From IMG/VR virus record IMGVR_UViG_3300027970_000044, positions 1 to 47,146 of that record: a stretch of DNA of 47,146 nucleotides; one strand, 5' to 3'. The notes below the pieces were generated by a model. That model was not told the origin of the DNA. It saw nothing but the letters and a program-made list of their open reading frames with translations, and did no database searches. Each line of letters begins with the position of its first letter. Positions within the stretch are counted from its first letter, which is position 1. Shown one piece after another: positions 1 through 47,146 of the stretch. The stretch is from a virus. The position numbers were made by a program, and so were the translations under genes.

Positions 1-1846
1 TTGGAGGACGAACTACGGTAGCCTTTTTACCAGCAGCATTAGTAAATGTCTTTACATCTTCTTTATTATTAACAAAAGATTTAAACGACTTTCCATTGCC
101 GTCATGTATGGTTGTTTTTTTAGCCTTGCCAGCCCTGTAGCCATGCTCTCTAGCGCCAGCATTTTCCATCGCTTGACCAACATTTCTATCGGACGCAAAA
201 TTTGGAACAAATCCAGATGAAAAAGTTTTTTTTCCAGTAGCGCTTGTTAAAGGTACGCCGCTAGCTCCAATACTTACTCCAGCTCTACCTAAATTGGCGG
301 CTATTGTTTTGCTAATTCTCTCCTGCTCTCTCATCACATTCGATTGAGCGGTCAAATAATCAAGAAGTTGTTTTTCAGCTTGAACGGTCGTCATTTTGCC
401 GCTCAGTATTTTTTCTGTAAATACGCTATTCTTTTGAAGAATTGAAAGAACACCTTGCTCTAATGCAGCTTGCTGCTTGGTAGCCTCATTTCTTCCAAGC
501 AACTCTTTAGCAGATCCAGCGGCAAATTTTGCTAAATTTACAAATAATTTAGTTAAAACTGCAACAGCTAAAACAGTGCCAGGACCGCCAATAAAATTCG
601 AAATGCCCTTAAAAAATCCCTCTATAAATTTACCACCTTGAGTTTCAGTATCTATTTTATTAAAAGATTCAATTATACCGTTGAAACTTGAAAGAAAACC
701 CTTAGCATTTGGTTCAAAAACCAATGATCCAATTTTACTAGCAGCCTCCTCCAAATTTGAAACCGCCTGAGAAGACAAAGCCGACAAAGTTTTATTCAAC
801 TCTTGGTTTCTTTTTATAGCTTGATCAGTAGAGCTCAAAGAGGTTTCTAGCGCTCTATCATATATGCTATACTCTTTGCCCAAATCAGAAAGAGCTGCCT
901 TCAAGATGTTAATTTGAAAAACCCCACCTACCTGCTCTGCAACATAAGATTTTTGTTTAGCTCCAAGAGTATCATAAGTTGAGGCTAATTGTTTTAGAAG
1001 ATCTATTGCGCTTTGTCCCTCTGACGTATCAACCCCTAATGATCCTAAAAGGTCTTGAACCTTACCTCTTTGCAGTCTTGTAAAAATAGTTTTAAGTGAG
1101 TTACCAATTACGGCACCGCCTCTAGCAGTAGTTTGCTGAGCTGCCGTGACTATAGAAATGAGTTCATCCAATGAAACTCCAGCATCTTGAGCCGTAGAAC
1201 CAACTCTGCTAATAGCGTTAGCCAGGTCTGCTGAACTAACGGCAAACGCGGCATCGACATTGGCTAATTTATTCACAACTTGTACCGCGTCTAAAGCTGA
1301 ACCAGAGAAAGAGTTGAGAGTAGCCGTCAAAGCTTCAACACTCCTCACCGTATCAAGTCCACTTAATCTGGCTAAAATTAAAGCGGCATTAGTTCTCTTA
1401 AGAGTTTCTTCAACTCCCAAGCCCTGCCTAGCCAGTTCGGTTGCCGCCTCAGCAACAGAAGAAAAACTTTGAGCTGTATTTTTAGCTATATCAAATAATG
1501 ATCCGCCAAATTTTTGCAAACTTGAAGAAGACAAATTAAGTAATACGTTGATATCTTGAAGCTTTTTTTCAACTTCTATAGTAGAAGTAATCAGCGAAGA
1601 CAACGCCTTCTCAACGGCAAATATAGCTCCAGCTGATGCTCCGAAGGCTATAACGCGAGCATTTGAAGCTTCTAAACTCTTATTAAACTCACTTACTTGA
1701 GCAGTTATTCTTCCAAGCGCCTGAGAGCTTTTTTTCGTATTAATCTGAGAAAGCTCTATTGTTTTTAGAGCTTTCGCTATATCTTTTTCCATTTGGCGCG
1801 TATTTGCGCTAACGGAAATTGTTGCACTTGTTAAACCTGTAGCCAT
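1..1846 (-). CDS. Tail tape measure protein (N-terminal 615 residues, runs off the left edge)
   Basis: The reading frame is open from the ATG at 1846 to the window edge. It encodes the protein that sets tail length and is threaded through the tail tube. Residues about 80-330 have the TP901-type tape-measure core: alanine-rich helices with repeated stretches such as EAATELARQGLG, LARLSGLDT and VNKLANVDAAFA, then SSADLANAISRVGSTAQ and a TARGGAVIGNSLKTIFTRL-like segment. A hydrophobic stretch (FIGGPGTVLAVAVLTKLFV) lies near residue 430, usual for this family. A GFVPNFA motif lies near 195-215; from memory, similar motifs recur in tape measure proteins. The leader carries an AGGA at a plausible Shine-Dalgarno distance and a GTGTAA element at 1879-1884. 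The C-terminus is missing. Its place after the major tail protein supports the call. Confidence 0.88.
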   Translation of the reverse strand, partial: MATGLTSATISVSANTRQMEKDIAKALKTIELSQINTKKSSQALGRITAQVSEFNKSLEASNARVIAFGASAGAIFAVEKALSSLITSTIEVEKKLQDINVLLNLSSSSLQKFGGSLFDIAKNTAQSFSSVAEAATELARQGLGVEETLKRTNAALILARLSGLDTVRSVEALTATLNSFSGSALDAVQVVNKLANVDAAFAVSSADLANAISRVGSTAQDAGVSLDELISIVTAAQQTTARGGAVIGNSLKTIFTRLQRGKVQDLLGSLGVDTSEGQSAIDLLKQLASTYDTLGAKQKSYVAEQVGGVFQINILKAALSDLGKEYSIYDRALETSLSSTDQAIKRNQELNKTLSALSSQAVSNLEEAASKIGSLVFEPNAKGFLSSFNGIIESFNKIDTETQGGKFIEGFFKGISNFIGGPGTVLAVAVLTKLFVNLAKFAAGSAKELLGRNEATKQQAALEQGVLSILQKNSVFTEKILSGKMTTVQAEKQLLDYLTAQSNVMREQERISKTIAANLGRAGVSIGASGVPLTSATGKKTFSSGFVPNFASDRNVGQAMENAGAREHGYRAGKAKKTTIHDGNGKSFKSFVNNKEDVKTFTNAAGKKATVVRPP

Positions 1847-1878
1847 TCTTTTTTCCTAATTAATTACTTATTAAAGTA

Positions 1879-1884
1879 TTACAC
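1879..1884 (-). promoter_or_regulatory. GTGTAA element upstream of tape measure gene
   Basis: On the minus strand it reads CGTGTAATACTTTAATAA, about 35 nt before the start at 1846. It belongs to a recurrent gene-leading motif in this window, inferred to be a phage promoter. Confidence 0.5.
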
Positions 1885-1907
1885 GAAAATAGAAATAATT
1901 AATAAAA

Positions 1908-2954
1908 TTATTTCTTTGAATTTTTGGTATCCGTAGCTCTTATAGCATCATAAATATTCAATTCTCCGCCTTTATTTTGAGCAGCGTCCAGTAAGTTTGA
2001 ATCATCAAGCCGAGAATTCATCCCGATCTCTTCGTAGTCAGACTTTTTTGCCCCCACTAATGAGGTTATTCTACCGCTTCTTTCACCGCGACTGTTCTTT
2101 TGGTTGGGAGACTTATCTAAAGCTTTCCTTGTTTTTGATGAAGAAGAACCACTTTCACACCAATCTACTAATTTTGAAGGGTCACAGAGTATTTCATCTG
2201 ATATCTTTTCAGTTGTGTTATTTATCATTTTTCTATACATCGAAGCGTAAGAAAAAATATCTATTTGATAAGTAGTTAGTTGAGTTATTGGTTTTCCATA
2301 AAAGTTATATATTGGGAAATCTGAGCCAGTTAATAAAATTAAATTTTGAAAAAACCCTGTAGCAGCCACATATTTCAAATTATCTATTTTTAATAAATCT
2401 AATATTTTAGATATCTGAATCCACACCTCGTCATATACCTCATCCTCTAGGCAATCAAAGTAATCATTATTGTCAGAAACTGAAATAGAAAACGAAACAT
2501 CTTTAAAAAGCAAATTATTCAAATAATAACGATGATAGTATTTTTCAGCGTATTCTTCCGCAGTAGTTGGTATAATACTTTTTCTTTCAGTTAAAATCTT
2601 ATTGACTTTTCTTATTTCTTCGTCTATAGTTTTTTGAACACCATCCCTTTGAGATGGTAACATTAATTTTGATTTTGTTTTTATTAAATTTTCAATAAAG
2701 ACGCGAGATTGGGCAATTTGGCTCTCTCTTTCCTTAGACCACCATTTTTTTTCTATATAAAATTTTAAATATTCCTCTTCAGTTTTTACACCATTTTTCT
2801 TAGCAATATCCAAACCTTCGCTATAGCGGTTTTTTAAAACTATTTTATCAGCATAATTAACATGCTTGAAAAAACATTTTTCACTAGATAGCCTTATCTC
2901 ATCATGCCCCAAACAGATGCTGTGGTAAATCTTTTGGACCTCGTCATAGTCCAT
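1908..2954 (-). CDS. Hypothetical protein between tail genes, 348 aa
   Basis: I do not recognise the family. The protein is mainly helical and charged in residues 1-150 (YYHRYYLNNLLF, Lys/Glu-rich stretches), has a hydrophobic central part, and ends in a hydrophilic, Ser/Lys/Asp-rich tail that is probably disordered. It starts 17 bp after the stop of the preceding gene and precedes the tape measure gene. In siphoviruses this position usually holds tail assembly chaperones. The size is large for a classical G/T chaperone and there is no overlap of the kind that signals a programmed frameshift, so a chaperone role is only inferred from position. Confidence 0.85.
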   Translation of the reverse strand: MDYDEVQKIYHSICLGHDEIRLSSEKCFFKHVNYADKIVLKNRYSEGLDIAKKNGVKTEEEYLKFYIEKKWWSKERESQIAQSRVFIENLIKTKSKLMLPSQRDGVQKTIDEEIRKVNKILTERKSIIPTTAEEYAEKYYHRYYLNNLLFKDVSFSISVSDNNDYFDCLEDEVYDEVWIQISKILDLLKIDNLKYVAATGFFQNLILLTGSDFPIYNFYGKPITQLTTYQIDIFSYASMYRKMINNTTEKISDEILCDPSKLVDWCESGSSSSKTRKALDKSPNQKNSRGERSGRITSLVGAKKSDYEEIGMNSRLDDSNLLDAAQNKGGELNIYDAIRATDTKNSKK

Positions 2955-2971
2955 ATTTTATATAAAGTTAC

Positions 2972-3775
2972 TTACAAGTTTTCAACTGAGACATTCGAAG
3001 AATCCTGCTTCTCCTCTACAGCGGGCTCATCAATTTCTTTTTTAGCCTCACTTAGACTTTCTTCCTTCTCGGTCTCCCGCTGCTCTTCTTCAATTCTCTT
3101 TAAGAATTCATTGTCTAAAAGCTCAAACTCATAAAAATTATTAGCACTACCCAAATACCAAATTGTTACAAGATAATTAATTCTAGAAAAAACTTTATTA
3201 AGAAAATCGTTAGTTTCGACTACTTCGTCATAATAATCTAACTTAGAATCTATGTCGCCGCCATTTAATAAAGCCTTGTGATCACCAATTGAGTCCACTT
3301 CTACTCCCAAATTTGCCGCCCACCAAACTATTGACTTATTGCGAGCCTTAGCCTCCGCAGTATACTCAAAGGCATTAATTTGTGAAAGCTCTAAATCCTG
3401 CATCTGCTTTCTCAATAAAACTGTCTCCGCCTGCAATTCTAACAATTTACTCTTCTCTTCCTCACTTCTTTCGCTTTCTTTCTTTGCAGAAAGTTTTTCA
3501 ATTTTTTCACGAGTCTCTGACAATTCAACAAACACTGCAGAATATTCTTTTTTTTCAGCTTCTGAAATTGTTCCGCCTTGATCTTTAAACATTTTATCCC
3601 AAAGAATTTTTGGCAATATTCCAGATCCTATAAATTGAGATAATTTTGAGGCATAATAAAGCTCGCCCTCTTCTTTTAATTTTCTATTTGGTTTTAAAAT
3701 CGCAAATTTACGACTTACTCCAGAATCATTCTTTGCTTCAAATGAATACAGATATTTTTTATTTTTATCACTCAT
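2972..3775 (-). CDS. Hypothetical protein in tail chaperone position, 267 aa
   Basis: Unrecognised. The N-terminus (SDKNKKYLYSFEAKNDSG) looks like a small beta domain. Residues about 75-135 form a strong Glu/Lys-rich coiled coil, residues 140-225 are a mixed segment with SIVWWAANLG, and the last 40 residues are acidic and low-complexity. The leader contains AGGA about 8 nt before the ATG, one of the few Shine-Dalgarno-like sites here. Together with the next gene it occupies the interval between major tail protein and tape measure, so tail assembly is the likely process, but this is inference from context only. Confidence 0.85.
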   Translation of the reverse strand: MSDKNKKYLYSFEAKNDSGVSRKFAILKPNRKLKEEGELYYASKLSQFIGSGILPKILWDKMFKDQGGTISEAEKKEYSAVFVELSETREKIEKLSAKKESERSEEEKSKLLELQAETVLLRKQMQDLELSQINAFEYTAEAKARNKSIVWWAANLGVEVDSIGDHKALLNGGDIDSKLDYYDEVVETNDFLNKVFSRINYLVTIWYLGSANNFYEFELLDNEFLKRIEEEQRETEKEESLSEAKKEIDEPAVEEKQDSSNVSVENL

Positions 3776-3881
3776 AATTTTTCCTTTTTCCTTTTATTTT
3801 ACCGTTTATTTTACCGTTTATTTTATTTTTTTAAATAAATTTTATTTCAAAATTACAGATAGCGCTCAAAAGAATGTGCAT

Positions 3882-4115
3882 TTAAACTATTTCCATGCTT
3901 GAAAAAAGAGAAGAAATTTGTTCTTCAGAATTTCTAACGGCGGCATTTCCCCTATCAAGAATTTCTTTTCTTTTAAGTGAATATTCTTGTTCGTCAATTA
4001 AGCCTCTCTTTAATAATTCTTCAACGTAAACTAGGTGAGAAATGAATAAGAACTTCATTTCTTTTTCTATCTTTTGTGACAAGAACTTGTCAAAATTAAA
4101 TTCAAATTTTTGCAT
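3882..4115 (-). CDS. Small helical hypothetical protein, 77 aa
   Basis: A short all-helical protein with LKRGLIDEQEYSLKRKEIL in the middle. This resembles the SHOCT-like helical pattern that recurs in small bacterial proteins, but the match is too short to assign. It lies in the tail module, has its own GTGTAA element upstream (4162-4167) and an AAAGGA sequence directly before the ATG. The role is unknown. Confidence 0.75.
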   Translation of the reverse strand: MQKFEFNFDKFLSQKIEKEMKFLFISHLVYVEELLKRGLIDEQEYSLKRKEILDRGNAAVRNSEEQISSLFSSMEIV

Positions 4116-4161
4116 AATCCTTTTAAACCTTACTTTTAATTTCCTTTTTTCCTAAATGCTA

Positions 4162-4167
4162 TTACAC
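4162..4167 (-). promoter_or_regulatory. GTGTAA element after terminator, upstream of 77-aa gene
   Basis: Minus strand TTGTGTAATAGCATTTAGG. It follows the hairpin at 4182-4201 directly, so a stop of one transcript is followed at once by a start signal for the next. Confidence 0.55.
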
Positions 4168-4181
4168 AATAAATAAAAAAA

Positions 4182-4201
4182 AGAGACTCCGAAGAGTCTC
4201 T
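4182..4201 (-). terminator. Rho-independent terminator after the 101-aa gene
   Basis: A perfect 8-bp stem (AGAGACTC / GAGTCTCT) with a CGAA loop is flanked by an A-tract on one side and a T-tract on the other, so it could work in both directions. On the minus strand it follows the stop at 4230. Confidence 0.85.
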
Positions 4202-4229
4202 TTTTAATAATATATAATATTATAAGGTA

Positions 4230-4535
4230 TTAATTAAATAAGTTTTTTACTGAATGAGTTACTTTAGATGATTGACCAGGAACAGGAATCGAAGCAGTAA
4301 TTGCAGGCTCCTGCTCTAATTTAACAGGCTCAACTTTTGGCTGGACTTCAACTTTTGGCTGGACTTCAACTTTTGGTTTACCATTCAATTTAAAATTTTC
4401 AGAAATATAATCGAAGTCATGACTTGAAAGCTCCACGCTACTGCCTTGAACTTTTCCTCTTTTTTTAACCTCTTCAACGTACCCAGCGGCTCTCTCACGA
4501 GCCGCCGAATAAATTGTTTTTAGTGGAATTTTCAT
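4230..4535 (-). CDS. Small hypothetical protein with PKVEVQ repeats, 101 aa
   Basis: The N-terminal 50 residues are basic and helical. Residues about 53-68 consist of a PKVEVQ hexapeptide repeated in tandem (an 18-bp DNA repeat at 4339-4374), followed by a Pro/Ser-rich tail. It follows the major tail protein gene by 19 bp and is closed by a strong terminator, so it is probably co-expressed with the tail tube. The repeat suggests an extended linker. The function is unknown. Confidence 0.8.
   Translation of the reverse strand: MKIPLKTIYSAARERAAGYVEEVKKRGKVQGSSVELSSHDFDYISENFKLNGKPKVEVQPKVEVQPKVEPVKLEQEPAITASIPVPGQSSKVTHSVKNLFN
4339..4374. repeat. 18-bp tandem repeat inside the 101-aa gene
   Basis: Two exact copies of GGCTGGACTTCAACTTTT encode part of the PKVEVQ repeats. 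A third, diverged half copy flanks them on each side. Confidence 0.8.
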
Positions 4536-4554
4536 TTTTTAAAAATGAATTTTA

Positions 4555-5652
4555 TTAGGGGGCTACCGGATAACTTCCAGACATGAAAACGCCCTTGGTC
4601 GAATCTTCAGGTCCGCCGATACTTACTTCATACTCAAGAGACACAGAAGCATTATCACCGATTGAAGTAGTCAAGCTTTCTGACAATAATTTTGCACCTT
4701 TCAATTGAGCAATAAGTGCCGGAGCGCCATTCCCCGAACAGTCATTCTTTTTCATTGTTATCGTGAGCGTATACACATCAGTCTCGCAAAGAAGATTAGC
4801 CAAGTTAAAGTCAGCCAATTCACCCATCTGAGCTTCAACAGAAAGTGAGGCTGTCACAGGGAAATCAATTTCACGACTAAATGGGAATCTGCTACCTAAT
4901 TTCTCAATTGGAGTTCTACTCAAGTCAGTTGACAAAGTAAAACTTTGAATTTTAATATCATTTGCCTCAAAGCCTTTGACCTGGTCATTACTTAAAGTAA
5001 AAGTAATATCTCCAGGTCTTAAAACTGTAATATCATTGTCATCTCCTGAAGATTGAGGTATTGTGAAAGATATTCCTGTGATCTTCGTACCAGCAGCAGG
5101 ATCAATAGCTGGAATATGATTTACACCAGTGATGTCAGAGTAAACTGCAAAATTGAGAGCCTCAAAGTCGGCACTTGCTGTTGGCACGTCTCCAACTGAA
5201 GCCTCCAATGAATAAGATGTTAAGAATGCATTTCCTAAACCGAATACGCCAGTTTTGTCGCCGACATATCCCACATTATCGCTACCCTCCTTGGCAACAG
5301 TTAAAAAGTAATTCTTTTCATCAGTCTTTTTATTTAAGATACCCGATAAAATTGATACTGGCAGTCCACTTAATCCGCAAACACTAAGTCCAACATAGCT
5401 TTCATTACTTCCATCAGTTGGGTACCATGAAGTACTCATGTTAACAGTTGGAGCCTCAACTTCGATACGGTCGATAGCAGCTAATTGACCATATTGGTTA
5501 ATATCGGTGAAGTTTCTTGAAAAGTCTGAGTCCCAGCTTTGAACGCGAGTTAGCTGAGCTATGTCGCCAACTCCAGTATGAGAGCCTGAGCGGGCTGAAT
5601 TTTGTCCAGCATATAAAGCTAAACTTTGATAAATGATACGATTTCTTGACAT
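4555..5652 (-). CDS. Major tail (tube) protein, 365 aa
   Basis: This is the likely tube-forming protein of the tail. It begins SRNRIIYQSLALYAG and is beta-rich, with repeated phrases typical of tail tube proteins: RVQSWDSDFSRNFTDINQYGQLAAIDRI, SLEASVGDVPTASADFEA and a late ITMKKNDCSGNGAP segment. The SASADFE-type phrase, where a tail tube subunit describes a two-copy beta-sandwich, is common in siphophage major tail proteins of this size. Its codons look G+C-richer than those of neighbouring small genes, consistent with high expression. It lies after the neck genes and before the chaperone/tape measure group. No sheath gene is adjacent. The assignment rests on composition and position rather than on a diagnostic motif. 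Confidence 0.72.
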   Translation of the reverse strand: MSRNRIIYQSLALYAGQNSARSGSHTGVGDIAQLTRVQSWDSDFSRNFTDINQYGQLAAIDRIEVEAPTVNMSTSWYPTDGSNESYVGLSVCGLSGLPVSILSGILNKKTDEKNYFLTVAKEGSDNVGYVGDKTGVFGLGNAFLTSYSLEASVGDVPTASADFEALNFAVYSDITGVNHIPAIDPAAGTKITGISFTIPQSSGDDNDITVLRPGDITFTLSNDQVKGFEANDIKIQSFTLSTDLSRTPIEKLGSRFPFSREIDFPVTASLSVEAQMGELADFNLANLLCETDVYTLTITMKKNDCSGNGAPALIAQLKGAKLLSESLTTSIGDNASVSLEYEVSIGGPEDSTKGVFMSGSYPVAP

Positions 5653-5724
5653 ATTTTTATATTATTGTTGATGTTTTTAGTTTTATTCCTATTAAAAAGA
5701 AAAAAAAATAAATTATGCAAATTA

Positions 5725-5730
5725 TTACAT
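5725..5730 (-). promoter_or_regulatory. ATGTAA variant element upstream of major tail protein
   Basis: Minus strand AAATGTAATAATTTGCATAA, about 75 nt before the start at 5652. It differs from the GTGTAA element in its first base. The gene is probably strongly expressed, so a promoter here is plausible. Confidence 0.35.
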
Positions 5731-5754
5731 TTAAAAATTATCGTTGGGAACAAT

Positions 5755-6600
5755 TTAAAATCTGGGCATTCTTATTGTTTTTAATTTAAAATCAGCAAAA
5801 CCGCCCCAAACGCCTTCCTTTATTAGCTTGTTAACTCTTTCATCAAATTTTGAAATCCTTACAGAGTCTATGTAAACTAAGTTATTCGAATACTGAATTG
5901 ACAGATTTCTATAATTATATCCACTAGTTTCAGATTTAAAATCTCCAAATATATTAAATGGAATTCCAGAGGACGGAATCAAAGAAAAGCTTTTTCTTGC
6001 GGAATCTTGCAAAATGGAATTTAAAGAATCTAACTTAAAGGCTGTATCAGAAAATATTGTACATCTAAATTCATGATTAGATTCATCCAATCCACCAAAA
6101 GCAAAAGGCTCATTTTCTCCAAAAAAATTCTTAACATAAATAAGTGGATATGGCTCAAGTGAATTTGGCAGCGCTCCAGTTATAGCATTAGATAAAACTG
6201 GGTCATTTAAAAAAAGCTGGGTTTCGTCTTTAGCAGTCAAGAAAAGATTAAATTCCTTAGTGGCAAAATTTGTCTGAATATTTGAAATTGAAGCGGGCAC
6301 AGTATTATCAAAAATTAATCTCCCCATCCCGTAGTCAACTTTCATTCCAGAAGCACCTTTTGGATAAAAATTTCCACTTATATTTGCGCCGGAACATATT
6401 GCAGCATCATAAATACTAGAATCAGCAACCCATTGCCTGTATTGAGATTGATAAACGGTATAGTTATTAAAATATGGATCAGAAGAAGGATAAAGAATTC
6501 CAGACTGAATATTTATAAAAGCATCACCCCTGCTGCAGACTTCATGATCTAAAAACAGCATAAACGAGGCGGACAATTCATTAACAAAAGAAGCTTTCAT
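5755..6600 (-). CDS. Neck/tail-junction protein candidate, 281 aa
   Basis: Unrecognised by motif. It is a beta-rich globular protein without signal peptide or membrane segment. Its place between the 196-aa neck candidate and the major tail protein is where a tail terminator or additional neck protein is expected. A GTGTAA element sits 18 nt before its start, inside the last codons and the gap of the upstream gene. Structural role inferred from order only. Confidence 0.8.
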   Translation of the reverse strand: MKASFVNELSASFMLFLDHEVCSRGDAFINIQSGILYPSSDPYFNNYTVYQSQYRQWVADSSIYDAAICSGANISGNFYPKGASGMKVDYGMGRLIFDNTVPASISNIQTNFATKEFNLFLTAKDETQLFLNDPVLSNAITGALPNSLEPYPLIYVKNFFGENEPFAFGGLDESNHEFRCTIFSDTAFKLDSLNSILQDSARKSFSLIPSSGIPFNIFGDFKSETSGYNYRNLSIQYSNNLVYIDSVRISKFDERVNKLIKEGVWGGFADFKLKTIRMPRF

Positions 6601-6604
6601 ATTT

Positions 6605-7195
6605 TTAATTATTTACACTAAATAGTCTTTTTAGAAAATTATTATACATTCTCGAAAAATAAGAAGTGTTTTTAAATACCGCAGATCTAACTTTATTATC
6701 TGACTGAACGCCGCCACCAGACCTTCCAGAATTAGATCTTGAAATAAAATATCCCAATCCACTTATTCCTTTTTCTATTCCAGTTAGCCAACTTCTACCA
6801 GCAGCCCATGGTATTGGCGTTTTATTTTCAAATTCGTCCATTGAAGGAACGAAAACCTTAAAAACAATTTGACCATATGGCTTACCCCTTTCAGATTTTC
6901 CAGATCCAACCATTCTTATTTTATTTATTAAATTTTTAACAATTTCAGTGGGTTTTGAGCCACCATTAAAACCTATGAAAGAAAAAATATTCCCGTAGCC
7001 CCCCAAGGTTCCGGAAGTATTTTCGCTACTTTCGCCAGCGTCCATTTCCTCTGTGACAGAATGCGATTCAAATTCATTTAAAAATTGCTTTCTTTCATCT
7101 TCAAGTTTACTCTCAGCTATCTCCAATGCTGCACTTTTTATTTCTGACAAGTTTCCAATGTTGAGTCGCAAAGTTTTTTTATCTAACGTAGCCAT
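6605..7195 (-). CDS. Tail completion/neck protein candidate, 196 aa
   Basis: Residues 1-50 are helical and charged. A Gly-rich region (LGGYGNIFSFIGFNGGS) precedes a compact domain with IPWAAGRSWLTGIEKGISGLG and SNSGRSGGGVQSD, then NTSYFSRMYNNFLKRL. The last two phrases resemble proteins found between adaptor and tail tube genes in many uncultured phages; an HK97 gp10-like tail completion role is possible. It follows the head-closure candidate by 10 bp. Confidence in coding is high; in function it is low. Confidence 0.82.
   Translation of the reverse strand: MATLDKKTLRLNIGNLSEIKSAALEIAESKLEDERKQFLNEFESHSVTEEMDAGESSENTSGTLGGYGNIFSFIGFNGGSKPTEIVKNLINKIRMVGSGKSERGKPYGQIVFKVFVPSMDEFENKTPIPWAAGRSWLTGIEKGISGLGYFISRSNSGRSGGGVQSDNKVRSAVFKNTSYFSRMYNNFLKRLFSVNN
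6613..6618 (-). promoter_or_regulatory. GTGTAA element upstream of 281-aa neck gene
   Basis: Minus strand TAGTGTAAATAATTAAAAATATG. It begins 18 nt before the start at 6600 and lies within the 3' end of the upstream gene, so it drives an internal re-start of the operon if active. Confidence 0.5.
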
Positions 7196-7205
7196 GGCGC
7201 TGTTT

Positions 7206-7652
7206 TTAATTCACTTCCTTCACAAACACTGTATAAAAATCAATCGAAATTAATCCATGAGGTTTAGAAAATCCAATCCACTCACAACTTTTGCCGTCTA
7301 TCAAAAACTCCTTGTATCCATTTATGAAATCAAAAGCGTCTCTTTTCATTTTTAATCTACAATTATTATCATGAATTTTTGGTCTAACCTCATTTGTTGG
7401 TCCGCCAAAAAGCTCTTTCGATGGATCCTGCCACATAATCCTCATTTTAAATACCCCAGAAACTGGAATTAATTGCTCGACAGTAGAAGACTGAGAAGAT
7501 CTATCATAAAAATAATTATGAGATTGATCTTGAGTTTGGACTATAACTTTCTTAGGCTCTTTTATAACGACGACGTCTCTGCCAAATGACTCATGAATGT
7601 CATTAAAGACAGATGAGTAAGAAGATTTCTGAAAATCTGAAAAAAAGTTCAT
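7206..7652 (-). CDS. Head-tail connector (stopper/head-closure) candidate, 148 aa
   Basis: A small protein with a helical N-terminus, a beta-rich middle (VSGVFKMRIMWQDP) and a C-terminal part ending FSKPHGLISIDFYTVFVKEV. Size, predicted beta content and location directly after the adaptor candidate fit a head-closure or stopper protein. No catalytic motif. The function is inferred from the conserved order adaptor, stopper, tail completion, tube. Confidence 0.8.
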   Translation of the reverse strand: MNFFSDFQKSSYSSVFNDIHESFGRDVVVIKEPKKVIVQTQDQSHNYFYDRSSQSSTVEQLIPVSGVFKMRIMWQDPSKELFGGPTNEVRPKIHDNNCRLKMKRDAFDFINGYKEFLIDGKSCEWIGFSKPHGLISIDFYTVFVKEVN

Positions 7653-7660
7653 ATTTAGTA

Positions 7661-8218
7661 TTAATAAATATAGTCTCTATCTGATCTGTAATCGTTATAA
7701 TCAGAAGAAACACCTCGATAGGATGTTCCAGCAACAGTATCATCTCCAACAACTTGCTGAGGACCAGAATTATACTTAATATAATTAATAATCATCCTGT
7801 CTAACTCCTCCCTGGAATCCTTAGCCATAGACTTGAAAGTCTTAGCGACTTCATTTCTGTTCATTCTGGTTATCGAAGAGTCGCCCTCTTTTAGGGAAGT
7901 CCAATCATTCCCACCTAAAGCTCCTCCAATCCCACTTAATGAATATCTAGCTTGTTTATTATAAAAATCAACTTCAAATATTTTTTTATAAATAGCCATC
8001 TGTTCCGAATTTAGATCAGGAACAATGTCATAACTTACTATTTCGCCGTATTGACCAGTGGCGTAACTGCCAGAAAAACAACCATCTATTAAGTTATTTA
8101 ATTTTCCAACATTAGAGTTTCCAGCAAACCAATTTGCTAAAAATTCAGTAGAGTAACCAGCAGATTCGCCGATATCTTCGTGGACAGATTGTATAAATTC
8201 ATCATAATAAGTAGCCAT
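7661..8218 (-). CDS. Head-tail adaptor protein candidate (gp6-like), 185 aa
   Basis: The protein begins with YYDEFIQSVHEDIGE, followed by STEFLANWFAGNSNVGKLNNLI, and later MAIYKKIFEVDFYNKQARYSL and EVAKTFKSMAKDSREELDRMI. This series of amphipathic helices is characteristic of the helical head-tail adaptor that docks under the portal. The last 40 residues are Tyr/Asp-rich and probably flexible. A GTGTAA element lies 15 nt before the start codon, with no Shine-Dalgarno sequence between. It opens the neck gene cluster. Confidence 0.85.
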   Translation of the reverse strand: MATYYDEFIQSVHEDIGESAGYSTEFLANWFAGNSNVGKLNNLIDGCFSGSYATGQYGEIVSYDIVPDLNSEQMAIYKKIFEVDFYNKQARYSLSGIGGALGGNDWTSLKEGDSSITRMNRNEVAKTFKSMAKDSREELDRMIINYIKYNSGPQQVVGDDTVAGTSYRGVSSDYNDYRSDRDYIY

Positions 8219-8227
8219 ATTATATTG

Positions 8228-8233
8228 TTACAC
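8228..8233 (-). promoter_or_regulatory. GTGTAA element upstream of adaptor gene
   Basis: Minus strand TAGTGTAACAATATAATATGG. The first base is 15 nt from the ATG at 8218, which would give an mRNA with almost no leader if this is a -10-type element. Confidence 0.58.
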
Positions 8234-8261
8234 TAATAGCTACCTCAATGTTTATTTTTTA

Positions 8262-8639
8262 TTAAGCGCCCTCTCTCAAAATTCTTCTAGCATTCGGACT
8301 CAAAGAAGAAGCGTTACAATCTTGGTAAGCATTAGCATATTGATCAGTTCTGCTAATTAGCATTCTTGAGCCTTGAAATCTCCTAAATTCTCTAGCCAGT
8401 CTCTCTTTCAATACTCTTTTTTCAACAGAGGGAACTAGCCCAACCTTTTCAGCGTGTCTTTGAAGATCGGTTGTATTAAGTTCATTAATATAGCTTTCAT
8501 ACTCTTCCATTTTTGAAGTTTTGTATGGATTACTATTATCCTGACCCAGAAGCGCATCCAAAGTTTGAAAACATTCAGTTTCATCAATATGCTTACCGTC
8601 AACTTGATCTAATTCTTTTATTTTTTTATTTTTATTCAT
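8262..8639 (-). CDS. Small protein with SAP-like helix-extended-helix segment, 125 aa
   Basis: Residues about 48-88 read YINELNTTDLQRHAEKVGL followed by a basic helix ending RLAREF. This pattern (hydrophobic helix, Gly-Leu-X-Pro-Ser turn, second Arg/Lys-rich helix) resembles SAP or Rho-N type nucleic-acid-binding modules. The N-terminus is charged and probably disordered. It sits at the head of the neck module. DNA binding during packaging or connector assembly is possible but unproven. Confidence 0.8.
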   Translation of the reverse strand: MNKNKKIKELDQVDGKHIDETECFQTLDALLGQDNSNPYKTSKMEEYESYINELNTTDLQRHAEKVGLVPSVEKRVLKERLAREFRRFQGSRMLISRTDQYANAYQDCNASSLSPNARRILREGA

Positions 8640-8681
8640 ATTAGCTATATTACTTGAATTTATTATTAATTTATAATAAAA

Positions 8682-9083
8682 TTATCTAAGACTGTCAATT
8701 TGAGCTTGAAAATATCCACTAAGCTGCAGTAAAAAACCCAAAGTAACGGCATCCCCAGTTATAGTTGGCCATTGTAAATTAATTATTTTGGTATTCCTCA
8801 TATTTATTCCAGAGCATGTTATTTGCCCAGATACATCAAGTGCAGAAACGGGACTTTCATTATTTATTCCGACCCCATCTTGATTAACAAAAAGACTACT
8901 AACACCAGAACTATCTGACCCAATCTGTATCCCGCTCCCAAAATAACCAAAACCATTTTCAACATTTAAATTGCCACTAGAAATATGCAAAGCTTCTGAC
9001 GGTTGCTTTGTACCAATGCCAATAGAATCGGAAAAATATCCCGATTTGCTTTCAAATAATTTAGATCTAAATATAGCCGACAT
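8682..9083 (-). CDS. Small tail-fibre-like protein, 133 aa
   Basis: It contains two copies of the fibre-type phrase built on GIGTKQPSEALHIS and GINNESPVSALDVSG, the same motif seen in the large fibres at 14155-15927 and 23571-26968. It ends AVTLGFLLQLSGYFQAQIDSLR, a short coiled-coil-like tail. It lacks a recognisable receptor-binding head and may be a short accessory fibre, or a fragment descended from a longer one. An AAAGGA Shine-Dalgarno-like site precedes the start. Confidence 0.82.
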   Translation of the reverse strand: MSAIFRSKLFESKSGYFSDSIGIGTKQPSEALHISSGNLNVENGFGYFGSGIQIGSDSSGVSSLFVNQDGVGINNESPVSALDVSGQITCSGINMRNTKIINLQWPTITGDAVTLGFLLQLSGYFQAQIDSLR

Positions 9084-9146
9084 TTGTCCTTTTAATCACC
9101 CGCTTACCAGTTTGGCACTCTAAAAAACTGCAGTTTATCAATTATT

Positions 9147-9152
9147 ATACAC
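9147..9152 (-). promoter_or_regulatory. GTGTAT element upstream of small fibre gene
   Basis: Minus strand ACGTGTATAATAATTGATAAA, about 70 nt before the start at 9083, in the gap after the glycosyltransferase operon. Confidence 0.5.
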
Positions 9153-9200
9153 GTTAATAATTGAAATTAAAAAAAACTAATTAAATTATAATATTTAGCG

Positions 9201-9422
9201 TCAAAATTTTCTTGGAATATGTAGCAAAATAGTACCTTCTTTGAAATTTGTATCAAATTGTAAAGGATCTCCTTCTACAACATCAAATATATCATATACT
9301 TCGTTTATATAAAACCCATAGTCATGTTTTTCTACTGTCAAGATTTTTTGATTTAATTGCTCGTCTGTGAGCTTATTCAAGTCTTCTTTTAGTTGTTTAT
9401 ATGTATATTCATTCATCTTCAT
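9201..9422 (-). CDS. Hypothetical protein, 73 aa
   Basis: A small acidic protein with a helical N-terminus (YTYKQLKEDLNKLTDEQLNQ) and a beta-rich C-terminal half. Small proteins of this form are frequent in phages and bacteria without a known role. The start overlaps the end of the upstream glycosyltransferase gene by 14 bp (an internal ATG two codons in is an alternative), so it is probably translated from the same mRNA. Confidence 0.78.
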   Translation of the reverse strand: MKMNEYTYKQLKEDLNKLTDEQLNQKILTVEKHDYGFYINEVYDIFDVVEGDPLQFDTNFKEGTILLHIPRKF

Positions 9423-10320
9423 TTCTGGAAATAAAATAATCTCTTATTTCCTTTTCGAATTTTTTACCACTTTCTGACAAGCATAACACTCCGTTATTGC
9501 ACTCTAAATCTTTTTCAATGTTAAATCCTCTTTCATTAAAAATTCCCAGCCTAACAGTGTAGTTTCTTTCTTTTATTTGACCATGATAATTATGCATTAT
9601 TAATCCATCTAAATAATCTACTTTTGCATCTTTGGATTTTTCGCAATAGTCTCTGTACACATTACCCAATAATCTATAATGGAAATGTCCAAAATTTTGT
9701 TTAATTGCCTGTGCTAAAAACCCATCACCACCTCCGACAATACACTTGTCGCATAACCCACCAATTTTATCATAAAAATTCTTGTTTATGCACCACACAT
9801 GCCCAGAGTGACTAAGGGTATTAGGTTTTTTTTGCATTTTTGGGTCGATAAACCATTCACAAAAACTTGTAATAGTATTATAACCCTTTTCTCTAAAATA
9901 TTCATTATTTTCGTGAGATATTTTAAAGTTATTGTCCAGATAGAGGCAATCAGTAAACGGTTGAATGATATCACAGTGTTTTAATTTTTCGATACTTTCT
10001 AATGCCCAATTTGGATTAGCAAACTGTATATCTCTATCTATCCAACAACCATATTGCCAATTTTCTAGACTAGAAAATCCTATGTTTATTAAATTTTCCT
10101 TAACCCATAATACATCGTGCAATTTTACTTTTATATGCTTAAAAACCTGATCTCCGAAATCATCTAACCGAGCATTTTCATCTATAAATCCTTCGACAAT
10201 TATTAATTCAGCATTAGAATATGATTTAAAGTTTTTTAAAAATATATTTAAATTTCGTTCGTTACTTTTATAACCAACAAAATTAAAATAGGGAAGTATT
10301 ACGTATAATTTATCATTCAT
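9409..10320 (-). CDS. GT-A type glycosyltransferase-like protein, 303 aa
   Basis: Probably transfers a sugar from a nucleotide-sugar donor. Residues 91-100 contain GCWIDRDIQF, whose DRD (95-97) fits the metal-binding DXD of GT-A enzymes, and the N-terminal LYVILPYFNFVGY matches the first strand of such folds. VGGGDGFLAQAI at about 195-206 fits the acceptor-side motif of GT2-like enzymes. No membrane segment, so cytoplasmic. Its start overlaps the stop of the next gene upstream (ATGA), which indicates translational coupling with the second glycosyltransferase. It may decorate the virion or alter the host surface; the acceptor is unknown. Confidence 0.78.
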   Translation of the reverse strand: MNDKLYVILPYFNFVGYKSNERNLNIFLKNFKSYSNAELIIVEGFIDENARLDDFGDQVFKHIKVKLHDVLWVKENLINIGFSSLENWQYGCWIDRDIQFANPNWALESIEKLKHCDIIQPFTDCLYLDNNFKISHENNEYFREKGYNTITSFCEWFIDPKMQKKPNTLSHSGHVWCINKNFYDKIGGLCDKCIVGGGDGFLAQAIKQNFGHFHYRLLGNVYRDYCEKSKDAKVDYLDGLIMHNYHGQIKERNYTVRLGIFNERGFNIEKDLECNNGVLCLSESGKKFEKEIRDYFISRNEDE

Positions 10321-11036
10321 GGTACTCTTGGATAGAATATGAATTTTGGTTTATTCTTTTTACCCCGTTTTGAGGGAATATTATCTATTATTTTTTTATC
10401 TAAGATATTTATAAAGTCTTTTGCCATTTGACTAGCATTTTCTCTAGAATAATTTGTATGATATGGATGATCAATAGTATATGAATAATCTCTTATAATT
10501 TTTTTTCTTTTCAATTTGCAATAAGCTCCAAATAGAGAACATATGCCCCATCCAAATTTGGTTTTTAGATATTCTTCCCAATTTGATTGAAATTCTTTTA
10601 AAATATCTTTACCGATAAACCAAGCCGTACAATCAGTGGCTGTTACATTTTTTAAATTATAATCTTCTTCTAATCCTTCATTGTCGATATCTACAATGCT
10701 GGAATGATATTGAGTAAAATCTACGTTCGGAGCATATATGCCATAATTGTATTTAGTATAATAATGTCGCGCAGAGTCTACAACAGGCTTCCAATCATGA
10801 TAGGTTGCATCGCCTTGAACGTGCATCATTACATCACCATCAAACATTTTACAGGCAGTAACAAATTGTTCTGCGAAATATGCGTCTTTATCTAAATTTA
10901 TCCAACTATCTTTCTTATAATCTTCATAACTATTAATCACAGTAACATTATCAAAGATTTCCAAAAGCTGCGATTCAGTTCGCAAAGTCTTCTCATATTG
11001 ACCTTTCCAGTTGAATATAAATGGATGAATTTTCAT
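10317..11036 (-). CDS. Second glycosyltransferase-like protein, 239 aa
   Basis: The phrases MMHVQGDATYHDW (70-82), YGIYAPNVD (98-106) and VTATDCTAWFIGKDIL (131-146) resemble a GT-A domain in which QGDA takes the place of the DXD and TDCTAWFI forms the acceptor strand. It is shorter than typical enzymes and ends in a basic tail. The start codon immediately follows the U-tract of the terminator hairpin at 11048-11084, with no Shine-Dalgarno sequence. It heads a three-gene operon with 9409-10320 and 9201-9422. The donor and acceptor are unknown. Confidence 0.7.
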   Translation of the reverse strand: MKIHPFIFNWKGQYEKTLRTESQLLEIFDNVTVINSYEDYKKDSWINLDKDAYFAEQFVTACKMFDGDVMMHVQGDATYHDWKPVVDSARHYYTKYNYGIYAPNVDFTQYHSSIVDIDNEGLEEDYNLKNVTATDCTAWFIGKDILKEFQSNWEEYLKTKFGWGICSLFGAYCKLKRKKIIRDYSYTIDHPYHTNYSRENASQMAKDFINILDKKIIDNIPSKRGKKNKPKFIFYPRVP

Positions 11037-11047
11037 AGATAAAAAAA

Positions 11048-11084
11048 ATAGGAGCGCGTATGGCTTTATTATACACGCCCCTAT
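11048..11084 (-). terminator. Terminator hairpin that embeds a promoter-like element
   Basis: A 14-bp stem with a 9-nt loop. The two imperfect positions (11053/11079 and 11057/11075) are G-U pairs only in the minus-strand RNA, which shows that the hairpin was selected on that strand. A run of eight U residues follows (11041-11048). It ends transcription of the genes at 11104-12268. The upstream arm contains a GTGTATAATAA element. Confidence 0.8.
11071..11076 (-). promoter_or_regulatory. GTGTAT element inside terminator, upstream of glycosyltransferase operon
   Basis: Minus strand GGGCGTGTATAATAAAGCC. It lies in the first arm of the hairpin, so a transcript started about 7 nt downstream would keep only the second arm and escape termination. 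Confidence 0.5.
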
Positions 11085-11103
11085 TTATATTTTTAAATTT
11101 TAG

Positions 11104-11202
11104 TTACTTTTTATTTTTTCCTGCACCTTTTTGAGAAGATTTAGAACCTTCTTGTTTGGGTTTCTTTTTCTCGGTTTTGTGAGCGTTATTTCCCTTGGCC
11201 AC
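11104..11202 (-). CDS. Short basic Lys-rich protein, 32 aa, GTG start
   Basis: From GTG at 11202 to TAA the frame encodes a very basic peptide beginning (M)AKGNNAHKTEKKKPKQEG and ending GAGKNKK. This MAKGNN...KKPK type of peptide recurs as a small conserved hypothetical in bacteria and phages, to my knowledge, which is why I accept the GTG start. It lies between the 68-aa gene and the terminator. Nucleic-acid or ribosome association is possible from charge alone. Confidence 0.6.
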   Translation of the reverse strand: MAKGNNAHKTEKKKPKQEGSKSSQKGAGKNKK

Positions 11203-11235
11203 TTTTTGTTTCTTTCTTATATTTTCAAGCCTTAA

Positions 11236-11442
11236 TTATGGCTTTGCAAATTCTACAACAGAATTATCTTTCCAACCAGCGGCTTTACCTTCTTTGCGGA
11301 AGGCAAGAACTTGATCGTGTTGAGCTTCTGTTAAGTGAACTTGAGTAACACCTTTTGGAACTTTATCAGCAGTTTGTTCTGTTTCGAACATTCTGTTAAT
11401 TCTTCCCATTGGTCCGACGAATGCGTATTGTTTTGTTTTCAT
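11236..11442 (-). CDS. Hypothetical protein, 68 aa
   Basis: A small soluble protein beginning KTKQYAFVGPMGRINRMFET, then a helical segment rich in Gln/Lys. I recognise no family. The leader is AT-rich without Shine-Dalgarno sequence. It sits 26 bp after the sulfotransferase gene and reads in the same direction. It appears to belong to that short transcription unit, which ends at the hairpin 11048-11084. Confidence 0.78.
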   Translation of the reverse strand: MKTKQYAFVGPMGRINRMFETEQTADKVPKGVTQVHLTEAQHDQVLAFRKEGKAAGWKDNSVVEFAKP

Positions 11443-11467
11443 ATATTTTTTTGTTTGTTTGTTTATT

Positions 11468-12268
11468 TCAGAGACTATTAATCCATTTAAAAGATTGATT
11501 AATTTGTTCTGAAAAGTCTTTCCCTAAAACCTCTTGCCAATCTTTTTTTAAGGGTTCAACTTTGTTTCTTATCTCATGATCTCCATAAGGCCAACCTAAT
11601 TCATGTTCCATTGTATATTGTTCCACGTTATTGAAGTCGTGCTTGAAAGGTTTTTCTTCAAGATATTTCCAAATTTCATTCATAGTATCTCTAGGATTTT
11701 CTGTAAGATCCTCAAAGTGAACAAAGTGAAGTTTGTCTTGATATCTTTTTACTGCATCTGAAAGTCTTTCTACAGCAATTCCAAGTGGTGGAATGTTTAA
11801 CCATCCTTGTGTTCTTTTTTCAACAGTAGTCCAATTTTGTGGGGATTGTTTTTCCACTCCAGTAAAAGGAAAAGGGTGTTGCCGCCATTTCTTTTCAAAC
11901 GAAGTAAGAATTCCACGCATGTCTCTTACGGGAACTAGAACCTTAGCATTGGGCCAAATAGCAAACAACATATCTAAATGTCCTACCCATGAACGGCATT
12001 TGTCTACTACTACTGGACGATCTGTCAATCTATTAAAAGCATTTTCACATCCTCCCTTGACATAATCATAGAATAATGTTTCCCCATCTTTGGGATCGGG
12101 AATGGTTTTAAATTCTTCTGTAGCTGAAAATTGCCGAGCAATATAACCAATTTCATGAAGACCGCTTGTGGCAGTAGAATGAACTCTAGGATTTTGAGCT
12201 AGAAGATTCATCAAGAGAGTGCTTCCTGCACGGGGCAGACCTGATACGAAGTGAATAGTTTTTGACAT
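11468..12268 (-). CDS. PAPS-dependent sulfotransferase, 266 aa
   Basis: Transfers sulfate from PAPS to a hydroxyl or tyrosine acceptor. The 5'-phosphosulfate loop is FVSGLPRAGSTLLMNLLAQ at residues about 7-25, similar to the PRSGTT loop of tyrosylprotein-type sulfotransferases. The 3'-phosphate region is VLVPVRDMRGILTSFEKK, with Arg and Ser in the expected places. I chose the ATG at 12268 over one nine codons upstream because the strand leading to the loop begins there. Sulfotransferases are known in some environmental phages. It lies between the LamG/leucine-rich-repeat adhesin and the glycosyltransferases, which suggests modification of a virion or host surface polymer. The acceptor is unknown. 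Confidence 0.85.
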   Translation of the reverse strand: MSKTIHFVSGLPRAGSTLLMNLLAQNPRVHSTATSGLHEIGYIARQFSATEEFKTIPDPKDGETLFYDYVKGGCENAFNRLTDRPVVVDKCRSWVGHLDMLFAIWPNAKVLVPVRDMRGILTSFEKKWRQHPFPFTGVEKQSPQNWTTVEKRTQGWLNIPPLGIAVERLSDAVKRYQDKLHFVHFEDLTENPRDTMNEIWKYLEEKPFKHDFNNVEQYTMEHELGWPYGDHEIRNKVEPLKKDWQEVLGKDFSEQINQSFKWINSL

Positions 12269-12316
12269 GCAATATATTTTATAGTTAAGAAACAAAAAGT
12301 CAAATAATTTTTTAAT

Positions 12317-12349
12317 TCTTACTCATAAGGATTGGACTTATGAGTAAGA
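12317..12349 (-). terminator. 13-bp hairpin after the adhesin gene
   Basis: A perfect inverted repeat (TCTTACTCATAAG / CTTATGAGTAAGA) with a 7-nt loop lies 10 bp after the stop at 12359. The minus-strand tail after the stem is A-rich rather than U-rich, so it is not a textbook intrinsic terminator in the expected direction. It may be a processing or stability element. Confidence 0.5.
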
Positions 12350-12358
12350 TTGTTTTTA

Positions 12359-13972
12359 TTATAGATCTTTTATAACTGTTACGTTATTGTTTCCTTGGAA
12401 TTCTAATCCAGTTCCAGTTGTCCAAGAATCATCTGAGACTCTAGCATGAATGGTAAGAGGACTTGATGTGTTTTGCAATGCATTAGATCCAATAAATGCT
12501 GCTAATGTTGTATTACAATTAACAGTAGCTAGATTTGTGTTATTATTGAATGCATAGTTTCCAATAGTAGTCACAGAATTTGGAATAGTAACTGAAGTCA
12601 GTTGGTTAGAATGGAATGCACCGTCTCCAATACTAGTTACAGAATCTGGAATAGTAACTGAAGTCAGTTGGTTATTATTGAATGCACTGCTTCCAATACT
12701 AGTCACAGAATTTGGAATAGTAACTGAAGTGAGTTGGTTATTATAGAATGCACCGCTTCCAATACTAGTCACAGAATCTGGAATAGTAACTGAAGTCAGT
12801 TGGTTATAACCGAATGCATAGCTTCCAATACTTGTCACAGAATCTGGAATAGTAACTGAAGTCAGTTGGTTATTACCGAATGCATAGTTTCCAATACTAG
12901 TCACAGAATTTGGAATAGTGACTGAAGTGAGTTGGTTATAACGGAATGCATAGCTTCCAATACTAGTCACAGAATTTGGAATAGTAACTGAAGTCAGTTG
13001 GTTACTATAGAATGCATAGCTTCCAATACTAGTCACAGAATTTGGAATAGTGACTGAAGTAAGTTGGTTAGAACGGAATGTACTGCTTCCAATACTTGTA
13101 GCAGAGGAGCCAATGTCTACATAACCTGCAATGTTTTGTTGGGATTTCCAATCATCTGGAACATTTCCGTTTACTGTGAATAGAATGTTTCCTTCGCTGT
13201 CGTAGATTGTGGTATCTAAAGGAGAGACAAAGCCTCCCCCGCCGCCGCCATCGAGTTCTAAACCATTTCCACTGTTGTAGAGCGCAGCGACTTCTGCATC
13301 AGAGAGTGCTCTGTTCCAAATGCCAACTGCGTCCATTGAACCAGTAAACGGACCATATGTTCCATCTGCATTTTGTCCTAATGAAACTGAACTTCCGCCC
13401 GGAATAGGAGTATTATCTATAGTATCAGAAACACAGTCTACAGACCCATTTATATAAATCTTTAATTGACCGTTATTTCTTACACCAACAAGATGATACC
13501 AAGTGTCAGTAGCTAGTTCTGTTTGGCTGGTTAAACCGTAACCCAAACTGTCTCCACCAAAATTGGCGTATGCTATTGGGAATTTATCTTGTAAATCCAA
13601 TGTAATTCCGCCATTTTGCCAAGCATTACCTGTCAATCCGTTAATTAAAGACTGAGGACCACTTGAATTAGTATCTAATTTGACCCAACATGCTAATGTA
13701 TAGTTAGTAATTCCAGTTTGATCGACAGGAGAACTCATCCAATTACTTCCATCAAACACAGCCGCATTTCCAATTTTACCAGAAGCAAAGGAGACGTTGC
13801 CGTTGTTGGTGAGTGTTCTGTTGTTTCCTGATGAGTCGGAAGTATCGCTTAGTTTGTAGAATGCTTGGAGACCGCTTGCGAGGTTTACTGATCCTCCCCC
13901 GCCGCCGCCTGATGTTGAAAAGATTGTTTTGCCAAAAAGTTTGGTATTTCCTTGTATTTTAATATTTGCCAT
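12359..13972 (-). CDS. LamG plus BspA-type leucine-rich-repeat adhesin, 537 aa
   Basis: Probable receptor- or glycan-binding fibre. A short N-terminus ([18 protein letters not shown]) and a Gly run lead into a concanavalin/LamG-like domain at about 33-235, with [50 protein letters not shown] and [22 protein letters not shown] second Gly run is followed by eight to nine 22-residue repeats of the type [18 protein letters not shown] at about 290-475, the BspA-like LRR_5 pattern. A short divergent cap follows. No signal peptide, as expected for a virion protein. Similar domains are found in bacterial and protist surface proteins, so acquisition from a cellular adhesin is likely. Confidence 0.88.
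12560..13090. repeat. 66-bp tandem repeats encoding the leucine-rich repeats
   Basis: About eight copies with an exact 66-bp period (22 codons). The LTSVTIP and SVTSIG parts are nearly identical between copies, while the codons just before and after the AF dipeptide differ in every copy. Confidence 0.9.
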
Positions 13973-14091
13973 AATTTTATTTATTTACTTTTTTTTGTTT
14001 TTTACTGCTCGATCTTTTATGTTTCAATGCAGGCTATAAAGATCATCGAGTTGTTTTATTCTAATTTCTTAGAATTTTAAATCAATTTTTT

Positions 14092-14097
14092 TTACAT
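14092..14097 (-). promoter_or_regulatory. ATGTAA variant element after terminator, upstream of LamG/LRR gene
   Basis: Minus strand TATGTAAAAAAAATTGATTT, immediately after the hairpin at 14103-14137 and about 115 nt before the start at 13972. It differs from the GTGTAA element by one base. Confidence 0.3.
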
Positions 14098-14102
14098 ATA
14101 AA

Positions 14103-14137
14103 AGCCTCGCGCAAGGCTAGAACTCACGCGAGGCTTG
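14103..14137 (-). terminator. Terminator of the 590-aa fibre gene
   Basis: A perfect 10-bp stem (AAGCCTCGCG / CGCGAGGCTT) with a 15-nt loop and a short U-rich tail on the minus strand, 18 bp after the stop at 14155. Confidence 0.78.
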
Positions 14138-14154
14138 TTATAATAATTTACTGA

Positions 14155-15927
14155 TTATTGGTTAGAAGCGAACACGTTCAACACAACACCAGCTTCCTGA
14201 ACTTCGTCAGAGAATGTGATGTCAAACCCATTCACAGTTTTGTTCTTGATCACATGGAAGTAAACAACTTCACCTTCAAGCGACGCATTAACAACTGGAA
14301 CAGACGAGAACGCACTTGGGAAAGAAACGGTCATTTGCTCAGTTCCCACTGGGATACTCACTGAAAATGCCTGCTGCTTTGAGAACAAGTTGTCCACATA
14401 ACCTTTTGTGGATGCATGGCTGGAAGTGGTAGGAGCGGCAACTTCAACAGTTCCACTGAATTTACCATTTCCAACAACTTCGAGAGCCTCAGTAGGAGCC
14501 TCTGTATTAACACCAACAACACCAGATCCAACGAACAATGAAGTCGCGCCAGCTCCACCAGCTATTTCTAAACCACCAGTAGCACTAATTGTACCATTGA
14601 CAGTAACATCACCAGTGATCGTACCACCAACGCGCTTGTCGAGATAGTTGTCTTCGATGTCGCTAACGCGGGTATCAAGAGCGCCTTCAGCAGTTGTCGC
14701 ACGGCTAACTTCAGCGGCAAGGTCAGCACTGATAGAAGCTTCAGCACCAGTTGCGCGAGTAACTTCAGCAGCAAGATCAGCACTGATGGAAGCCTCTGCG
14801 CCAGTGGCACGAGTAACTTCAGCAGCGAGATCAGAACTGATAGAAGCCTCAGCACCAGTGGCGCGAGCAACTTCGTCGGAGAGATCCGAAGCAATAGCTG
14901 CTTCAGCGGCTGTTGCGCGAGCAACCTCATCAGCCAAAGCCGAAGATGCACCAGTACTCAATGCAGCAATCGCGTCAGTGAGCGAACCGTCAGCGTTTTG
15001 AAACGCGGTCACAACTTCTGTGAGCGAATCAAGCGCGGTTGGGTCGATGTTACTGAGAACATTGTCAACTCTTGTATTAACAGAAGCTAAATCGGCTGAA
15101 AAAGAGCCAGAGATAGTTGAAATAGTCGAGTTAAGAGTACTAACCTCACTAGTAATTCTCGAATCAAGGGCTGAACCGCTTGAAGCAATACTTGAAGCCA
15201 AATCTCCACTTGCTTGAGCGAGTGATGATCTGATTGAAGTGTTGGTTGCTGACAAATCAGCAGCCAAATTGCCACTAACCGAATTAACATATGAAGTTAA
15301 ATTTGACCCAGTTGACTCAAGTCTGCTTGAAAGGTCACCACTAACTGATTCAATTTTTCCATTAAGAAAAAAACCAGAGGAGGCTAAATCACTTGCGAGC
15401 GAACCACTAACTGAATTGAGGGAGCTGTTTAAAGAAGCTTGAGCGGAAGCAAGACTCGAAGCTAAATTTGAACCAGTTGAAGCGATATCAGAAGCAAGAC
15501 TTCCACTAACTGAGACCAAAGATGCTTCGATATCTGAGCTGAAACTTGCGATACTTGATGTAAGATCACCAGAAAGAGCTGAGATGTTACCATTTATATT
15601 TGACAAGCTGTTTGTCAAACTTGTGGCGAAATTTTGATCATCACCAAGAGCGGCTGCCAACTCATTGAGGGTATTTAAAGCCTCAGGAGCCATATCAACA
15701 ACGGCAGCAATCTGCGCGTCGATTTTTTGGTCAAGAGTGCCATAAACACCAGAAATTGCTGTATTTAAATTATCAGTAGTGGAATCAATTCTAGAATTCA
15801 AAGCTGATTCAACATTTGAAAGCTCGGATACGAAAACCAAACTTCCACTATTGCCAACTTCAATTTTTCCATTTTTGCCACTAACACCTAAGTTACTTAA
15901 ACGAATTTGTTTGAATGCATTTATCAT
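14155..15927 (-). CDS. Long coiled-coil tail fibre, 590 aa
   Basis: A trimeric-fibre type protein. Residues 1-330 are Ser/Ala/Leu-rich heptad-like sequence with recurrent SVSGSLASDIASTGSNL units. Residues 333-422 hold five 18-residue repeats of the form AEVTRATGAEASISADLA. After VGGTITGDVTVNGTISATGG come a GVNTEAPTEALEV motif, a STKGYVD segment and a C-terminal domain of about 70 residues with FSVSIPVGTEQMTVSFPSAF and GFDITFSDEV. That last domain is shared with the neighbouring 161-aa protein. The gene is visibly richer in G and C than its surroundings. It has its own terminator and a GTGTAG element upstream. Confidence 0.88.
   Translation of the reverse strand: MINAFKQIRLSNLGVSGKNGKIEVGNSGSLVFVSELSNVESALNSRIDSTTDNLNTAISGVYGTLDQKIDAQIAAVVDMAPEALNTLNELAAALGDDQNFATSLTNSLSNINGNISALSGDLTSSIASFSSDIEASLVSVSGSLASDIASTGSNLASSLASAQASLNSSLNSVSGSLASDLASSGFFLNGKIESVSGDLSSRLESTGSNLTSYVNSVSGNLAADLSATNTSIRSSLAQASGDLASSIASSGSALDSRITSEVSTLNSTISTISGSFSADLASVNTRVDNVLSNIDPTALDSLTEVVTAFQNADGSLTDAIAALSTGASSALADEVARATAAEAAIASDLSDEVARATGAEASISSDLAAEVTRATGAEASISADLAAEVTRATGAEASISADLAAEVSRATTAEGALDTRVSDIEDNYLDKRVGGTITGDVTVNGTISATGGLEIAGGAGATSLFVGSGVVGVNTEAPTEALEVVGNGKFSGTVEVAAPTTSSHASTKGYVDNLFSKQQAFSVSIPVGTEQMTVSFPSAFSSVPVVNASLEGEVVYFHVIKNKTVNGFDITFSDEVQEAGVVLNVFASNQ
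14662..14931. repeat. 54-bp tandem repeats in the long fibre gene
   Basis: Five 18-codon units encoding the EVxRATxAEAxI pattern. The two central units are nearly identical, which suggests recent expansion. Confidence 0.8.
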
Positions 15928-15988
15928 AATTTTATTTATTTATTTATTTATTTTTTTTGTTGCCATGCTACGCGCATGCAATTACTAA

Positions 15989-15994
15989 CTACAC
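15989..15994 (-). promoter_or_regulatory. GTGTAG variant element upstream of the long fibre gene
   Basis: Minus strand AATGTGTAGTTAGTAATTGC, about 65 nt before the start at 15927. The sixth base differs from GTGTAA. Confidence 0.35.
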
Positions 15995-16030
15995 ATTTTT
16001 TAAATCGATAGAACAATTTTATTTAATAGA

Positions 16031-16516
16031 TTAATTTTTTTCAACCTCTACATTTAATATGTACTGATTAGAGCTTAAAAAGTCGCTAAATGTTATTAAA
16101 AAACCTTCATTTGTTATTTCAGAAATAGAATGTTCGTAAACTATTTCATCAATATTATTTTCTATAAAGCAATAAATAGAAACTGGATCCTTGTCCAAAG
16201 CCTCAGGATAATTAATTCTTAACTCATCAATGCCATATGGAAGCTGAATTTGAAAATTTATATTATCTTCTGCATTCAATTGAACCAAGGTAAGAATTTC
16301 TTGTTTCAATTGGTTTAGCGCATTTAAAACAGGATTCGAAACAGGCTTATCTATGTCTTTAGTATTATCTACGTTTTGCAGACCAATTGAAGCTGCGTCT
16401 ATAGTGACAAAGCCCACCTTGCCATTAATTGATCGAACTGGAGATGAAGAAACCTCTAAAATTACAGTTTTTTCAATTACGTTCTCTTCTAAAACTGTTA
16501 CAACTTGATTAACCAT
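16031..16516 (-). CDS. Short tail fibre or fibre tip protein, 161 aa
   Basis: Residues 27-63 carry the classical fibre phrase VRSINGKVGFVTIDAASIGL then QNVDNTKDIDKPVS, found at trimer attachment regions of many phage fibres. A short coiled coil (NALNQLKQEILTLVQLN) follows. The last 75 residues (FQIQLPYGIDELRINYPEAL ... GFLITFSDFL) align by eye with the C-terminal domain of the 590-aa fibre. It lies between that fibre and the BppU-like gene, so these three probably act together at the tail tip or baseplate. Confidence 0.85.
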   Translation of the reverse strand: MVNQVVTVLEENVIEKTVILEVSSSPVRSINGKVGFVTIDAASIGLQNVDNTKDIDKPVSNPVLNALNQLKQEILTLVQLNAEDNINFQIQLPYGIDELRINYPEALDKDPVSIYCFIENNIDEIVYEHSISEITNEGFLITFSDFLSSNQYILNVEVEKN

Positions 16517-16561
16517 AGATATTTATACATTGAATTTGCTCAATAAATTTTTAAATAATTT

Positions 16562-16909
16562 TTAAATTTGAGTTACATCCTGAATAACGCTCAATTCGCC
16601 CTTTATATATGTTTTAGTGGATTGATCTTTTATTATCTGCAAATCATAGTCGTAGGAAGCCTGCGGCATTTTCATTCTATCTCCAGTCACTAAATTTAAA
16701 ATAATATCAGGATGGTCAACTTCAATAGAATCATCTTCTGTAGACCAAAATAAAACCACCACGCCGTTTTTTTTATTTTTCACCTGTAGATCTATTCTAG
16801 CTTCCGTAAAGTCAAGATAATTACCTTCGCTATCTTTAAACTTGAAAGTCAAAGGTCCATAACTATCTCCTCTGTAAGCATCTGGTAAGTTGTAATTTCC
16901 TGGAATCAT
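16562..16909 (-). CDS. BppU-like N-terminal domain protein, 115 aa
   Basis: The sequence fits a small beta-sandwich found in baseplate upper proteins and many phage attachment proteins: AYRGDSYGPLTFKFKDSEGN at the start, IDLQVKNKKNG, a STEDDSIEV strand, QASYDYDLQIIKD, and ending GELSVIQDVTQI. In that family this domain anchors receptor-binding subunits. It precedes two fibre genes in the same direction. A GTGTAA element and the capsid gene terminator lie upstream. Confidence 0.78.
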   Translation of the reverse strand: MIPGNYNLPDAYRGDSYGPLTFKFKDSEGNYLDFTEARIDLQVKNKKNGVVVLFWSTEDDSIEVDHPDIILNLVTGDRMKMPQASYDYDLQIIKDQSTKTYIKGELSVIQDVTQI

Positions 16910-16950
16910 ATGTATTTTAAAATTTTAAAAATTATTCGTACAATTTAAAA

Positions 16951-16956
16951 TTACAC
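16951..16956 (-). promoter_or_regulatory. GTGTAA element after capsid terminator
   Basis: Minus strand TAGTGTAATTTTAAATTGTAC, between the major capsid terminator (16988-17016) and the start at 16909. It would restart transcription for the fibre genes. Confidence 0.55.
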
Positions 16957-16987
16957 TATAAAGACAACAAGTTTATATAAAAAATAA

Positions 16988-17016
16988 AAAAGCCCCGAAT
17001 TTTTATCGGGGCTTTT
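16988..17016 (-). terminator. Strong terminator of the major capsid gene
   Basis: An 11-bp perfect stem (AAAAGCCCCGA / TCGGGGCTTTT) with a 7-nt loop and T/A runs on both sides, 28 bp after the stop at 17044. Confidence 0.92.
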
Positions 17017-17043
17017 CTATAAAAGTATTTTTAAAGTACTTTA

Positions 17044-18168
17044 TTATACTATGATACCAGCCACGGCTTTAGCATCGAGTCCAACGCGACCCTCTTCCAA
17101 GCCACCGTAAAAACCGACTTTACCAGAGCGAGCCAAGAACTGATCGTCTGGCTTAAGTGTAAAGCTTCCACCAGTCTCAGCATTGACAGCCAAGGTGCGG
17201 ATGAAAGATCTACGTGAACGGTCGATACCGATTAAAATTTCATCAGTGGTTCCAAATACGCTACCTGTTACTTCTGGATCTTCAGTTGGTTTGCCGAATT
17301 TTTTAGAACTGGCAATTTCATCAAAAAGTACATTGTACTTACGACCAACGCCAAGTTCAAGAAGCTCATGCAATGTCACTCCCCAGATGTCTGTCATGCC
17401 AGCGGAGTTGAAAATGCGCTCGCGCACTGAATCAGTCAATGGAATACCAGTAGTATTAGTACTAATTCCTTGCTTGCTATTCACAGGATTGTAAGCAAAG
17501 CTACGGATTTGTTCCATAATTTCTGGAGAAACGTAAAGATCAGTTAAACCGCGACCTTCATTTCCAACTGGAGTTGCGCCATTGTATGCTGCGTTCAATC
17601 TCTTGAGCAAAGTAATTGCTTTATTGATGTCTTCAACTTGGAACACATCACTTGCTTGAGCTCTGAAAACGTGATTGATGTTTTTAGTTTTGGCATCTGC
17701 AAGCATTTTCAAAATAACATACCAAGCATTTCTCTCTTGCTTGATCAAAACGTCGTTAGAAAGTCTCTCAAGACCTCTAGCGACAACGTCGAGGCGGCAC
17801 TTGCGCACATAACGCTTGTCAAAGCTGATTGCCGAATCAAGAGGATAGGTCGAAACCTTGATTTCCTGGAAACTGCCAATCTGCTGAGTAGGAAGACCGC
17901 CAGCCACAGTTTGCTGCCAAACCGCGAATGTTCCTTCTGTCTCGCCGTAATAAAGATCAACAGGAATTGATGGAGAATCATCTTCATCATAGCTCATGTC
18001 TTCATAAATTGCTGAAGCGGTTCCAGCTTGAAGAAGAACTTCTTGAATAACTGGAGAAATAAAAGCAGCGAATGCGTCTTGAGCCTCTAAAGCTTCCACC
18101 TTGTTGCTTGATCCCATAGCTTTGATAAGCTCAACTTGCTCAGGTGTTTTTTCAAATTTAATTTTCAT
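17044..18168 (-). CDS. Major capsid protein, HK97-fold type, 374 aa
   Basis: Forms the icosahedral head. Features that fit the HK97 fold: a helical N-arm (res. 1-50), an extended-loop-like segment around YYGETEGTFAVWQQTVAGGL, a long helix after YVRKCRLDVVARGLERLSND, LYVSPEIMEQIRSFAYNPV in the P/A-domain region, and a C-terminal stretch TDEILIGIDRSRRSFIRTL with FLARSGKVGFYGGLEEG. It lies directly after the capsid protease/scaffold and decoration-like genes, the usual order. Codons are more G+C-rich and uniform than in nearby genes, as expected for the most abundant protein. It is closed by the strongest terminator in the window. Confidence 0.9.
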   Translation of the reverse strand: MKIKFEKTPEQVELIKAMGSSNKVEALEAQDAFAAFISPVIQEVLLQAGTASAIYEDMSYDEDDSPSIPVDLYYGETEGTFAVWQQTVAGGLPTQQIGSFQEIKVSTYPLDSAISFDKRYVRKCRLDVVARGLERLSNDVLIKQERNAWYVILKMLADAKTKNINHVFRAQASDVFQVEDINKAITLLKRLNAAYNGATPVGNEGRGLTDLYVSPEIMEQIRSFAYNPVNSKQGISTNTTGIPLTDSVRERIFNSAGMTDIWGVTLHELLELGVGRKYNVLFDEIASSKKFGKPTEDPEVTGSVFGTTDEILIGIDRSRRSFIRTLAVNAETGGSFTLKPDDQFLARSGKVGFYGGLEEGRVGLDAKAVAGIIV

Positions 18169-18209
18169 ATTTTGTTTTTATCTTTTTATTTTAATGTTTA
18201 AATGTTCTA

Positions 18210-18752
18210 TCAAAGCTTGATGTCAATTAACACAAAGCCGTTTGAGTCTTTTGGTCCGAGAGCTTTAGCAACTGCTGAAGCGCTACCAGCGGTAACAACC
18301 TTGAGAGATCCGTCACCGGCGTCGGAAATTGCAAGACCACTACCAAAAGCACATGTTCCACCAGCTTCACTAACTCCGCTGTAAAGGAAAATTCCACGTT
18401 TCACAACCGGAACCGCTTCACCACTGATGATGAGGTCGCGCTCAGCTGCTTTACGTGGTTCAAATTTTAATGGGTATCCATTTTCATCAACACTCTTAAC
18501 GTCTTTAAGTGTCATTCCAAGAACCATTGCTGAAGTTGTTCCAGATGGAGCAGCCTTAACTTTGCTGGCAACATTGAATCTAGCCGATACTGTTCCATCG
18601 ATGAAGCTATCATCACTGAAAGCCGCTTCAGAAGAAAGATCGAAACCATTGGCAGCAGCGGTAACGAAAGTTCCTTTATTACTTTCACCTTGAAGAGCAA
18701 AAAGGTTAATAACCTCATGCTCACTATAATCTCTAAAAGGTCTAATTGTCAT
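18210..18752 (-). CDS. Capsid decoration-like protein, 180 aa
   Basis: A small Ala/Gly/Val-rich beta protein beginning MTIRPFRDYSEHEVINLFAL, with GTFVTAAANGFDLSS, KRGIFLYSGVSE and FGSGLAISDAGDGSLKVV. Proteins of this size and composition between protease and major capsid genes are typically head decoration proteins. It shares the G+C-richer codon use of the capsid gene, consistent with high copy number. No motif proves the role. Confidence 0.75.
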   Translation of the reverse strand: MTIRPFRDYSEHEVINLFALQGESNKGTFVTAAANGFDLSSEAAFSDDSFIDGTVSARFNVASKVKAAPSGTTSAMVLGMTLKDVKSVDENGYPLKFEPRKAAERDLIISGEAVPVVKRGIFLYSGVSEAGGTCAFGSGLAISDAGDGSLKVVTAGSASAVAKALGPKDSNGFVLIDIKL

Positions 18753-18818
18753 ATTTTTATTTTTGTTTAGTTATTTTTATTTTTTTGTTTAATTTATTAT
18801 TTTTTAAATAAAATTCTG

Positions 18819-20465
18819 TTAGAAAAGTTTTATTTTTACAGTTTCGCTATTGAAAGCTTTTGCAAATTTTTCTCTTAAAGTTTCAGAACTTGAAGCACCA
18901 TTATTAGGAAGATTAGATTCATTAGCCTCAGCTCTTTCCAAAACTTCAGTAGCCTCTTCTTCTATTTTTTCTTTATCGTTTATCAATTCAACTTCCGCAG
19001 AAGCTTCACTCTCTTTTTCTGAAACTTTCTTTTCATTTTTTTGTTTCATCTCGGTCATGAATTTTTTATTCTTGCCCTTGGCGAAAACGTTAAAAGCGTT
19101 ATACCATTTGTCAAAACTGTCTGAGTCGAGATCCGCAATTTGCGAACCAATTATTTCACGCTCTTCTGGTGTTAACTCAAATTCTTCATCAAGAGTAGTC
19201 ATTCTGTTTTGAAAAGATTCCTCTTTTTCTTTAGCGGCAACTTGCTCCTTAATTTGATCAAGCTCAGATTGAAGCTTTGAACTTAATTCGCTAACTTCGG
19301 ATAATTTTTGCTCAAGAGTCAATCTTGCTTGTTCGATTTCAGCAAGAGCATCTTCTTTTTGCTTTTTTTCTTCCGAGAATTTTTCACTAGCTTTTTTGAT
19401 CTCTTCTTCGAAGAGAGCCTTTACGTCGCTAGCAGAAACATTCTTCAAGGAATCCTCTGTTAGATCTTTAATAGATTTGATTATCATATTTTTTTCTATA
19501 GTCTTATTGTTAATATTTTCTTTTTTTTGAGATGCGCCAGAAGCAGCAATTTGCTCATTCTCTAATAAATTTTCAAAATATATAATGCTTTTTACATCTT
19601 TTTCTTCAACATGGGAACTAGATGATTCTATTTTTAATTTATTTAATTGATTTTCAACATTCAAATCGTCACTACCAGCAACCTTAACGCCCTTAACATC
19701 AGCCGCTGGACGCTCGGTAAACCCAATGCCCAACGGCAAAACTTCGCCTATCAAGTTAAGATAAATTTTTTGACCATCTTGATCTGATCCCATTCCACCA
19801 AAATGAGAGAGGTTATTTTTTAATTTCTCTATCTCAGATTGTTCAGAAATAATAACAGCTTCATTTAAATTTTTTGATCCCCTTGCTATTGAAAAGTTTT
19901 TAAAACCCATTTCCCAACTTGTTGATATAGTTAAGTAAGAATCAGAAGAGGGGTCGGACGAAGCTTCGAGCTTTTCAGCAAATTCCTCATCAACAACTCT
20001 CCATACAAAACCGCTAAGAACAACATTGAACGGATCTCTCTTATCTTTAACCTCTTCAAGAGTCAAAGGCTTATCTGTGCCATACTCACTAAATCCATAT
20101 CCAGTTATTAACCCAGCAACATTTTTTCTTTTATGCTCAATATTCATTGGCTTGAATTTAAAATTCTCAACCGAAGAAAGAGCTACATCGGTAGAAATTA
20201 CTTGCCCATTTTTATTTGCCCTATTGACAACAAAAGCATTGAATACCACGCCAATTAAATCATAATTTTTTTCTAAATCAATTGAAGAATCAAGAAAAGG
20301 CTTTAAAGAATCAATTCCAGCCTTGGCAATATTAACATCATCATTCTCTGGTAAAAATACCCTAACAGGATCAGAAGCAAAAACGGTTTCGAATGGAAAA
20401 TTAATTTTCAAGGAAGGAACATATTCCTCATTGATTAAAATATATAGATTTTCAAATTTAGGCAT
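18819..20465 (-). CDS. Capsid maturation protease fused to scaffold, 548 aa
   Basis: Residues 1-270 form a prohead-protease-like domain. It contains FKPMNIEHKRKNVAGLITGY with His111 as candidate catalytic base, and YLTISTSWEMGF with Ser181 or Ser183 as candidate nucleophile, the pattern of Mu I/XkdF-like proteases. Residues about 330-430 form a long Glu/Lys coiled coil (DALAEIEQARLTLEQKLSEV), followed by an acidic segment, which is the scaffold part expected in fusion proteins of this kind. The C-terminal SSETLREKFAKAFNSETVKI may bind the capsid protein. It directly precedes the decoration and capsid genes. Protease assignment rests on motif spacing and position. Confidence 0.8.
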   Translation of the reverse strand: MPKFENLYILINEEYVPSLKINFPFETVFASDPVRVFLPENDDVNIAKAGIDSLKPFLDSSIDLEKNYDLIGVVFNAFVVNRANKNGQVISTDVALSSVENFKFKPMNIEHKRKNVAGLITGYGFSEYGTDKPLTLEEVKDKRDPFNVVLSGFVWRVVDEEFAEKLEASSDPSSDSYLTISTSWEMGFKNFSIARGSKNLNEAVIISEQSEIEKLKNNLSHFGGMGSDQDGQKIYLNLIGEVLPLGIGFTERPAADVKGVKVAGSDDLNVENQLNKLKIESSSSHVEEKDVKSIIYFENLLENEQIAASGASQKKENINNKTIEKNMIIKSIKDLTEDSLKNVSASDVKALFEEEIKKASEKFSEEKKQKEDALAEIEQARLTLEQKLSEVSELSSKLQSELDQIKEQVAAKEKEESFQNRMTTLDEEFELTPEEREIIGSQIADLDSDSFDKWYNAFNVFAKGKNKKFMTEMKQKNEKKVSEKESEASAEVELINDKEKIEEEATEVLERAEANESNLPNNGASSSETLREKFAKAFNSETVKIKLF

Positions 20466-20495
20466 TTTTAATTATTAATTTATTGTAATAGCTTT

Positions 20496-20501
20496 TTACA
20501 C
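20496..20501 (-). promoter_or_regulatory. GTGTAA element upstream of protease/scaffold gene
   Basis: Minus strand TTGTGTAAAAAGCTATTACAA, about 36 nt before the start at 20465. No other copy occurs before the decoration and capsid genes, so it probably serves all three up to the terminator at 16988. Confidence 0.55.
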
Positions 20502-20534
20502 AAATTTAAATTAAATGTGTTAATCTATTTTATA

Positions 20535-21164
20535 TTAAATGCAAGACTCCACAAGAAGAGCCTCATCTTCCCGCCTTTGAATTAATCCATCAAGACCTTT
20601 CCCAACCCAGAGTCTTTTCATTTTTCTAATTTCTGCGGCGATTTTTTTATAATCTTTTTTATTAATTAAATCTCTTACATTTCTCATTTCAATACGAGAG
20701 TCGCCCTTCATATTTGTGCCACGATTAAAAACAATAGAAACAATTGCGCCATAAGCATCATCGCAAAAATCAACCAATCCAGGAAATGCTCTTTCTGCCA
20801 ACTTAGAAAACTTCGGCCAGGTTAAATTATTAAATATTTCAACAGCATTTTCCCAATCAACAATTATTTTAGCTTCTTTTAGTTTTTTGGTATATTCCCT
20901 GCCAGCTTGACCCGTTTTGCCAGACGCACCACTAATTAAAAGTATTTGCTCGTCACTTAAGAATTCAAAAATATCATGCAATTCTGATGGAGTATAATAT
21001 CCGCAATCAACTCCAATGGCAATAGTTGCGCCACTTGCTCCACCAGGCCAGGTAAAAGAGGAAAGAAACTTATCGTAATATTTTTTTCCCCCACCAACTT
21101 CATGATTAAGGATTAATTTTAAAGCTTCGGGAGAGGGTTGTCGTATAATCGTCTTCTTTTGCAT
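20535..21164 (-). CDS. Endolysin, pesticin/T4-lysozyme-like muramidase, 209 aa
   Basis: Degrades the host peptidoglycan at lysis. Glu22 in LNHEVGG is the expected catalytic acid. The signature WPGGASGATIAIGVDCGYY (res. 39-57) matches the pesticin-type lysozyme motif, with Thr47 and Asp53 as further active-site residues. VSIVFNRGT near residue 145 and the C-terminal Arg-rich GLIQRREDEALL are typical of lysozyme-fold endolysins. There is no signal peptide, so it needs a holin. The start lies inside the end of the upstream holin candidate (59-bp overlap); no later Met would keep the catalytic Glu, so the overlap is real. Confidence 0.88.
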   Translation of the reverse strand: MQKKTIIRQPSPEALKLILNHEVGGGKKYYDKFLSSFTWPGGASGATIAIGVDCGYYTPSELHDIFEFLSDEQILLISGASGKTGQAGREYTKKLKEAKIIVDWENAVEIFNNLTWPKFSKLAERAFPGLVDFCDDAYGAIVSIVFNRGTNMKGDSRIEMRNVRDLINKKDYKKIAAEIRKMKRLWVGKGLDGLIQRREDEALLVESCI

Positions 21165-21552
21165 TGCTTGTTAATGTTTGATTAGAATTTTCGTTATATG
21201 TTTCTGACAAGTTGGACGAAGTAGAAGACGAATCATATTTCCAGTCCACCAATCCTTGAATTCCAACTAGGGTGGCCACTATGCTCGCAATAGCGACTAT
21301 CATATCTTTGTACATACTAACTATCGCGGAAACATGAGGATCGGAATTGAAAAAGAAAAGGAAAATCAATGAGGAAAAATACATGAACGCTATAATTCCA
21401 ACAGCAACCATTGTCATTGCAAATTTTTTAGACGCCATATGATTAACGTCTTTTAGTTTTGCAAGTTGATGCTTTTCAACATTTTTTGGAGCAATTCCGC
21501 TCCGAAGAAACCAAGTCGCGTGCTTAATATTGCCTAAAATTTGAGACAACAT
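21106..21552 (-). CDS. Holin candidate, two TM segments, 148 aa
   Basis: Two predicted membrane helices at about 44-68 (FAMTMVAVGIIAFMYF) and 82-102 (DMIVAIASIVATLVGIQ) are preceded by a basic 40-residue cytoplasmic part and followed by a Ser/Asn/Thr-rich hydrophilic tail. Size and topology are compatible with a holin that lets the endolysin reach the wall. It overlaps the endolysin gene by 59 bp and starts 2 bp after the spanin stop, so the group is one operon. Holins are very diverse, so the call depends on context. Confidence 0.72.
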   Translation of the reverse strand: MLSQILGNIKHATWFLRSGIAPKNVEKHQLAKLKDVNHMASKKFAMTMVAVGIIAFMYFSSLIFLFFFNSDPHVSAIVSMYKDMIVAIASIVATLVGIQGLVDWKYDSSSTSSNLSETYNENSNQTLTSNAKEDDYTTTLSRSFKINP

Positions 21553-21554
21553 AT

Positions 21555-22154
21555 TTAAAGAATTCCTTTTATTCTAAGATAAATTCCAACCGCGATACTT
21601 CCCAATAAAGCAACAATAATTATATTTCTTTGAAGTATAGCCAAGTCTTTTTCGACAAGTTTTTTTTGCATCGAATTCAAATCACGAATCATCTTATTAT
21701 TGTATTCAGACTGCTTGATTAATTCCTTATCTACCTCTTTTTTAGTTTCAATTAACTGGGCGTTATCTTTTTCAATTTGCGCGTACGTCTCTTTATCTTT
21801 TAATAACTGCTGATACTCTTCTGAATTTACTATAACTAAAATATCATTTTTATACTTCTCTGGCACAATTATAACTCTTTGCTTATTAATAACAGTTGGA
21901 ATAACTTTAACACCACTCGCCGCGCCATCTGAGTTTTTCTTGTAAATGGATTGCAAATCTACTCTATTCTTTGGCGGTTTTACTAGCCTTATTGATTCCG
22001 TGGAATACTTATCCGCTAAATCTATCCTAGCAGACTCCAAAGAATCTTTGGTAGCATATACAACTCTAGATAATGCTTCCGACTGTTTTTCCGTATAAAT
22101 CGTGCAACCTGAAAAAATAAAAATTAAAAAAAATACTACAAAATTAATATTCAT
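21555..22154 (-). CDS. Unimolecular spanin (u-spanin) candidate, 199 aa
   Basis: The N-terminus is a lipoprotein signal peptide with a lipobox ending FSGC (Cys17). The C-terminus is a single membrane helix (NIIIVALLGSIAVGIYL, about 177-193) ending in a short basic tail. Between them is a periplasmic region with a coiled coil at about 115-175. This outer-membrane-lipid plus inner-membrane-TM layout is that of u-spanins such as T1 gp11, which fuse the two membranes in the last step of lysis. It lies in the lysis operon between two TM proteins. It implies a Gram-negative host. Identification is by topology, not sequence similarity. Confidence 0.8.
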   Translation of the reverse strand: MNINFVVFFLIFIFSGCTIYTEKQSEALSRVVYATKDSLESARIDLADKYSTESIRLVKPPKNRVDLQSIYKKNSDGAASGVKVIPTVINKQRVIIVPEKYKNDILVIVNSEEYQQLLKDKETYAQIEKDNAQLIETKKEVDKELIKQSEYNNKMIRDLNSMQKKLVEKDLAILQRNIIIVALLGSIAVGIYLRIKGIL

Positions 22155-22164
22155 TTTAAAGCGA

Positions 22165-22473
22165 CTAATTTGGTTTGGCTTTTTCTATTGTTCTAATTCT
22201 AGACTCATGATCCGCCAAAAGCATATCGTGTCTCTTATCTGTTTCGTAATTGGCTTCCATTCGTATCAATACTTCTTCTATTTTGCTGATTCTCCCACTG
22301 AGAACATCATTAGCCTCTTTAAATTCATCGCGCGAAACAAATTTTGTACCAAGAAAAGAAACTGACAAAAGCGCAAAAACTGTCAATAATTTTAAGCCAA
22401 TATCGAAATATTTAACAAAATAAACATCTTTAATTTTCGACTTGTAGTTAAAATTTTCTTCTTCAGCTTTCAT
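22165..22473 (-). CDS. Small TM protein of the lysis cassette, 102 aa
   Basis: One membrane helix at about 24-46 (GLKLLTVFALLSVSFLGTKFV) is followed by a coiled-coil-like segment (LSGRISKIEEVLIRMEANYE) with a histidine-containing end. The topology is that of a small holin partner, antiholin or DUF2730-like protein. It is the first gene of the lysis operon and has a GTGTAT element 14 nt from its start. The exact role is unknown. Confidence 0.78.
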   Translation of the reverse strand: MKAEEENFNYKSKIKDVYFVKYFDIGLKLLTVFALLSVSFLGTKFVSRDEFKEANDVLSGRISKIEEVLIRMEANYETDKRHDMLLADHESRIRTIEKAKPN

Positions 22474-22491
22474 ACTATTTAATACACAAAT

Positions 22492-22497
22492 TTTTTC
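22492..22497 (-). promoter_or_regulatory. GTGTAT element upstream of the lysis cassette
   Basis: Minus strand TTGTGTATTAAATAGTATGAA, only 14 nt from the ATG at 22473. A start about 7 nt downstream of the element would give a leaderless mRNA. Confidence 0.5.
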
Positions 22498-22513
22498 TAA
22501 ATTACGTTTTTAT

Positions 22514-22723
22514 TTATGTTTGATCATCTATTGTACTATTCAAATTGAGTCTTTTAATTTGGTTCTCACATTCTTGTTCAGTTCCTACAAACAACACGCT
22601 TTGAGTTGCGATTGATTGGTCTGTTTGTTCATACAAGATAATTAATTTATCGGCATATACCAATTTCCAGTTGCCTGTAGAGGCATCGTAAGACCAGCCA
22701 TTTTCGTTAGGTGGAATTATCAT
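22514..22723 (-). CDS. Hypothetical protein, 69 aa, after the autotransporter-repeat gene
   Basis: A small soluble protein (IIPPNENGWSYDASTGNWKL at the start, ECENQIKRLNLN near the end). Its ATG overlaps the stop of the preceding gene (ATGA), so it is translationally coupled to the beta-repeat protein. Small genes in this place can encode fibre assembly factors, but nothing in the sequence proves it. Confidence 0.75.
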   Translation of the reverse strand: MIIPPNENGWSYDASTGNWKLVYADKLIILYEQTDQSIATQSVLFVGTEQECENQIKRLNLNSTIDDQT

Positions 22724-23574
22724 GGGACTGTGACTGCTAAAGTGGAAGTTGCGGAAGTATAGGTTGCCGTTGTTCCAACTGGAACACCCACCAAAGTTAC
22801 TGATGCGTATGAATTAACTGTTGTCCCTTGGAAGAAGCGGAATGCCGTTACTCCAGAGGGAGGAGCGACATCGAATGAAACTGTTAACGGAAATCCACCA
22901 GACTGAAATTGTGCAGTTGCCGTGGACGCGCCAACAGTCTTTTTAACGCGGATAAAACCTGCTTGTATATTTGTAAAACCCGTGTAAGTAAGCGTTCCGT
23001 AAAGGTTTAAAAAACCATTGCCCGCCTTGGTTAAATTTCCTGCTCCAGAAATATTGCCCGAAATTGTTATTGTGTTTGCTCCTAAAGTGCGAAACTGTAG
23101 CGCTCCTGCGGTTAATACAAAATCGTTCGGCAAAGTTACAGCACCAGCAGACTGGATCGTGCCTCCGACAACACTAACAAAAGTCCCAGTTCCAAAAGCA
23201 TTTGACGAATTAAAGGTAATAGTTGACGCATTTTGAATTGTGCCTCCAGAATAAGTGTTGCTTGCGCCAAGACTTAAAGTCGATGCCCCAGTCTTTGTAA
23301 GTTGTCCTAACCCGCTAATTACTCCATTAAGTGTCGAGAAATTTGTAATAGTAATTGATCCAGTATTGATTTGAGTCAGCCCAGTATGACTACAGTTTCC
23401 AGATAGTGTCAAAGTCCCTGATCCGTTTTTTTCAAGTCCAATTGCTCCAGTTATTGTCGAAGAGATTGTTGTTGCGGCATAGCACATGAACTGTAAAGCG
23501 CTTGGCGTCGAAGATATAATTGCTCTTACAGAAGTTGCCCCAACACTTGCCGCACTGGATTCAGTTAAAATCAT
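22720..23574 (-). CDS. Fibre protein with autotransporter-associated beta repeats, 284 aa
   Basis: Three copies of the autotransporter-associated (PATR-type) repeat are visible: LEKNGSGTLTLSGNCSHTGL, LTKTGASTLSLGASNTYSGG and LTKAGNGFLNLYGTLTYTGF. These short beta repeats build the passenger stalk of bacterial autotransporters. No signal peptide or beta-barrel is present, so this is not an autotransporter but a fibre using the same fold. The last 70 residues form a different beta domain. Start and stop overlap the neighbouring genes (ATGA), so it is coupled to the large fibre upstream. Confidence 0.85.
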   Translation of the reverse strand: MILTESSAASVGATSVRAIISSTPSALQFMCYAATTISSTITGAIGLEKNGSGTLTLSGNCSHTGLTQINTGSITITNFSTLNGVISGLGQLTKTGASTLSLGASNTYSGGTIQNASTITFNSSNAFGTGTFVSVVGGTIQSAGAVTLPNDFVLTAGALQFRTLGANTITISGNISGAGNLTKAGNGFLNLYGTLTYTGFTNIQAGFIRVKKTVGASTATAQFQSGGFPLTVSFDVAPPSGVTAFRFFQGTTVNSYASVTLVGVPVGTTATYTSATSTLAVTVP

Positions 23575-25289
23575 CCGACGATTATATAAAGTGTTCCAGT
23601 TGCTGGAGTAACTATAGCATTATAACCAGACTGAGTTATTTGCAAAATATTGGCAAGTGAACTCGCGCCACTTAAACCCACAATATTAGAAGAAATAAAT
23701 CCACTTGGATTACTATTAAGATAATAGTCTCCAGCTGTTTGTTTTTGATTAAGAGAAGACTCTAGACCAGAAACGTCAGAAATTTGCAAATATTTTCCAG
23801 ACCACTGGCTTTCAATATTTTTAAATAAGAATTGACCAGTAGGCGAATTTTTTACATTAACATCATGCAATTCATCAAGCTCATAACCATTTTGAACTTT
23901 AACAAAAACTTCACCATTGTTATTTGTTCTAGTCACAACCCCAAGATAAACTAAATGATTCGGAGCAACCGGTTTATTCGCTAATCCATAAATCAAATTG
24001 CCAGTTGGACCAAGCCATATTGGATCTCCAGCAGCGGCAGAACCAACATTAAAATTAGACAATAATCCATCAGTGATAACTGTGCCAAAAGCATTTACCG
24101 CTAAACTATCCTGGTATATTAAACCTAAAGTTTTTGAAGAAGAGGCTTCTCCAGTGTTTGAGGCGAGACCAACAAGAATATTTCCACCAGCCGCACCATT
24201 GATATAAACTGGCTGACCTTTATAAAGCGTTCCAGTATGATTATTTTTTACGTTTACCTGAGCCGAATAAAGAACTCCGCTAATGATTGTATTATTTTGA
24301 ACTTCGCCTTCTAACAGAATCCCAGTTCCATTGACAGTTGGTCTTTGAATAAAGTTTTTAACCCCACTGATATTTTGATCACCTGTAGTATAGACTAAAT
24401 TCTCAATTCCGGTAATGAAGCCGCTAGGATTGTTTATTGAATAAGCTCCAACTTCAGAAGCGGTTGGAAATATATGAATATGGTCTGCTCTTGCCGCGTA
24501 AATAGAAGACCCTTCCGAAGCTGAGCCTGACAATGTGGATATTAATCTTGCTGCCGCTTCTTTAGTGACCACGACCCCATTATTATATGACACATTCCAA
24601 GGATATTCACCGCCAGTAACAATTGCATTCCCGAATTCAACATATAGACCATCACTATTTCTGTAAATATAATTCCACTTAAAAGCCTGACCAGCATAAG
24701 TATTCCCATAAGCCAATCCATAACTTATATCATCACTTGGAAAGGAGCCATCACTGTATAAAATGCTCGATACTCTGTCAAGCGGCGGACCCATTGGCAC
24801 ACCGGCTTTTGCCGAAAGATCTGGAATACTTACATAATCTGGATTTGGCTGAAATACGCCAGTAATGAAACCGCTCGGGTTATTATTCGTATAGAAATTA
24901 CTAGTATTAATGTCACCACTCAACATGAAAGGAATACTATTTACAAATGGACGTTCACTAAAAAATACTGATCCTGAAATGTCAAGCGAAGCCTGCGGAT
25001 ATTCATTGTTTATTCCAATTCTTCCAGATTCCACATATAGTACGGCTGGATTAGTGCCCGTTGACTTTATATATATATCGTTATTAAAAGTTTTGGCTCC
25101 GCTAATTGTTTGGTCACCAGTCGTATAAACTAAATTCTCAATACCAGTTATGAAACCGCTAGGGTTACTTATTGGATAACCGCCTAAATTACCCAAAGCT
25201 CCTGTTGCTGTGGAAGCATTTGTACCGCCCCCATAAATACTTCGGACTCCGTTGGTTTCGACTGTTGTTCCGTTAAATTTTGTGTTCAT
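23571..25289 (-). CDS. Modular tail fibre protein, 572 aa
   Basis: Begins MNTKFNGTTVETNGVRSI, almost the same as the next fibre. It contains two full copies of the fibre module NPSGFITGIENLVYTTGDQ plus ISG.K.F and two partial copies, and a GINNEYPQASLDISGSV unit. A distinctive middle part (about 300-480) with VYINGAAGGNILVGLASN and GTVITDGLLSNFNVG resembles domains of other phage fibres with internal chaperone-like repeats. The C-terminal 90 residues end in PATGTLYIIVG. No beta-helix of the NCTAG type is present, so it represents a different tip on a shared stem. Confidence 0.88.
   Translation of the reverse strand: MNTKFNGTTVETNGVRSIYGGGTNASTATGALGNLGGYPISNPSGFITGIENLVYTTGDQTISGAKTFNNDIYIKSTGTNPAVLYVESGRIGINNEYPQASLDISGSVFFSERPFVNSIPFMLSGDINTSNFYTNNNPSGFITGVFQPNPDYVSIPDLSAKAGVPMGPPLDRVSSILYSDGSFPSDDISYGLAYGNTYAGQAFKWNYIYRNSDGLYVEFGNAIVTGGEYPWNVSYNNGVVVTKEAAARLISTLSGSASEGSSIYAARADHIHIFPTASEVGAYSINNPSGFITGIENLVYTTGDQNISGVKNFIQRPTVNGTGILLEGEVQNNTIISGVLYSAQVNVKNNHTGTLYKGQPVYINGAAGGNILVGLASNTGEASSSKTLGLIYQDSLAVNAFGTVITDGLLSNFNVGSAAAGDPIWLGPTGNLIYGLANKPVAPNHLVYLGVVTRTNNNGEVFVKVQNGYELDELHDVNVKNSPTGQFLFKNIESQWSGKYLQISDVSGLESSLNQKQTAGDYYLNSNPSGFISSNIVGLSGASSLANILQITQSGYNAIVTPATGTLYIIVG
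25104..25191. repeat. 88-bp direct repeat, copy 1 (fibre gene 23571-25289)
   Basis: Base-for-base identical with 26783-26870 in the paralogous fibre gene. It encodes GGYPISNPSGFITGIENLVY and the following residues of the shared N-terminal module. Confidence 0.9.
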
Positions 25290-26968
25290 TCCGCTAATAC
25301 CTCTCCGTTTATAATATCTCCGTTGCCGTCAATGCAGTTAATCATAATAGCCTTTCCTGTTGCTGGCGTGGATAATACCTGAAATGTTCCAGAAATGAGA
25401 CGGCAGTTAGTAAGCGTACCGCTCACCGTTCCAACAACGTGCCCCTCTTGCGGACACGATCCAAAACTTCCCCAATCCCCAATGCAATTTACAAATGTAC
25501 CACTAGCTTCGCCCCACTCTCCACCAAAACAATGATCTCCTCCAACGCAATTAGTGAATCTACCAGTAGCTCTACCATAGTAGTTAGCACTAAAACCAAA
25601 ACTACCTCTACCAGCGATACAATTTACAAATGTACCTCCCGCGAATACCTCAGATGTGTATGAATAGCCAAAACTATTATCGCCCCCAGAACAATTCTCA
25701 AATATCTGTAAGGGCTTACTTACGAGCGTGAACTGACCCACGGAATCACTACCAGTTCTAAATGGCTGACTTCCAACTGAAATACCGCTTACACGCACAT
25801 CGTCCGCATAAACATTTAGAGTATTACCTCCAATCAAAACCGCAGGCTTTTGTGTCTGCGCTCCAAGTCCGATTAAGTCAACAAACTCTGCGTCGATAGC
25901 AAGCTCGGCGGATAGCGTGTAATTGCCAGGAAAAATGATAAGACTTGCGCGATTTGTTGCTGATAAAGCCGATCCGTTTGGCGTTAGTGCTTTTGCTGCT
26001 GTATATTTTGCCGCAAGATCATCTCCGGGCTGCGCTACAACATAAGAATTAGTTTGACTATAAACTATGTTATCTGCTTCAAGATGTTGGAATACTCCAG
26101 TAACACCGCTAATTATTCCTGTTGTTGTAACATCAATTACTTCATTTATATATGTTGTTCCAGAAACTGCAAAATTACCAAGAATAGTGACATCATTTGG
26201 AAATGTTTTAATACCGCTGATTGTTTGATCGCCAGTTGTATAAACCAAATTTTGAATTCCCGTAATGAAACCACTAGGATTATTATTTGGATAGAAATTT
26301 GATATGTCAATATCTCCGCTTAGCATTACTCCAGTAGTATTTACAATTGGGCGCTGACTAAACAATGCCAAACCTGAAACATCAAGTGACGCCTGTGGAT
26401 TCTCATTATTTATGCCCACTGCGCCAGACAATACATACAAAGTGGAAAGACCTAGCATCGATCCAACTTCTAAACCTTGTTCGAAAGTTTTTATCCCACT
26501 AATTGTTTGATTGCCAGTAGTGTAAACCAAATTTTGAATTCCCGTAATGAAACCGCTAGGATTATTATTTGGATAGAAACTCAAACTATTAATATCGCCA
26601 CTAAGCATGACACCAGTACCATTTACAGTTGGACGCTGGCTAAATAATACCGAACCAGAAACATCAAATGCCGCTTGCGGATCTTCATTATTAACGCCAA
26701 CAAGTCCAGAGCCAACATATAAAGTAGAAATTCCGACTTGCAAACCCGCGTCTATTCCGTCTGAAAATATTTTTCTACCAGAAATTGTTTGGTCACCAGT
26801 CGTATAAACTAAATTCTCAATACCAGTTATGAAACCGCTAGGGTTACTTATTGGATAACCGCCTAAATTAGCCAACGCCCCAATTGCAGAATCAGCATTG
26901 GTTCCGCCACCAGAAATCGCGCGGACGCCATTCGTTTCTACTGTAATTCCATTAAATTTTTTATTCAT
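25286..26968 (-). CDS. Modular tail fibre with beta-helix, 560 aa
   Basis: I place the start at 26968 (MNKKFNGITVETNGVRAI) because the paralog at 25289 starts at the same point. An upstream ATG at 27001 would overlap the preceding gene by 29 bp, whereas 26968 leaves a 4-bp gap. Three NPSGFITGI.NLVYTTG modules with GVNNEDPQAAFDVSG-type spacers form the stem. Then come a pectate-lyase-like section (VVAQPGDDLAAKYTAAKALT, RASLIIFPGNYTLSAELAID) and a beta-helix of repeated NC.GG..SFG rungs. The C-terminus ends CIDGNGDIINGEVLAE, shared in form with the other beta-helix fibres. Confidence 0.9.
   Translation of the reverse strand: MNKKFNGITVETNGVRAISGGGTNADSAIGALANLGGYPISNPSGFITGIENLVYTTGDQTISGRKIFSDGIDAGLQVGISTLYVGSGLVGVNNEDPQAAFDVSGSVLFSQRPTVNGTGVMLSGDINSLSFYPNNNPSGFITGIQNLVYTTGNQTISGIKTFEQGLEVGSMLGLSTLYVLSGAVGINNENPQASLDVSGLALFSQRPIVNTTGVMLSGDIDISNFYPNNNPSGFITGIQNLVYTTGDQTISGIKTFPNDVTILGNFAVSGTTYINEVIDVTTTGIISGVTGVFQHLEADNIVYSQTNSYVVAQPGDDLAAKYTAAKALTPNGSALSATNRASLIIFPGNYTLSAELAIDAEFVDLIGLGAQTQKPAVLIGGNTLNVYADDVRVSGISVGSQPFRTGSDSVGQFTLVSKPLQIFENCSGGDNSFGYSYTSEVFAGGTFVNCIAGRGSFGFSANYYGRATGRFTNCVGGDHCFGGEWGEASGTFVNCIGDWGSFGSCPQEGHVVGTVSGTLTNCRLISGTFQVLSTPATGKAIMINCIDGNGDIINGEVLAE
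26783..26870. repeat. 88-bp direct repeat, copy 2 (fibre gene 25286-26968)
   Basis: Identical to 25104-25191. The flanks diverge sharply on both sides, which fits recombination or gene conversion between paralogous fibre genes. Confidence 0.9.
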
Positions 26969-26972
26969 ATTT

Positions 26973-27281
26973 TTAAAATCTAATTTGTTTGTGTTCCCCA
27001 TTTAGGCGACAATTAATTATACCAATTTTGTTTGGTAGCAAAACATCTACAGAAATAAATTCCGCGCCTTCAATATTGTGCTGATCATACAGATCTTGCG
27101 CAACACTAGCGTCTTCAGCATCGGCCGAAGTAAACGATTCGGCGATTACGCGCTCTGAAAGACTTTTTCTATCCAAACGCTTGTCTTCATTAAAATTTTG
27201 AAGCAATGTTTTTTCTTCTTCGTTTAGTTCTATAGCGACTTTTTGTTTCCACTGATTATTTAATAATGTTAGATTTTTCAT
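26973..27281 (-). CDS. Small protein between fibre genes, 102 aa
   Basis: I chose the ATG at 27281 (KNLTLLNNQWKQKVAIELNE) because it lies just after the stop of the preceding fibre at 27296; the longer frame from 27344 would run back into that gene. The N-terminal half is helical and charged, the C-terminal half (GAEFISVDVLLPNKIGIINC) is beta-rich. It could be a fibre assembly chaperone by location; I recognise no family. Confidence 0.75.
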   Translation of the reverse strand: MKNLTLLNNQWKQKVAIELNEEEKTLLQNFNEDKRLDRKSLSERVIAESFTSADAEDASVAQDLYDQHNIEGAEFISVDVLLPNKIGIINCRLNGEHKQIRF

Positions 27282-27295
27282 ACTTCGTTGATCTT

Positions 27296-28669
27296 TTATT
27301 CGGAGGCTTCCCCTTCTATAATATTCCCGTTTCCATCCATGCAATTCACCATTATTGCTGGACTTGGGCGCGGAAAAAAGGAAGGAGGGACTACTCGAAC
27401 GGAAGGGGTAGGAAATTCTCCCCCAGTAACTCGGCAGTTAAAAAAAACGCCATTTGCTGAAGAGTTATCGAGACCGAAGCTGACCGCCCCCGCCGTGCAG
27501 TTCATAAAGGTTCCACTTGCAAGACTGTAAAGCCCCCCAAAACTACCTGCTCCTGCCACGCAGTTTAGGAATTTTCCACTTGCTACACCGAAGTAGCCAG
27601 CAAAACTAGCCCCTCCTGCCGTGCAGTTCATAAAAGTTCCGCTTGCCCCGCCGCCGTATTGACCCGCGAAGCTATAATTCCCTGCCGTGCAGTTCGTAAA
27701 TATTCCGGACGCTGCTCCATAGTCAGCCCACGCTCCGAAGCTGGTATTTCCGGCTACACAGTCTGTAAATGTTCCCGTTGCAAAACTTCCACCAAAACAG
27801 TAATTGCCCCCAGTGCAGTTAGTAAATGTCCCATTTGCAAGGCCATAACTCTGTCCGGCAAAGCTGTAATTTCCGGCTATACAGCCCGTAAATACCCCAT
27901 TTACACCCCCATAAACACCAGCATTAAAACTACCATCGCCTGCTATACAACTGATAAAAGTCCCGCTTATGTGTTCTTCGCGCCCAACATTAAAACTAGA
28001 TTCCCCTCCAACACAATTTTCAAAAACTTGAAGTGGTTTATTTCCAGCGATATAAAACCTTTGTGTTCCAACGGAAATTCCGCTAATGCGAACATCGTCC
28101 GCAGTAACACTTAGAGTATTTCCACTAATTAAAACAACAGGTTTTTGCGTTTGCGCTCCCAGACCAATTACATCAATAAATTGCTCATCAATAGCAAGTT
28201 CAGCAGATAAAGTGTAAGTTCCAGGAAAAATGATAAGACTTGCGCGATTTGTAGAGGACTTAGCTGAACCGTTAGGTCTCAGTGCTTTTGCCGCTAAATA
28301 TTTTGCCAATATATCATCTCCAGGCTGGACAACAACAGAAGAAGTAGTTTCGCTATATACTATATTGTCCGCCTCAAGATATTGAAAAACGCCTGTTACA
28401 CCACTAATGACGCCCGTGGTTGTAACATCAATTACTTCATTTATAAAGGTTGTGCCAGAAACTGCAAAATTCCCAAGTATGGTGACGTTATTTGTAAAAG
28501 TTTTAATCCCGCTAATTGTTTGATCACCTGTAGTATAAACCAGATTTTCGATTCCAGTTATGAAGCCGCTTGGGTTGCTTAGCGGATAAAACCCCGACGC
28601 GGCAACTGGAGTGTTATCTACCTGAGTAGAAATACTTCTTTCTATGCTAAGTATAGATTGGTTAATCAT
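27296..28669 (-). CDS. Tail fibre with beta-helix of NC-SFG rungs, 457 aa
   Basis: A short unique N-terminus is followed by one fibre module (NPSGFITGIENLVYTTGDQ), a spacer with FAVSGTTFINEVIDVTTTG, the pectate-lyase-like section (VVQPGDDILAKYLAAKALR ... LIIFPGTYTLSAELAID) and about ten beta-helix rungs of roughly 20-26 residues each, with the pattern GTF.NCTAG..SFG. The spacer and helix parts closely match the fibre at 25286-26968, so these are recent paralogs. The final 40 residues (MVNCMDGNGNIIEGEASE) form a cap similar to that of the paralog. Confidence 0.9.
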   Translation of the reverse strand: MINQSILSIERSISTQVDNTPVAASGFYPLSNPSGFITGIENLVYTTGDQTISGIKTFTNNVTILGNFAVSGTTFINEVIDVTTTGVISGVTGVFQYLEADNIVYSETTSSVVVQPGDDILAKYLAAKALRPNGSAKSSTNRASLIIFPGTYTLSAELAIDEQFIDVIGLGAQTQKPVVLISGNTLSVTADDVRISGISVGTQRFYIAGNKPLQVFENCVGGESSFNVGREEHISGTFISCIAGDGSFNAGVYGGVNGVFTGCIAGNYSFAGQSYGLANGTFTNCTGGNYCFGGSFATGTFTDCVAGNTSFGAWADYGAASGIFTNCTAGNYSFAGQYGGGASGTFMNCTAGGASFAGYFGVASGKFLNCVAGAGSFGGLYSLASGTFMNCTAGAVSFGLDNSSANGVFFNCRVTGGEFPTPSVRVVPPSFFPRPSPAIMVNCMDGNGNIIEGEASE

Positions 28670-28681
28670 TTTATTTTTTAT

Positions 28682-28987
28682 TTAATTTTGAGCAGTTAAG
28701 CCAGCCCAGAATTTTCCATTCCCACTTGAAACGGCTCTAACTTCAGTCATTGGAGTTGTTAAATAAGTTGGCTCAGCATAACCAGTCGTAAGACCAGTAA
28801 AGCTGTAAAAGCTCACCCAACTATTTTCAAAAAATGGACTTTTGTATTGCAGAGTTACTGATCCATCTCCGCTTGCGTAAGTAGTGAATCCAACATTTCT
28901 TGCTCGCGCGATATTCACAGATTCACCAGTAAATGGAGCTTGTTCGCCAGTTAAAAGAAGTTTTGTTTGTATAAGAAAATGATCCAT
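28682..28987 (-). CDS. Small beta-rich protein of the fibre cassette, 101 aa
   Basis: Begins DHFLIQTKLLLTGEQAPFTG and contains GDGSVTLQYKSPFFENSWVS. The sequence is beta-rich without transmembrane segment or cysteines. It lies between two beta-helix fibres and may be a virion accessory protein, but no family is recognised. A GTGTAA element lies 16 nt from its start. Confidence 0.78.
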   Translation of the reverse strand: MDHFLIQTKLLLTGEQAPFTGESVNIARARNVGFTTYASGDGSVTLQYKSPFFENSWVSFYSFTGLTTGYAEPTYLTTPMTEVRAVSSGNGKFWAGLTAQN

Positions 28988-28997
28988 AATATGATTG

Positions 28998-29003
28998 TTA
29001 CAC
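28998..29003 (-). promoter_or_regulatory. GTGTAA element upstream of fibre operon
   Basis: Minus strand AAGTGTAACAATCATATTATG, with the first base 16 nt from the ATG at 28987. It begins a run of tightly coupled fibre genes down to 22514. Confidence 0.58.
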
Positions 29004-29096
29004 TTTATTTTTCAAATCGAAACTATAGTTTTAATACGTTTTATTAAACAATTGGTTGATATATAGCACTATTTGTTTTGATTGCTATCTAAAAAT

Positions 29097-30203
29097 TTAA
29101 ATAGGAGCGTTTATTATTTCACCATCGCTCTGAAGACAAAGGCGAATAATTCCAGGTCCAGTTGGAGATTCATACACTCCACCATTAATAAGTCTGCAAT
29201 AAAACAAGCTTCCAGTTAATGCGCCACCACCTCCAAAACTCACATCACCACCAACGCAACTTGAAAATGTTCCGCTTGCAACTCCTTCGCTTGCGAAGCT
29301 TTGATCGCCACCGGTACAGTTTGTAAATTTTCCGCCGGCATCGCTTCCGCTTGCGAAGCTTTGATCGCCACCGGTGCAGTTTGTAAATGTTCCGCCGGCA
29401 ACGCTTCCGTAGCTGAAGCTTCGATCGCCGCCAGTACAGTTTGTCAATGCTGCACTGATAAAAATCCAGCCGTAGTATCCGAAGCTGTTATTTCCAGCAG
29501 TGCAGTTTGTAAAATTTCCCGATATTTCTAATGTACCGCCTCCTCCAGTATATCCGAAGCTGTTATTTCCAGCAGTGCAGCTTGTAAAATTACCGTCTAT
29601 TCTTATATCATTCCCTCCAGTCATGTAACCAAAACTATTATCTCCAGCGGTACAATTTATATATGTTCCTTCCAAAAACAGGTTCGACGAACCATCCGAA
29701 AATCCAAAACTATTATCTCCAGCGGTACAATTTATATATGTTCCTTCCAAAAACGCTTCAGACGAACCATACGAAAATCCAAAACTATTATCACCCCCAA
29801 CACAATTTTCAAAAACTTGAAATTCCCCCCCTGAAATATTAAATGGTTGAACTTTAGTGCTAATACCAACTACTCTAATATTACTTGCCGTTACCCTAAT
29901 GGAACTATCTTCAATAAATACGCTTGGTATTTTTTCAGACGACCCCAAAGCAATAACATCAACAAAGTCTATATCAAAAACTGGTTCGCCACTTGTTGGA
30001 TATTCTCCAGGAAACAATATTAAAGTAGCTCTATTTCTATTAGTTCTTGCTGAATTATTAGGAGTTAATGCAGCGGCTTCAGCATATTTTAACATTAAGT
30101 CGTCTCCCGCCTTTGCGACTACATAGGAATCAGTTTTCTTTAATAATATATTAGAAAAATCTGCATCAATTTGTTTGAGTTTTATTTTATTTAAATTAGA
30201 CAT
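29097..30203 (-). CDS. Beta-helix tail fibre without stem modules, 368 aa
   Basis: Residues 1-25 form a short attachment segment. The pectate-lyase-like section is then recognisable (YVVAKAGDDLMLKYAEAAAL, RATLILFPGEYPTSGEPVFD). Residues 130-340 hold eight to nine helix rungs of the type YINCTAGDNSFGF or FTNCTGGDQSFAS. It lacks the NPSGFITGI modules of its paralogs, so it would make a shorter fibre. It starts 5 bp after the portal stop, which links it to the packaging/portal transcript. Confidence 0.88.
   Translation of the reverse strand: MSNLNKIKLKQIDADFSNILLKKTDSYVVAKAGDDLMLKYAEAAALTPNNSARTNRNRATLILFPGEYPTSGEPVFDIDFVDVIALGSSEKIPSVFIEDSSIRVTASNIRVVGISTKVQPFNISGGEFQVFENCVGGDNSFGFSYGSSEAFLEGTYINCTAGDNSFGFSDGSSNLFLEGTYINCTAGDNSFGYMTGGNDIRIDGNFTSCTAGNNSFGYTGGGGTLEISGNFTNCTAGNNSFGYYGWIFISAALTNCTGGDRSFSYGSVAGGTFTNCTGGDQSFASGSDAGGKFTNCTGGDQSFASEGVASGTFSSCVGGDVSFGGGGALTGSLFYCRLINGGVYESPTGPGIIRLCLQSDGEIINAPI
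29281..29430. repeat. 60-bp tandem repeat in the short beta-helix fibre
   Basis: Two and a half copies with a 60-bp period (20 codons), the first two nearly identical. They encode TNCTGGDQSFAS rungs. Confidence 0.82.
29630..29790. repeat. 75-bp tandem repeat in the short beta-helix fibre
   Basis: Two close copies plus part of a third, with a 75-bp period (25 codons), encode LEGTYINCTAGDNSFGF rungs. Rung length in this gene therefore alternates between 20 and 25 residues. Confidence 0.8.
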
Positions 30204-30207
30204 GATA

Positions 30208-32211
30208 TCAAGAATGCTTACTGTGATAAAGAATACATGCGGCTCTCTGATCCAGCTGATGATATTCTGACAATTCTTCTATTTTTTCAAAAAAACTTTC
30301 TTCCATCTGAGCTGGGTTGTTAATGAAAAGTGGTAATTTCAACTTCCAATCTTGGATTTCACAATTTGAAGCTATGGCTAAAGACAACTCGCCAACGACC
30401 TCTTTTTGAACTTTATTTAGTTTTTTAATTTTAAATTTTTCTTTCAAAGCCTGCTCAATATCTTTTTCTAAAGATGAGAAATTATCTAAAACTTCTTTCA
30501 TTTTCACACAACTAAATTTTAATTCAGCCGCTGAAACAGATTGCTTTCTATTTTGCAACTGTTTTGTTCCACCTCCAGAAGGTCTACCAACATTACTAGT
30601 CGGACTCTTAGTTCCACCACTCGATCCTGGCTCCGCATTTCCATCTTGCTTTTGACCGCCAACAAGAGGAGTATAATAACCCTTATCCCTCAAGTCTTTA
30701 AATCTTTTTTGAGATTCTACGCTTTCGTCAAAACTCGGAAGTCTTCCAGTTTCAAAAACGCCAAGTCCCTCTTCTGGAGTAAGTACACCAAGTTCAATTA
30801 ATCTAGAATAAACTCTACTCATTAAAACATTGTCCTCAAAATCAATATCCTCAAATTTAGCAGAAGGCATTTGTTTAAATCCAAGTTTTTTACCAATTTC
30901 ATTCATTTCCGGAATCAAGAAATCTCTCAAGAATTTTTCCCTACCATATTTCAAACGAGCAAAAAATACCTTTACTTTAATTGAAGTATTTGAAAACTTT
31001 TCTTCACCAAAAAGAATACTATTTAATCCCATCCTTATATCATTATCAAGAATCTCATATTTTTTTGGATCCAAAAGATTGCCAATATCTGGAATAACAA
31101 ACTTTGCATTTGTAGTATAATCAGCAACTAGCACCTTGCCAACGCTCTGATTTTCAAACAATTTACGCATAGATGAAATATTTTTCTCACTAGGCATACC
31201 AACCTTTTCATCCCCCATTGTCAATAGTAAAACAGCTTGCTGAACGGATCTAGCAATAGCTCTATCTATTTTTTTAAGTTCTAGCTTTGCATTAATATCC
31301 TCAAGCACGGCAAAGCCCATTGGTACAGAAAGCGGCTCGTAATTTTGCTTTTTATAGAAAATTGCAACAAGTCTTTCGACATCCAGCTTCAGAGAAACAT
31401 TATTAATCCCATTAGTTCTATTATTCTTTTTAGAACCAGATTCTATCAACTGTTTGATTTCTGGAATTTTTTCAGCAATTTTTTTATCAGATTCGGTCTT
31501 GGGATTAATCAAAGCCTGAAGTTCATAATTATTAAGAACCTTCACATACACATTATCAAGAAATGAAGAGGATGTAATTATGTTTATATCAGCTGGATTA
31601 AGTATAATATACTTGACTGGAATCGACATGTCGGACTGCGCCTCAGAATCAGCCCCAAAAGCCTCTTGAATTTTCATCATATTTTCCCGACTGAAATCAG
31701 CCCTGAATTTATACATAAAAATATTTCCACTTCTGTAAAACTCCCTATAAAATTGATCTTGCAAATCCCAGCAATTAATCTTATTAAGCCACAGATTAAA
31801 AAACTTCCTACTTTGTTCATTTCCTCCCGTTAAATAAACATTTGAAATACTAAACTCAGTCATCAAATCTATTGTATTTCTGAATATCGGGACGTTCCAG
31901 TATGCCTTTTGACAAAGAATGATTGAATCTTTTGCAGATATGTTAGAATCATAATTTCCTCTACCGCTATTATACAAAAAAGGAACAACTCCCTTTTCTA
32001 AATTCGAAAATCTATCCGATTGAGATACGGTCGATGCTGAATTTCTCCTACTCGACGTCCTCCCTGAATCAAAAGATTCGCAGCTAGCCCTAGCATTATC
32101 GAAAGAACCCAGAGAAGCGATTGCAGCCTCAGGAATTTCAACGGCTTTTTTTGCATTTGACCTGGTCGAGGTAATCTCGGATTTTTTATTTTTTTGATTT
32201 TCTGTTGGCAT
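30208..32211 (-). CDS. Portal protein, 667 aa
   Basis: Forms the DNA-entry ring at one vertex of the head. The first 65 residues are Ser/Arg-rich and probably disordered. The core contains FRNTIDLMTEFSISNVYLTG, LQDQFYREFYRSGNIFMYKF, the crown/stem region FFARLKYGREKFLRDFLIPE and VYSRLIELGVLTPEEGLGVF, typical of phage portals, and a Gly/Ser/Pro-rich linker leads to a helical C-terminal domain of about 110 residues. It is long for the family because of both tails. It directly follows the large terminase gene. Confidence 0.88.
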   Translation of the reverse strand: MPTENQKNKKSEITSTRSNAKKAVEIPEAAIASLGSFDNARASCESFDSGRTSSRRNSASTVSQSDRFSNLEKGVVPFLYNSGRGNYDSNISAKDSIILCQKAYWNVPIFRNTIDLMTEFSISNVYLTGGNEQSRKFFNLWLNKINCWDLQDQFYREFYRSGNIFMYKFRADFSRENMMKIQEAFGADSEAQSDMSIPVKYIILNPADINIITSSSFLDNVYVKVLNNYELQALINPKTESDKKIAEKIPEIKQLIESGSKKNNRTNGINNVSLKLDVERLVAIFYKKQNYEPLSVPMGFAVLEDINAKLELKKIDRAIARSVQQAVLLLTMGDEKVGMPSEKNISSMRKLFENQSVGKVLVADYTTNAKFVIPDIGNLLDPKKYEILDNDIRMGLNSILFGEEKFSNTSIKVKVFFARLKYGREKFLRDFLIPEMNEIGKKLGFKQMPSAKFEDIDFEDNVLMSRVYSRLIELGVLTPEEGLGVFETGRLPSFDESVESQKRFKDLRDKGYYTPLVGGQKQDGNAEPGSSGGTKSPTSNVGRPSGGGTKQLQNRKQSVSAAELKFSCVKMKEVLDNFSSLEKDIEQALKEKFKIKKLNKVQKEVVGELSLAIASNCEIQDWKLKLPLFINNPAQMEESFFEKIEELSEYHQLDQRAACILYHSKHS

Positions 32212-32246
32212 CGTAAATTAAAGTTTAATTTAAATATAATAATATT

Positions 32247-32252
32247 TTACAC
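32247..32252 (-). promoter_or_regulatory. GTGTAA element upstream of portal gene
   Basis: Minus strand ACGTGTAAAATATTATTATAT, about 40 nt before the start at 32211, in the gap after the terminase gene. Confidence 0.58.
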
Positions 32253-32256
32253 GTTT

Positions 32257-34188
32257 TTATAAGAAAAAAGGCATAAAATTATGAGATGGCTTTTTTGCTG
32301 CCTCAGAATGAAGATCAAAATAAACTTTAACAGCCCAATTACCAAGCATTAAAGCAGAGTAATTATCTTTTCTTGGTTTATTTGCAGTTGTCAATCTCCT
32401 GAGATGGCTCGGCAAATCAAAACTCTGAGTTCCACGATTTGTTGAGGAAACCTGAATAAGAGCGCATTGATCTTTGGTATCTTTGATAATGAAGTCCTGC
32501 TGCTCCATAAAATCCCTAACGCCTAGTTTGTTTCTCTCTAATGCATCTTCGGGAGCATCATCTATACCCTTTGGATATATGTATTCTATAGGAATATTTA
32601 AAGAGAACATTTGATTAACGATATCTGGGTGCGCGCACGATGCGCTAGCAAACCATATTCTTTTGTGATCTATGCAGCTTTGAAGATAGCCATTTGCTCT
32701 ACCAATAAAAGAAGAAGTAAAGTACTGTTTAATACATATTGACTTTGTATCAAAATTATATTGAGACTTTGCTTCTTTCAGCATTTCATGGTATTCGTCG
32801 CCCTCTTTGTCAGAGTTGAAATCAAAAAAACCAACTCTCATCCCCTTGGCTTTAAATATCGCAGAACCGTTTGCCGCCTCAATAAATTGATCGCCACCAG
32901 CGTTGTCAATTATTATTAAATTAATATTGAAATGGGTTAGCAAATAGTAAAAGTATTTAATATGATCTTGGATACTTGTTCCAGCCTTTTGATATCCATG
33001 CACATAAACAGACGTTCCATCCTCTTCATTCAATTCAATAACTGCCATTGCAAAATAATCAGAACTTTTAGAAGCACTAAAGCTTGGATCTATAGCTAAA
33101 ACGTATTTCTTATCTTTGTCTCCAACTATTTTAGTTGTTGGATATTGACCGTTCGGCACCGTGCATAAGGTCATTTTCTTTGGCGAAAAATAACCGTCTC
33201 CTCCATCAACAAATCTAGCACAATATTCTCTAAGAAAAGCAGAGTGACTAATTCCTCCGCTTTTCGCGAGCTGGATCACGCCTTGATCAATCATATGCTC
33301 TGGTAACGATTCATAGCTCATTTGCGAAACAAAATAGGTAGAATTTTTCATCGCCTCCATCCTATCTTCCCCCACCTTATCCGAATCTGATAATATATTA
33401 GGATCTCTGATGATGTCAGACCATATGGAATACAACTCGAACAAGTATTCAAAAGTATAGCTTGCAGAACTCAATGTTATCATTTTGTTCATATTTTTGA
33501 ATACAGTTCTATCCTTTTCTTGCATTCTCCCAGCCTTAATCATTTGATCTTCAATCTCTCTAACTTTAATTCTCTCGGCAACGTCAAGGGGAGAACTCAT
33601 AAAGGGCATAAGAACTCTTTCGACGATATCTTTCGGCATCAAAAGAAACTCATCAATAATCAAAACAGAAGCTCGATAACCTCTAGTGTTTTCTCCGCCC
33701 AATGGTATAGCAGTAATGGATCCTCCGTGCGGCAATTGCACGGGATAAACATACTCATCGTTTCTTTTAACAGGATCCTTAAAACATTGCTTTGCCAAAC
33801 CCGAATCTTTGGTATTCAGCATTCTGTCTATCTCCATGAAAAGTCTACGAGATGTTCTAAAATTTGCAGACGCTATAAGTATTTTAGTTCCAGGCTCGAA
33901 TATGCATTGAAGTATACAGAAAACAGCAGCGCAGAAACTCTTTGAAGCGCCTCTTCCCCATGTTAACATGCTAAAATTTCTATTAAACATCGCTTTAATA
34001 GTTATTTCTTGATATTTTTCCAACTGGATTCCTAGAAAAAGCTCCGTAGTTAAACCTATATTTGATTTCAAAAATTTTGCCAGCGTTATTCTAGCGGTGA
34101 CATCATCCATTTCGCCACGTATTTCAAGAAGCTCCTCATTGAAATGCCTGTCTGGAATTATAATATCTTGATTGCCTACTTCCCACAT
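32257..34188 (-). CDS. terL: Terminase large subunit, 643 aa
   Basis: The DNA-packaging motor. The ATPase has a Walker A-type loop WGRGASKSFCAAV (res. 77-89; GRGASKS, with Ala-Ser in place of the usual Ser-Gly), Walker B VLIIDE (175-180) and a C-motif-like ITLSSASYTFEY at 237-248. The nuclease domain begins YVLAIDPSFSASKSSDYFA (Asp368) and has IIIDNAGGDQF (Asp429), the two acidic positions expected in the RNase-H-type nuclease. Length is normal for a full ATPase-nuclease terminase. The N-terminus lies 3 bp after the ERCC4 nuclease gene. Confidence 0.94.
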   Translation of the reverse strand: MWEVGNQDIIIPDRHFNEELLEIRGEMDDVTARITLAKFLKSNIGLTTELFLGIQLEKYQEITIKAMFNRNFSMLTWGRGASKSFCAAVFCILQCIFEPGTKILIASANFRTSRRLFMEIDRMLNTKDSGLAKQCFKDPVKRNDEYVYPVQLPHGGSITAIPLGGENTRGYRASVLIIDEFLLMPKDIVERVLMPFMSSPLDVAERIKVREIEDQMIKAGRMQEKDRTVFKNMNKMITLSSASYTFEYLFELYSIWSDIIRDPNILSDSDKVGEDRMEAMKNSTYFVSQMSYESLPEHMIDQGVIQLAKSGGISHSAFLREYCARFVDGGDGYFSPKKMTLCTVPNGQYPTTKIVGDKDKKYVLAIDPSFSASKSSDYFAMAVIELNEEDGTSVYVHGYQKAGTSIQDHIKYFYYLLTHFNINLIIIDNAGGDQFIEAANGSAIFKAKGMRVGFFDFNSDKEGDEYHEMLKEAKSQYNFDTKSICIKQYFTSSFIGRANGYLQSCIDHKRIWFASASCAHPDIVNQMFSLNIPIEYIYPKGIDDAPEDALERNKLGVRDFMEQQDFIIKDTKDQCALIQVSSTNRGTQSFDLPSHLRRLTTANKPRKDNYSALMLGNWAVKVYFDLHSEAAKKPSHNFMPFFL

Positions 34189-34191
34189 ATG

Positions 34192-35124
34192 TCAAATAAG
34201 CTTATGATCCAATAAATATTGAAAGTCTAAGTTCTTAGCATCGTCCTTGTTCATAGATAATATTTTTGGAATTAAATCAGAAGATTCAGCCCTACCACCT
34301 GAAAAGCAAAATTGTACATTTTCTGGAAAATTCTTGCATACATCCCTAAATCTATGAAATATAAAATCGGGAGAGGCTTTTGCAAATTTACCAGTTCTTG
34401 AATATGAAAATGATAAAAATTTATTAATATCGCATTCAATTACAACGACTATATATCCACCAATAGATTTAGCCCTCTCTATTTCCCTATTAAACCTCTC
34501 GAATCCTGACGATAGAGTCGAAACTAAATCGCTCAGAGACTTTCTTTCAACAGCTAAAATTCTATCGCAGGAATAATCTCCGAAGTCTAATTTTTCATTA
34601 ATTACATCAAAATTTTTCAATTTTATAGGCTTCTGTTCCCTAGTGTCAACGGTTATGTTTTTCTTATGAATAAAATTAAAATTTAATTCATTTTTATTGT
34701 AATTGTATCTTCTTTTTAAGCCGCAAGAATCTATAAACGCATTAAGGTCATCAAAGAAAAATTGGTAAGTCTTCATTGAGGGAAGATAGGATATTGTTCT
34801 CATCTCTGAGGATGATGGGAAATGGCATACACTTTTTAATTCAGAATGCGCAATAATTTTATACAATAGAAAATCTTTCGCTAAGCCGTCCTTTTCATTC
34901 TTTAGCCAAGCCAACATATTTTTTTTGTTTGCAAAATCTGTCAACAGATATTGTTCGAAACTCTTAAAGTCAATCGCCTCTGTCGTTAGTAAATCGCGCT
35001 TATTTATATTAAACTTGCAATAATTATCTATCTTTAATTTATGAACTTGTTTCACATGCTTGACAAATTCATCCTTATCCTTGGACAAATACCCGCAATT
35101 AGAATCTTTACATAAAAAATCCAT
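34192..35124 (-). CDS. ERCC4/XPF-type nuclease with N-terminal zinc finger, 310 aa
   Basis: The catalytic part has the ERCC4 signature: ITVDTREQKPI (Asp160), FGDYS (Asp183) and VERKSLSDLVSTL (Glu193-Arg-Lys). It probably cuts branched or structured DNA, in replication, recombination or before packaging. Residues 5-28 (CKDSNC ... HVKQVH, with Cys5, Cys10, His23 and His28) fit a C2H2 zinc finger, an unusual addition for a phage ERCC4 protein. It sits directly before the terminase gene and may debranch DNA before packaging, a task done by endonuclease VII in T4. Confidence 0.87.
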   Translation of the reverse strand: MDFLCKDSNCGYLSKDKDEFVKHVKQVHKLKIDNYCKFNINKRDLLTTEAIDFKSFEQYLLTDFANKKNMLAWLKNEKDGLAKDFLLYKIIAHSELKSVCHFPSSSEMRTISYLPSMKTYQFFFDDLNAFIDSCGLKRRYNYNKNELNFNFIHKKNITVDTREQKPIKLKNFDVINEKLDFGDYSCDRILAVERKSLSDLVSTLSSGFERFNREIERAKSIGGYIVVVIECDINKFLSFSYSRTGKFAKASPDFIFHRFRDVCKNFPENVQFCFSGGRAESSDLIPKILSMNKDDAKNLDFQYLLDHKLI

Positions 35125-35128
35125 AAAA

Positions 35129-36298
35129 TTAAGTGTTAAATATTTCCTTTGGATCTATTCCGCGAATAATCGCTTTAAATTCATCAACTGAAGAGAGTTT
35201 TTCTACCTCCCCCTTTAAAGCCTCGCGCTGTCTTTCTGCCAATGCAACCATTCTCTCCCTATTTTCCTCTTGTTTCCAGGCGTAAACCAAATTCAAAATG
35301 GAAGCATTTTCACTTCTTCTTTCCTCTATTCTTTTTGACCTATTTACTGTTAGGCTTTTATATAATTTATCTTGCCTAGAAATGCATTGATTATATTCAG
35401 TCTGAGCGTTATTAATAGCCTCATTTAAACCCATACTTATTTTTTTACCCTCTGAGTCAGACGCCATTTCATCTAATGCCACTCTTAAATATTCTATTCT
35501 TCTTTGAATATCAGCAGCTATAACTACCTCATTAGATAAAGTTATAAATTGATCAAGCTCTTCCTGAGTCAAATCTTCTTTATCATGAGTATATCTAATA
35601 AATGCATCTTCAAAAAGCTCCCTATCCTCAGATCTCGAATATGAGTTTATTTGATACTGAAATCTAAAAACTCTCAAATAACTGGTCAATGATTCCACGC
35701 ATTTTATTTGGGCTCTTTTTAAATTTTCTTCTTTCCATCCGTAATTAAGATATTTATTAATTCTTGCTATGCAGTGTGTCAATGAAGAAGGCGCTCTATA
35801 GTATTCCTTTTCCTTCTGGCGGTTTGATTTCAAGTTCTCTGGCGAGTAATACAAATTTTGCATTTCTTCGCCCTCAGTAACCTCGAAATGCGTTTTTTGG
35901 TTTTCCAACTCCAGCTTATTTATAAATTCATTCACCGTTTTGTATTCGACAAAAAAAGCGGTTATGTCTTGATTATTATAAAGCTCTCTTGTGAAAGACA
36001 ATACTGAGAAATCTTTTTTCTTATAATTATCAATTATTATTTTTTTCTGATCATCAGTTAGATTTAATAAGACAGCTTTTTGCGGCGCTCTAACTGTCAC
36101 CTTTCCAATTTGGAATTCGGCTATATATCTTTTAATAGCACGACCCTCTTTACTTCTGCCATCAACCTTGTCGTTTTCGAATATTTCTCTAGTAAGATCG
36201 CTCAAATCAGGACAAGCTCCACCTTCGAAAGATTTCTTAATTTGATCTTTCTGATTTTCTGTCAAAATAATTTCTTCAAGAGCTTTATTTTCTATCAT
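35129..36298 (-). CDS. Protein with duplicated N-terminal helical domain, 389 aa
   Basis: Two related segments of about 50 residues are visible: LTENQKDQIKKSFEGG (12-27) and LTDDQKKIIIDNYKKK (82-97), each followed by a LTRE(I/L)-type helix and a charged end. They look like paired helix-turn-helix domains, with DGRSKEGRAIKRYIAEF in the first copy. The rest is helical with charged coiled-coil stretches. The location just before nuclease and terminase genes would suit a small terminase or packaging-linked DNA-binding protein, but no family signature proves it. Confidence 0.82.
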   Translation of the reverse strand: MIENKALEEIILTENQKDQIKKSFEGGACPDLSDLTREIFENDKVDGRSKEGRAIKRYIAEFQIGKVTVRAPQKAVLLNLTDDQKKIIIDNYKKKDFSVLSFTRELYNNQDITAFFVEYKTVNEFINKLELENQKTHFEVTEGEEMQNLYYSPENLKSNRQKEKEYYRAPSSLTHCIARINKYLNYGWKEENLKRAQIKCVESLTSYLRVFRFQYQINSYSRSEDRELFEDAFIRYTHDKEDLTQEELDQFITLSNEVVIAADIQRRIEYLRVALDEMASDSEGKKISMGLNEAINNAQTEYNQCISRQDKLYKSLTVNRSKRIEERRSENASILNLVYAWKQEENRERMVALAERQREALKGEVEKLSSVDEFKAIIRGIDPKEIFNT

Positions 36299-36310
36299 AT
36301 AAGAAGTTAA

Positions 36311-37027
36311 TTAAATTTCCTTGACAAGGTTTTGAGCTATTCTATATATTTTATTCTTTATTTTTTTAATTTGCTTATATCCTGGAGATCTATTTTTCTC
36401 GCTTGTTTTATAACCCATTAATTTTGCGGTTTCGTATTCAGTTTTATTTTCTACGTAAATAAAATTATAAATCTTCCATTCTATTAAACTTAATTGAGTT
36501 TTAATTTTTTTATGGAAAGATTCGATCTCACTATCGTAATCAAAATAAGAATAAGTATCACGTATTTCAATGGGAGGAGAATTTTCTTCACCATTATTAA
36601 ATTTATTATCATTAATACTCAAGGGCATCTTAATTTCTTGAGCAGATTTTTTACTCTTTTCCCATTTTGAAAAATCCGCGCATTCTGAATTCTGAATTGA
36701 GTGTAAAGCACAAAGATTTCCCCCCTGATTGTGAGGACACTGCATACAAGGCTTAACAAAGTAAGAATAATTATTCCTTATCAAATTAGTCATTTGATTC
36801 GAAATAATTCTATTGAGCCAAGGTCTTAATGGTCTGCTGAAGTCCCACTTATCCCATTTACTAAATATATGAAGTCTAATTTTTTGACAAACGTCGTCAA
36901 AATCCATCCAAGCAATGGCGTTAAGTCGCCACTTTGATCTTCTTTTGCTAAGCTCTTCATTTATTATTTCAAAACATGATTCGTAAGATGGTCTGTTTTC
37001 CAAATCTAAATCTTCTTCATTTTGCAT
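36311..37027 (-). CDS. Sigma-70-family-like transcription factor with Cys cluster, 238 aa
   Basis: Probably directs host RNA polymerase to phage promoters. Region-2-like sequence: WMDFDDVCQKIRLHIFSKWD, KWDFSRPLRPWLNRIISNQM and TNLIRNN (about 40-86), the pattern DxxDVxQxxxLxxxxxxxxFxPxxPxxxWLxxIxxN of ECF-type sigma factors. An insert follows with Cys94, Cys97, Cys106 and Cys116 (CMQCPHNQGGNLCALHS), a likely zinc site not usual in sigma factors. The C-terminal part (about 170-237) looks like region 4: LSLIEWKIYNFIYVEN, TEYETAKLMGYKTSE and a basic recognition-type helix. It is the natural candidate to read the GTGTAA elements. Confidence 0.8.
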   Translation of the reverse strand: MQNEEDLDLENRPSYESCFEIINEELSKRRSKWRLNAIAWMDFDDVCQKIRLHIFSKWDKWDFSRPLRPWLNRIISNQMTNLIRNNYSYFVKPCMQCPHNQGGNLCALHSIQNSECADFSKWEKSKKSAQEIKMPLSINDNKFNNGEENSPPIEIRDTYSYFDYDSEIESFHKKIKTQLSLIEWKIYNFIYVENKTEYETAKLMGYKTSEKNRSPGYKQIKKIKNKIYRIAQNLVKEI

Positions 37028-37050
37028 GTTAATTTATAATAATTTTACCA

Positions 37051-37542
37051 TCACTCTATTTCAATATGTCTTTTTGTAGAAGAAGCCTCAGCTTTAAACT
37101 CCTCAAGAACTTGTTCTCTTGTTTTTTTAAATTCAAAATTTTCAAATTTAAAATCATTCGAATCAGATGGCGAAGATGACGCCTCCTGCATTAAAGATCC
37201 GAATGAAATACCTTTATTTTTTTCATAACCTTCAACCGAAACCCCAGCGCCAGGTTTTATACTTGAGATAATAGAATGCAAATCAGAACAATAATATTCT
37301 TGATCACTGTTGTCGTCCTCACTTTCAAATTCGTCAACTTCAATTTTTTTAATACTTTTTGGAATCTTTTTAATTTCCACATTTCTAGTTTTCGAATTTT
37401 CCTCGCTTTGAGGCATTGACGCGCTGATATTTTTTTTAACTGTAGAGTCAGAAGATACTTTAGTTCCACATTCTTGGCAAAATTTCGGTTTAGAAAACTT
37501 ATATTCGCTTTTTGAAAAACAATTTGAACAATAATAATTCAT
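37051..37542 (-). CDS. Zinc-ribbon protein with acidic disordered tail, 163 aa
   Basis: Residues 4-25 form a Cys4 zinc ribbon (YYCSNCFSKS ... FCQECGTKV). The rest is low-complexity, with an acidic run (VDEFESEDDNSDQEYYCSD) and a helical end (TREQVLEEFKAEAS). It starts at the divergent interval shared with the plus-strand metallopeptidase and precedes the sigma-like gene by 24 bp. A regulatory or transcription-associated role is plausible by context, but the sequence shows only the metal-binding module. Confidence 0.8.
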   Translation of the reverse strand: MNYYCSNCFSKSEYKFSKPKFCQECGTKVSSDSTVKKNISASMPQSEENSKTRNVEIKKIPKSIKKIEVDEFESEDDNSDQEYYCSDLHSIISSIKPGAGVSVEGYEKNKGISFGSLMQEASSSPSDSNDFKFENFEFKKTREQVLEEFKAEASSTKRHIEIE

Positions 37543-37587
37543 ATATTTAATTATATATAAAACATTTTGTTAATCAAAAATAAAAAA

Positions 37588-37593
37588 GTGTAA
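37588..37593 (+). promoter_or_regulatory. GTGTAA element upstream of plus-strand metallopeptidase
   Basis: Plus strand AAGTGTAAATATTTTAAATG. The first base is 15 nt from the ATG at 37603. Here the element is on the plus strand, in agreement with the gene. Confidence 0.62.
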
Positions 37594-37602
37594 ATATTTT
37601 AA

Positions 37603-38253
37603 ATGAAAATAAATATTTCAAACCAGCTCAAAATAAAAAACTTCGTAAACTTTGTTAAAAGTAAATTATCCGAAAAAGATGGAAAATTAATACTGAGAAA
37701 TAAAATAGCAAATGGTGGAACGCAAGATGGTGAATTTTGCGAGAAAACAAATACAATAAGGTGCAAAAAAAATAATAATTCATATTACTGGCTGGGAGTT
37801 TTAGCGCATGAATATTCTCATTTTATTCAATCGTCAAATAAAACTAAATTTTGGACGAATTTTCAAAAAAATATTAACAAATTAAAAAATGTAGATGTTA
37901 TTTTAACTGCTAAAGATTCGGCAAGAAAAGAAAGTTTTAATAAAAAAGATAGAGAAAAAATAGTTTCATCAATAATTGATATGGAGCTAGAATGTGAAAA
38001 AATGGCTCTAGAATTTGTAAAAAATTTCGACCTGCCAATAAATAAAGAAGAATATATAATTTTATCAAATGTTATATTCTATAAATATTTATATTGGGCG
38101 GAATACCAGATCTGGCCATCTTTCAAAACATCGTCAATAAAAAAATGGGACGAAGAGCTGATTAAAAAAATGAAAACTTTCGGAAATCGCCGCAGTTATA
38201 AAAATTTTTCAGAAATACCGCTGAGTGTCTTAGTTTGTTTTGAAAATACTTAG
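37603..38253 (+). CDS. HExxH zinc metallopeptidase, 216 aa
   Basis: VLAHEYSHFIQ (His69, Glu70, His73) is the zinc and catalytic motif. MELECEKMALEF (Glu128 or Glu130) offers the third ligand expected of gluzincin or ImmA/WLM-type peptidases. No signal peptide or TM segment, so it acts in the cytoplasm or virion. Basic, Lys-rich overall. It is isolated on the plus strand between two minus-strand units, with its own GTGTAA element. Its substrate is unknown; phage ImmA-like peptidases often cut regulators. Confidence 0.83.
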   Translation: MKINISNQLKIKNFVNFVKSKLSEKDGKLILRNKIANGGTQDGEFCEKTNTIRCKKNNNSYYWLGVLAHEYSHFIQSSNKTKFWTNFQKNINKLKNVDVILTAKDSARKESFNKKDREKIVSSIIDMELECEKMALEFVKNFDLPINKEEYIILSNVIFYKYLYWAEYQIWPSFKTSSIKKWDEELIKKMKTFGNRRSYKNFSEIPLSVLVCFENT

Positions 38254-38255
38254 TA

Positions 38256-39128
38256 TTAATTTTCAAAAATCGGCTCCACTCTGCGTCTGTCCTCAATGGC
38301 TTTAATACTCGGCTTTTTAATTAGTCCAGTTTTTTCCATTACAAATCTAAGCAGTCCAGATCTTACTATGTCATTGTATTCTCTTAATTCAAAACAACTT
38401 ATTCCAAATTCACGACTTTCTTCGTCGTTAAACATTTCAAACATTTTTCTGAAACCAGACTTTGAACCAATATCATTCTGATTAATAGAGTCACCTACGA
38501 AAAAAATTCTTGTAAACTCACCACATCTAGTCAAGACAAGAAAGAGATCGTCCCAAGTCATAGAACTAGCCTCATCAACGATAATAGCCTTGCAATTCCA
38601 AGAGCGCCCTCTCACAAAACCTACCGGATAGCAATTAATTCTATTATCTTTCTTCAACTTTTGAATGTCTGACTCCGGTAACATTTCTTCCAACTTATCA
38701 AAAAGAATAGCATTGTAAGGAGCCATTTTTTCCTCACTAGTACCTGGAATAAAACCAATTTTACCGGTAGTAGAAGACTCTACAGGATTTCTAATAAAAA
38801 TAATCTCATCTATTTTTTTATCATTAAGTAATTTTAAAGACGAGTAAACGCTAAGATAACTTTTAGATGTTCCATACAGGCCGTCTATAAAAATACATTT
38901 AGTACCGCGCTTTGTTGCAACTTCAACTATTTCTTTTTGCTTTTCAGTCAAATCATTTCGCGCTTTAATATTTAATGAAAAACTAATTTTAGGTCTTTGG
39001 GTCACATGCATTGACTTATCTTGCCTATCTTCCGATACATTCCGTACAGCGTCAATCTCGGAATTTTTAGTTTTAACTGCCGCCCGGCTAGATGTTTTAC
39101 GCACCCTTAAGTTTTTATTTTTCGACAT
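38256..39128 (-). CDS. phoH: PhoH-like ATPase, 290 aa
   Basis: A P-loop ATPase of the PhoH family, common in environmental phages. The Walker A is GLYGTSKS (83-90), where the usual GTGKT is changed to GTSKS. Walker B is AIIVDEASSMT (181-191; usual DEAQN). Family landmarks IRNPVESSTTGKIGFIPGT and YPVGFVRGRSWNCK (here RGRSW instead of RGRTL), and VGDSINQND, are in the right order. The first 60 residues are a basic, disordered extension. Its role is unsettled (RNA-linked or phosphate-response). It ends 2 bp from the end of the convergent metallopeptidase gene. Confidence 0.92.
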   Translation of the reverse strand: MSKNKNLRVRKTSSRAAVKTKNSEIDAVRNVSEDRQDKSMHVTQRPKISFSLNIKARNDLTEKQKEIVEVATKRGTKCIFIDGLYGTSKSYLSVYSSLKLLNDKKIDEIIFIRNPVESSTTGKIGFIPGTSEEKMAPYNAILFDKLEEMLPESDIQKLKKDNRINCYPVGFVRGRSWNCKAIIVDEASSMTWDDLFLVLTRCGEFTRIFFVGDSINQNDIGSKSGFRKMFEMFNDEESREFGISCFELREYNDIVRSGLLRFVMEKTGLIKKPSIKAIEDRRRVEPIFEN

Positions 39129-39144
39129 ATATTTTTATAAATAT

Positions 39145-39150
39145 TTACAC
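39145..39150 (-). promoter_or_regulatory. GTGTAA element upstream of PhoH gene
   Basis: Minus strand GGGTGTAAATATTTATAAAAA, 22 nt before the start at 39128. Together with the plus-strand copy at 39196 it makes a divergent pair 45 bp apart. Confidence 0.6.
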
Positions 39151-39195
39151 CCAAATAGGATTAAGTTAATTATTTTTAACATATTCACTTTTTAA

Positions 39196-39201
39196 GTGTA
39201 A
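39196..39201 (+). promoter_or_regulatory. GTGTAA element upstream of plus-strand protease island
   Basis: Plus strand TTAAGTGTAAAAATCAAAATGG. The first base is 14 nt from the ATG at 39210. Confidence 0.62.
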
Positions 39202-39209
39202 AAATCAAA

Positions 39210-39767
39210 ATGGAATCAAGTAATAAAAGTATAAAACTAGGATTGCCAGCTCGCGCAATAAATGAGCCCGAAAGCGCCGTTGTTGCAAACGCTGGCGCAC
39301 CAGCTGAATCTATTGGTGACTTTAATTTTATCAATGGCATTTATTTATCAAATGGCAAATTGGGGGGCAAAATTAGTTTCGAAAAAACTGTCGTACTAGG
39401 GTCTTACCCTTATAAGACGCTTATTAATTGGAATAAGGATTTTAAATATTGGATTATCTCATTCCTTGGTGGACCAACATATACTCATCCATTTGAGGAA
39501 GAATCCCTAATCTATCCTGATTCGTACGAGATAAAACCAGGAGACGTGATTTATTCACCAGCATATCAATACATATCTTTTTCCGATGTTGAGACGCCAG
39601 ATCTGGCTCAGAATTGGATAAAGTCATTTGAATATGGAACAGTCTCAACCCCACAAGTACTTTTAAAATACAAATATTCAAACTTTAACAATGTGGAAAA
39701 CCCAAGTCAAGCTGGTATTTTTAATTTAAGGTATGAAAATGGAAGCATCGACTGGGCCGCAAATTAA
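39210..39767 (+). CDS. Hypothetical beta-rich protein heading the protease island, 185 aa
   Basis: Not recognised. Starts MESSNKSIKLGLPARAIN, and residues 45-180 are rich in aromatic and beta-prone residues (FKYWIISFLGGPTYTHPF, DSYEIKPGDVIYSPAYQYIS). No signal peptide, no cysteines. Its N-terminal KLGLP phrase resembles the KKLGLS near the start of the next protein, perhaps a shared targeting or docking segment. A virion-surface or protease-partner role is an open question. Confidence 0.82.
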   Translation: MESSNKSIKLGLPARAINEPESAVVANAGAPAESIGDFNFINGIYLSNGKLGGKISFEKTVVLGSYPYKTLINWNKDFKYWIISFLGGPTYTHPFEEESLIYPDSYEIKPGDVIYSPAYQYISFSDVETPDLAQNWIKSFEYGTVSTPQVLLKYKYSNFNNVENPSQAGIFNLRYENGSIDWAAN

Positions 39768-39799
39768 AACAAATAAAACAACAACAATATAATAAAAAT

Positions 39800-41185
39800 A
39801 TGGAAAACAATAAATTAAAAAAATTAGGACTATCAAATGTTTGCCCCTCTCTCTGTTACGAAGGAACAAGCGATTTGGAAACCACAATTGTAGCTCAAAG
39901 TAATTATAATTCAAGTAGCAGAATCATGACTTTTAATGTAAAAAATAATTTTACATATCCTGTTTGGTTACATACGTTGCCGATAGAGCCTACGGAAGGC
40001 GGAGAGATACAAAATCCAGGATTATTCAAAGTTAAAAAAAACAATGAAGAAGTTTTGTATCAGGGAAGAATATCTGCGGCTAGCCGTGTCCATAGTTTAG
40101 AATTTTATAGCAAAATAGAGCCAGGCGAAACATATTCATTCGAATTCAATCCTGGTCTTTCATTTGAAATGCAAGACGCTGGAAGTTATTCAATAGAATA
40201 TATTGGTGATTTAAATTATTTAAAATATGATCCCATAGCCGCCAAAGTAGCAAGCGATGAAGAAAATTCAACCATTTTTTTTCCAGAAATTTCTAGTGAG
40301 CAAATTGAATCGGGTCAACCTGGTTCAAATCTAGAGTCGCCTATTTCAAATTTTACATTAAACAACGATACATCTGGGTCAACAACGATAAATAATGAAG
40401 TATTAACGCCCGTCTCCACGCAAGCTACTTTCGTAACAGCTCCACTCGCGTCAAGTTCATTGGCAATTTCAAGTATTTCTGAAGAATCAATTGAAAGTAA
40501 ATATGATTCCACAAATGCATTCTTTCTTTCAACTGGTGGAGTCGCATGGACCGAGACATCTAAAAGAGAAGTAATCGGAGCCAGAGTATATTCAAAGTAT
40601 TACGCAGATAGAGGCGCTTCAGCAGCTCATCCTGGAAAATATTTCGAAAGATGGTTCGGAGAAGGCGGTCATAGAAATGAATGTACAAATGTTTATATAG
40701 ATGGAAACTGCGTAGGAATAGGTAATAAAAGATTTAAATGTCGTTTGACTGGACGCGAAGGATGGAAAAATAATAAAGCGGGCTGCAATGCAGAATGCGG
40801 CAAATGGGAAAGAAGATGCAAAACTGTTTCAACACAGCCTGAGAGAGCGAATCGCGTCAGAGGAGCTTGTCAAAACAATTCAAGCATAAGTGGCTCTAGA
40901 TATATCAATTGGATTAGAGAAAGTTGTCCAAGAGGCTATTTAGCTTACGTTTATTCTGATAGACCAAATCATGTATGGCTTTGCAATTATTGTTATTTTT
41001 ATAATGGTGCTGGTTATATATCAGGCGAATTAATTGAAACAATATTGCACGAATTTTTTCATCACGCGGGGGTAACGCAAGACCATGCCTATGGAACACA
41101 AGAATGTTTAAGTTTAGCTAGAAATAGTCAGGTAAAGGCATTGAACAATGCAGACAGTTATACTTATTTTAGCATGCGAGCTTAA
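39800..41185 (+). CDS. M35-type (Asp-zincin) metalloprotease, 461 aa
   Basis: The C-terminus carries the full M35/lysine-specific metalloendopeptidase pattern: TILHEFFHHAGVTQDHAYGT (His417, Glu418, His421, Asp428 as third zinc ligand in GxTxDxxYG) and, 24 residues on, ALNNADSYTYFS. The N-terminal part (about 25-135, FTYPVWLHTLPIEP ... VLYQGRISAAS ... IEPGETYSFEF, DAGSYSIEYIG) matches the beta-sandwich prodomain of bacterial and fungal M35 enzymes. A Ser/Thr-rich linker follows, then a Cys-rich middle (about 295-390). These proteases are normally secreted, but no signal peptide is present here, so delivery with the virion or release at lysis is likely. It lies between an unknown protein and a serine protease. 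Confidence 0.87.
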   Translation: MENNKLKKLGLSNVCPSLCYEGTSDLETTIVAQSNYNSSSRIMTFNVKNNFTYPVWLHTLPIEPTEGGEIQNPGLFKVKKNNEEVLYQGRISAASRVHSLEFYSKIEPGETYSFEFNPGLSFEMQDAGSYSIEYIGDLNYLKYDPIAAKVASDEENSTIFFPEISSEQIESGQPGSNLESPISNFTLNNDTSGSTTINNEVLTPVSTQATFVTAPLASSSLAISSISEESIESKYDSTNAFFLSTGGVAWTETSKREVIGARVYSKYYADRGASAAHPGKYFERWFGEGGHRNECTNVYIDGNCVGIGNKRFKCRLTGREGWKNNKAGCNAECGKWERRCKTVSTQPERANRVRGACQNNSSISGSRYINWIRESCPRGYLAYVYSDRPNHVWLCNYCYFYNGAGYISGELIETILHEFFHHAGVTQDHAYGTQECLSLARNSQVKALNNADSYTYFSMRA

Positions 41186-41210
41186 AAATAAATAATTTCA
41201 AATTGAAAAG

Positions 41211-42728
41211 ATGACTACAGAACAAATATTAGACTTTATAAATCAAAACCCTCAATTTGATTTAAAAGGAGCTGGCATTCAAAGAAAGAATGTAAATGGA
41301 CAGTTTACAGAAGAATTGGCGCTAGCGTTATATGTTAGTGAAAAAAAATCTGTTGATAAAATTCCTGAAAATGAAATTATTCCCGATAAGATATTTGTTA
41401 CTGGCTTAGGCTGGGTTAAAACTGACGTAATGGAAGGTGACAATGTAATTGAAGAATGTGCTGATTGCGATGCCACAACTTTTGCCACAGGCTCTCGCGG
41501 GGGATTTATAAGACCGAATAGAAATGTAAATAGACCGGTTCGTGGAGGCGTTTCAATTTCATCAATCCCAAGTGGAACATCTACACATCGAAATACAAAT
41601 TATTTAGGAACATTGGGCTTTATTGCTGTAGATGCACTTGACGATTCGCTTGTAGCCGTAACCAACCATCACGTTGGATCATTCAATTCAGAAATTCCAG
41701 TGGTCGGAGGCGGCACTTCTGGCGCTGCTGGAACATCGGCTCATTACAGAACCATTGGATCTACTAAATTTCTAAACTCGACAGATGTTTATAATTTTGA
41801 TCAATATAGAATAGAGCAGTCCCAAAAAAATGATTTTGCCGCCAATATGTACTATAGGAACAGTAGCTTTGGCACTGCTGCTACTTATTATCCAGATGGA
41901 AGATATGAAAAAGCTCTAACCGTCGGGTACCTTAAAAGATACATGCCAATTAGCACTAGCAATAATTTTTTAGATTGCTGCGTAATTGGTTTGAATCAGG
42001 AAACTGTTACGGGCATTGTTTCAGTGCCAAATGCAGCTAATACTCAGTCCCTTTTAGTAGATCTAGGTAAAAACGTCATCGGCACAAACTCTTGGCAAGT
42101 TCTTAATCATGATTTGATGAACAACCAAATATATTATCCGTTCGCAACAACAGACGAAATAAACTCAATGACGGGGATAGCTTTTAGAAGTCAAAATACA
42201 CCAGCTACTCCAAATATGGTCATAGCAGGAAGGTCAACTGGCTTAAAAGGTCAGCCCAACAATCCTTTGGCTGTGCCTACAAATGCATCATGCCTATTAC
42301 AAGTAATAAACAATAATTTTATAGTAAATGCTTTAAATTTGCAAAATACGATAAGTAATTTCGTAAATTGTATAACTTATACATGGAAATCTTGTACAAA
42401 TACAGCCAGCTCAGTAGGTGGAGATTCAGGATCTGCCGTACTTGGAAGATTCGACGGCATTTGGAAAATTGTTGGGATACACTTTGCCGCCAGTACTTCT
42501 AGCAAAGAGGGTAGAGGCATTAGAATAGACAACATAGCGCCGCTTTTAAAAATAAAACCATACATGGGTCAACCTGTAAATAATCCAGTTACTGGCGGGG
42601 TAAGCAATAGAAGAACTTTAATTGTAAAAAATAAACAATCAGTTCCATTTTTTACACACACCGATGGTCGCACGTATTACCAGATGGGAACAACAACCGG
42701 CACTTCAAATTTGAATAACATCCCTTAA
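41211..42728 (+). CDS. Trypsin-fold serine protease, 505 aa
   Basis: Catalytic triad candidates are His154 in VAVTNHHVGS, Asp255 in NNFLDCCVIG and Ser406 in SVGGDSGSAVLG, with the later WKIVGIHFAAS strand that closes the specificity pocket. The first 80 residues (NGQFTEELALALYVSEKK, IPENEIIPDKI, KTDVMEG) match the N-terminal domain of bacterial Nal1-like or S1-type proteases that start with a self-blocking beta domain. No signal peptide. It is 26 bp downstream of the metalloprotease gene and likely co-transcribed. Function could be virion-associated digestion of host surface proteins or processing of phage proteins. Confidence 0.87.
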   Translation: MTTEQILDFINQNPQFDLKGAGIQRKNVNGQFTEELALALYVSEKKSVDKIPENEIIPDKIFVTGLGWVKTDVMEGDNVIEECADCDATTFATGSRGGFIRPNRNVNRPVRGGVSISSIPSGTSTHRNTNYLGTLGFIAVDALDDSLVAVTNHHVGSFNSEIPVVGGGTSGAAGTSAHYRTIGSTKFLNSTDVYNFDQYRIEQSQKNDFAANMYYRNSSFGTAATYYPDGRYEKALTVGYLKRYMPISTSNNFLDCCVIGLNQETVTGIVSVPNAANTQSLLVDLGKNVIGTNSWQVLNHDLMNNQIYYPFATTDEINSMTGIAFRSQNTPATPNMVIAGRSTGLKGQPNNPLAVPTNASCLLQVINNNFIVNALNLQNTISNFVNCITYTWKSCTNTASSVGGDSGSAVLGRFDGIWKIVGIHFAASTSSKEGRGIRIDNIAPLLKIKPYMGQPVNNPVTGGVSNRRTLIVKNKQSVPFFTHTDGRTYYQMGTTTGTSNLNNIP

Positions 42729-42761
42729 TTCTTTGAGTTAATTAATTTAAATAAATAAGAA

Positions 42762-42929
42762 ATGAATAATTTTATCGTTATAAAAGATTCTGTTAAGATA
42801 TTGGATAATGTAAAGTTTATGCAAAATGTATATACCCCAACAGAAGAAGAAATTCCTTGGCTTGATGAGGGTTACTGGGTAGACGAAATGCCGTGGTCGC
42901 TGGCAATGTTAAATAAAAAACAAAATTAA
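42762..42929 (+). CDS. Small acidic protein, 55 aa
   Basis: From ATG at 42762 to TAA at 42927-42929, encoding MNNFIVIKDSVKILDNVKF, then EEEIPWLDEGYWVDEMPWSL. Strong codon structure and three Trp residues make it look real. It ends the plus-strand island, just before a small convergent hairpin. No family recognised; a protease inhibitor or cofactor is a possibility given its neighbours, with no direct evidence. Confidence 0.65.
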   Translation: MNNFIVIKDSVKILDNVKFMQNVYTPTEEEIPWLDEGYWVDEMPWSLAMLNKKQN

Positions 42930-42940
42930 ATAAAAAGAAA

Positions 42941-42957
42941 GCTTAAATTGATTAAGC
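42941..42957. terminator. Small hairpin between convergent genes
   Basis: Six-bp stem GCTTAA / TTAAGC with a 5-nt loop, between the convergent stops at 42929 (plus) and 42961 (minus). It is weak and lacks a clear U-tract. Confidence 0.35.
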
Positions 42958-42960
42958 AAT

Positions 42961-43311
42961 CTACCATTTATCGATTGGACATTTTTCAGTATCCATTTTC
43001 AATTTAGCCATTGTAGAACAACCGCATTTTTTACAACGACCAGTATTTGCTAAGGCGGCTCCATCCCAAAAGTCGCACCCCTTACATATTTCTAATCTTT
43101 CGTTAAATTTTTCAGAACTAGCGGTTTGAAATCCTGACCTAGCCCACTTTACTGCGCTCTTAGAGACGCTAGAAAACATTTTTCTTATTCCTGGTGGAGT
43201 AAATTCAGAATTATCCTCTTCCTCTTTAGAAATTATTAAAAAGTCAGGGTATTCAGTTGCTGGAAAATATTCAGTTTGAGTTTTATTCTCTTTCATAAAC
43301 TTGCGAAGCAT
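42961..43311 (-). CDS. Small protein with C-terminal Cys-rich zinc motif, 116 aa
   Basis: The last 45 residues carry ICKGCDFWDGAALANTGRCK, then CGCSTMAKLKMDT and ECPIDKW-type ending: a CxxC...CxxCGC...CPxxKW pattern that recurs in small phage-encoded zinc proteins. The first 70 residues are hydrophilic. Its ATG lies 29 bp inside the end of the preceding large gene (a second ATG at 43296 would still overlap), so the two are co-transcribed. Function unknown. Confidence 0.82.
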   Translation of the reverse strand: MLRKFMKENKTQTEYFPATEYPDFLIISKEEEDNSEFTPPGIRKMFSSVSKSAVKWARSGFQTASSEKFNERLEICKGCDFWDGAALANTGRCKKCGCSTMAKLKMDTEKCPIDKW

Positions 43312-45316
43312 AGTGGACTAAGCATTTGGTTTGCCCATTTGACGGGGCGTTGATAGATAAACTTTTCGTGACGCTTTGTCCACCCTTCATTACGAAAGTA
43401 CTAGTATTTTCTGTAAAAAGCCTAGTACGGCAATTATTTAAATCAAAATTTGATTCCAAAACGGTCTGAAAATGAACATCGAAATCTTTTTCCGGATCAT
43501 ATCCATCCATTAAGATATCAAAATCTACATAAGTTTCAGCACTGTTCATTGTTCCATCCGTAGCTATTGATAACCAAGCACAAGTGCCGCCATCTTCTGA
43601 CCAATTTTTAGTATCGTAATTTTTTGGATCGCTAAAAGCTGCCTCATCAACAAGGTCAGAATATGTACTGACAACAGTTGTGCCGCCAGAGCCCGTTGAA
43701 TCGTTACTAGATGTCCAAATACAGGTTCCACTGCCATAGTCTTCAGTAGATACACACTTAAAATTGCTGCTTTGATTTATAGTGTGTACCCTAGTTATAG
43801 CAGCTCCATTTACTGAACACGTCCAAGTACCGGTTTGTTTATGAACACTAGGTCCACCAGGTTGCAGTAGACCATTGCAGTCATATTCTCTGGTTTCTTC
43901 TCTGGTAATAGACGGGCAACATGCGCTAACAATACAGTCCTCATTTGAATACCAGCTATCCAACCCATAATCATGCCACCCTTCATCACATTGCGGATCT
44001 ACCTCCGCCCCACCCCCTGGATCTTTACAGGTCCAACTATACGAACCAGAATCTGGTGGCTGCGAGTCAAACCAATTTACATCAAAACTATAACTGCCTT
44101 TCTTCTCATTGCTGCCCGTCTCTGTAACTTTTCCATCGCATGTCGTTGTTACTGTATAAGTACTATTGGCGGAATTATTTTGGTAGTTGTAGCTGCTGGA
44201 AGCTTCACCACATTCATATGGATTTCCTTGCGTAATTACTGAATTCGAACTTGATACAGATGAATATCTTGTCCATGTTGTTGTCACAGATCTGTATTTT
44301 TTACAATCGGGACCAGTAAAATACTGAGTACATTTAATTTCCTGATCTTCTTCTCCTTCATTTTCAGATGGAATATACCTTTTTAAAGTTTTTGTAGAAT
44401 AGTCAGTAGTTGAATTAACATTTACTTGAGCAGAAGATGCTCCCGTGCAAGAACCCCCCACTACAACAAACTCTTGAGAAAATACGCCCCCACTATTTGG
44501 ATTAAGAGTAATTATTTGATCTTTTACTCCCACGAATTCCTCTTCGTCAGAAGCACTATCCGAATAAATGGTAATTATCTTGTAATTTATGTTTCTTTTT
44601 AATTTGATGATGCATTTTGTTAGCTCTACAACACCTCTTGAATCGTTTGATATGGCGATTGTAGATACTCCGCTGCTCCATTTTAAAACCGATTGACCAT
44701 TAGATCCAACCGCAACCTCGCCAGACGTGTTTGGCCCAGGTAAATCACTAATTCCATATTTAGTAAGTAAGTTTCTAGCCCTAGTTATAACATTATGTAT
44801 TGTATTTGGCTCAGAAAGAGAATAGGTGGTGCTTGGAGCAGCAGTTGACTCGCCCTCTTTTGGGACAGTCGTACTGCCTTCACAATCGCATGGGTCAGAA
44901 ACCGGATTCGTACATGTATAACTCTTACTTGTAGGTGAACAAGTTTCCTCACAATCTGCTGTTCCACCACCGCAATAAACGGTTCTATTCTCAAGTCCAA
45001 TGGTGCAAGCTAATCCCGTATATTCGTCTAATTTTGTAGTTATAGTTAAATCTCCAATTCTCTTAGACCCATTGCAAGTATATTCAATTGCGTTAGTGCA
45101 TTTAGAAGAGTATTTTAAATATCTCGTGTCGCTTTGAATAGGCGTATCTTTATCGCAAGTAAATTCATTATATCCTATATGCCATTGAGTAACTTTAAAT
45201 GACCAAGCTTCATAGGGGCAATTGCATCCTCCCACGCAAGACGAATTTTCAGGGCAAAATCCCCCTGCACATTCGCAAGACGAAATAACTTTTGGAACTG
45301 TGTATGGCAGTGGCAT
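43283..45316 (-). CDS. Large Cys-rich virion or fibre protein candidate, 677 aa
   Basis: Unrecognised. Cysteine-dense from the start (SSCECAGGFCPENSSCVGGC, NCPYEAW), with many CN or CxxC-like pairs spread over beta-rich, Ser/Thr/Gly-rich sequence, and no signal peptide or TM. The final 100 residues contain ETYVDFDILMDGYDPEKDFD and are low in Cys. The composition resembles phage surface adhesins that form disulfides outside the cell. It sits downstream of a collagen-like protein in the same direction, which suggests a fibre complex. Confidence 0.8.
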   Translation of the reverse strand: MPLPYTVPKVISSCECAGGFCPENSSCVGGCNCPYEAWSFKVTQWHIGYNEFTCDKDTPIQSDTRYLKYSSKCTNAIEYTCNGSKRIGDLTITTKLDEYTGLACTIGLENRTVYCGGGTADCEETCSPTSKSYTCTNPVSDPCDCEGSTTVPKEGESTAAPSTTYSLSEPNTIHNVITRARNLLTKYGISDLPGPNTSGEVAVGSNGQSVLKWSSGVSTIAISNDSRGVVELTKCIIKLKRNINYKIITIYSDSASDEEEFVGVKDQIITLNPNSGGVFSQEFVVVGGSCTGASSAQVNVNSTTDYSTKTLKRYIPSENEGEEDQEIKCTQYFTGPDCKKYRSVTTTWTRYSSVSSSNSVITQGNPYECGEASSSYNYQNNSANSTYTVTTTCDGKVTETGSNEKKGSYSFDVNWFDSQPPDSGSYSWTCKDPGGGAEVDPQCDEGWHDYGLDSWYSNEDCIVSACCPSITREETREYDCNGLLQPGGPSVHKQTGTWTCSVNGAAITRVHTINQSSNFKCVSTEDYGSGTCIWTSSNDSTGSGGTTVVSTYSDLVDEAAFSDPKNYDTKNWSEDGGTCAWLSIATDGTMNSAETYVDFDILMDGYDPEKDFDVHFQTVLESNFDLNNCRTRLFTENTSTFVMKGGQSVTKSLSINAPSNGQTKCLVHYASQVYERE

Positions 45317-45329
45317 TTGTTTTAACGAA

Positions 45330-45518
45330 TTAAGAAGATTGAGAAGATTGAGAAGAATAGACGCTTAACTCCCTTAGCAAAGATAAAAATTCATCAATTT
45401 CGTTTGGATTCAAAGTGGTTCTGGTTAAAAATTTAGATAAACTCGCAATTGTTTTTGGGCTTAATCTTAATTTTTCTTGAGCATGTTCCTTATTAATATT
45501 TTCGATATTTTCATTCAT
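45330..45518 (-). CDS. Small helical hypothetical protein, 62 aa
   Basis: One compact helical domain (KLRLSPKTIASLSKFLTRTT, then NEIDEFLSLLRELS) with a Ser/Gln tail. It lies between the collagen-like and Cys-rich genes. I recognise no family. Confidence 0.72.
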   Translation of the reverse strand: MNENIENINKEHAQEKLRLSPKTIASLSKFLTRTTLNPNEIDEFLSLLRELSVYSSQSSQSS

Positions 45519-45553
45519 GTGTTATTTTATTTAATTACTATAATTATTCTAAA

Positions 45554-47146
45554 TTAAATTTTATTACCATATTCATCATAGTATTGGATGGTCGGTTGAC
45601 CGCTTTCAATTCCCTTAAGATGTACTGGTACTTTTATATAATGAGTTGTTCCAGAATCGCAAATTGCTATTACTTTGCCAAATTGATCAATTAAATCATT
45701 TGCAAATGTTAATAAGCATATTGCGGAAGGCTCAAAAAAGTTAATAGTTGGAATATATCCGCAAATAAGAGAGTCAATCAAATCATTAAATTTTGTTTGG
45801 CATTCATTTATTGATCCATAAATAGAACCTTCATTTATCTTATCTATTATTTCGCACGTATTATTAGCTACGAACTCAAGTATTCCGCTCTTAATGCAGC
45901 TATCAGCGCCACCACCGGTATCGATAAATTTTTCGAAAAGCTCGCACTTGTTCACATCTACGAACTCAAGTATTCCGCTCTTAATGCAGCTATCAGCGCC
46001 ACCACCGGTATCGATAAATTTTTCGAAAAGCTTGCAATTGTTCACATCTACGAACTCAAGTATTCCGCTCTTAATGCAGCTATCAGCGCCACCACCGGTA
46101 TCGATAAATTTTTCGAAAAGCTTGCAATTGTTTGTGTCAACGAAATCCAATATCGCGTCCTTTGCGCATGCAGTTTTCAGTAACTTGTCTAAAAAACCGC
46201 CGCTATTAATAGTTATTGGGGCTATACCGCAACCAAAAGTAACTGTTTTATCGGCACAGGGATCTTCCAATGCTTCATTTACCTTCTCAGCAAGTTCCTT
46301 AAGAGTTTCATTAATCAAAGTCCCTAATCCTGGAATAGATATACTACCGCCAGCAGTGTATCCGCATGCACCCGCGCTAGCTTTAATACTAAATCCATTT
46401 ATAAGAGTGCAAGGAGTTGCTTGTGAAAAAGATATATTAAGTGAATCAAAAACACTATCTAAAACTTGATCTCTAATTTCTTTAATTGAAGAATAAATAC
46501 CGCCAGCTTCGAATACTAGTCCTGGAACGCATTCAGCCAGTGGACCCGTCATACTAATTGATGCATTTGCACTTCCGTTTAAATAAGAACAAGGGTCCGC
46601 GTTCAACGCGGCAGCAATCGTAGAGAAAACGCTTTCCGCCGTTTTACTAACAGCTTCATTGACTGTTACGCCTATTCCTAAAGAAGGATTTGCATTGGAG
46701 CAAGCAGAATGAGGACCACTAGGAGTTAAACTCACATTCCCAACTGAAATCATTTGACAAATATTTTGATTAAATACTGTATTTAAAGTGGCATATATAG
46801 TATCTTGAATATCACTTGAAAAAGTCTTAGCTGCCAAATTTACTGGAATATAAACTGGGCAAGATCCAGATCCTGAACATGGGTCAGAAAGAGCAGAAGA
46901 CAAATTAAGAGAAACAGCCGAATGTATTGGATATGAGATTGATGAAGCAGAAGAAGAACACGGATCTTGAGAAAAATCAGTTGTTAGATTTTGCATTACA
47001 GCGTCTTCGCATATGCTGCAATCAGCAGGCGCTCCGTCGTCTCCCTTTGGTCCCTGTGGTCCCTGTGGTCCAACGTCTCCGTCAGCTCCGTCGTTTCCGG
47101 CGTCTCCCTTTGGTCCCTGTGGTCCCTGTGGTCCCTGTGGTCCAAC
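45554..47146 (-). CDS. Collagen-like stalk protein with Cys-rich domain, runs off the right edge
   Basis: The frame is open from 47146 to the stop at 45554. The first 39 visible residues are a collagen-like Gly-X-Y stretch ([19 protein letters not shown]...), followed by DCSICEDAV and a long Cys/Ser-rich region. An internal ATG at 46996 is not the start: the collagen triplets continue in frame across it, so the gene extends beyond the window. The region around 45870-46140 has three 30-residue repeats ([20 protein letters not shown]). Virion collagen-like fibres occur in many phages; a trimeric stalk with a globular domain is likely. Over 500 residues are visible. Confidence 0.85.
45871..46140. 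repeat. 90-bp tandem repeat, three copies
   Basis: Three almost identical 90-bp units (starts at 45871, 45961, 46051) encode the [20 protein letters not shown] repeat. Differences between copies are limited to a few bases near the Cys-Lys-Leu codons. Confidence 0.92.

Follow-up and report, generated by a model that had tools for sequence, protein, structure and literature searches.

A probable late sigma factor with a four-cysteine linker in a large clade of uncultivated tailed phages

Detailed knowledge of late transcription from promoters that have a -10 element only comes mainly from phage T4. The T4 factor gp55, which works together with gp33 and gp45, is a phage-encoded region-2 factor that acts on the host polymerase, as P0001, the protein described here, would also be. 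T4 late promoters consist of a -10-like element with no -35 (PMC7892883). A second reference point is provided by the bacterial ECF (group 4) sigma factors, such as CnrH, SigmaE and Mtb SigH, which share with P0001 the arrangement sigma2-linker-sigma4 without sigma3 and are its nearest matches in sequence and fold.

Domain structure and phage lineage of P0001

The window, meaning the whole stretch of DNA that was analyzed, is a 47-kb fragment (47,146 nucleotides) belonging to clade 1 of the lineage described below. It encodes P0001 and, directly upstream, a zinc-ribbon protein, with the following features:

36311..37027 (-): phage sigma factor P0001, 238 aa, ATG start
36758..36982 (-): sigma region 2, residues 16-90, from Pfam and helices in the models
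36680..36748 (-): four-cysteine module, residues 94-116, C-x2-C-x8-C-x9-C, with Cys94, Cys97, Cys106 and Cys116 invariant
36317..36538 (-): sigma region 4 fold, residues 164-237, from structural superposition and the TIGR02937 span
37051..37542 (-): zinc-ribbon protein P0002, 163 aa, a candidate co-factor, directly upstream of the P0001 gene

P0001 is almost certainly a sigma factor. The Pfam family Sigma70_r2 (PF04542) matches residues 40-86 with an E value of 1.7e-6, exceeding the curated cut-off, and it is matched by 34/34 members of alignment A5. NCBIfam TIGR02937 spans residues 33-209 (E 1.1e-6), scoring 28.3 bits, below its cut-off of 42.9; the best-scoring relative scanned reaches 39.0 bits, still under that value. 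Pfam region-4 matches are weak and restricted to a few A5 members, and in the P0001 model residues 163-238 align structurally with solved examples of sigma region 4 (VIA-align; Z score about 9, rmsd 1.6-2.4 Å). AlphaFold models the helices of regions 2 and 4 confidently and the linker, at about residues 89-159, poorly. A Foldseek search of the PDB returned sigma factors as all of the top 50 matches, at E values no better than 4e-3, since the model leaves the relative placement of the two domains free, and the named viral structure matches are mostly sigma factors as well. The length of the protein and the helix layout of the model correspond to sigma2 plus sigma4, without sigma1 or sigma3. By analogy with PMC6411747, a putative -10 specificity loop would lie at about residues 60-70.

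An earlier note on this DNA had described a sigma-like factor with region-2- and region-4-like segments, a description borne out by the Pfam region 2 match, the TIGR02937 span and the region-4 superposition. The AlphaFold model, which the note had proposed as a check, contains both the sigma-2 and the sigma-4 fold. Its further assignment to the ECF type holds for the sigma2-linker-sigma4 build, but P0001 scores below the TIGR02937 cut-off and the promoters considered below share no -35.

The four cysteines that had been noticed between the sigma segments are conserved beyond chance: all four, plus the following KW, are present in 109/109 distinct relatives, down to about 40% identity, while the spacing between the second and third cysteine varies from 8 to 23 residues. 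Judged by its sequence, the module is probably a zinc site. It has low confidence in both P0001 models, which contain no metal, and a deeper alignment brought no gain (pLDDT about 40-50). The zinc-ribbon gene reported directly upstream also proved to be a real ORF, with a counterpart no more than 1.1 kb upstream of the sigma gene in 99/99 loci. P0002 combines an N-terminal CxxC..CxxC with an acidic, variable middle and a short C-terminal segment conserved in most relatives; the conserved sequence makes it a candidate partner of P0001.

Relatives of P0001 occur in hundreds of IMG/VR contigs of aquatic phages, from uncultivated viruses only. A close search yielded 34 loci, a profile scan at least 580 relatives, and a scan aimed at a distant marine clade at least 469, the latter two lists overlapping. 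A tblastn search of 50,697 phage records gave no match, even with the threshold relaxed to E 1, and we found no relative in GTDB species genomes; the best cultured matches of the terminase are just 22-24% identical. In clade 3 the sigma is 49-58% identical to that of the locus L033. The contigs of the relatives reach 205 kb, and one genome, G003, encodes DNA polymerase III alpha, DnaB, a Toprim primase, a RecA-like protein and ribonucleotide reductase. Because G003 carries this replication gene set, we read the lineage as tailed phages relying on the host polymerase. Several genes of G003, at about 19.8-33 kb and at 47.4 kb, are 87-99% identical to those of G008, compared with about 30-65% for core genes, which likely reflects recent exchange.

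Other genes of the window were also annotated. An ERCC4-type nuclease (34192-35124) lies between the sigma and terminase genes, an order kept in relatives. The gene at 39800-41185 contains an M35 lysine-specific metallo-endopeptidase domain (Pfam E 4e-19), and the adjoining gene at 41211-42728 has a weak PHROG protease match (E 6e-9). Two genes encode low-complexity, virion-like proteins: the start of the one at 45554-46996 is flanked by GPQGPKG-like collagen-type sequence, and the one at 16031-16516 has many weak tail-protein matches.

Position and gene classes of the GTGTA element

Across the entire window GTGTAA is not significantly enriched (24 occurrences, 19.1 expected), and whole-window enrichment was accordingly rejected; the signal is confined to upstream regions. 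Just upstream of gene starts in the window, GTGTAA occurs 9 times where 0.54 are expected, and GTGTA 13 times where 1.27 are expected, a count matched by 0/300 shuffles. Upstream k-mers in the relatives give GTGTAG 20 times (0.65 expected) and GTGTAA 24 times (3.5) in clade 1, GTGTAA 101 times (5.6) in clade 2, and GTGTA 133 times (18) in clade 3. By such counts, GTGTA is among the top upstream signals in every subclade tested. The elements listed in the window, all on the basis of upstream enrichment and, where given, of conservation as well, are:

37588..37593 (+): GTGTAA before gene 37603-38253, pointing away from the sigma operon; kept in 34/34 clade-2 orthologues
39145..39150 (-): GTGTAA before phoH, 38256-39128; upstream enrichment
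39196..39201 (+): GTGTAA before 39210-39767; upstream enrichment
32247..32252 (-): GTGTAA before the portal gene, 30208-32211; GTGTA 29/29 in clade 1
28998..29003 (-): GTGTAA before 28682-28987; 19/19 orthologues
20496..20501 (-): GTGTAA before 18819-20465; upstream enrichment
16951..16956 (-): GTGTAA before 16562-16909; 14/14 in clade 2
8228..8233 (-): GTGTAA before 7661-8218; upstream enrichment
6613..6618 (-): GTGTAA 12 nt before 5755-6600, within the preceding ORF; upstream enrichment
4162..4167 (-): GTGTAA before 3882-4115; upstream enrichment

Some of the elements upstream of the window genes 8682-9083, 10317-11036 and 5755-6600 read GTGTATAATAA or TGTATAATAA, in which GTGTA may have merged with a TATAAT -10 of the host type.

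Of 161 distances between GTGTAN and the ATG, measured in ten genomes, 36 are exactly 8 nt, 74 lie between 7 and 12 nt, and a single one is shorter than 7 nt, with a long tail of GTGTA-to-ATG distances out to 80 nt. Clade 3 has the same lower edge, with 36 cases at 8 nt and 20 at 9 nt. Neither a sequence logo nor k-mers 8-40 nt upstream revealed a shared -35 among about 90 deduplicated elements. We are highly confident that GTGTA is a -10 promoter element; the earlier proposal of a GTGTAA promoter without a -35 box is upheld by the enrichment upstream of starts, the -10-like spacing and the lack of a shared -35. Since a -10 element must leave the start codon inside the transcript, the hard 8-nt edge would make the late mRNAs near-leaderless, with start sites that we infer from this edge. 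A Shine-Dalgarno-like sequence is present in 1/53 of these leaders and in 22/335 elsewhere in the same genomes; its scarcity adds little to the near-leaderless reading because it is uncommon elsewhere in these genomes too.

The element is distributed unevenly among gene classes, with replication and virion blocks delimited by homology and position. In seven genomes, GTGTA is found upstream of replication-block genes in 0/57 gaps, compared with 128/652 others (p 1.5e-5). In the packaging/virion block of G003, GTGTAA stands before 10/20 gaps and TTGAC before 0/20, and the corresponding counts in the remaining non-replication region are 11/79 and 23/79. Taking timing from gene class, we read GTGTA as marking late promoters and TTGAC as marking early host sigma70 promoters.

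Candidate readers of GTGTA

A phage-encoded multisubunit RNA polymerase was ruled out as the reader of GTGTA: the beta' family (PF04997) is absent from all 16 contigs searched, while a control matched in 14 genomes. Besides P0001, every searched clade-2 contig of at least 100 kb and the sole 205-kb clade-3 contig encode a second phage sigma of about 195-215 aa in the replication region. Its genes, with a conserved KFSTWLxN loop, include:

G003, 121014-121598 (-): second phage sigma
G001, 74322-74912 (-): second phage sigma
G008, 113497-114144 (-): second phage sigma
G030, 92426-93010 (-): second phage sigma

This protein provides the strongest rival explanation, in which GTGTA is read by the second sigma, which thereby activates the late genes, among them the P0001 operon of clade 2a, and P0001 serves a later or narrower set. 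Its presence in all of these large contigs agrees with such a role, as does the TTGACT-type sequence upstream of its gene in G003 and G001. In clade 2a, GTGTAA takes the place of the host-type promoter of the P0001 operon, an arrangement that fits the second sigma as reader and counts against P0001, for which it needs autoregulation or another starter. That only two promoter-like classes were seen, TTGAC and GTGTA, was also counted for the second sigma. We nevertheless regard this explanation as unlikely. Between G003 and G005/G024, which all use GTGTAA, the region 2.3-2.4 helix is identical at 21/22 positions in the P0001 family but at just 11-12/22 in the second sigma, which thus diverges under a constant motif. 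In G008, where the motif is less strict at its first G, the P0001-family helix is 12/22 identical. P0001 is favored as the reader because conservation of its region 2 tracks the motif, which is not so for the second sigma; the argument favors this pairing and is no proof, given that region 2 also contacts polymerase and G008 is one lineage. A motif shift between clades 2a and 2b was rejected as proof of the pairing, its p value of 0.04 after deduplication being too weak.

Clade 1 provides further evidence against the second sigma, as the P0001 operon there is preceded by a host-type promoter and no GTGTA:

37550..37577 (-): putative host sigma70-type promoter of the zinc-ribbon/sigma operon, TTGATT-N16-TATAAT, in a form conserved in clade 1

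Most clade-1 relatives, and L033 as well, have this form or one close to it at the equivalent position. Taken singly, a match exceeds shuffles by only a moderate margin, and the evidence for this promoter lies in the conservation of its form. Neither the window nor any other clade-1 contig tested yielded the second sigma, but all of them are fragments. Among the long contigs examined, none has the GTGTA motif and provably only one sigma. G025 and G028 carry the motif and the second sigma with no P0001 match, which would count against P0001 as reader, and the terminase region is also missing from them; G022 and G027 start at the terminase, and G031 ends before the second-sigma region. All five are probably truncated, by their gene content, and so cannot assign the reader. 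The earlier note had proposed P0001 as the reader of GTGTAA, a proposal that gains from the region-2 conservation and the clade-1 operon promoter and loses from the second sigma of the large relatives, which was not visible to that note in the 47-kb fragment; we consider the pairing likely.

It is very unlikely that a host alternative sigma recognizes GTGTA and that P0001 has another role. Such a factor is conceivable in the phage host, but GTGTA is kept in all sampled phage subclades, every one with P0001, and GTDB genomes yielded no P0001 relative. Phage sigma appropriators and decoys exist, and P0001 could in principle block the host sigma without initiating transcription; this we find highly improbable, since P0001 retains both the region 2 and the region 4 fold, and the region-2 helix expected at the -10 element is among its most conserved parts. 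Least credible of all is a translation or RNA-processing signal, which the closeness of GTGTA to start codons might suggest, as the sharp 8-nt edge and the tail out to 80 nt agree with a -10 element and the exclusion from replication genes, together with the opposition to TTGAC in one genome, fits promoter classes.

Proposed mechanism and comparison with known systems

Our preferred reading, which we hold to be probable, is that P0001 serves a large clade of uncultivated tailed phages as their late sigma factor. Host RNA polymerase with its own sigma70 would transcribe the early genes and, in clade 1, the zinc-ribbon/sigma operon from TTGATT-N16-TATAAT. P0001 would dock on the host core polymerase via regions 2 and 4, with region 2 reading the -10-only GTGTA and region 4 probably docking on the polymerase flap only, because no -35 was found. 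Transcription of virion and other late genes would begin about 6-8 nt downstream of GTGTA and give near-leaderless mRNAs. Where the sigma2-sigma4 linker begins, the four-cysteine module would probably act as a structural zinc knob close to the template strand and the RNA exit path, and P0002 would be a candidate co-factor. More tentatively, and with reservations, these components may constitute an undescribed two-protein late system, in which a sigma with an obligatory zinc linker module and a zinc-ribbon co-factor uses -10-only GTGTA and most virion mRNAs are near-leaderless across the lineage. We found no precedent for this scheme in a literature search covering few subscription journals.

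If this reading is correct, a late scheme comparable to that of T4 appears in an unrelated and very common uncultivated lineage, with a different sigma, a cysteine module and near-leaderless mRNAs. The sigma, its candidate partner and the promoter are defined closely enough for in vitro testing without a cultured host, and the GTGTA motif offers a means of predicting which genes are late in phage contigs that lack annotation, of which there are hundreds.

In comparison with described phage factors, P0001 and T4 gp55 both have extra structure right after region 2 and possibly a small partner protein. Unlike gp55, P0001 has a region 4, a four-cysteine module, the motif GTGTA and a candidate zinc-ribbon partner encoded next door. 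Membership of the gp55 family was rejected, as region 4 is retained and hhalign found no homology to a single gp55 sequence (probability 0.2). PHROG 1740 and other annotated phage sigma factors show a weak region-2 match to P0001, which for PHROG 1740 covers just 45 residues (E 0.0017). P0001 differs from the ECF sigmas in its four-cysteine linker insert, in its score under the TIGR02937 cut-off and, if it reads GTGTA, in its -10-only promoters. In its mode of action the P0001 scheme resembles late transcription in T4, and the protein itself has the build of an ECF factor to which a cysteine module has been added.

Follow-up and report, generated by a model that had tools for sequence, protein, structure and literature searches.

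A phage gene island encoding a predicted bacterial-type M35 metalloprotease and a NAL1-like serine protease, possibly displayed on the virion

Analysis of a phage DNA fragment reveals a plus-strand island of four open reading frames, in which an M35 aspzincin metalloprotease and a trypsin-fold serine protease (SerP) adjoin one another between a protein termed orfA and a 55-aa ORF. We read this island as an accessory, late-expressed cargo cassette whose two proteases are displayed on the virion and cut host proteins, a reading that we judge to be about evenly poised between right and wrong. The cassette would be made in the late phase, alongside the structural proteins and without export; orfA and the M35 protein would then dock on the particle via a short N-terminal KLGL peptide and SerP via its own domains. 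At lysis, the particles would carry the two proteases outside, on the tail or fibres, and during adsorption the proteases would cut extracellular proteins or proteins of the host surface. Of the options proposed in an earlier note on this DNA, a virion role has the best support, and we favour it because of a late-type promoter-like motif, the structural neighbourhood of SerP genes, C-terminal domains that SerPs have in common with large neighbouring proteins, and an N-terminal peptide common to the cassette and a fibre-like protein. We rank three alternatives below it: release into the lysate, virion maturation, and intracellular action.

The stretch of DNA analysed, referred to here as the window, spans an entire linear IMG/VR record (47,146 bases) and contains no tRNA genes. 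On its minus strand are numerous tail genes together with genes for a terminase, an endolysin, a portal-like protein, and a truncated tape measure, which identifies it as part of the genome of a large, uncultured tailed phage. The matches of its terminase reached only 23-24%, and neither the DNA nor either of the two protease sequences had a match among the records of a phage collection. The island runs along the plus strand in the order orfA (39210-39767, 185 aa), M35 (39800-41185, 461 aa), SerP (41211-42728, 505 aa), and the 55-aa ORF (42762-42929), in agreement with the earlier description. The last ORF, located 3' of SerP, is open in both the window and a near-identical contig, has no family match in Pfam or PHROG, and is perhaps not a gene. 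The near-identical contig, IMGVR_UViG_3300028114_000101, also contains the island; it differs from the window by 2 mismatches in 15 kb and 3 in 22 kb. As the two contigs may derive from one population, better independent support comes from a distant relative, L038, in which orfA and SerP are found at the equivalent site beside phoH. The second contig and the L038 site show that the island is neither host contamination nor an artefact of assembly, a concern that the earlier note had raised.

The island occupies a variable slot on the divergent side of the phoH-like gene (38256-39128, minus strand; PF02562, E = 3.8e-37), a core gene that borders the slot, and the content of the slot differs among relatives. 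For 13 close-clade loci, 1.5 kb or more of the slot could be seen; two of them hold SerP, namely, the window's own copy and L038, and the other slots contain tail-fibre-like or unrelated genes. The tail-fibre-like genes (MINAFKQIRL...), present in L024, L027, and L043, are homologues of window positions 14155-15927. In L038, orfA directly adjoins SerP and M35 is missing, whereas in the window M35 lies between the two. The product of orfA has no Pfam or PHROG match, and searches revealed no homologues beyond the window's copy and that of L038. The L038 homologue (46%) carries C-terminal Ig/FN3-like repeats, and an Ig/FN3-like domain is common to SerP and orfA in this phage.

No M35 was found in the other 41 clade contigs or in the 36 SerP-bearing phage contigs searched, many of which are fragments, and a narrow-pattern, non-exhaustive viral scan recovered the same island alone. 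Two relatives gave weak M35 matches of 15-16 bits, but the frames contain stops and we regard these matches as fortuitous. The co-occurrence of both genes in phage genomes, for which the earlier note had suggested a search, was therefore not borne out: SerP is widespread without M35, and a co-evolved pair system is not supported, because M35 appears in no other phage contig searched. A further HExxH peptidase gene had also been placed close to the island on the same strand. This gene is indeed present (37603-38253, plus strand), but it lies beyond phoH, which separates it from the island, and it was ruled out as an island member because it is a core gene of the clade and always antiparallel to its neighbour (80 loci with related terminase genes). 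The HExxH motif of its zincin-like product is retained in 41 of 41 relatives, with E128 invariant.

SerP matches phrog_20754, annotated as 'protease', with an E value of 5.9e-9. Starting from a three-member alignment of the window, L038, and 143.7-kb relative sequences, we assembled a family that, seed members included, comprises 47 viral loci on contigs of up to 322 kb. In an alignment of 35 members, the catalytic triad appears in chymotrypsin order: His154 (TNHHV; 41670-41672, plus strand) and Ser406 (GGDSGS; 42426-42428, plus strand) are conserved in 35/35 and Asp255 (LDCCVI; 41973-41975, plus strand) in 34/35. The single exception, a Glu at the catalytic Asp position in L038, is a point against our main reading. 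An AlphaFold model of SerP was generated from the 35-sequence alignment (pTM 0.74, mean pLDDT 65, with poor loops), and the first 34 PDB matches returned by Foldseek were all rice NARROW LEAF 1 (NAL1), with a best E value of 9e-14. A profile search agreed with an E value of 1.4e-6, and Pfam NAL1_N matched 11 of the 35 members (best E = 6e-7), the window SerP itself scoring 12.7 bits, below the cut-off of 27. Because Foldseek, the profile search, and NAL1_N agree, SerP is assigned to a NAL1-like, trypsin-fold family of phage proteases, with predicted activity. The N-terminal domain, previously taken for a pro-like domain, appears instead to correspond to the N-terminal domain of NAL1 proteins. 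None of the 44 members checked has an N-terminal hydrophobic run, and some carry added PKD, Ig-like, or Thr-Pro-linked domains on the C-terminal side. A genome scan with the family alignment, limited to two patterns, found no bacterial relatives.

Among the genes that flank SerP in 22 phages, PHROG families of virion structural, tail fibre, tail, and baseplate wedge proteins are represented, as are some DNA-metabolism families, but most of the genes are unannotated. Several phages have a SerP whose C-terminal extension resembles the C terminus of a large protein that a nearby gene encodes, either in that phage or in a related one; the L204 SerP matches a 1202-aa protein with 43% over 117 aa, and the L191 SerP has a C-terminal match to a 1010-aa protein. 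Long Thr-Pro linkers sometimes precede these common regions. In the 143.7-kb phage, SerP is adjoined by a fibre-like protein, whose BNR and BppL_N matches are below the Pfam cut-offs. These observations suggest that the most likely place of SerP is in the virion, as part of the tail or fibre region. The large proteins with SerP-like C termini have no PHROG function, which counts against virion display.

The proximity of SerP genes to very large, probably structural genes would also be compatible with virion maturation, in which SerP, and perhaps M35, would process giant proteins of the tail or fibres as the particle is assembled. Processing of virion proteins is common in phages, and a role in maturation has been suggested for phage peptidases whose occurrence follows the type of virion (PMC7824862). 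However, an essential step is a poor fit for genes as patchy as SerP in the close-clade slots and for an M35 that occurs in no relative searched. Moreover, the PKD, Ig-like, or Thr-Pro-linked domains of several SerPs are as in a displayed enzyme, and a maturation role thus appears distinctly improbable.

The M35 protein scored 69.8 bits against the Pfam Aspzincin_M35 profile (PF14521; cut-off 30; E = 4.4e-19) and matched the solved M35 enzymes 2x3a (E = 1e-13) and 1g12 (E = 1.7e-6). A bacterial-M35 profile built without the window sequence gave 68 bits for the catalytic domain and 29 bits for the N-terminal region, supporting the beta-sandwich domain described earlier. The protein consists of the N-terminal peptide KKLGLS, the beta-sandwich (aa ~42-155), a Ser/Thr-rich linker, a Cys-rich insert (aa ~290-350), and the catalytic domain (aa ~344-460), and it contains 13 Cys in total. 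In an alignment with 28 bacterial M35 proteins, the zinc-binding HEFFH (41048-41062, plus strand) and the downstream VTQDHAYG, which provides the third ligand Asp and the AYG turn, coincide with HExxH...TxDxxYG, and the NADSYTYF motif is also kept. The catalytic residues of both proteases are thus conserved in homologues (28 bacterial proteins for M35, 35 members for SerP, with the Glu of L038 as the exception), a point that the earlier note had named as a possible refutation. The view of two unrelated, adjoining proteases likewise holds, M35 being identified by Pfam and PDB matches and SerP by phrog_20754 and its predicted trypsin fold.

Reading of the M35 sequence revealed no signal sequence, a feature that is usual in bacterial M35 proteins but not strictly defining, and the prodomain-like N-terminal domain is present despite this absence. 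Together with the family-wide check of SerP, this agrees with the earlier statement that neither protease has a signal peptide. A genome scan retrieved 136 bacterial M35 relatives, 80 of which were kept; they are mostly signal-peptide-bearing and come from Massilia, Colwellia, and others. Aeromonas M35 sequences, some of which are fish-pathogen toxins, were kept out of the alignments. A two-residue deletion after HExxH in the window protein is common to few bacterial proteins, and three of these (L111, L131, and L147) appear to be without a signal sequence. In the M35 tree, the window protein sits on a very long branch that points to no donor. Overall, the window M35 is a predicted bacterial secreted-type zinc protease of a kind almost never found in phages.

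Only 5 of the 51 window genes have a Shine-Dalgarno-like site. The hexamer GTGTAA, on the other hand, is enriched 10-30 nt before start codons in the window as well as in the distant clade. In the window, 10 of 24 sites fall in 60-nt upstream regions (expected 0.8; reverse-complement control 1), and in the distant clade 66 of 130 do so (expected 4.0; control 2), a ratio inflated by near-duplicate loci. One copy (39196-39201, plus strand) lies 14 nt before orfA, inside AGTGTAAAAAT, and another (39145-39150, minus strand) precedes the divergent phoH in the same intergenic region. In the 143.7-kb relative, GTGTAA is found before the portal, tape-measure, and fibre genes and before no gene of the 60-80 kb dnaB region. 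We infer from this distribution that GTGTAA is a clade-wide, promoter-like motif of late type. It also precedes the phoH and HExxH genes and is therefore no proof of virion location.

Intracellular takeover or counter-defence, in which the proteases would act in the cytoplasm and cut host proteins of defence or regulation, would be in keeping with the patchy distribution and the missing signal peptides, and plant NAL1 acts on intracellular proteins. Patchy phage peptidases have also been proposed to target host proteins (PMC7824862). However, the Cys-rich M35 and the surface-type accessory domains of the SerP family count against it, as do the late-type motif and neighbours that are mostly structural, rather than early or defence genes, and we consider this explanation very unlikely.

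Five clade proteins have the peptide KLGL[SPAT] within their first 20 aa, where 0.22 would be expected; this count was made after the pattern was noticed. Its carriers are orfA (KLGLP), M35, the L038 orfA, the fibre-like SerP neighbour, and an 85-aa protein with GTGTAA; SerP is without it, and the motif is short. The peptide common to orfA and M35 may act as a docking tag for the particle. Alternatively, M35 could simply diffuse in the lysate. A wider form of this alternative is that both enzymes are soluble, non-virion proteases that build up in the cytoplasm, escape when the cell lyses, and break down debris or extracellular proteins, thereby removing receptors, vesicles, or surface layers or freeing nutrients. 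Missing signal peptides and a late-type motif would be expected of such enzymes, the M35 relatives are secreted and share the prodomain-like N-terminal region, and M35 is Cys-rich and therefore probably folds best outside the cell. The structural-gene neighbourhood and shared C-terminal domains of SerP, as well as the KLGL peptide common with a fibre-like protein, argue instead for attachment to the particle, and we consider lysate release unlikely.

Virion display can also be extended into a broader, tentative proposal, which we regard as rather unlikely. KLGL(S/P) would be a plug-in docking tag of this large-phage clade, displaying unrelated proteins that include a captured bacterial M35 beside a NAL1-like protease, and the NAL1-like proteases would constitute a general type of virion enzyme, so far undescribed, which cuts surface layers or protein receptors and does for proteins what depolymerases do for polysaccharides. 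Phage particles carry enzymes that cut sugars and peptidoglycan, and protein-cutting phage enzymes aimed at the host surface have, to our knowledge, rarely been described. The idea of a surface protease can be tested directly with the NAL1-like family, which is widespread in large environmental phages, keeps its triad, and is set among structural genes. In addition, a rare captured M35 with a terminal peptide like that of its neighbour would show how particles gain enzymes, and the NAL1 link ties a plant growth regulator and leaf-shape enzyme to a phage enzyme family.

M35 enzymes and NAL1-like enzymes each belong to a known kind. The earlier note knew of no described phage system with this pair, and in the literature searched, with most subscription journals outside its coverage, we likewise found neither the combination nor a phage M35 nor the structural setting of the NAL1-like family. 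The survey of jumbo-phage peptidases (PMC7824862) names S77, XkdF, ClpP, SprT, ArdC, and NlpC types; these resemble the island enzymes in being phage-encoded peptidases, some with structural roles, whereas the word trypsin is missing from its main text. Compared with bacterial M35 aspzincins, such as the 2x3a-type secreted endopeptidase and those of Massilia and Colwellia, the window M35 shares the N-terminal beta-sandwich, the catalytic domain, and the HExxH...TxDxxYG...NADxxxYF pattern. It differs in lacking a signal peptide, in its Ser/Thr linker and Cys-rich insert, and in the two-residue deletion after HExxH, and identity is only about 40% over 84 residues. With the peptidyl-Lys metalloendopeptidase (1g12), it shares the Pfam family and catalytic motif, whereas the latter is fungal, secreted, and single domain. 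The phage SerPs and NAL1 (PDB 8pml, 7y77, and 8hau; Pfam NAL1_N) have in common a two-part fold, the N-terminal domain profile, and aligned TNxHV and GDSGS motifs. However, identity is 11-14%, and the phage proteins have long inserts, in some cases C-terminal PKD, Ig-like, or Thr-Pro extensions, and a location in phage structural regions. SerP and its relatives match PHROG 20754 'protease' (E = 6e-9 to 2e-13), and the best viral structural match of SerP is the Virus NIOZ-UU157 protein A0A7S9XDX3 (E = 1e-25, TM 0.68/0.76). For both, the recorded function stops at 'protease', and the predicted NAL1 relationship and the structural context are contributed by the present analysis.

The gene at 37603-38253 on the plus strand encodes the core zincin-like HExxH protein, in which His69, Glu70, His73, and Glu128 are invariant across 41 relatives, and it is adjoined by a zinc-ribbon-like gene (37051-37542) whose orientation is always antiparallel. 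Within the tail genes at 23571-28669, the sequence is repeated internally in blocks that are ~77-85% identical in DNA, which suggests duplication or recombination between tail proteins.

The protein encoded at 11468-12268, which starts with MSKTIHFVSGLPRAGSTLL, appears sulfotransferase-like, as judged from its motif, and its PHROG match is a family without an assigned function. For the 677-aa protein encoded on the minus strand at 43283-45316, which has a Cys-rich N terminus (SSCECAGGFCPENSSCVGGCNC), family matches were sought and none was found.

Across the whole window and the G032 loci L226, L097, L098, and L227-L231, we observed that, in this clade of uncultured phages, a promoter-like GTGTAA motif lies 10 to 30 nt upstream of many structural genes; GTGTAA as a late promoter was not found in the literature searched.

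The bacterial relatives L131 and L147 are Oxalobacteraceae M35 proteins with open frames of >1000 aa and no evident signal peptide, and they are possibly exported through another route. In some large phages, the NAL1-like protease seemingly occurs in tandem duplicate, with apparent pairs at 7974-9812 and 9824-11752 of locus L182 and at 6686-7951 and 7968-9254 of locus L187.
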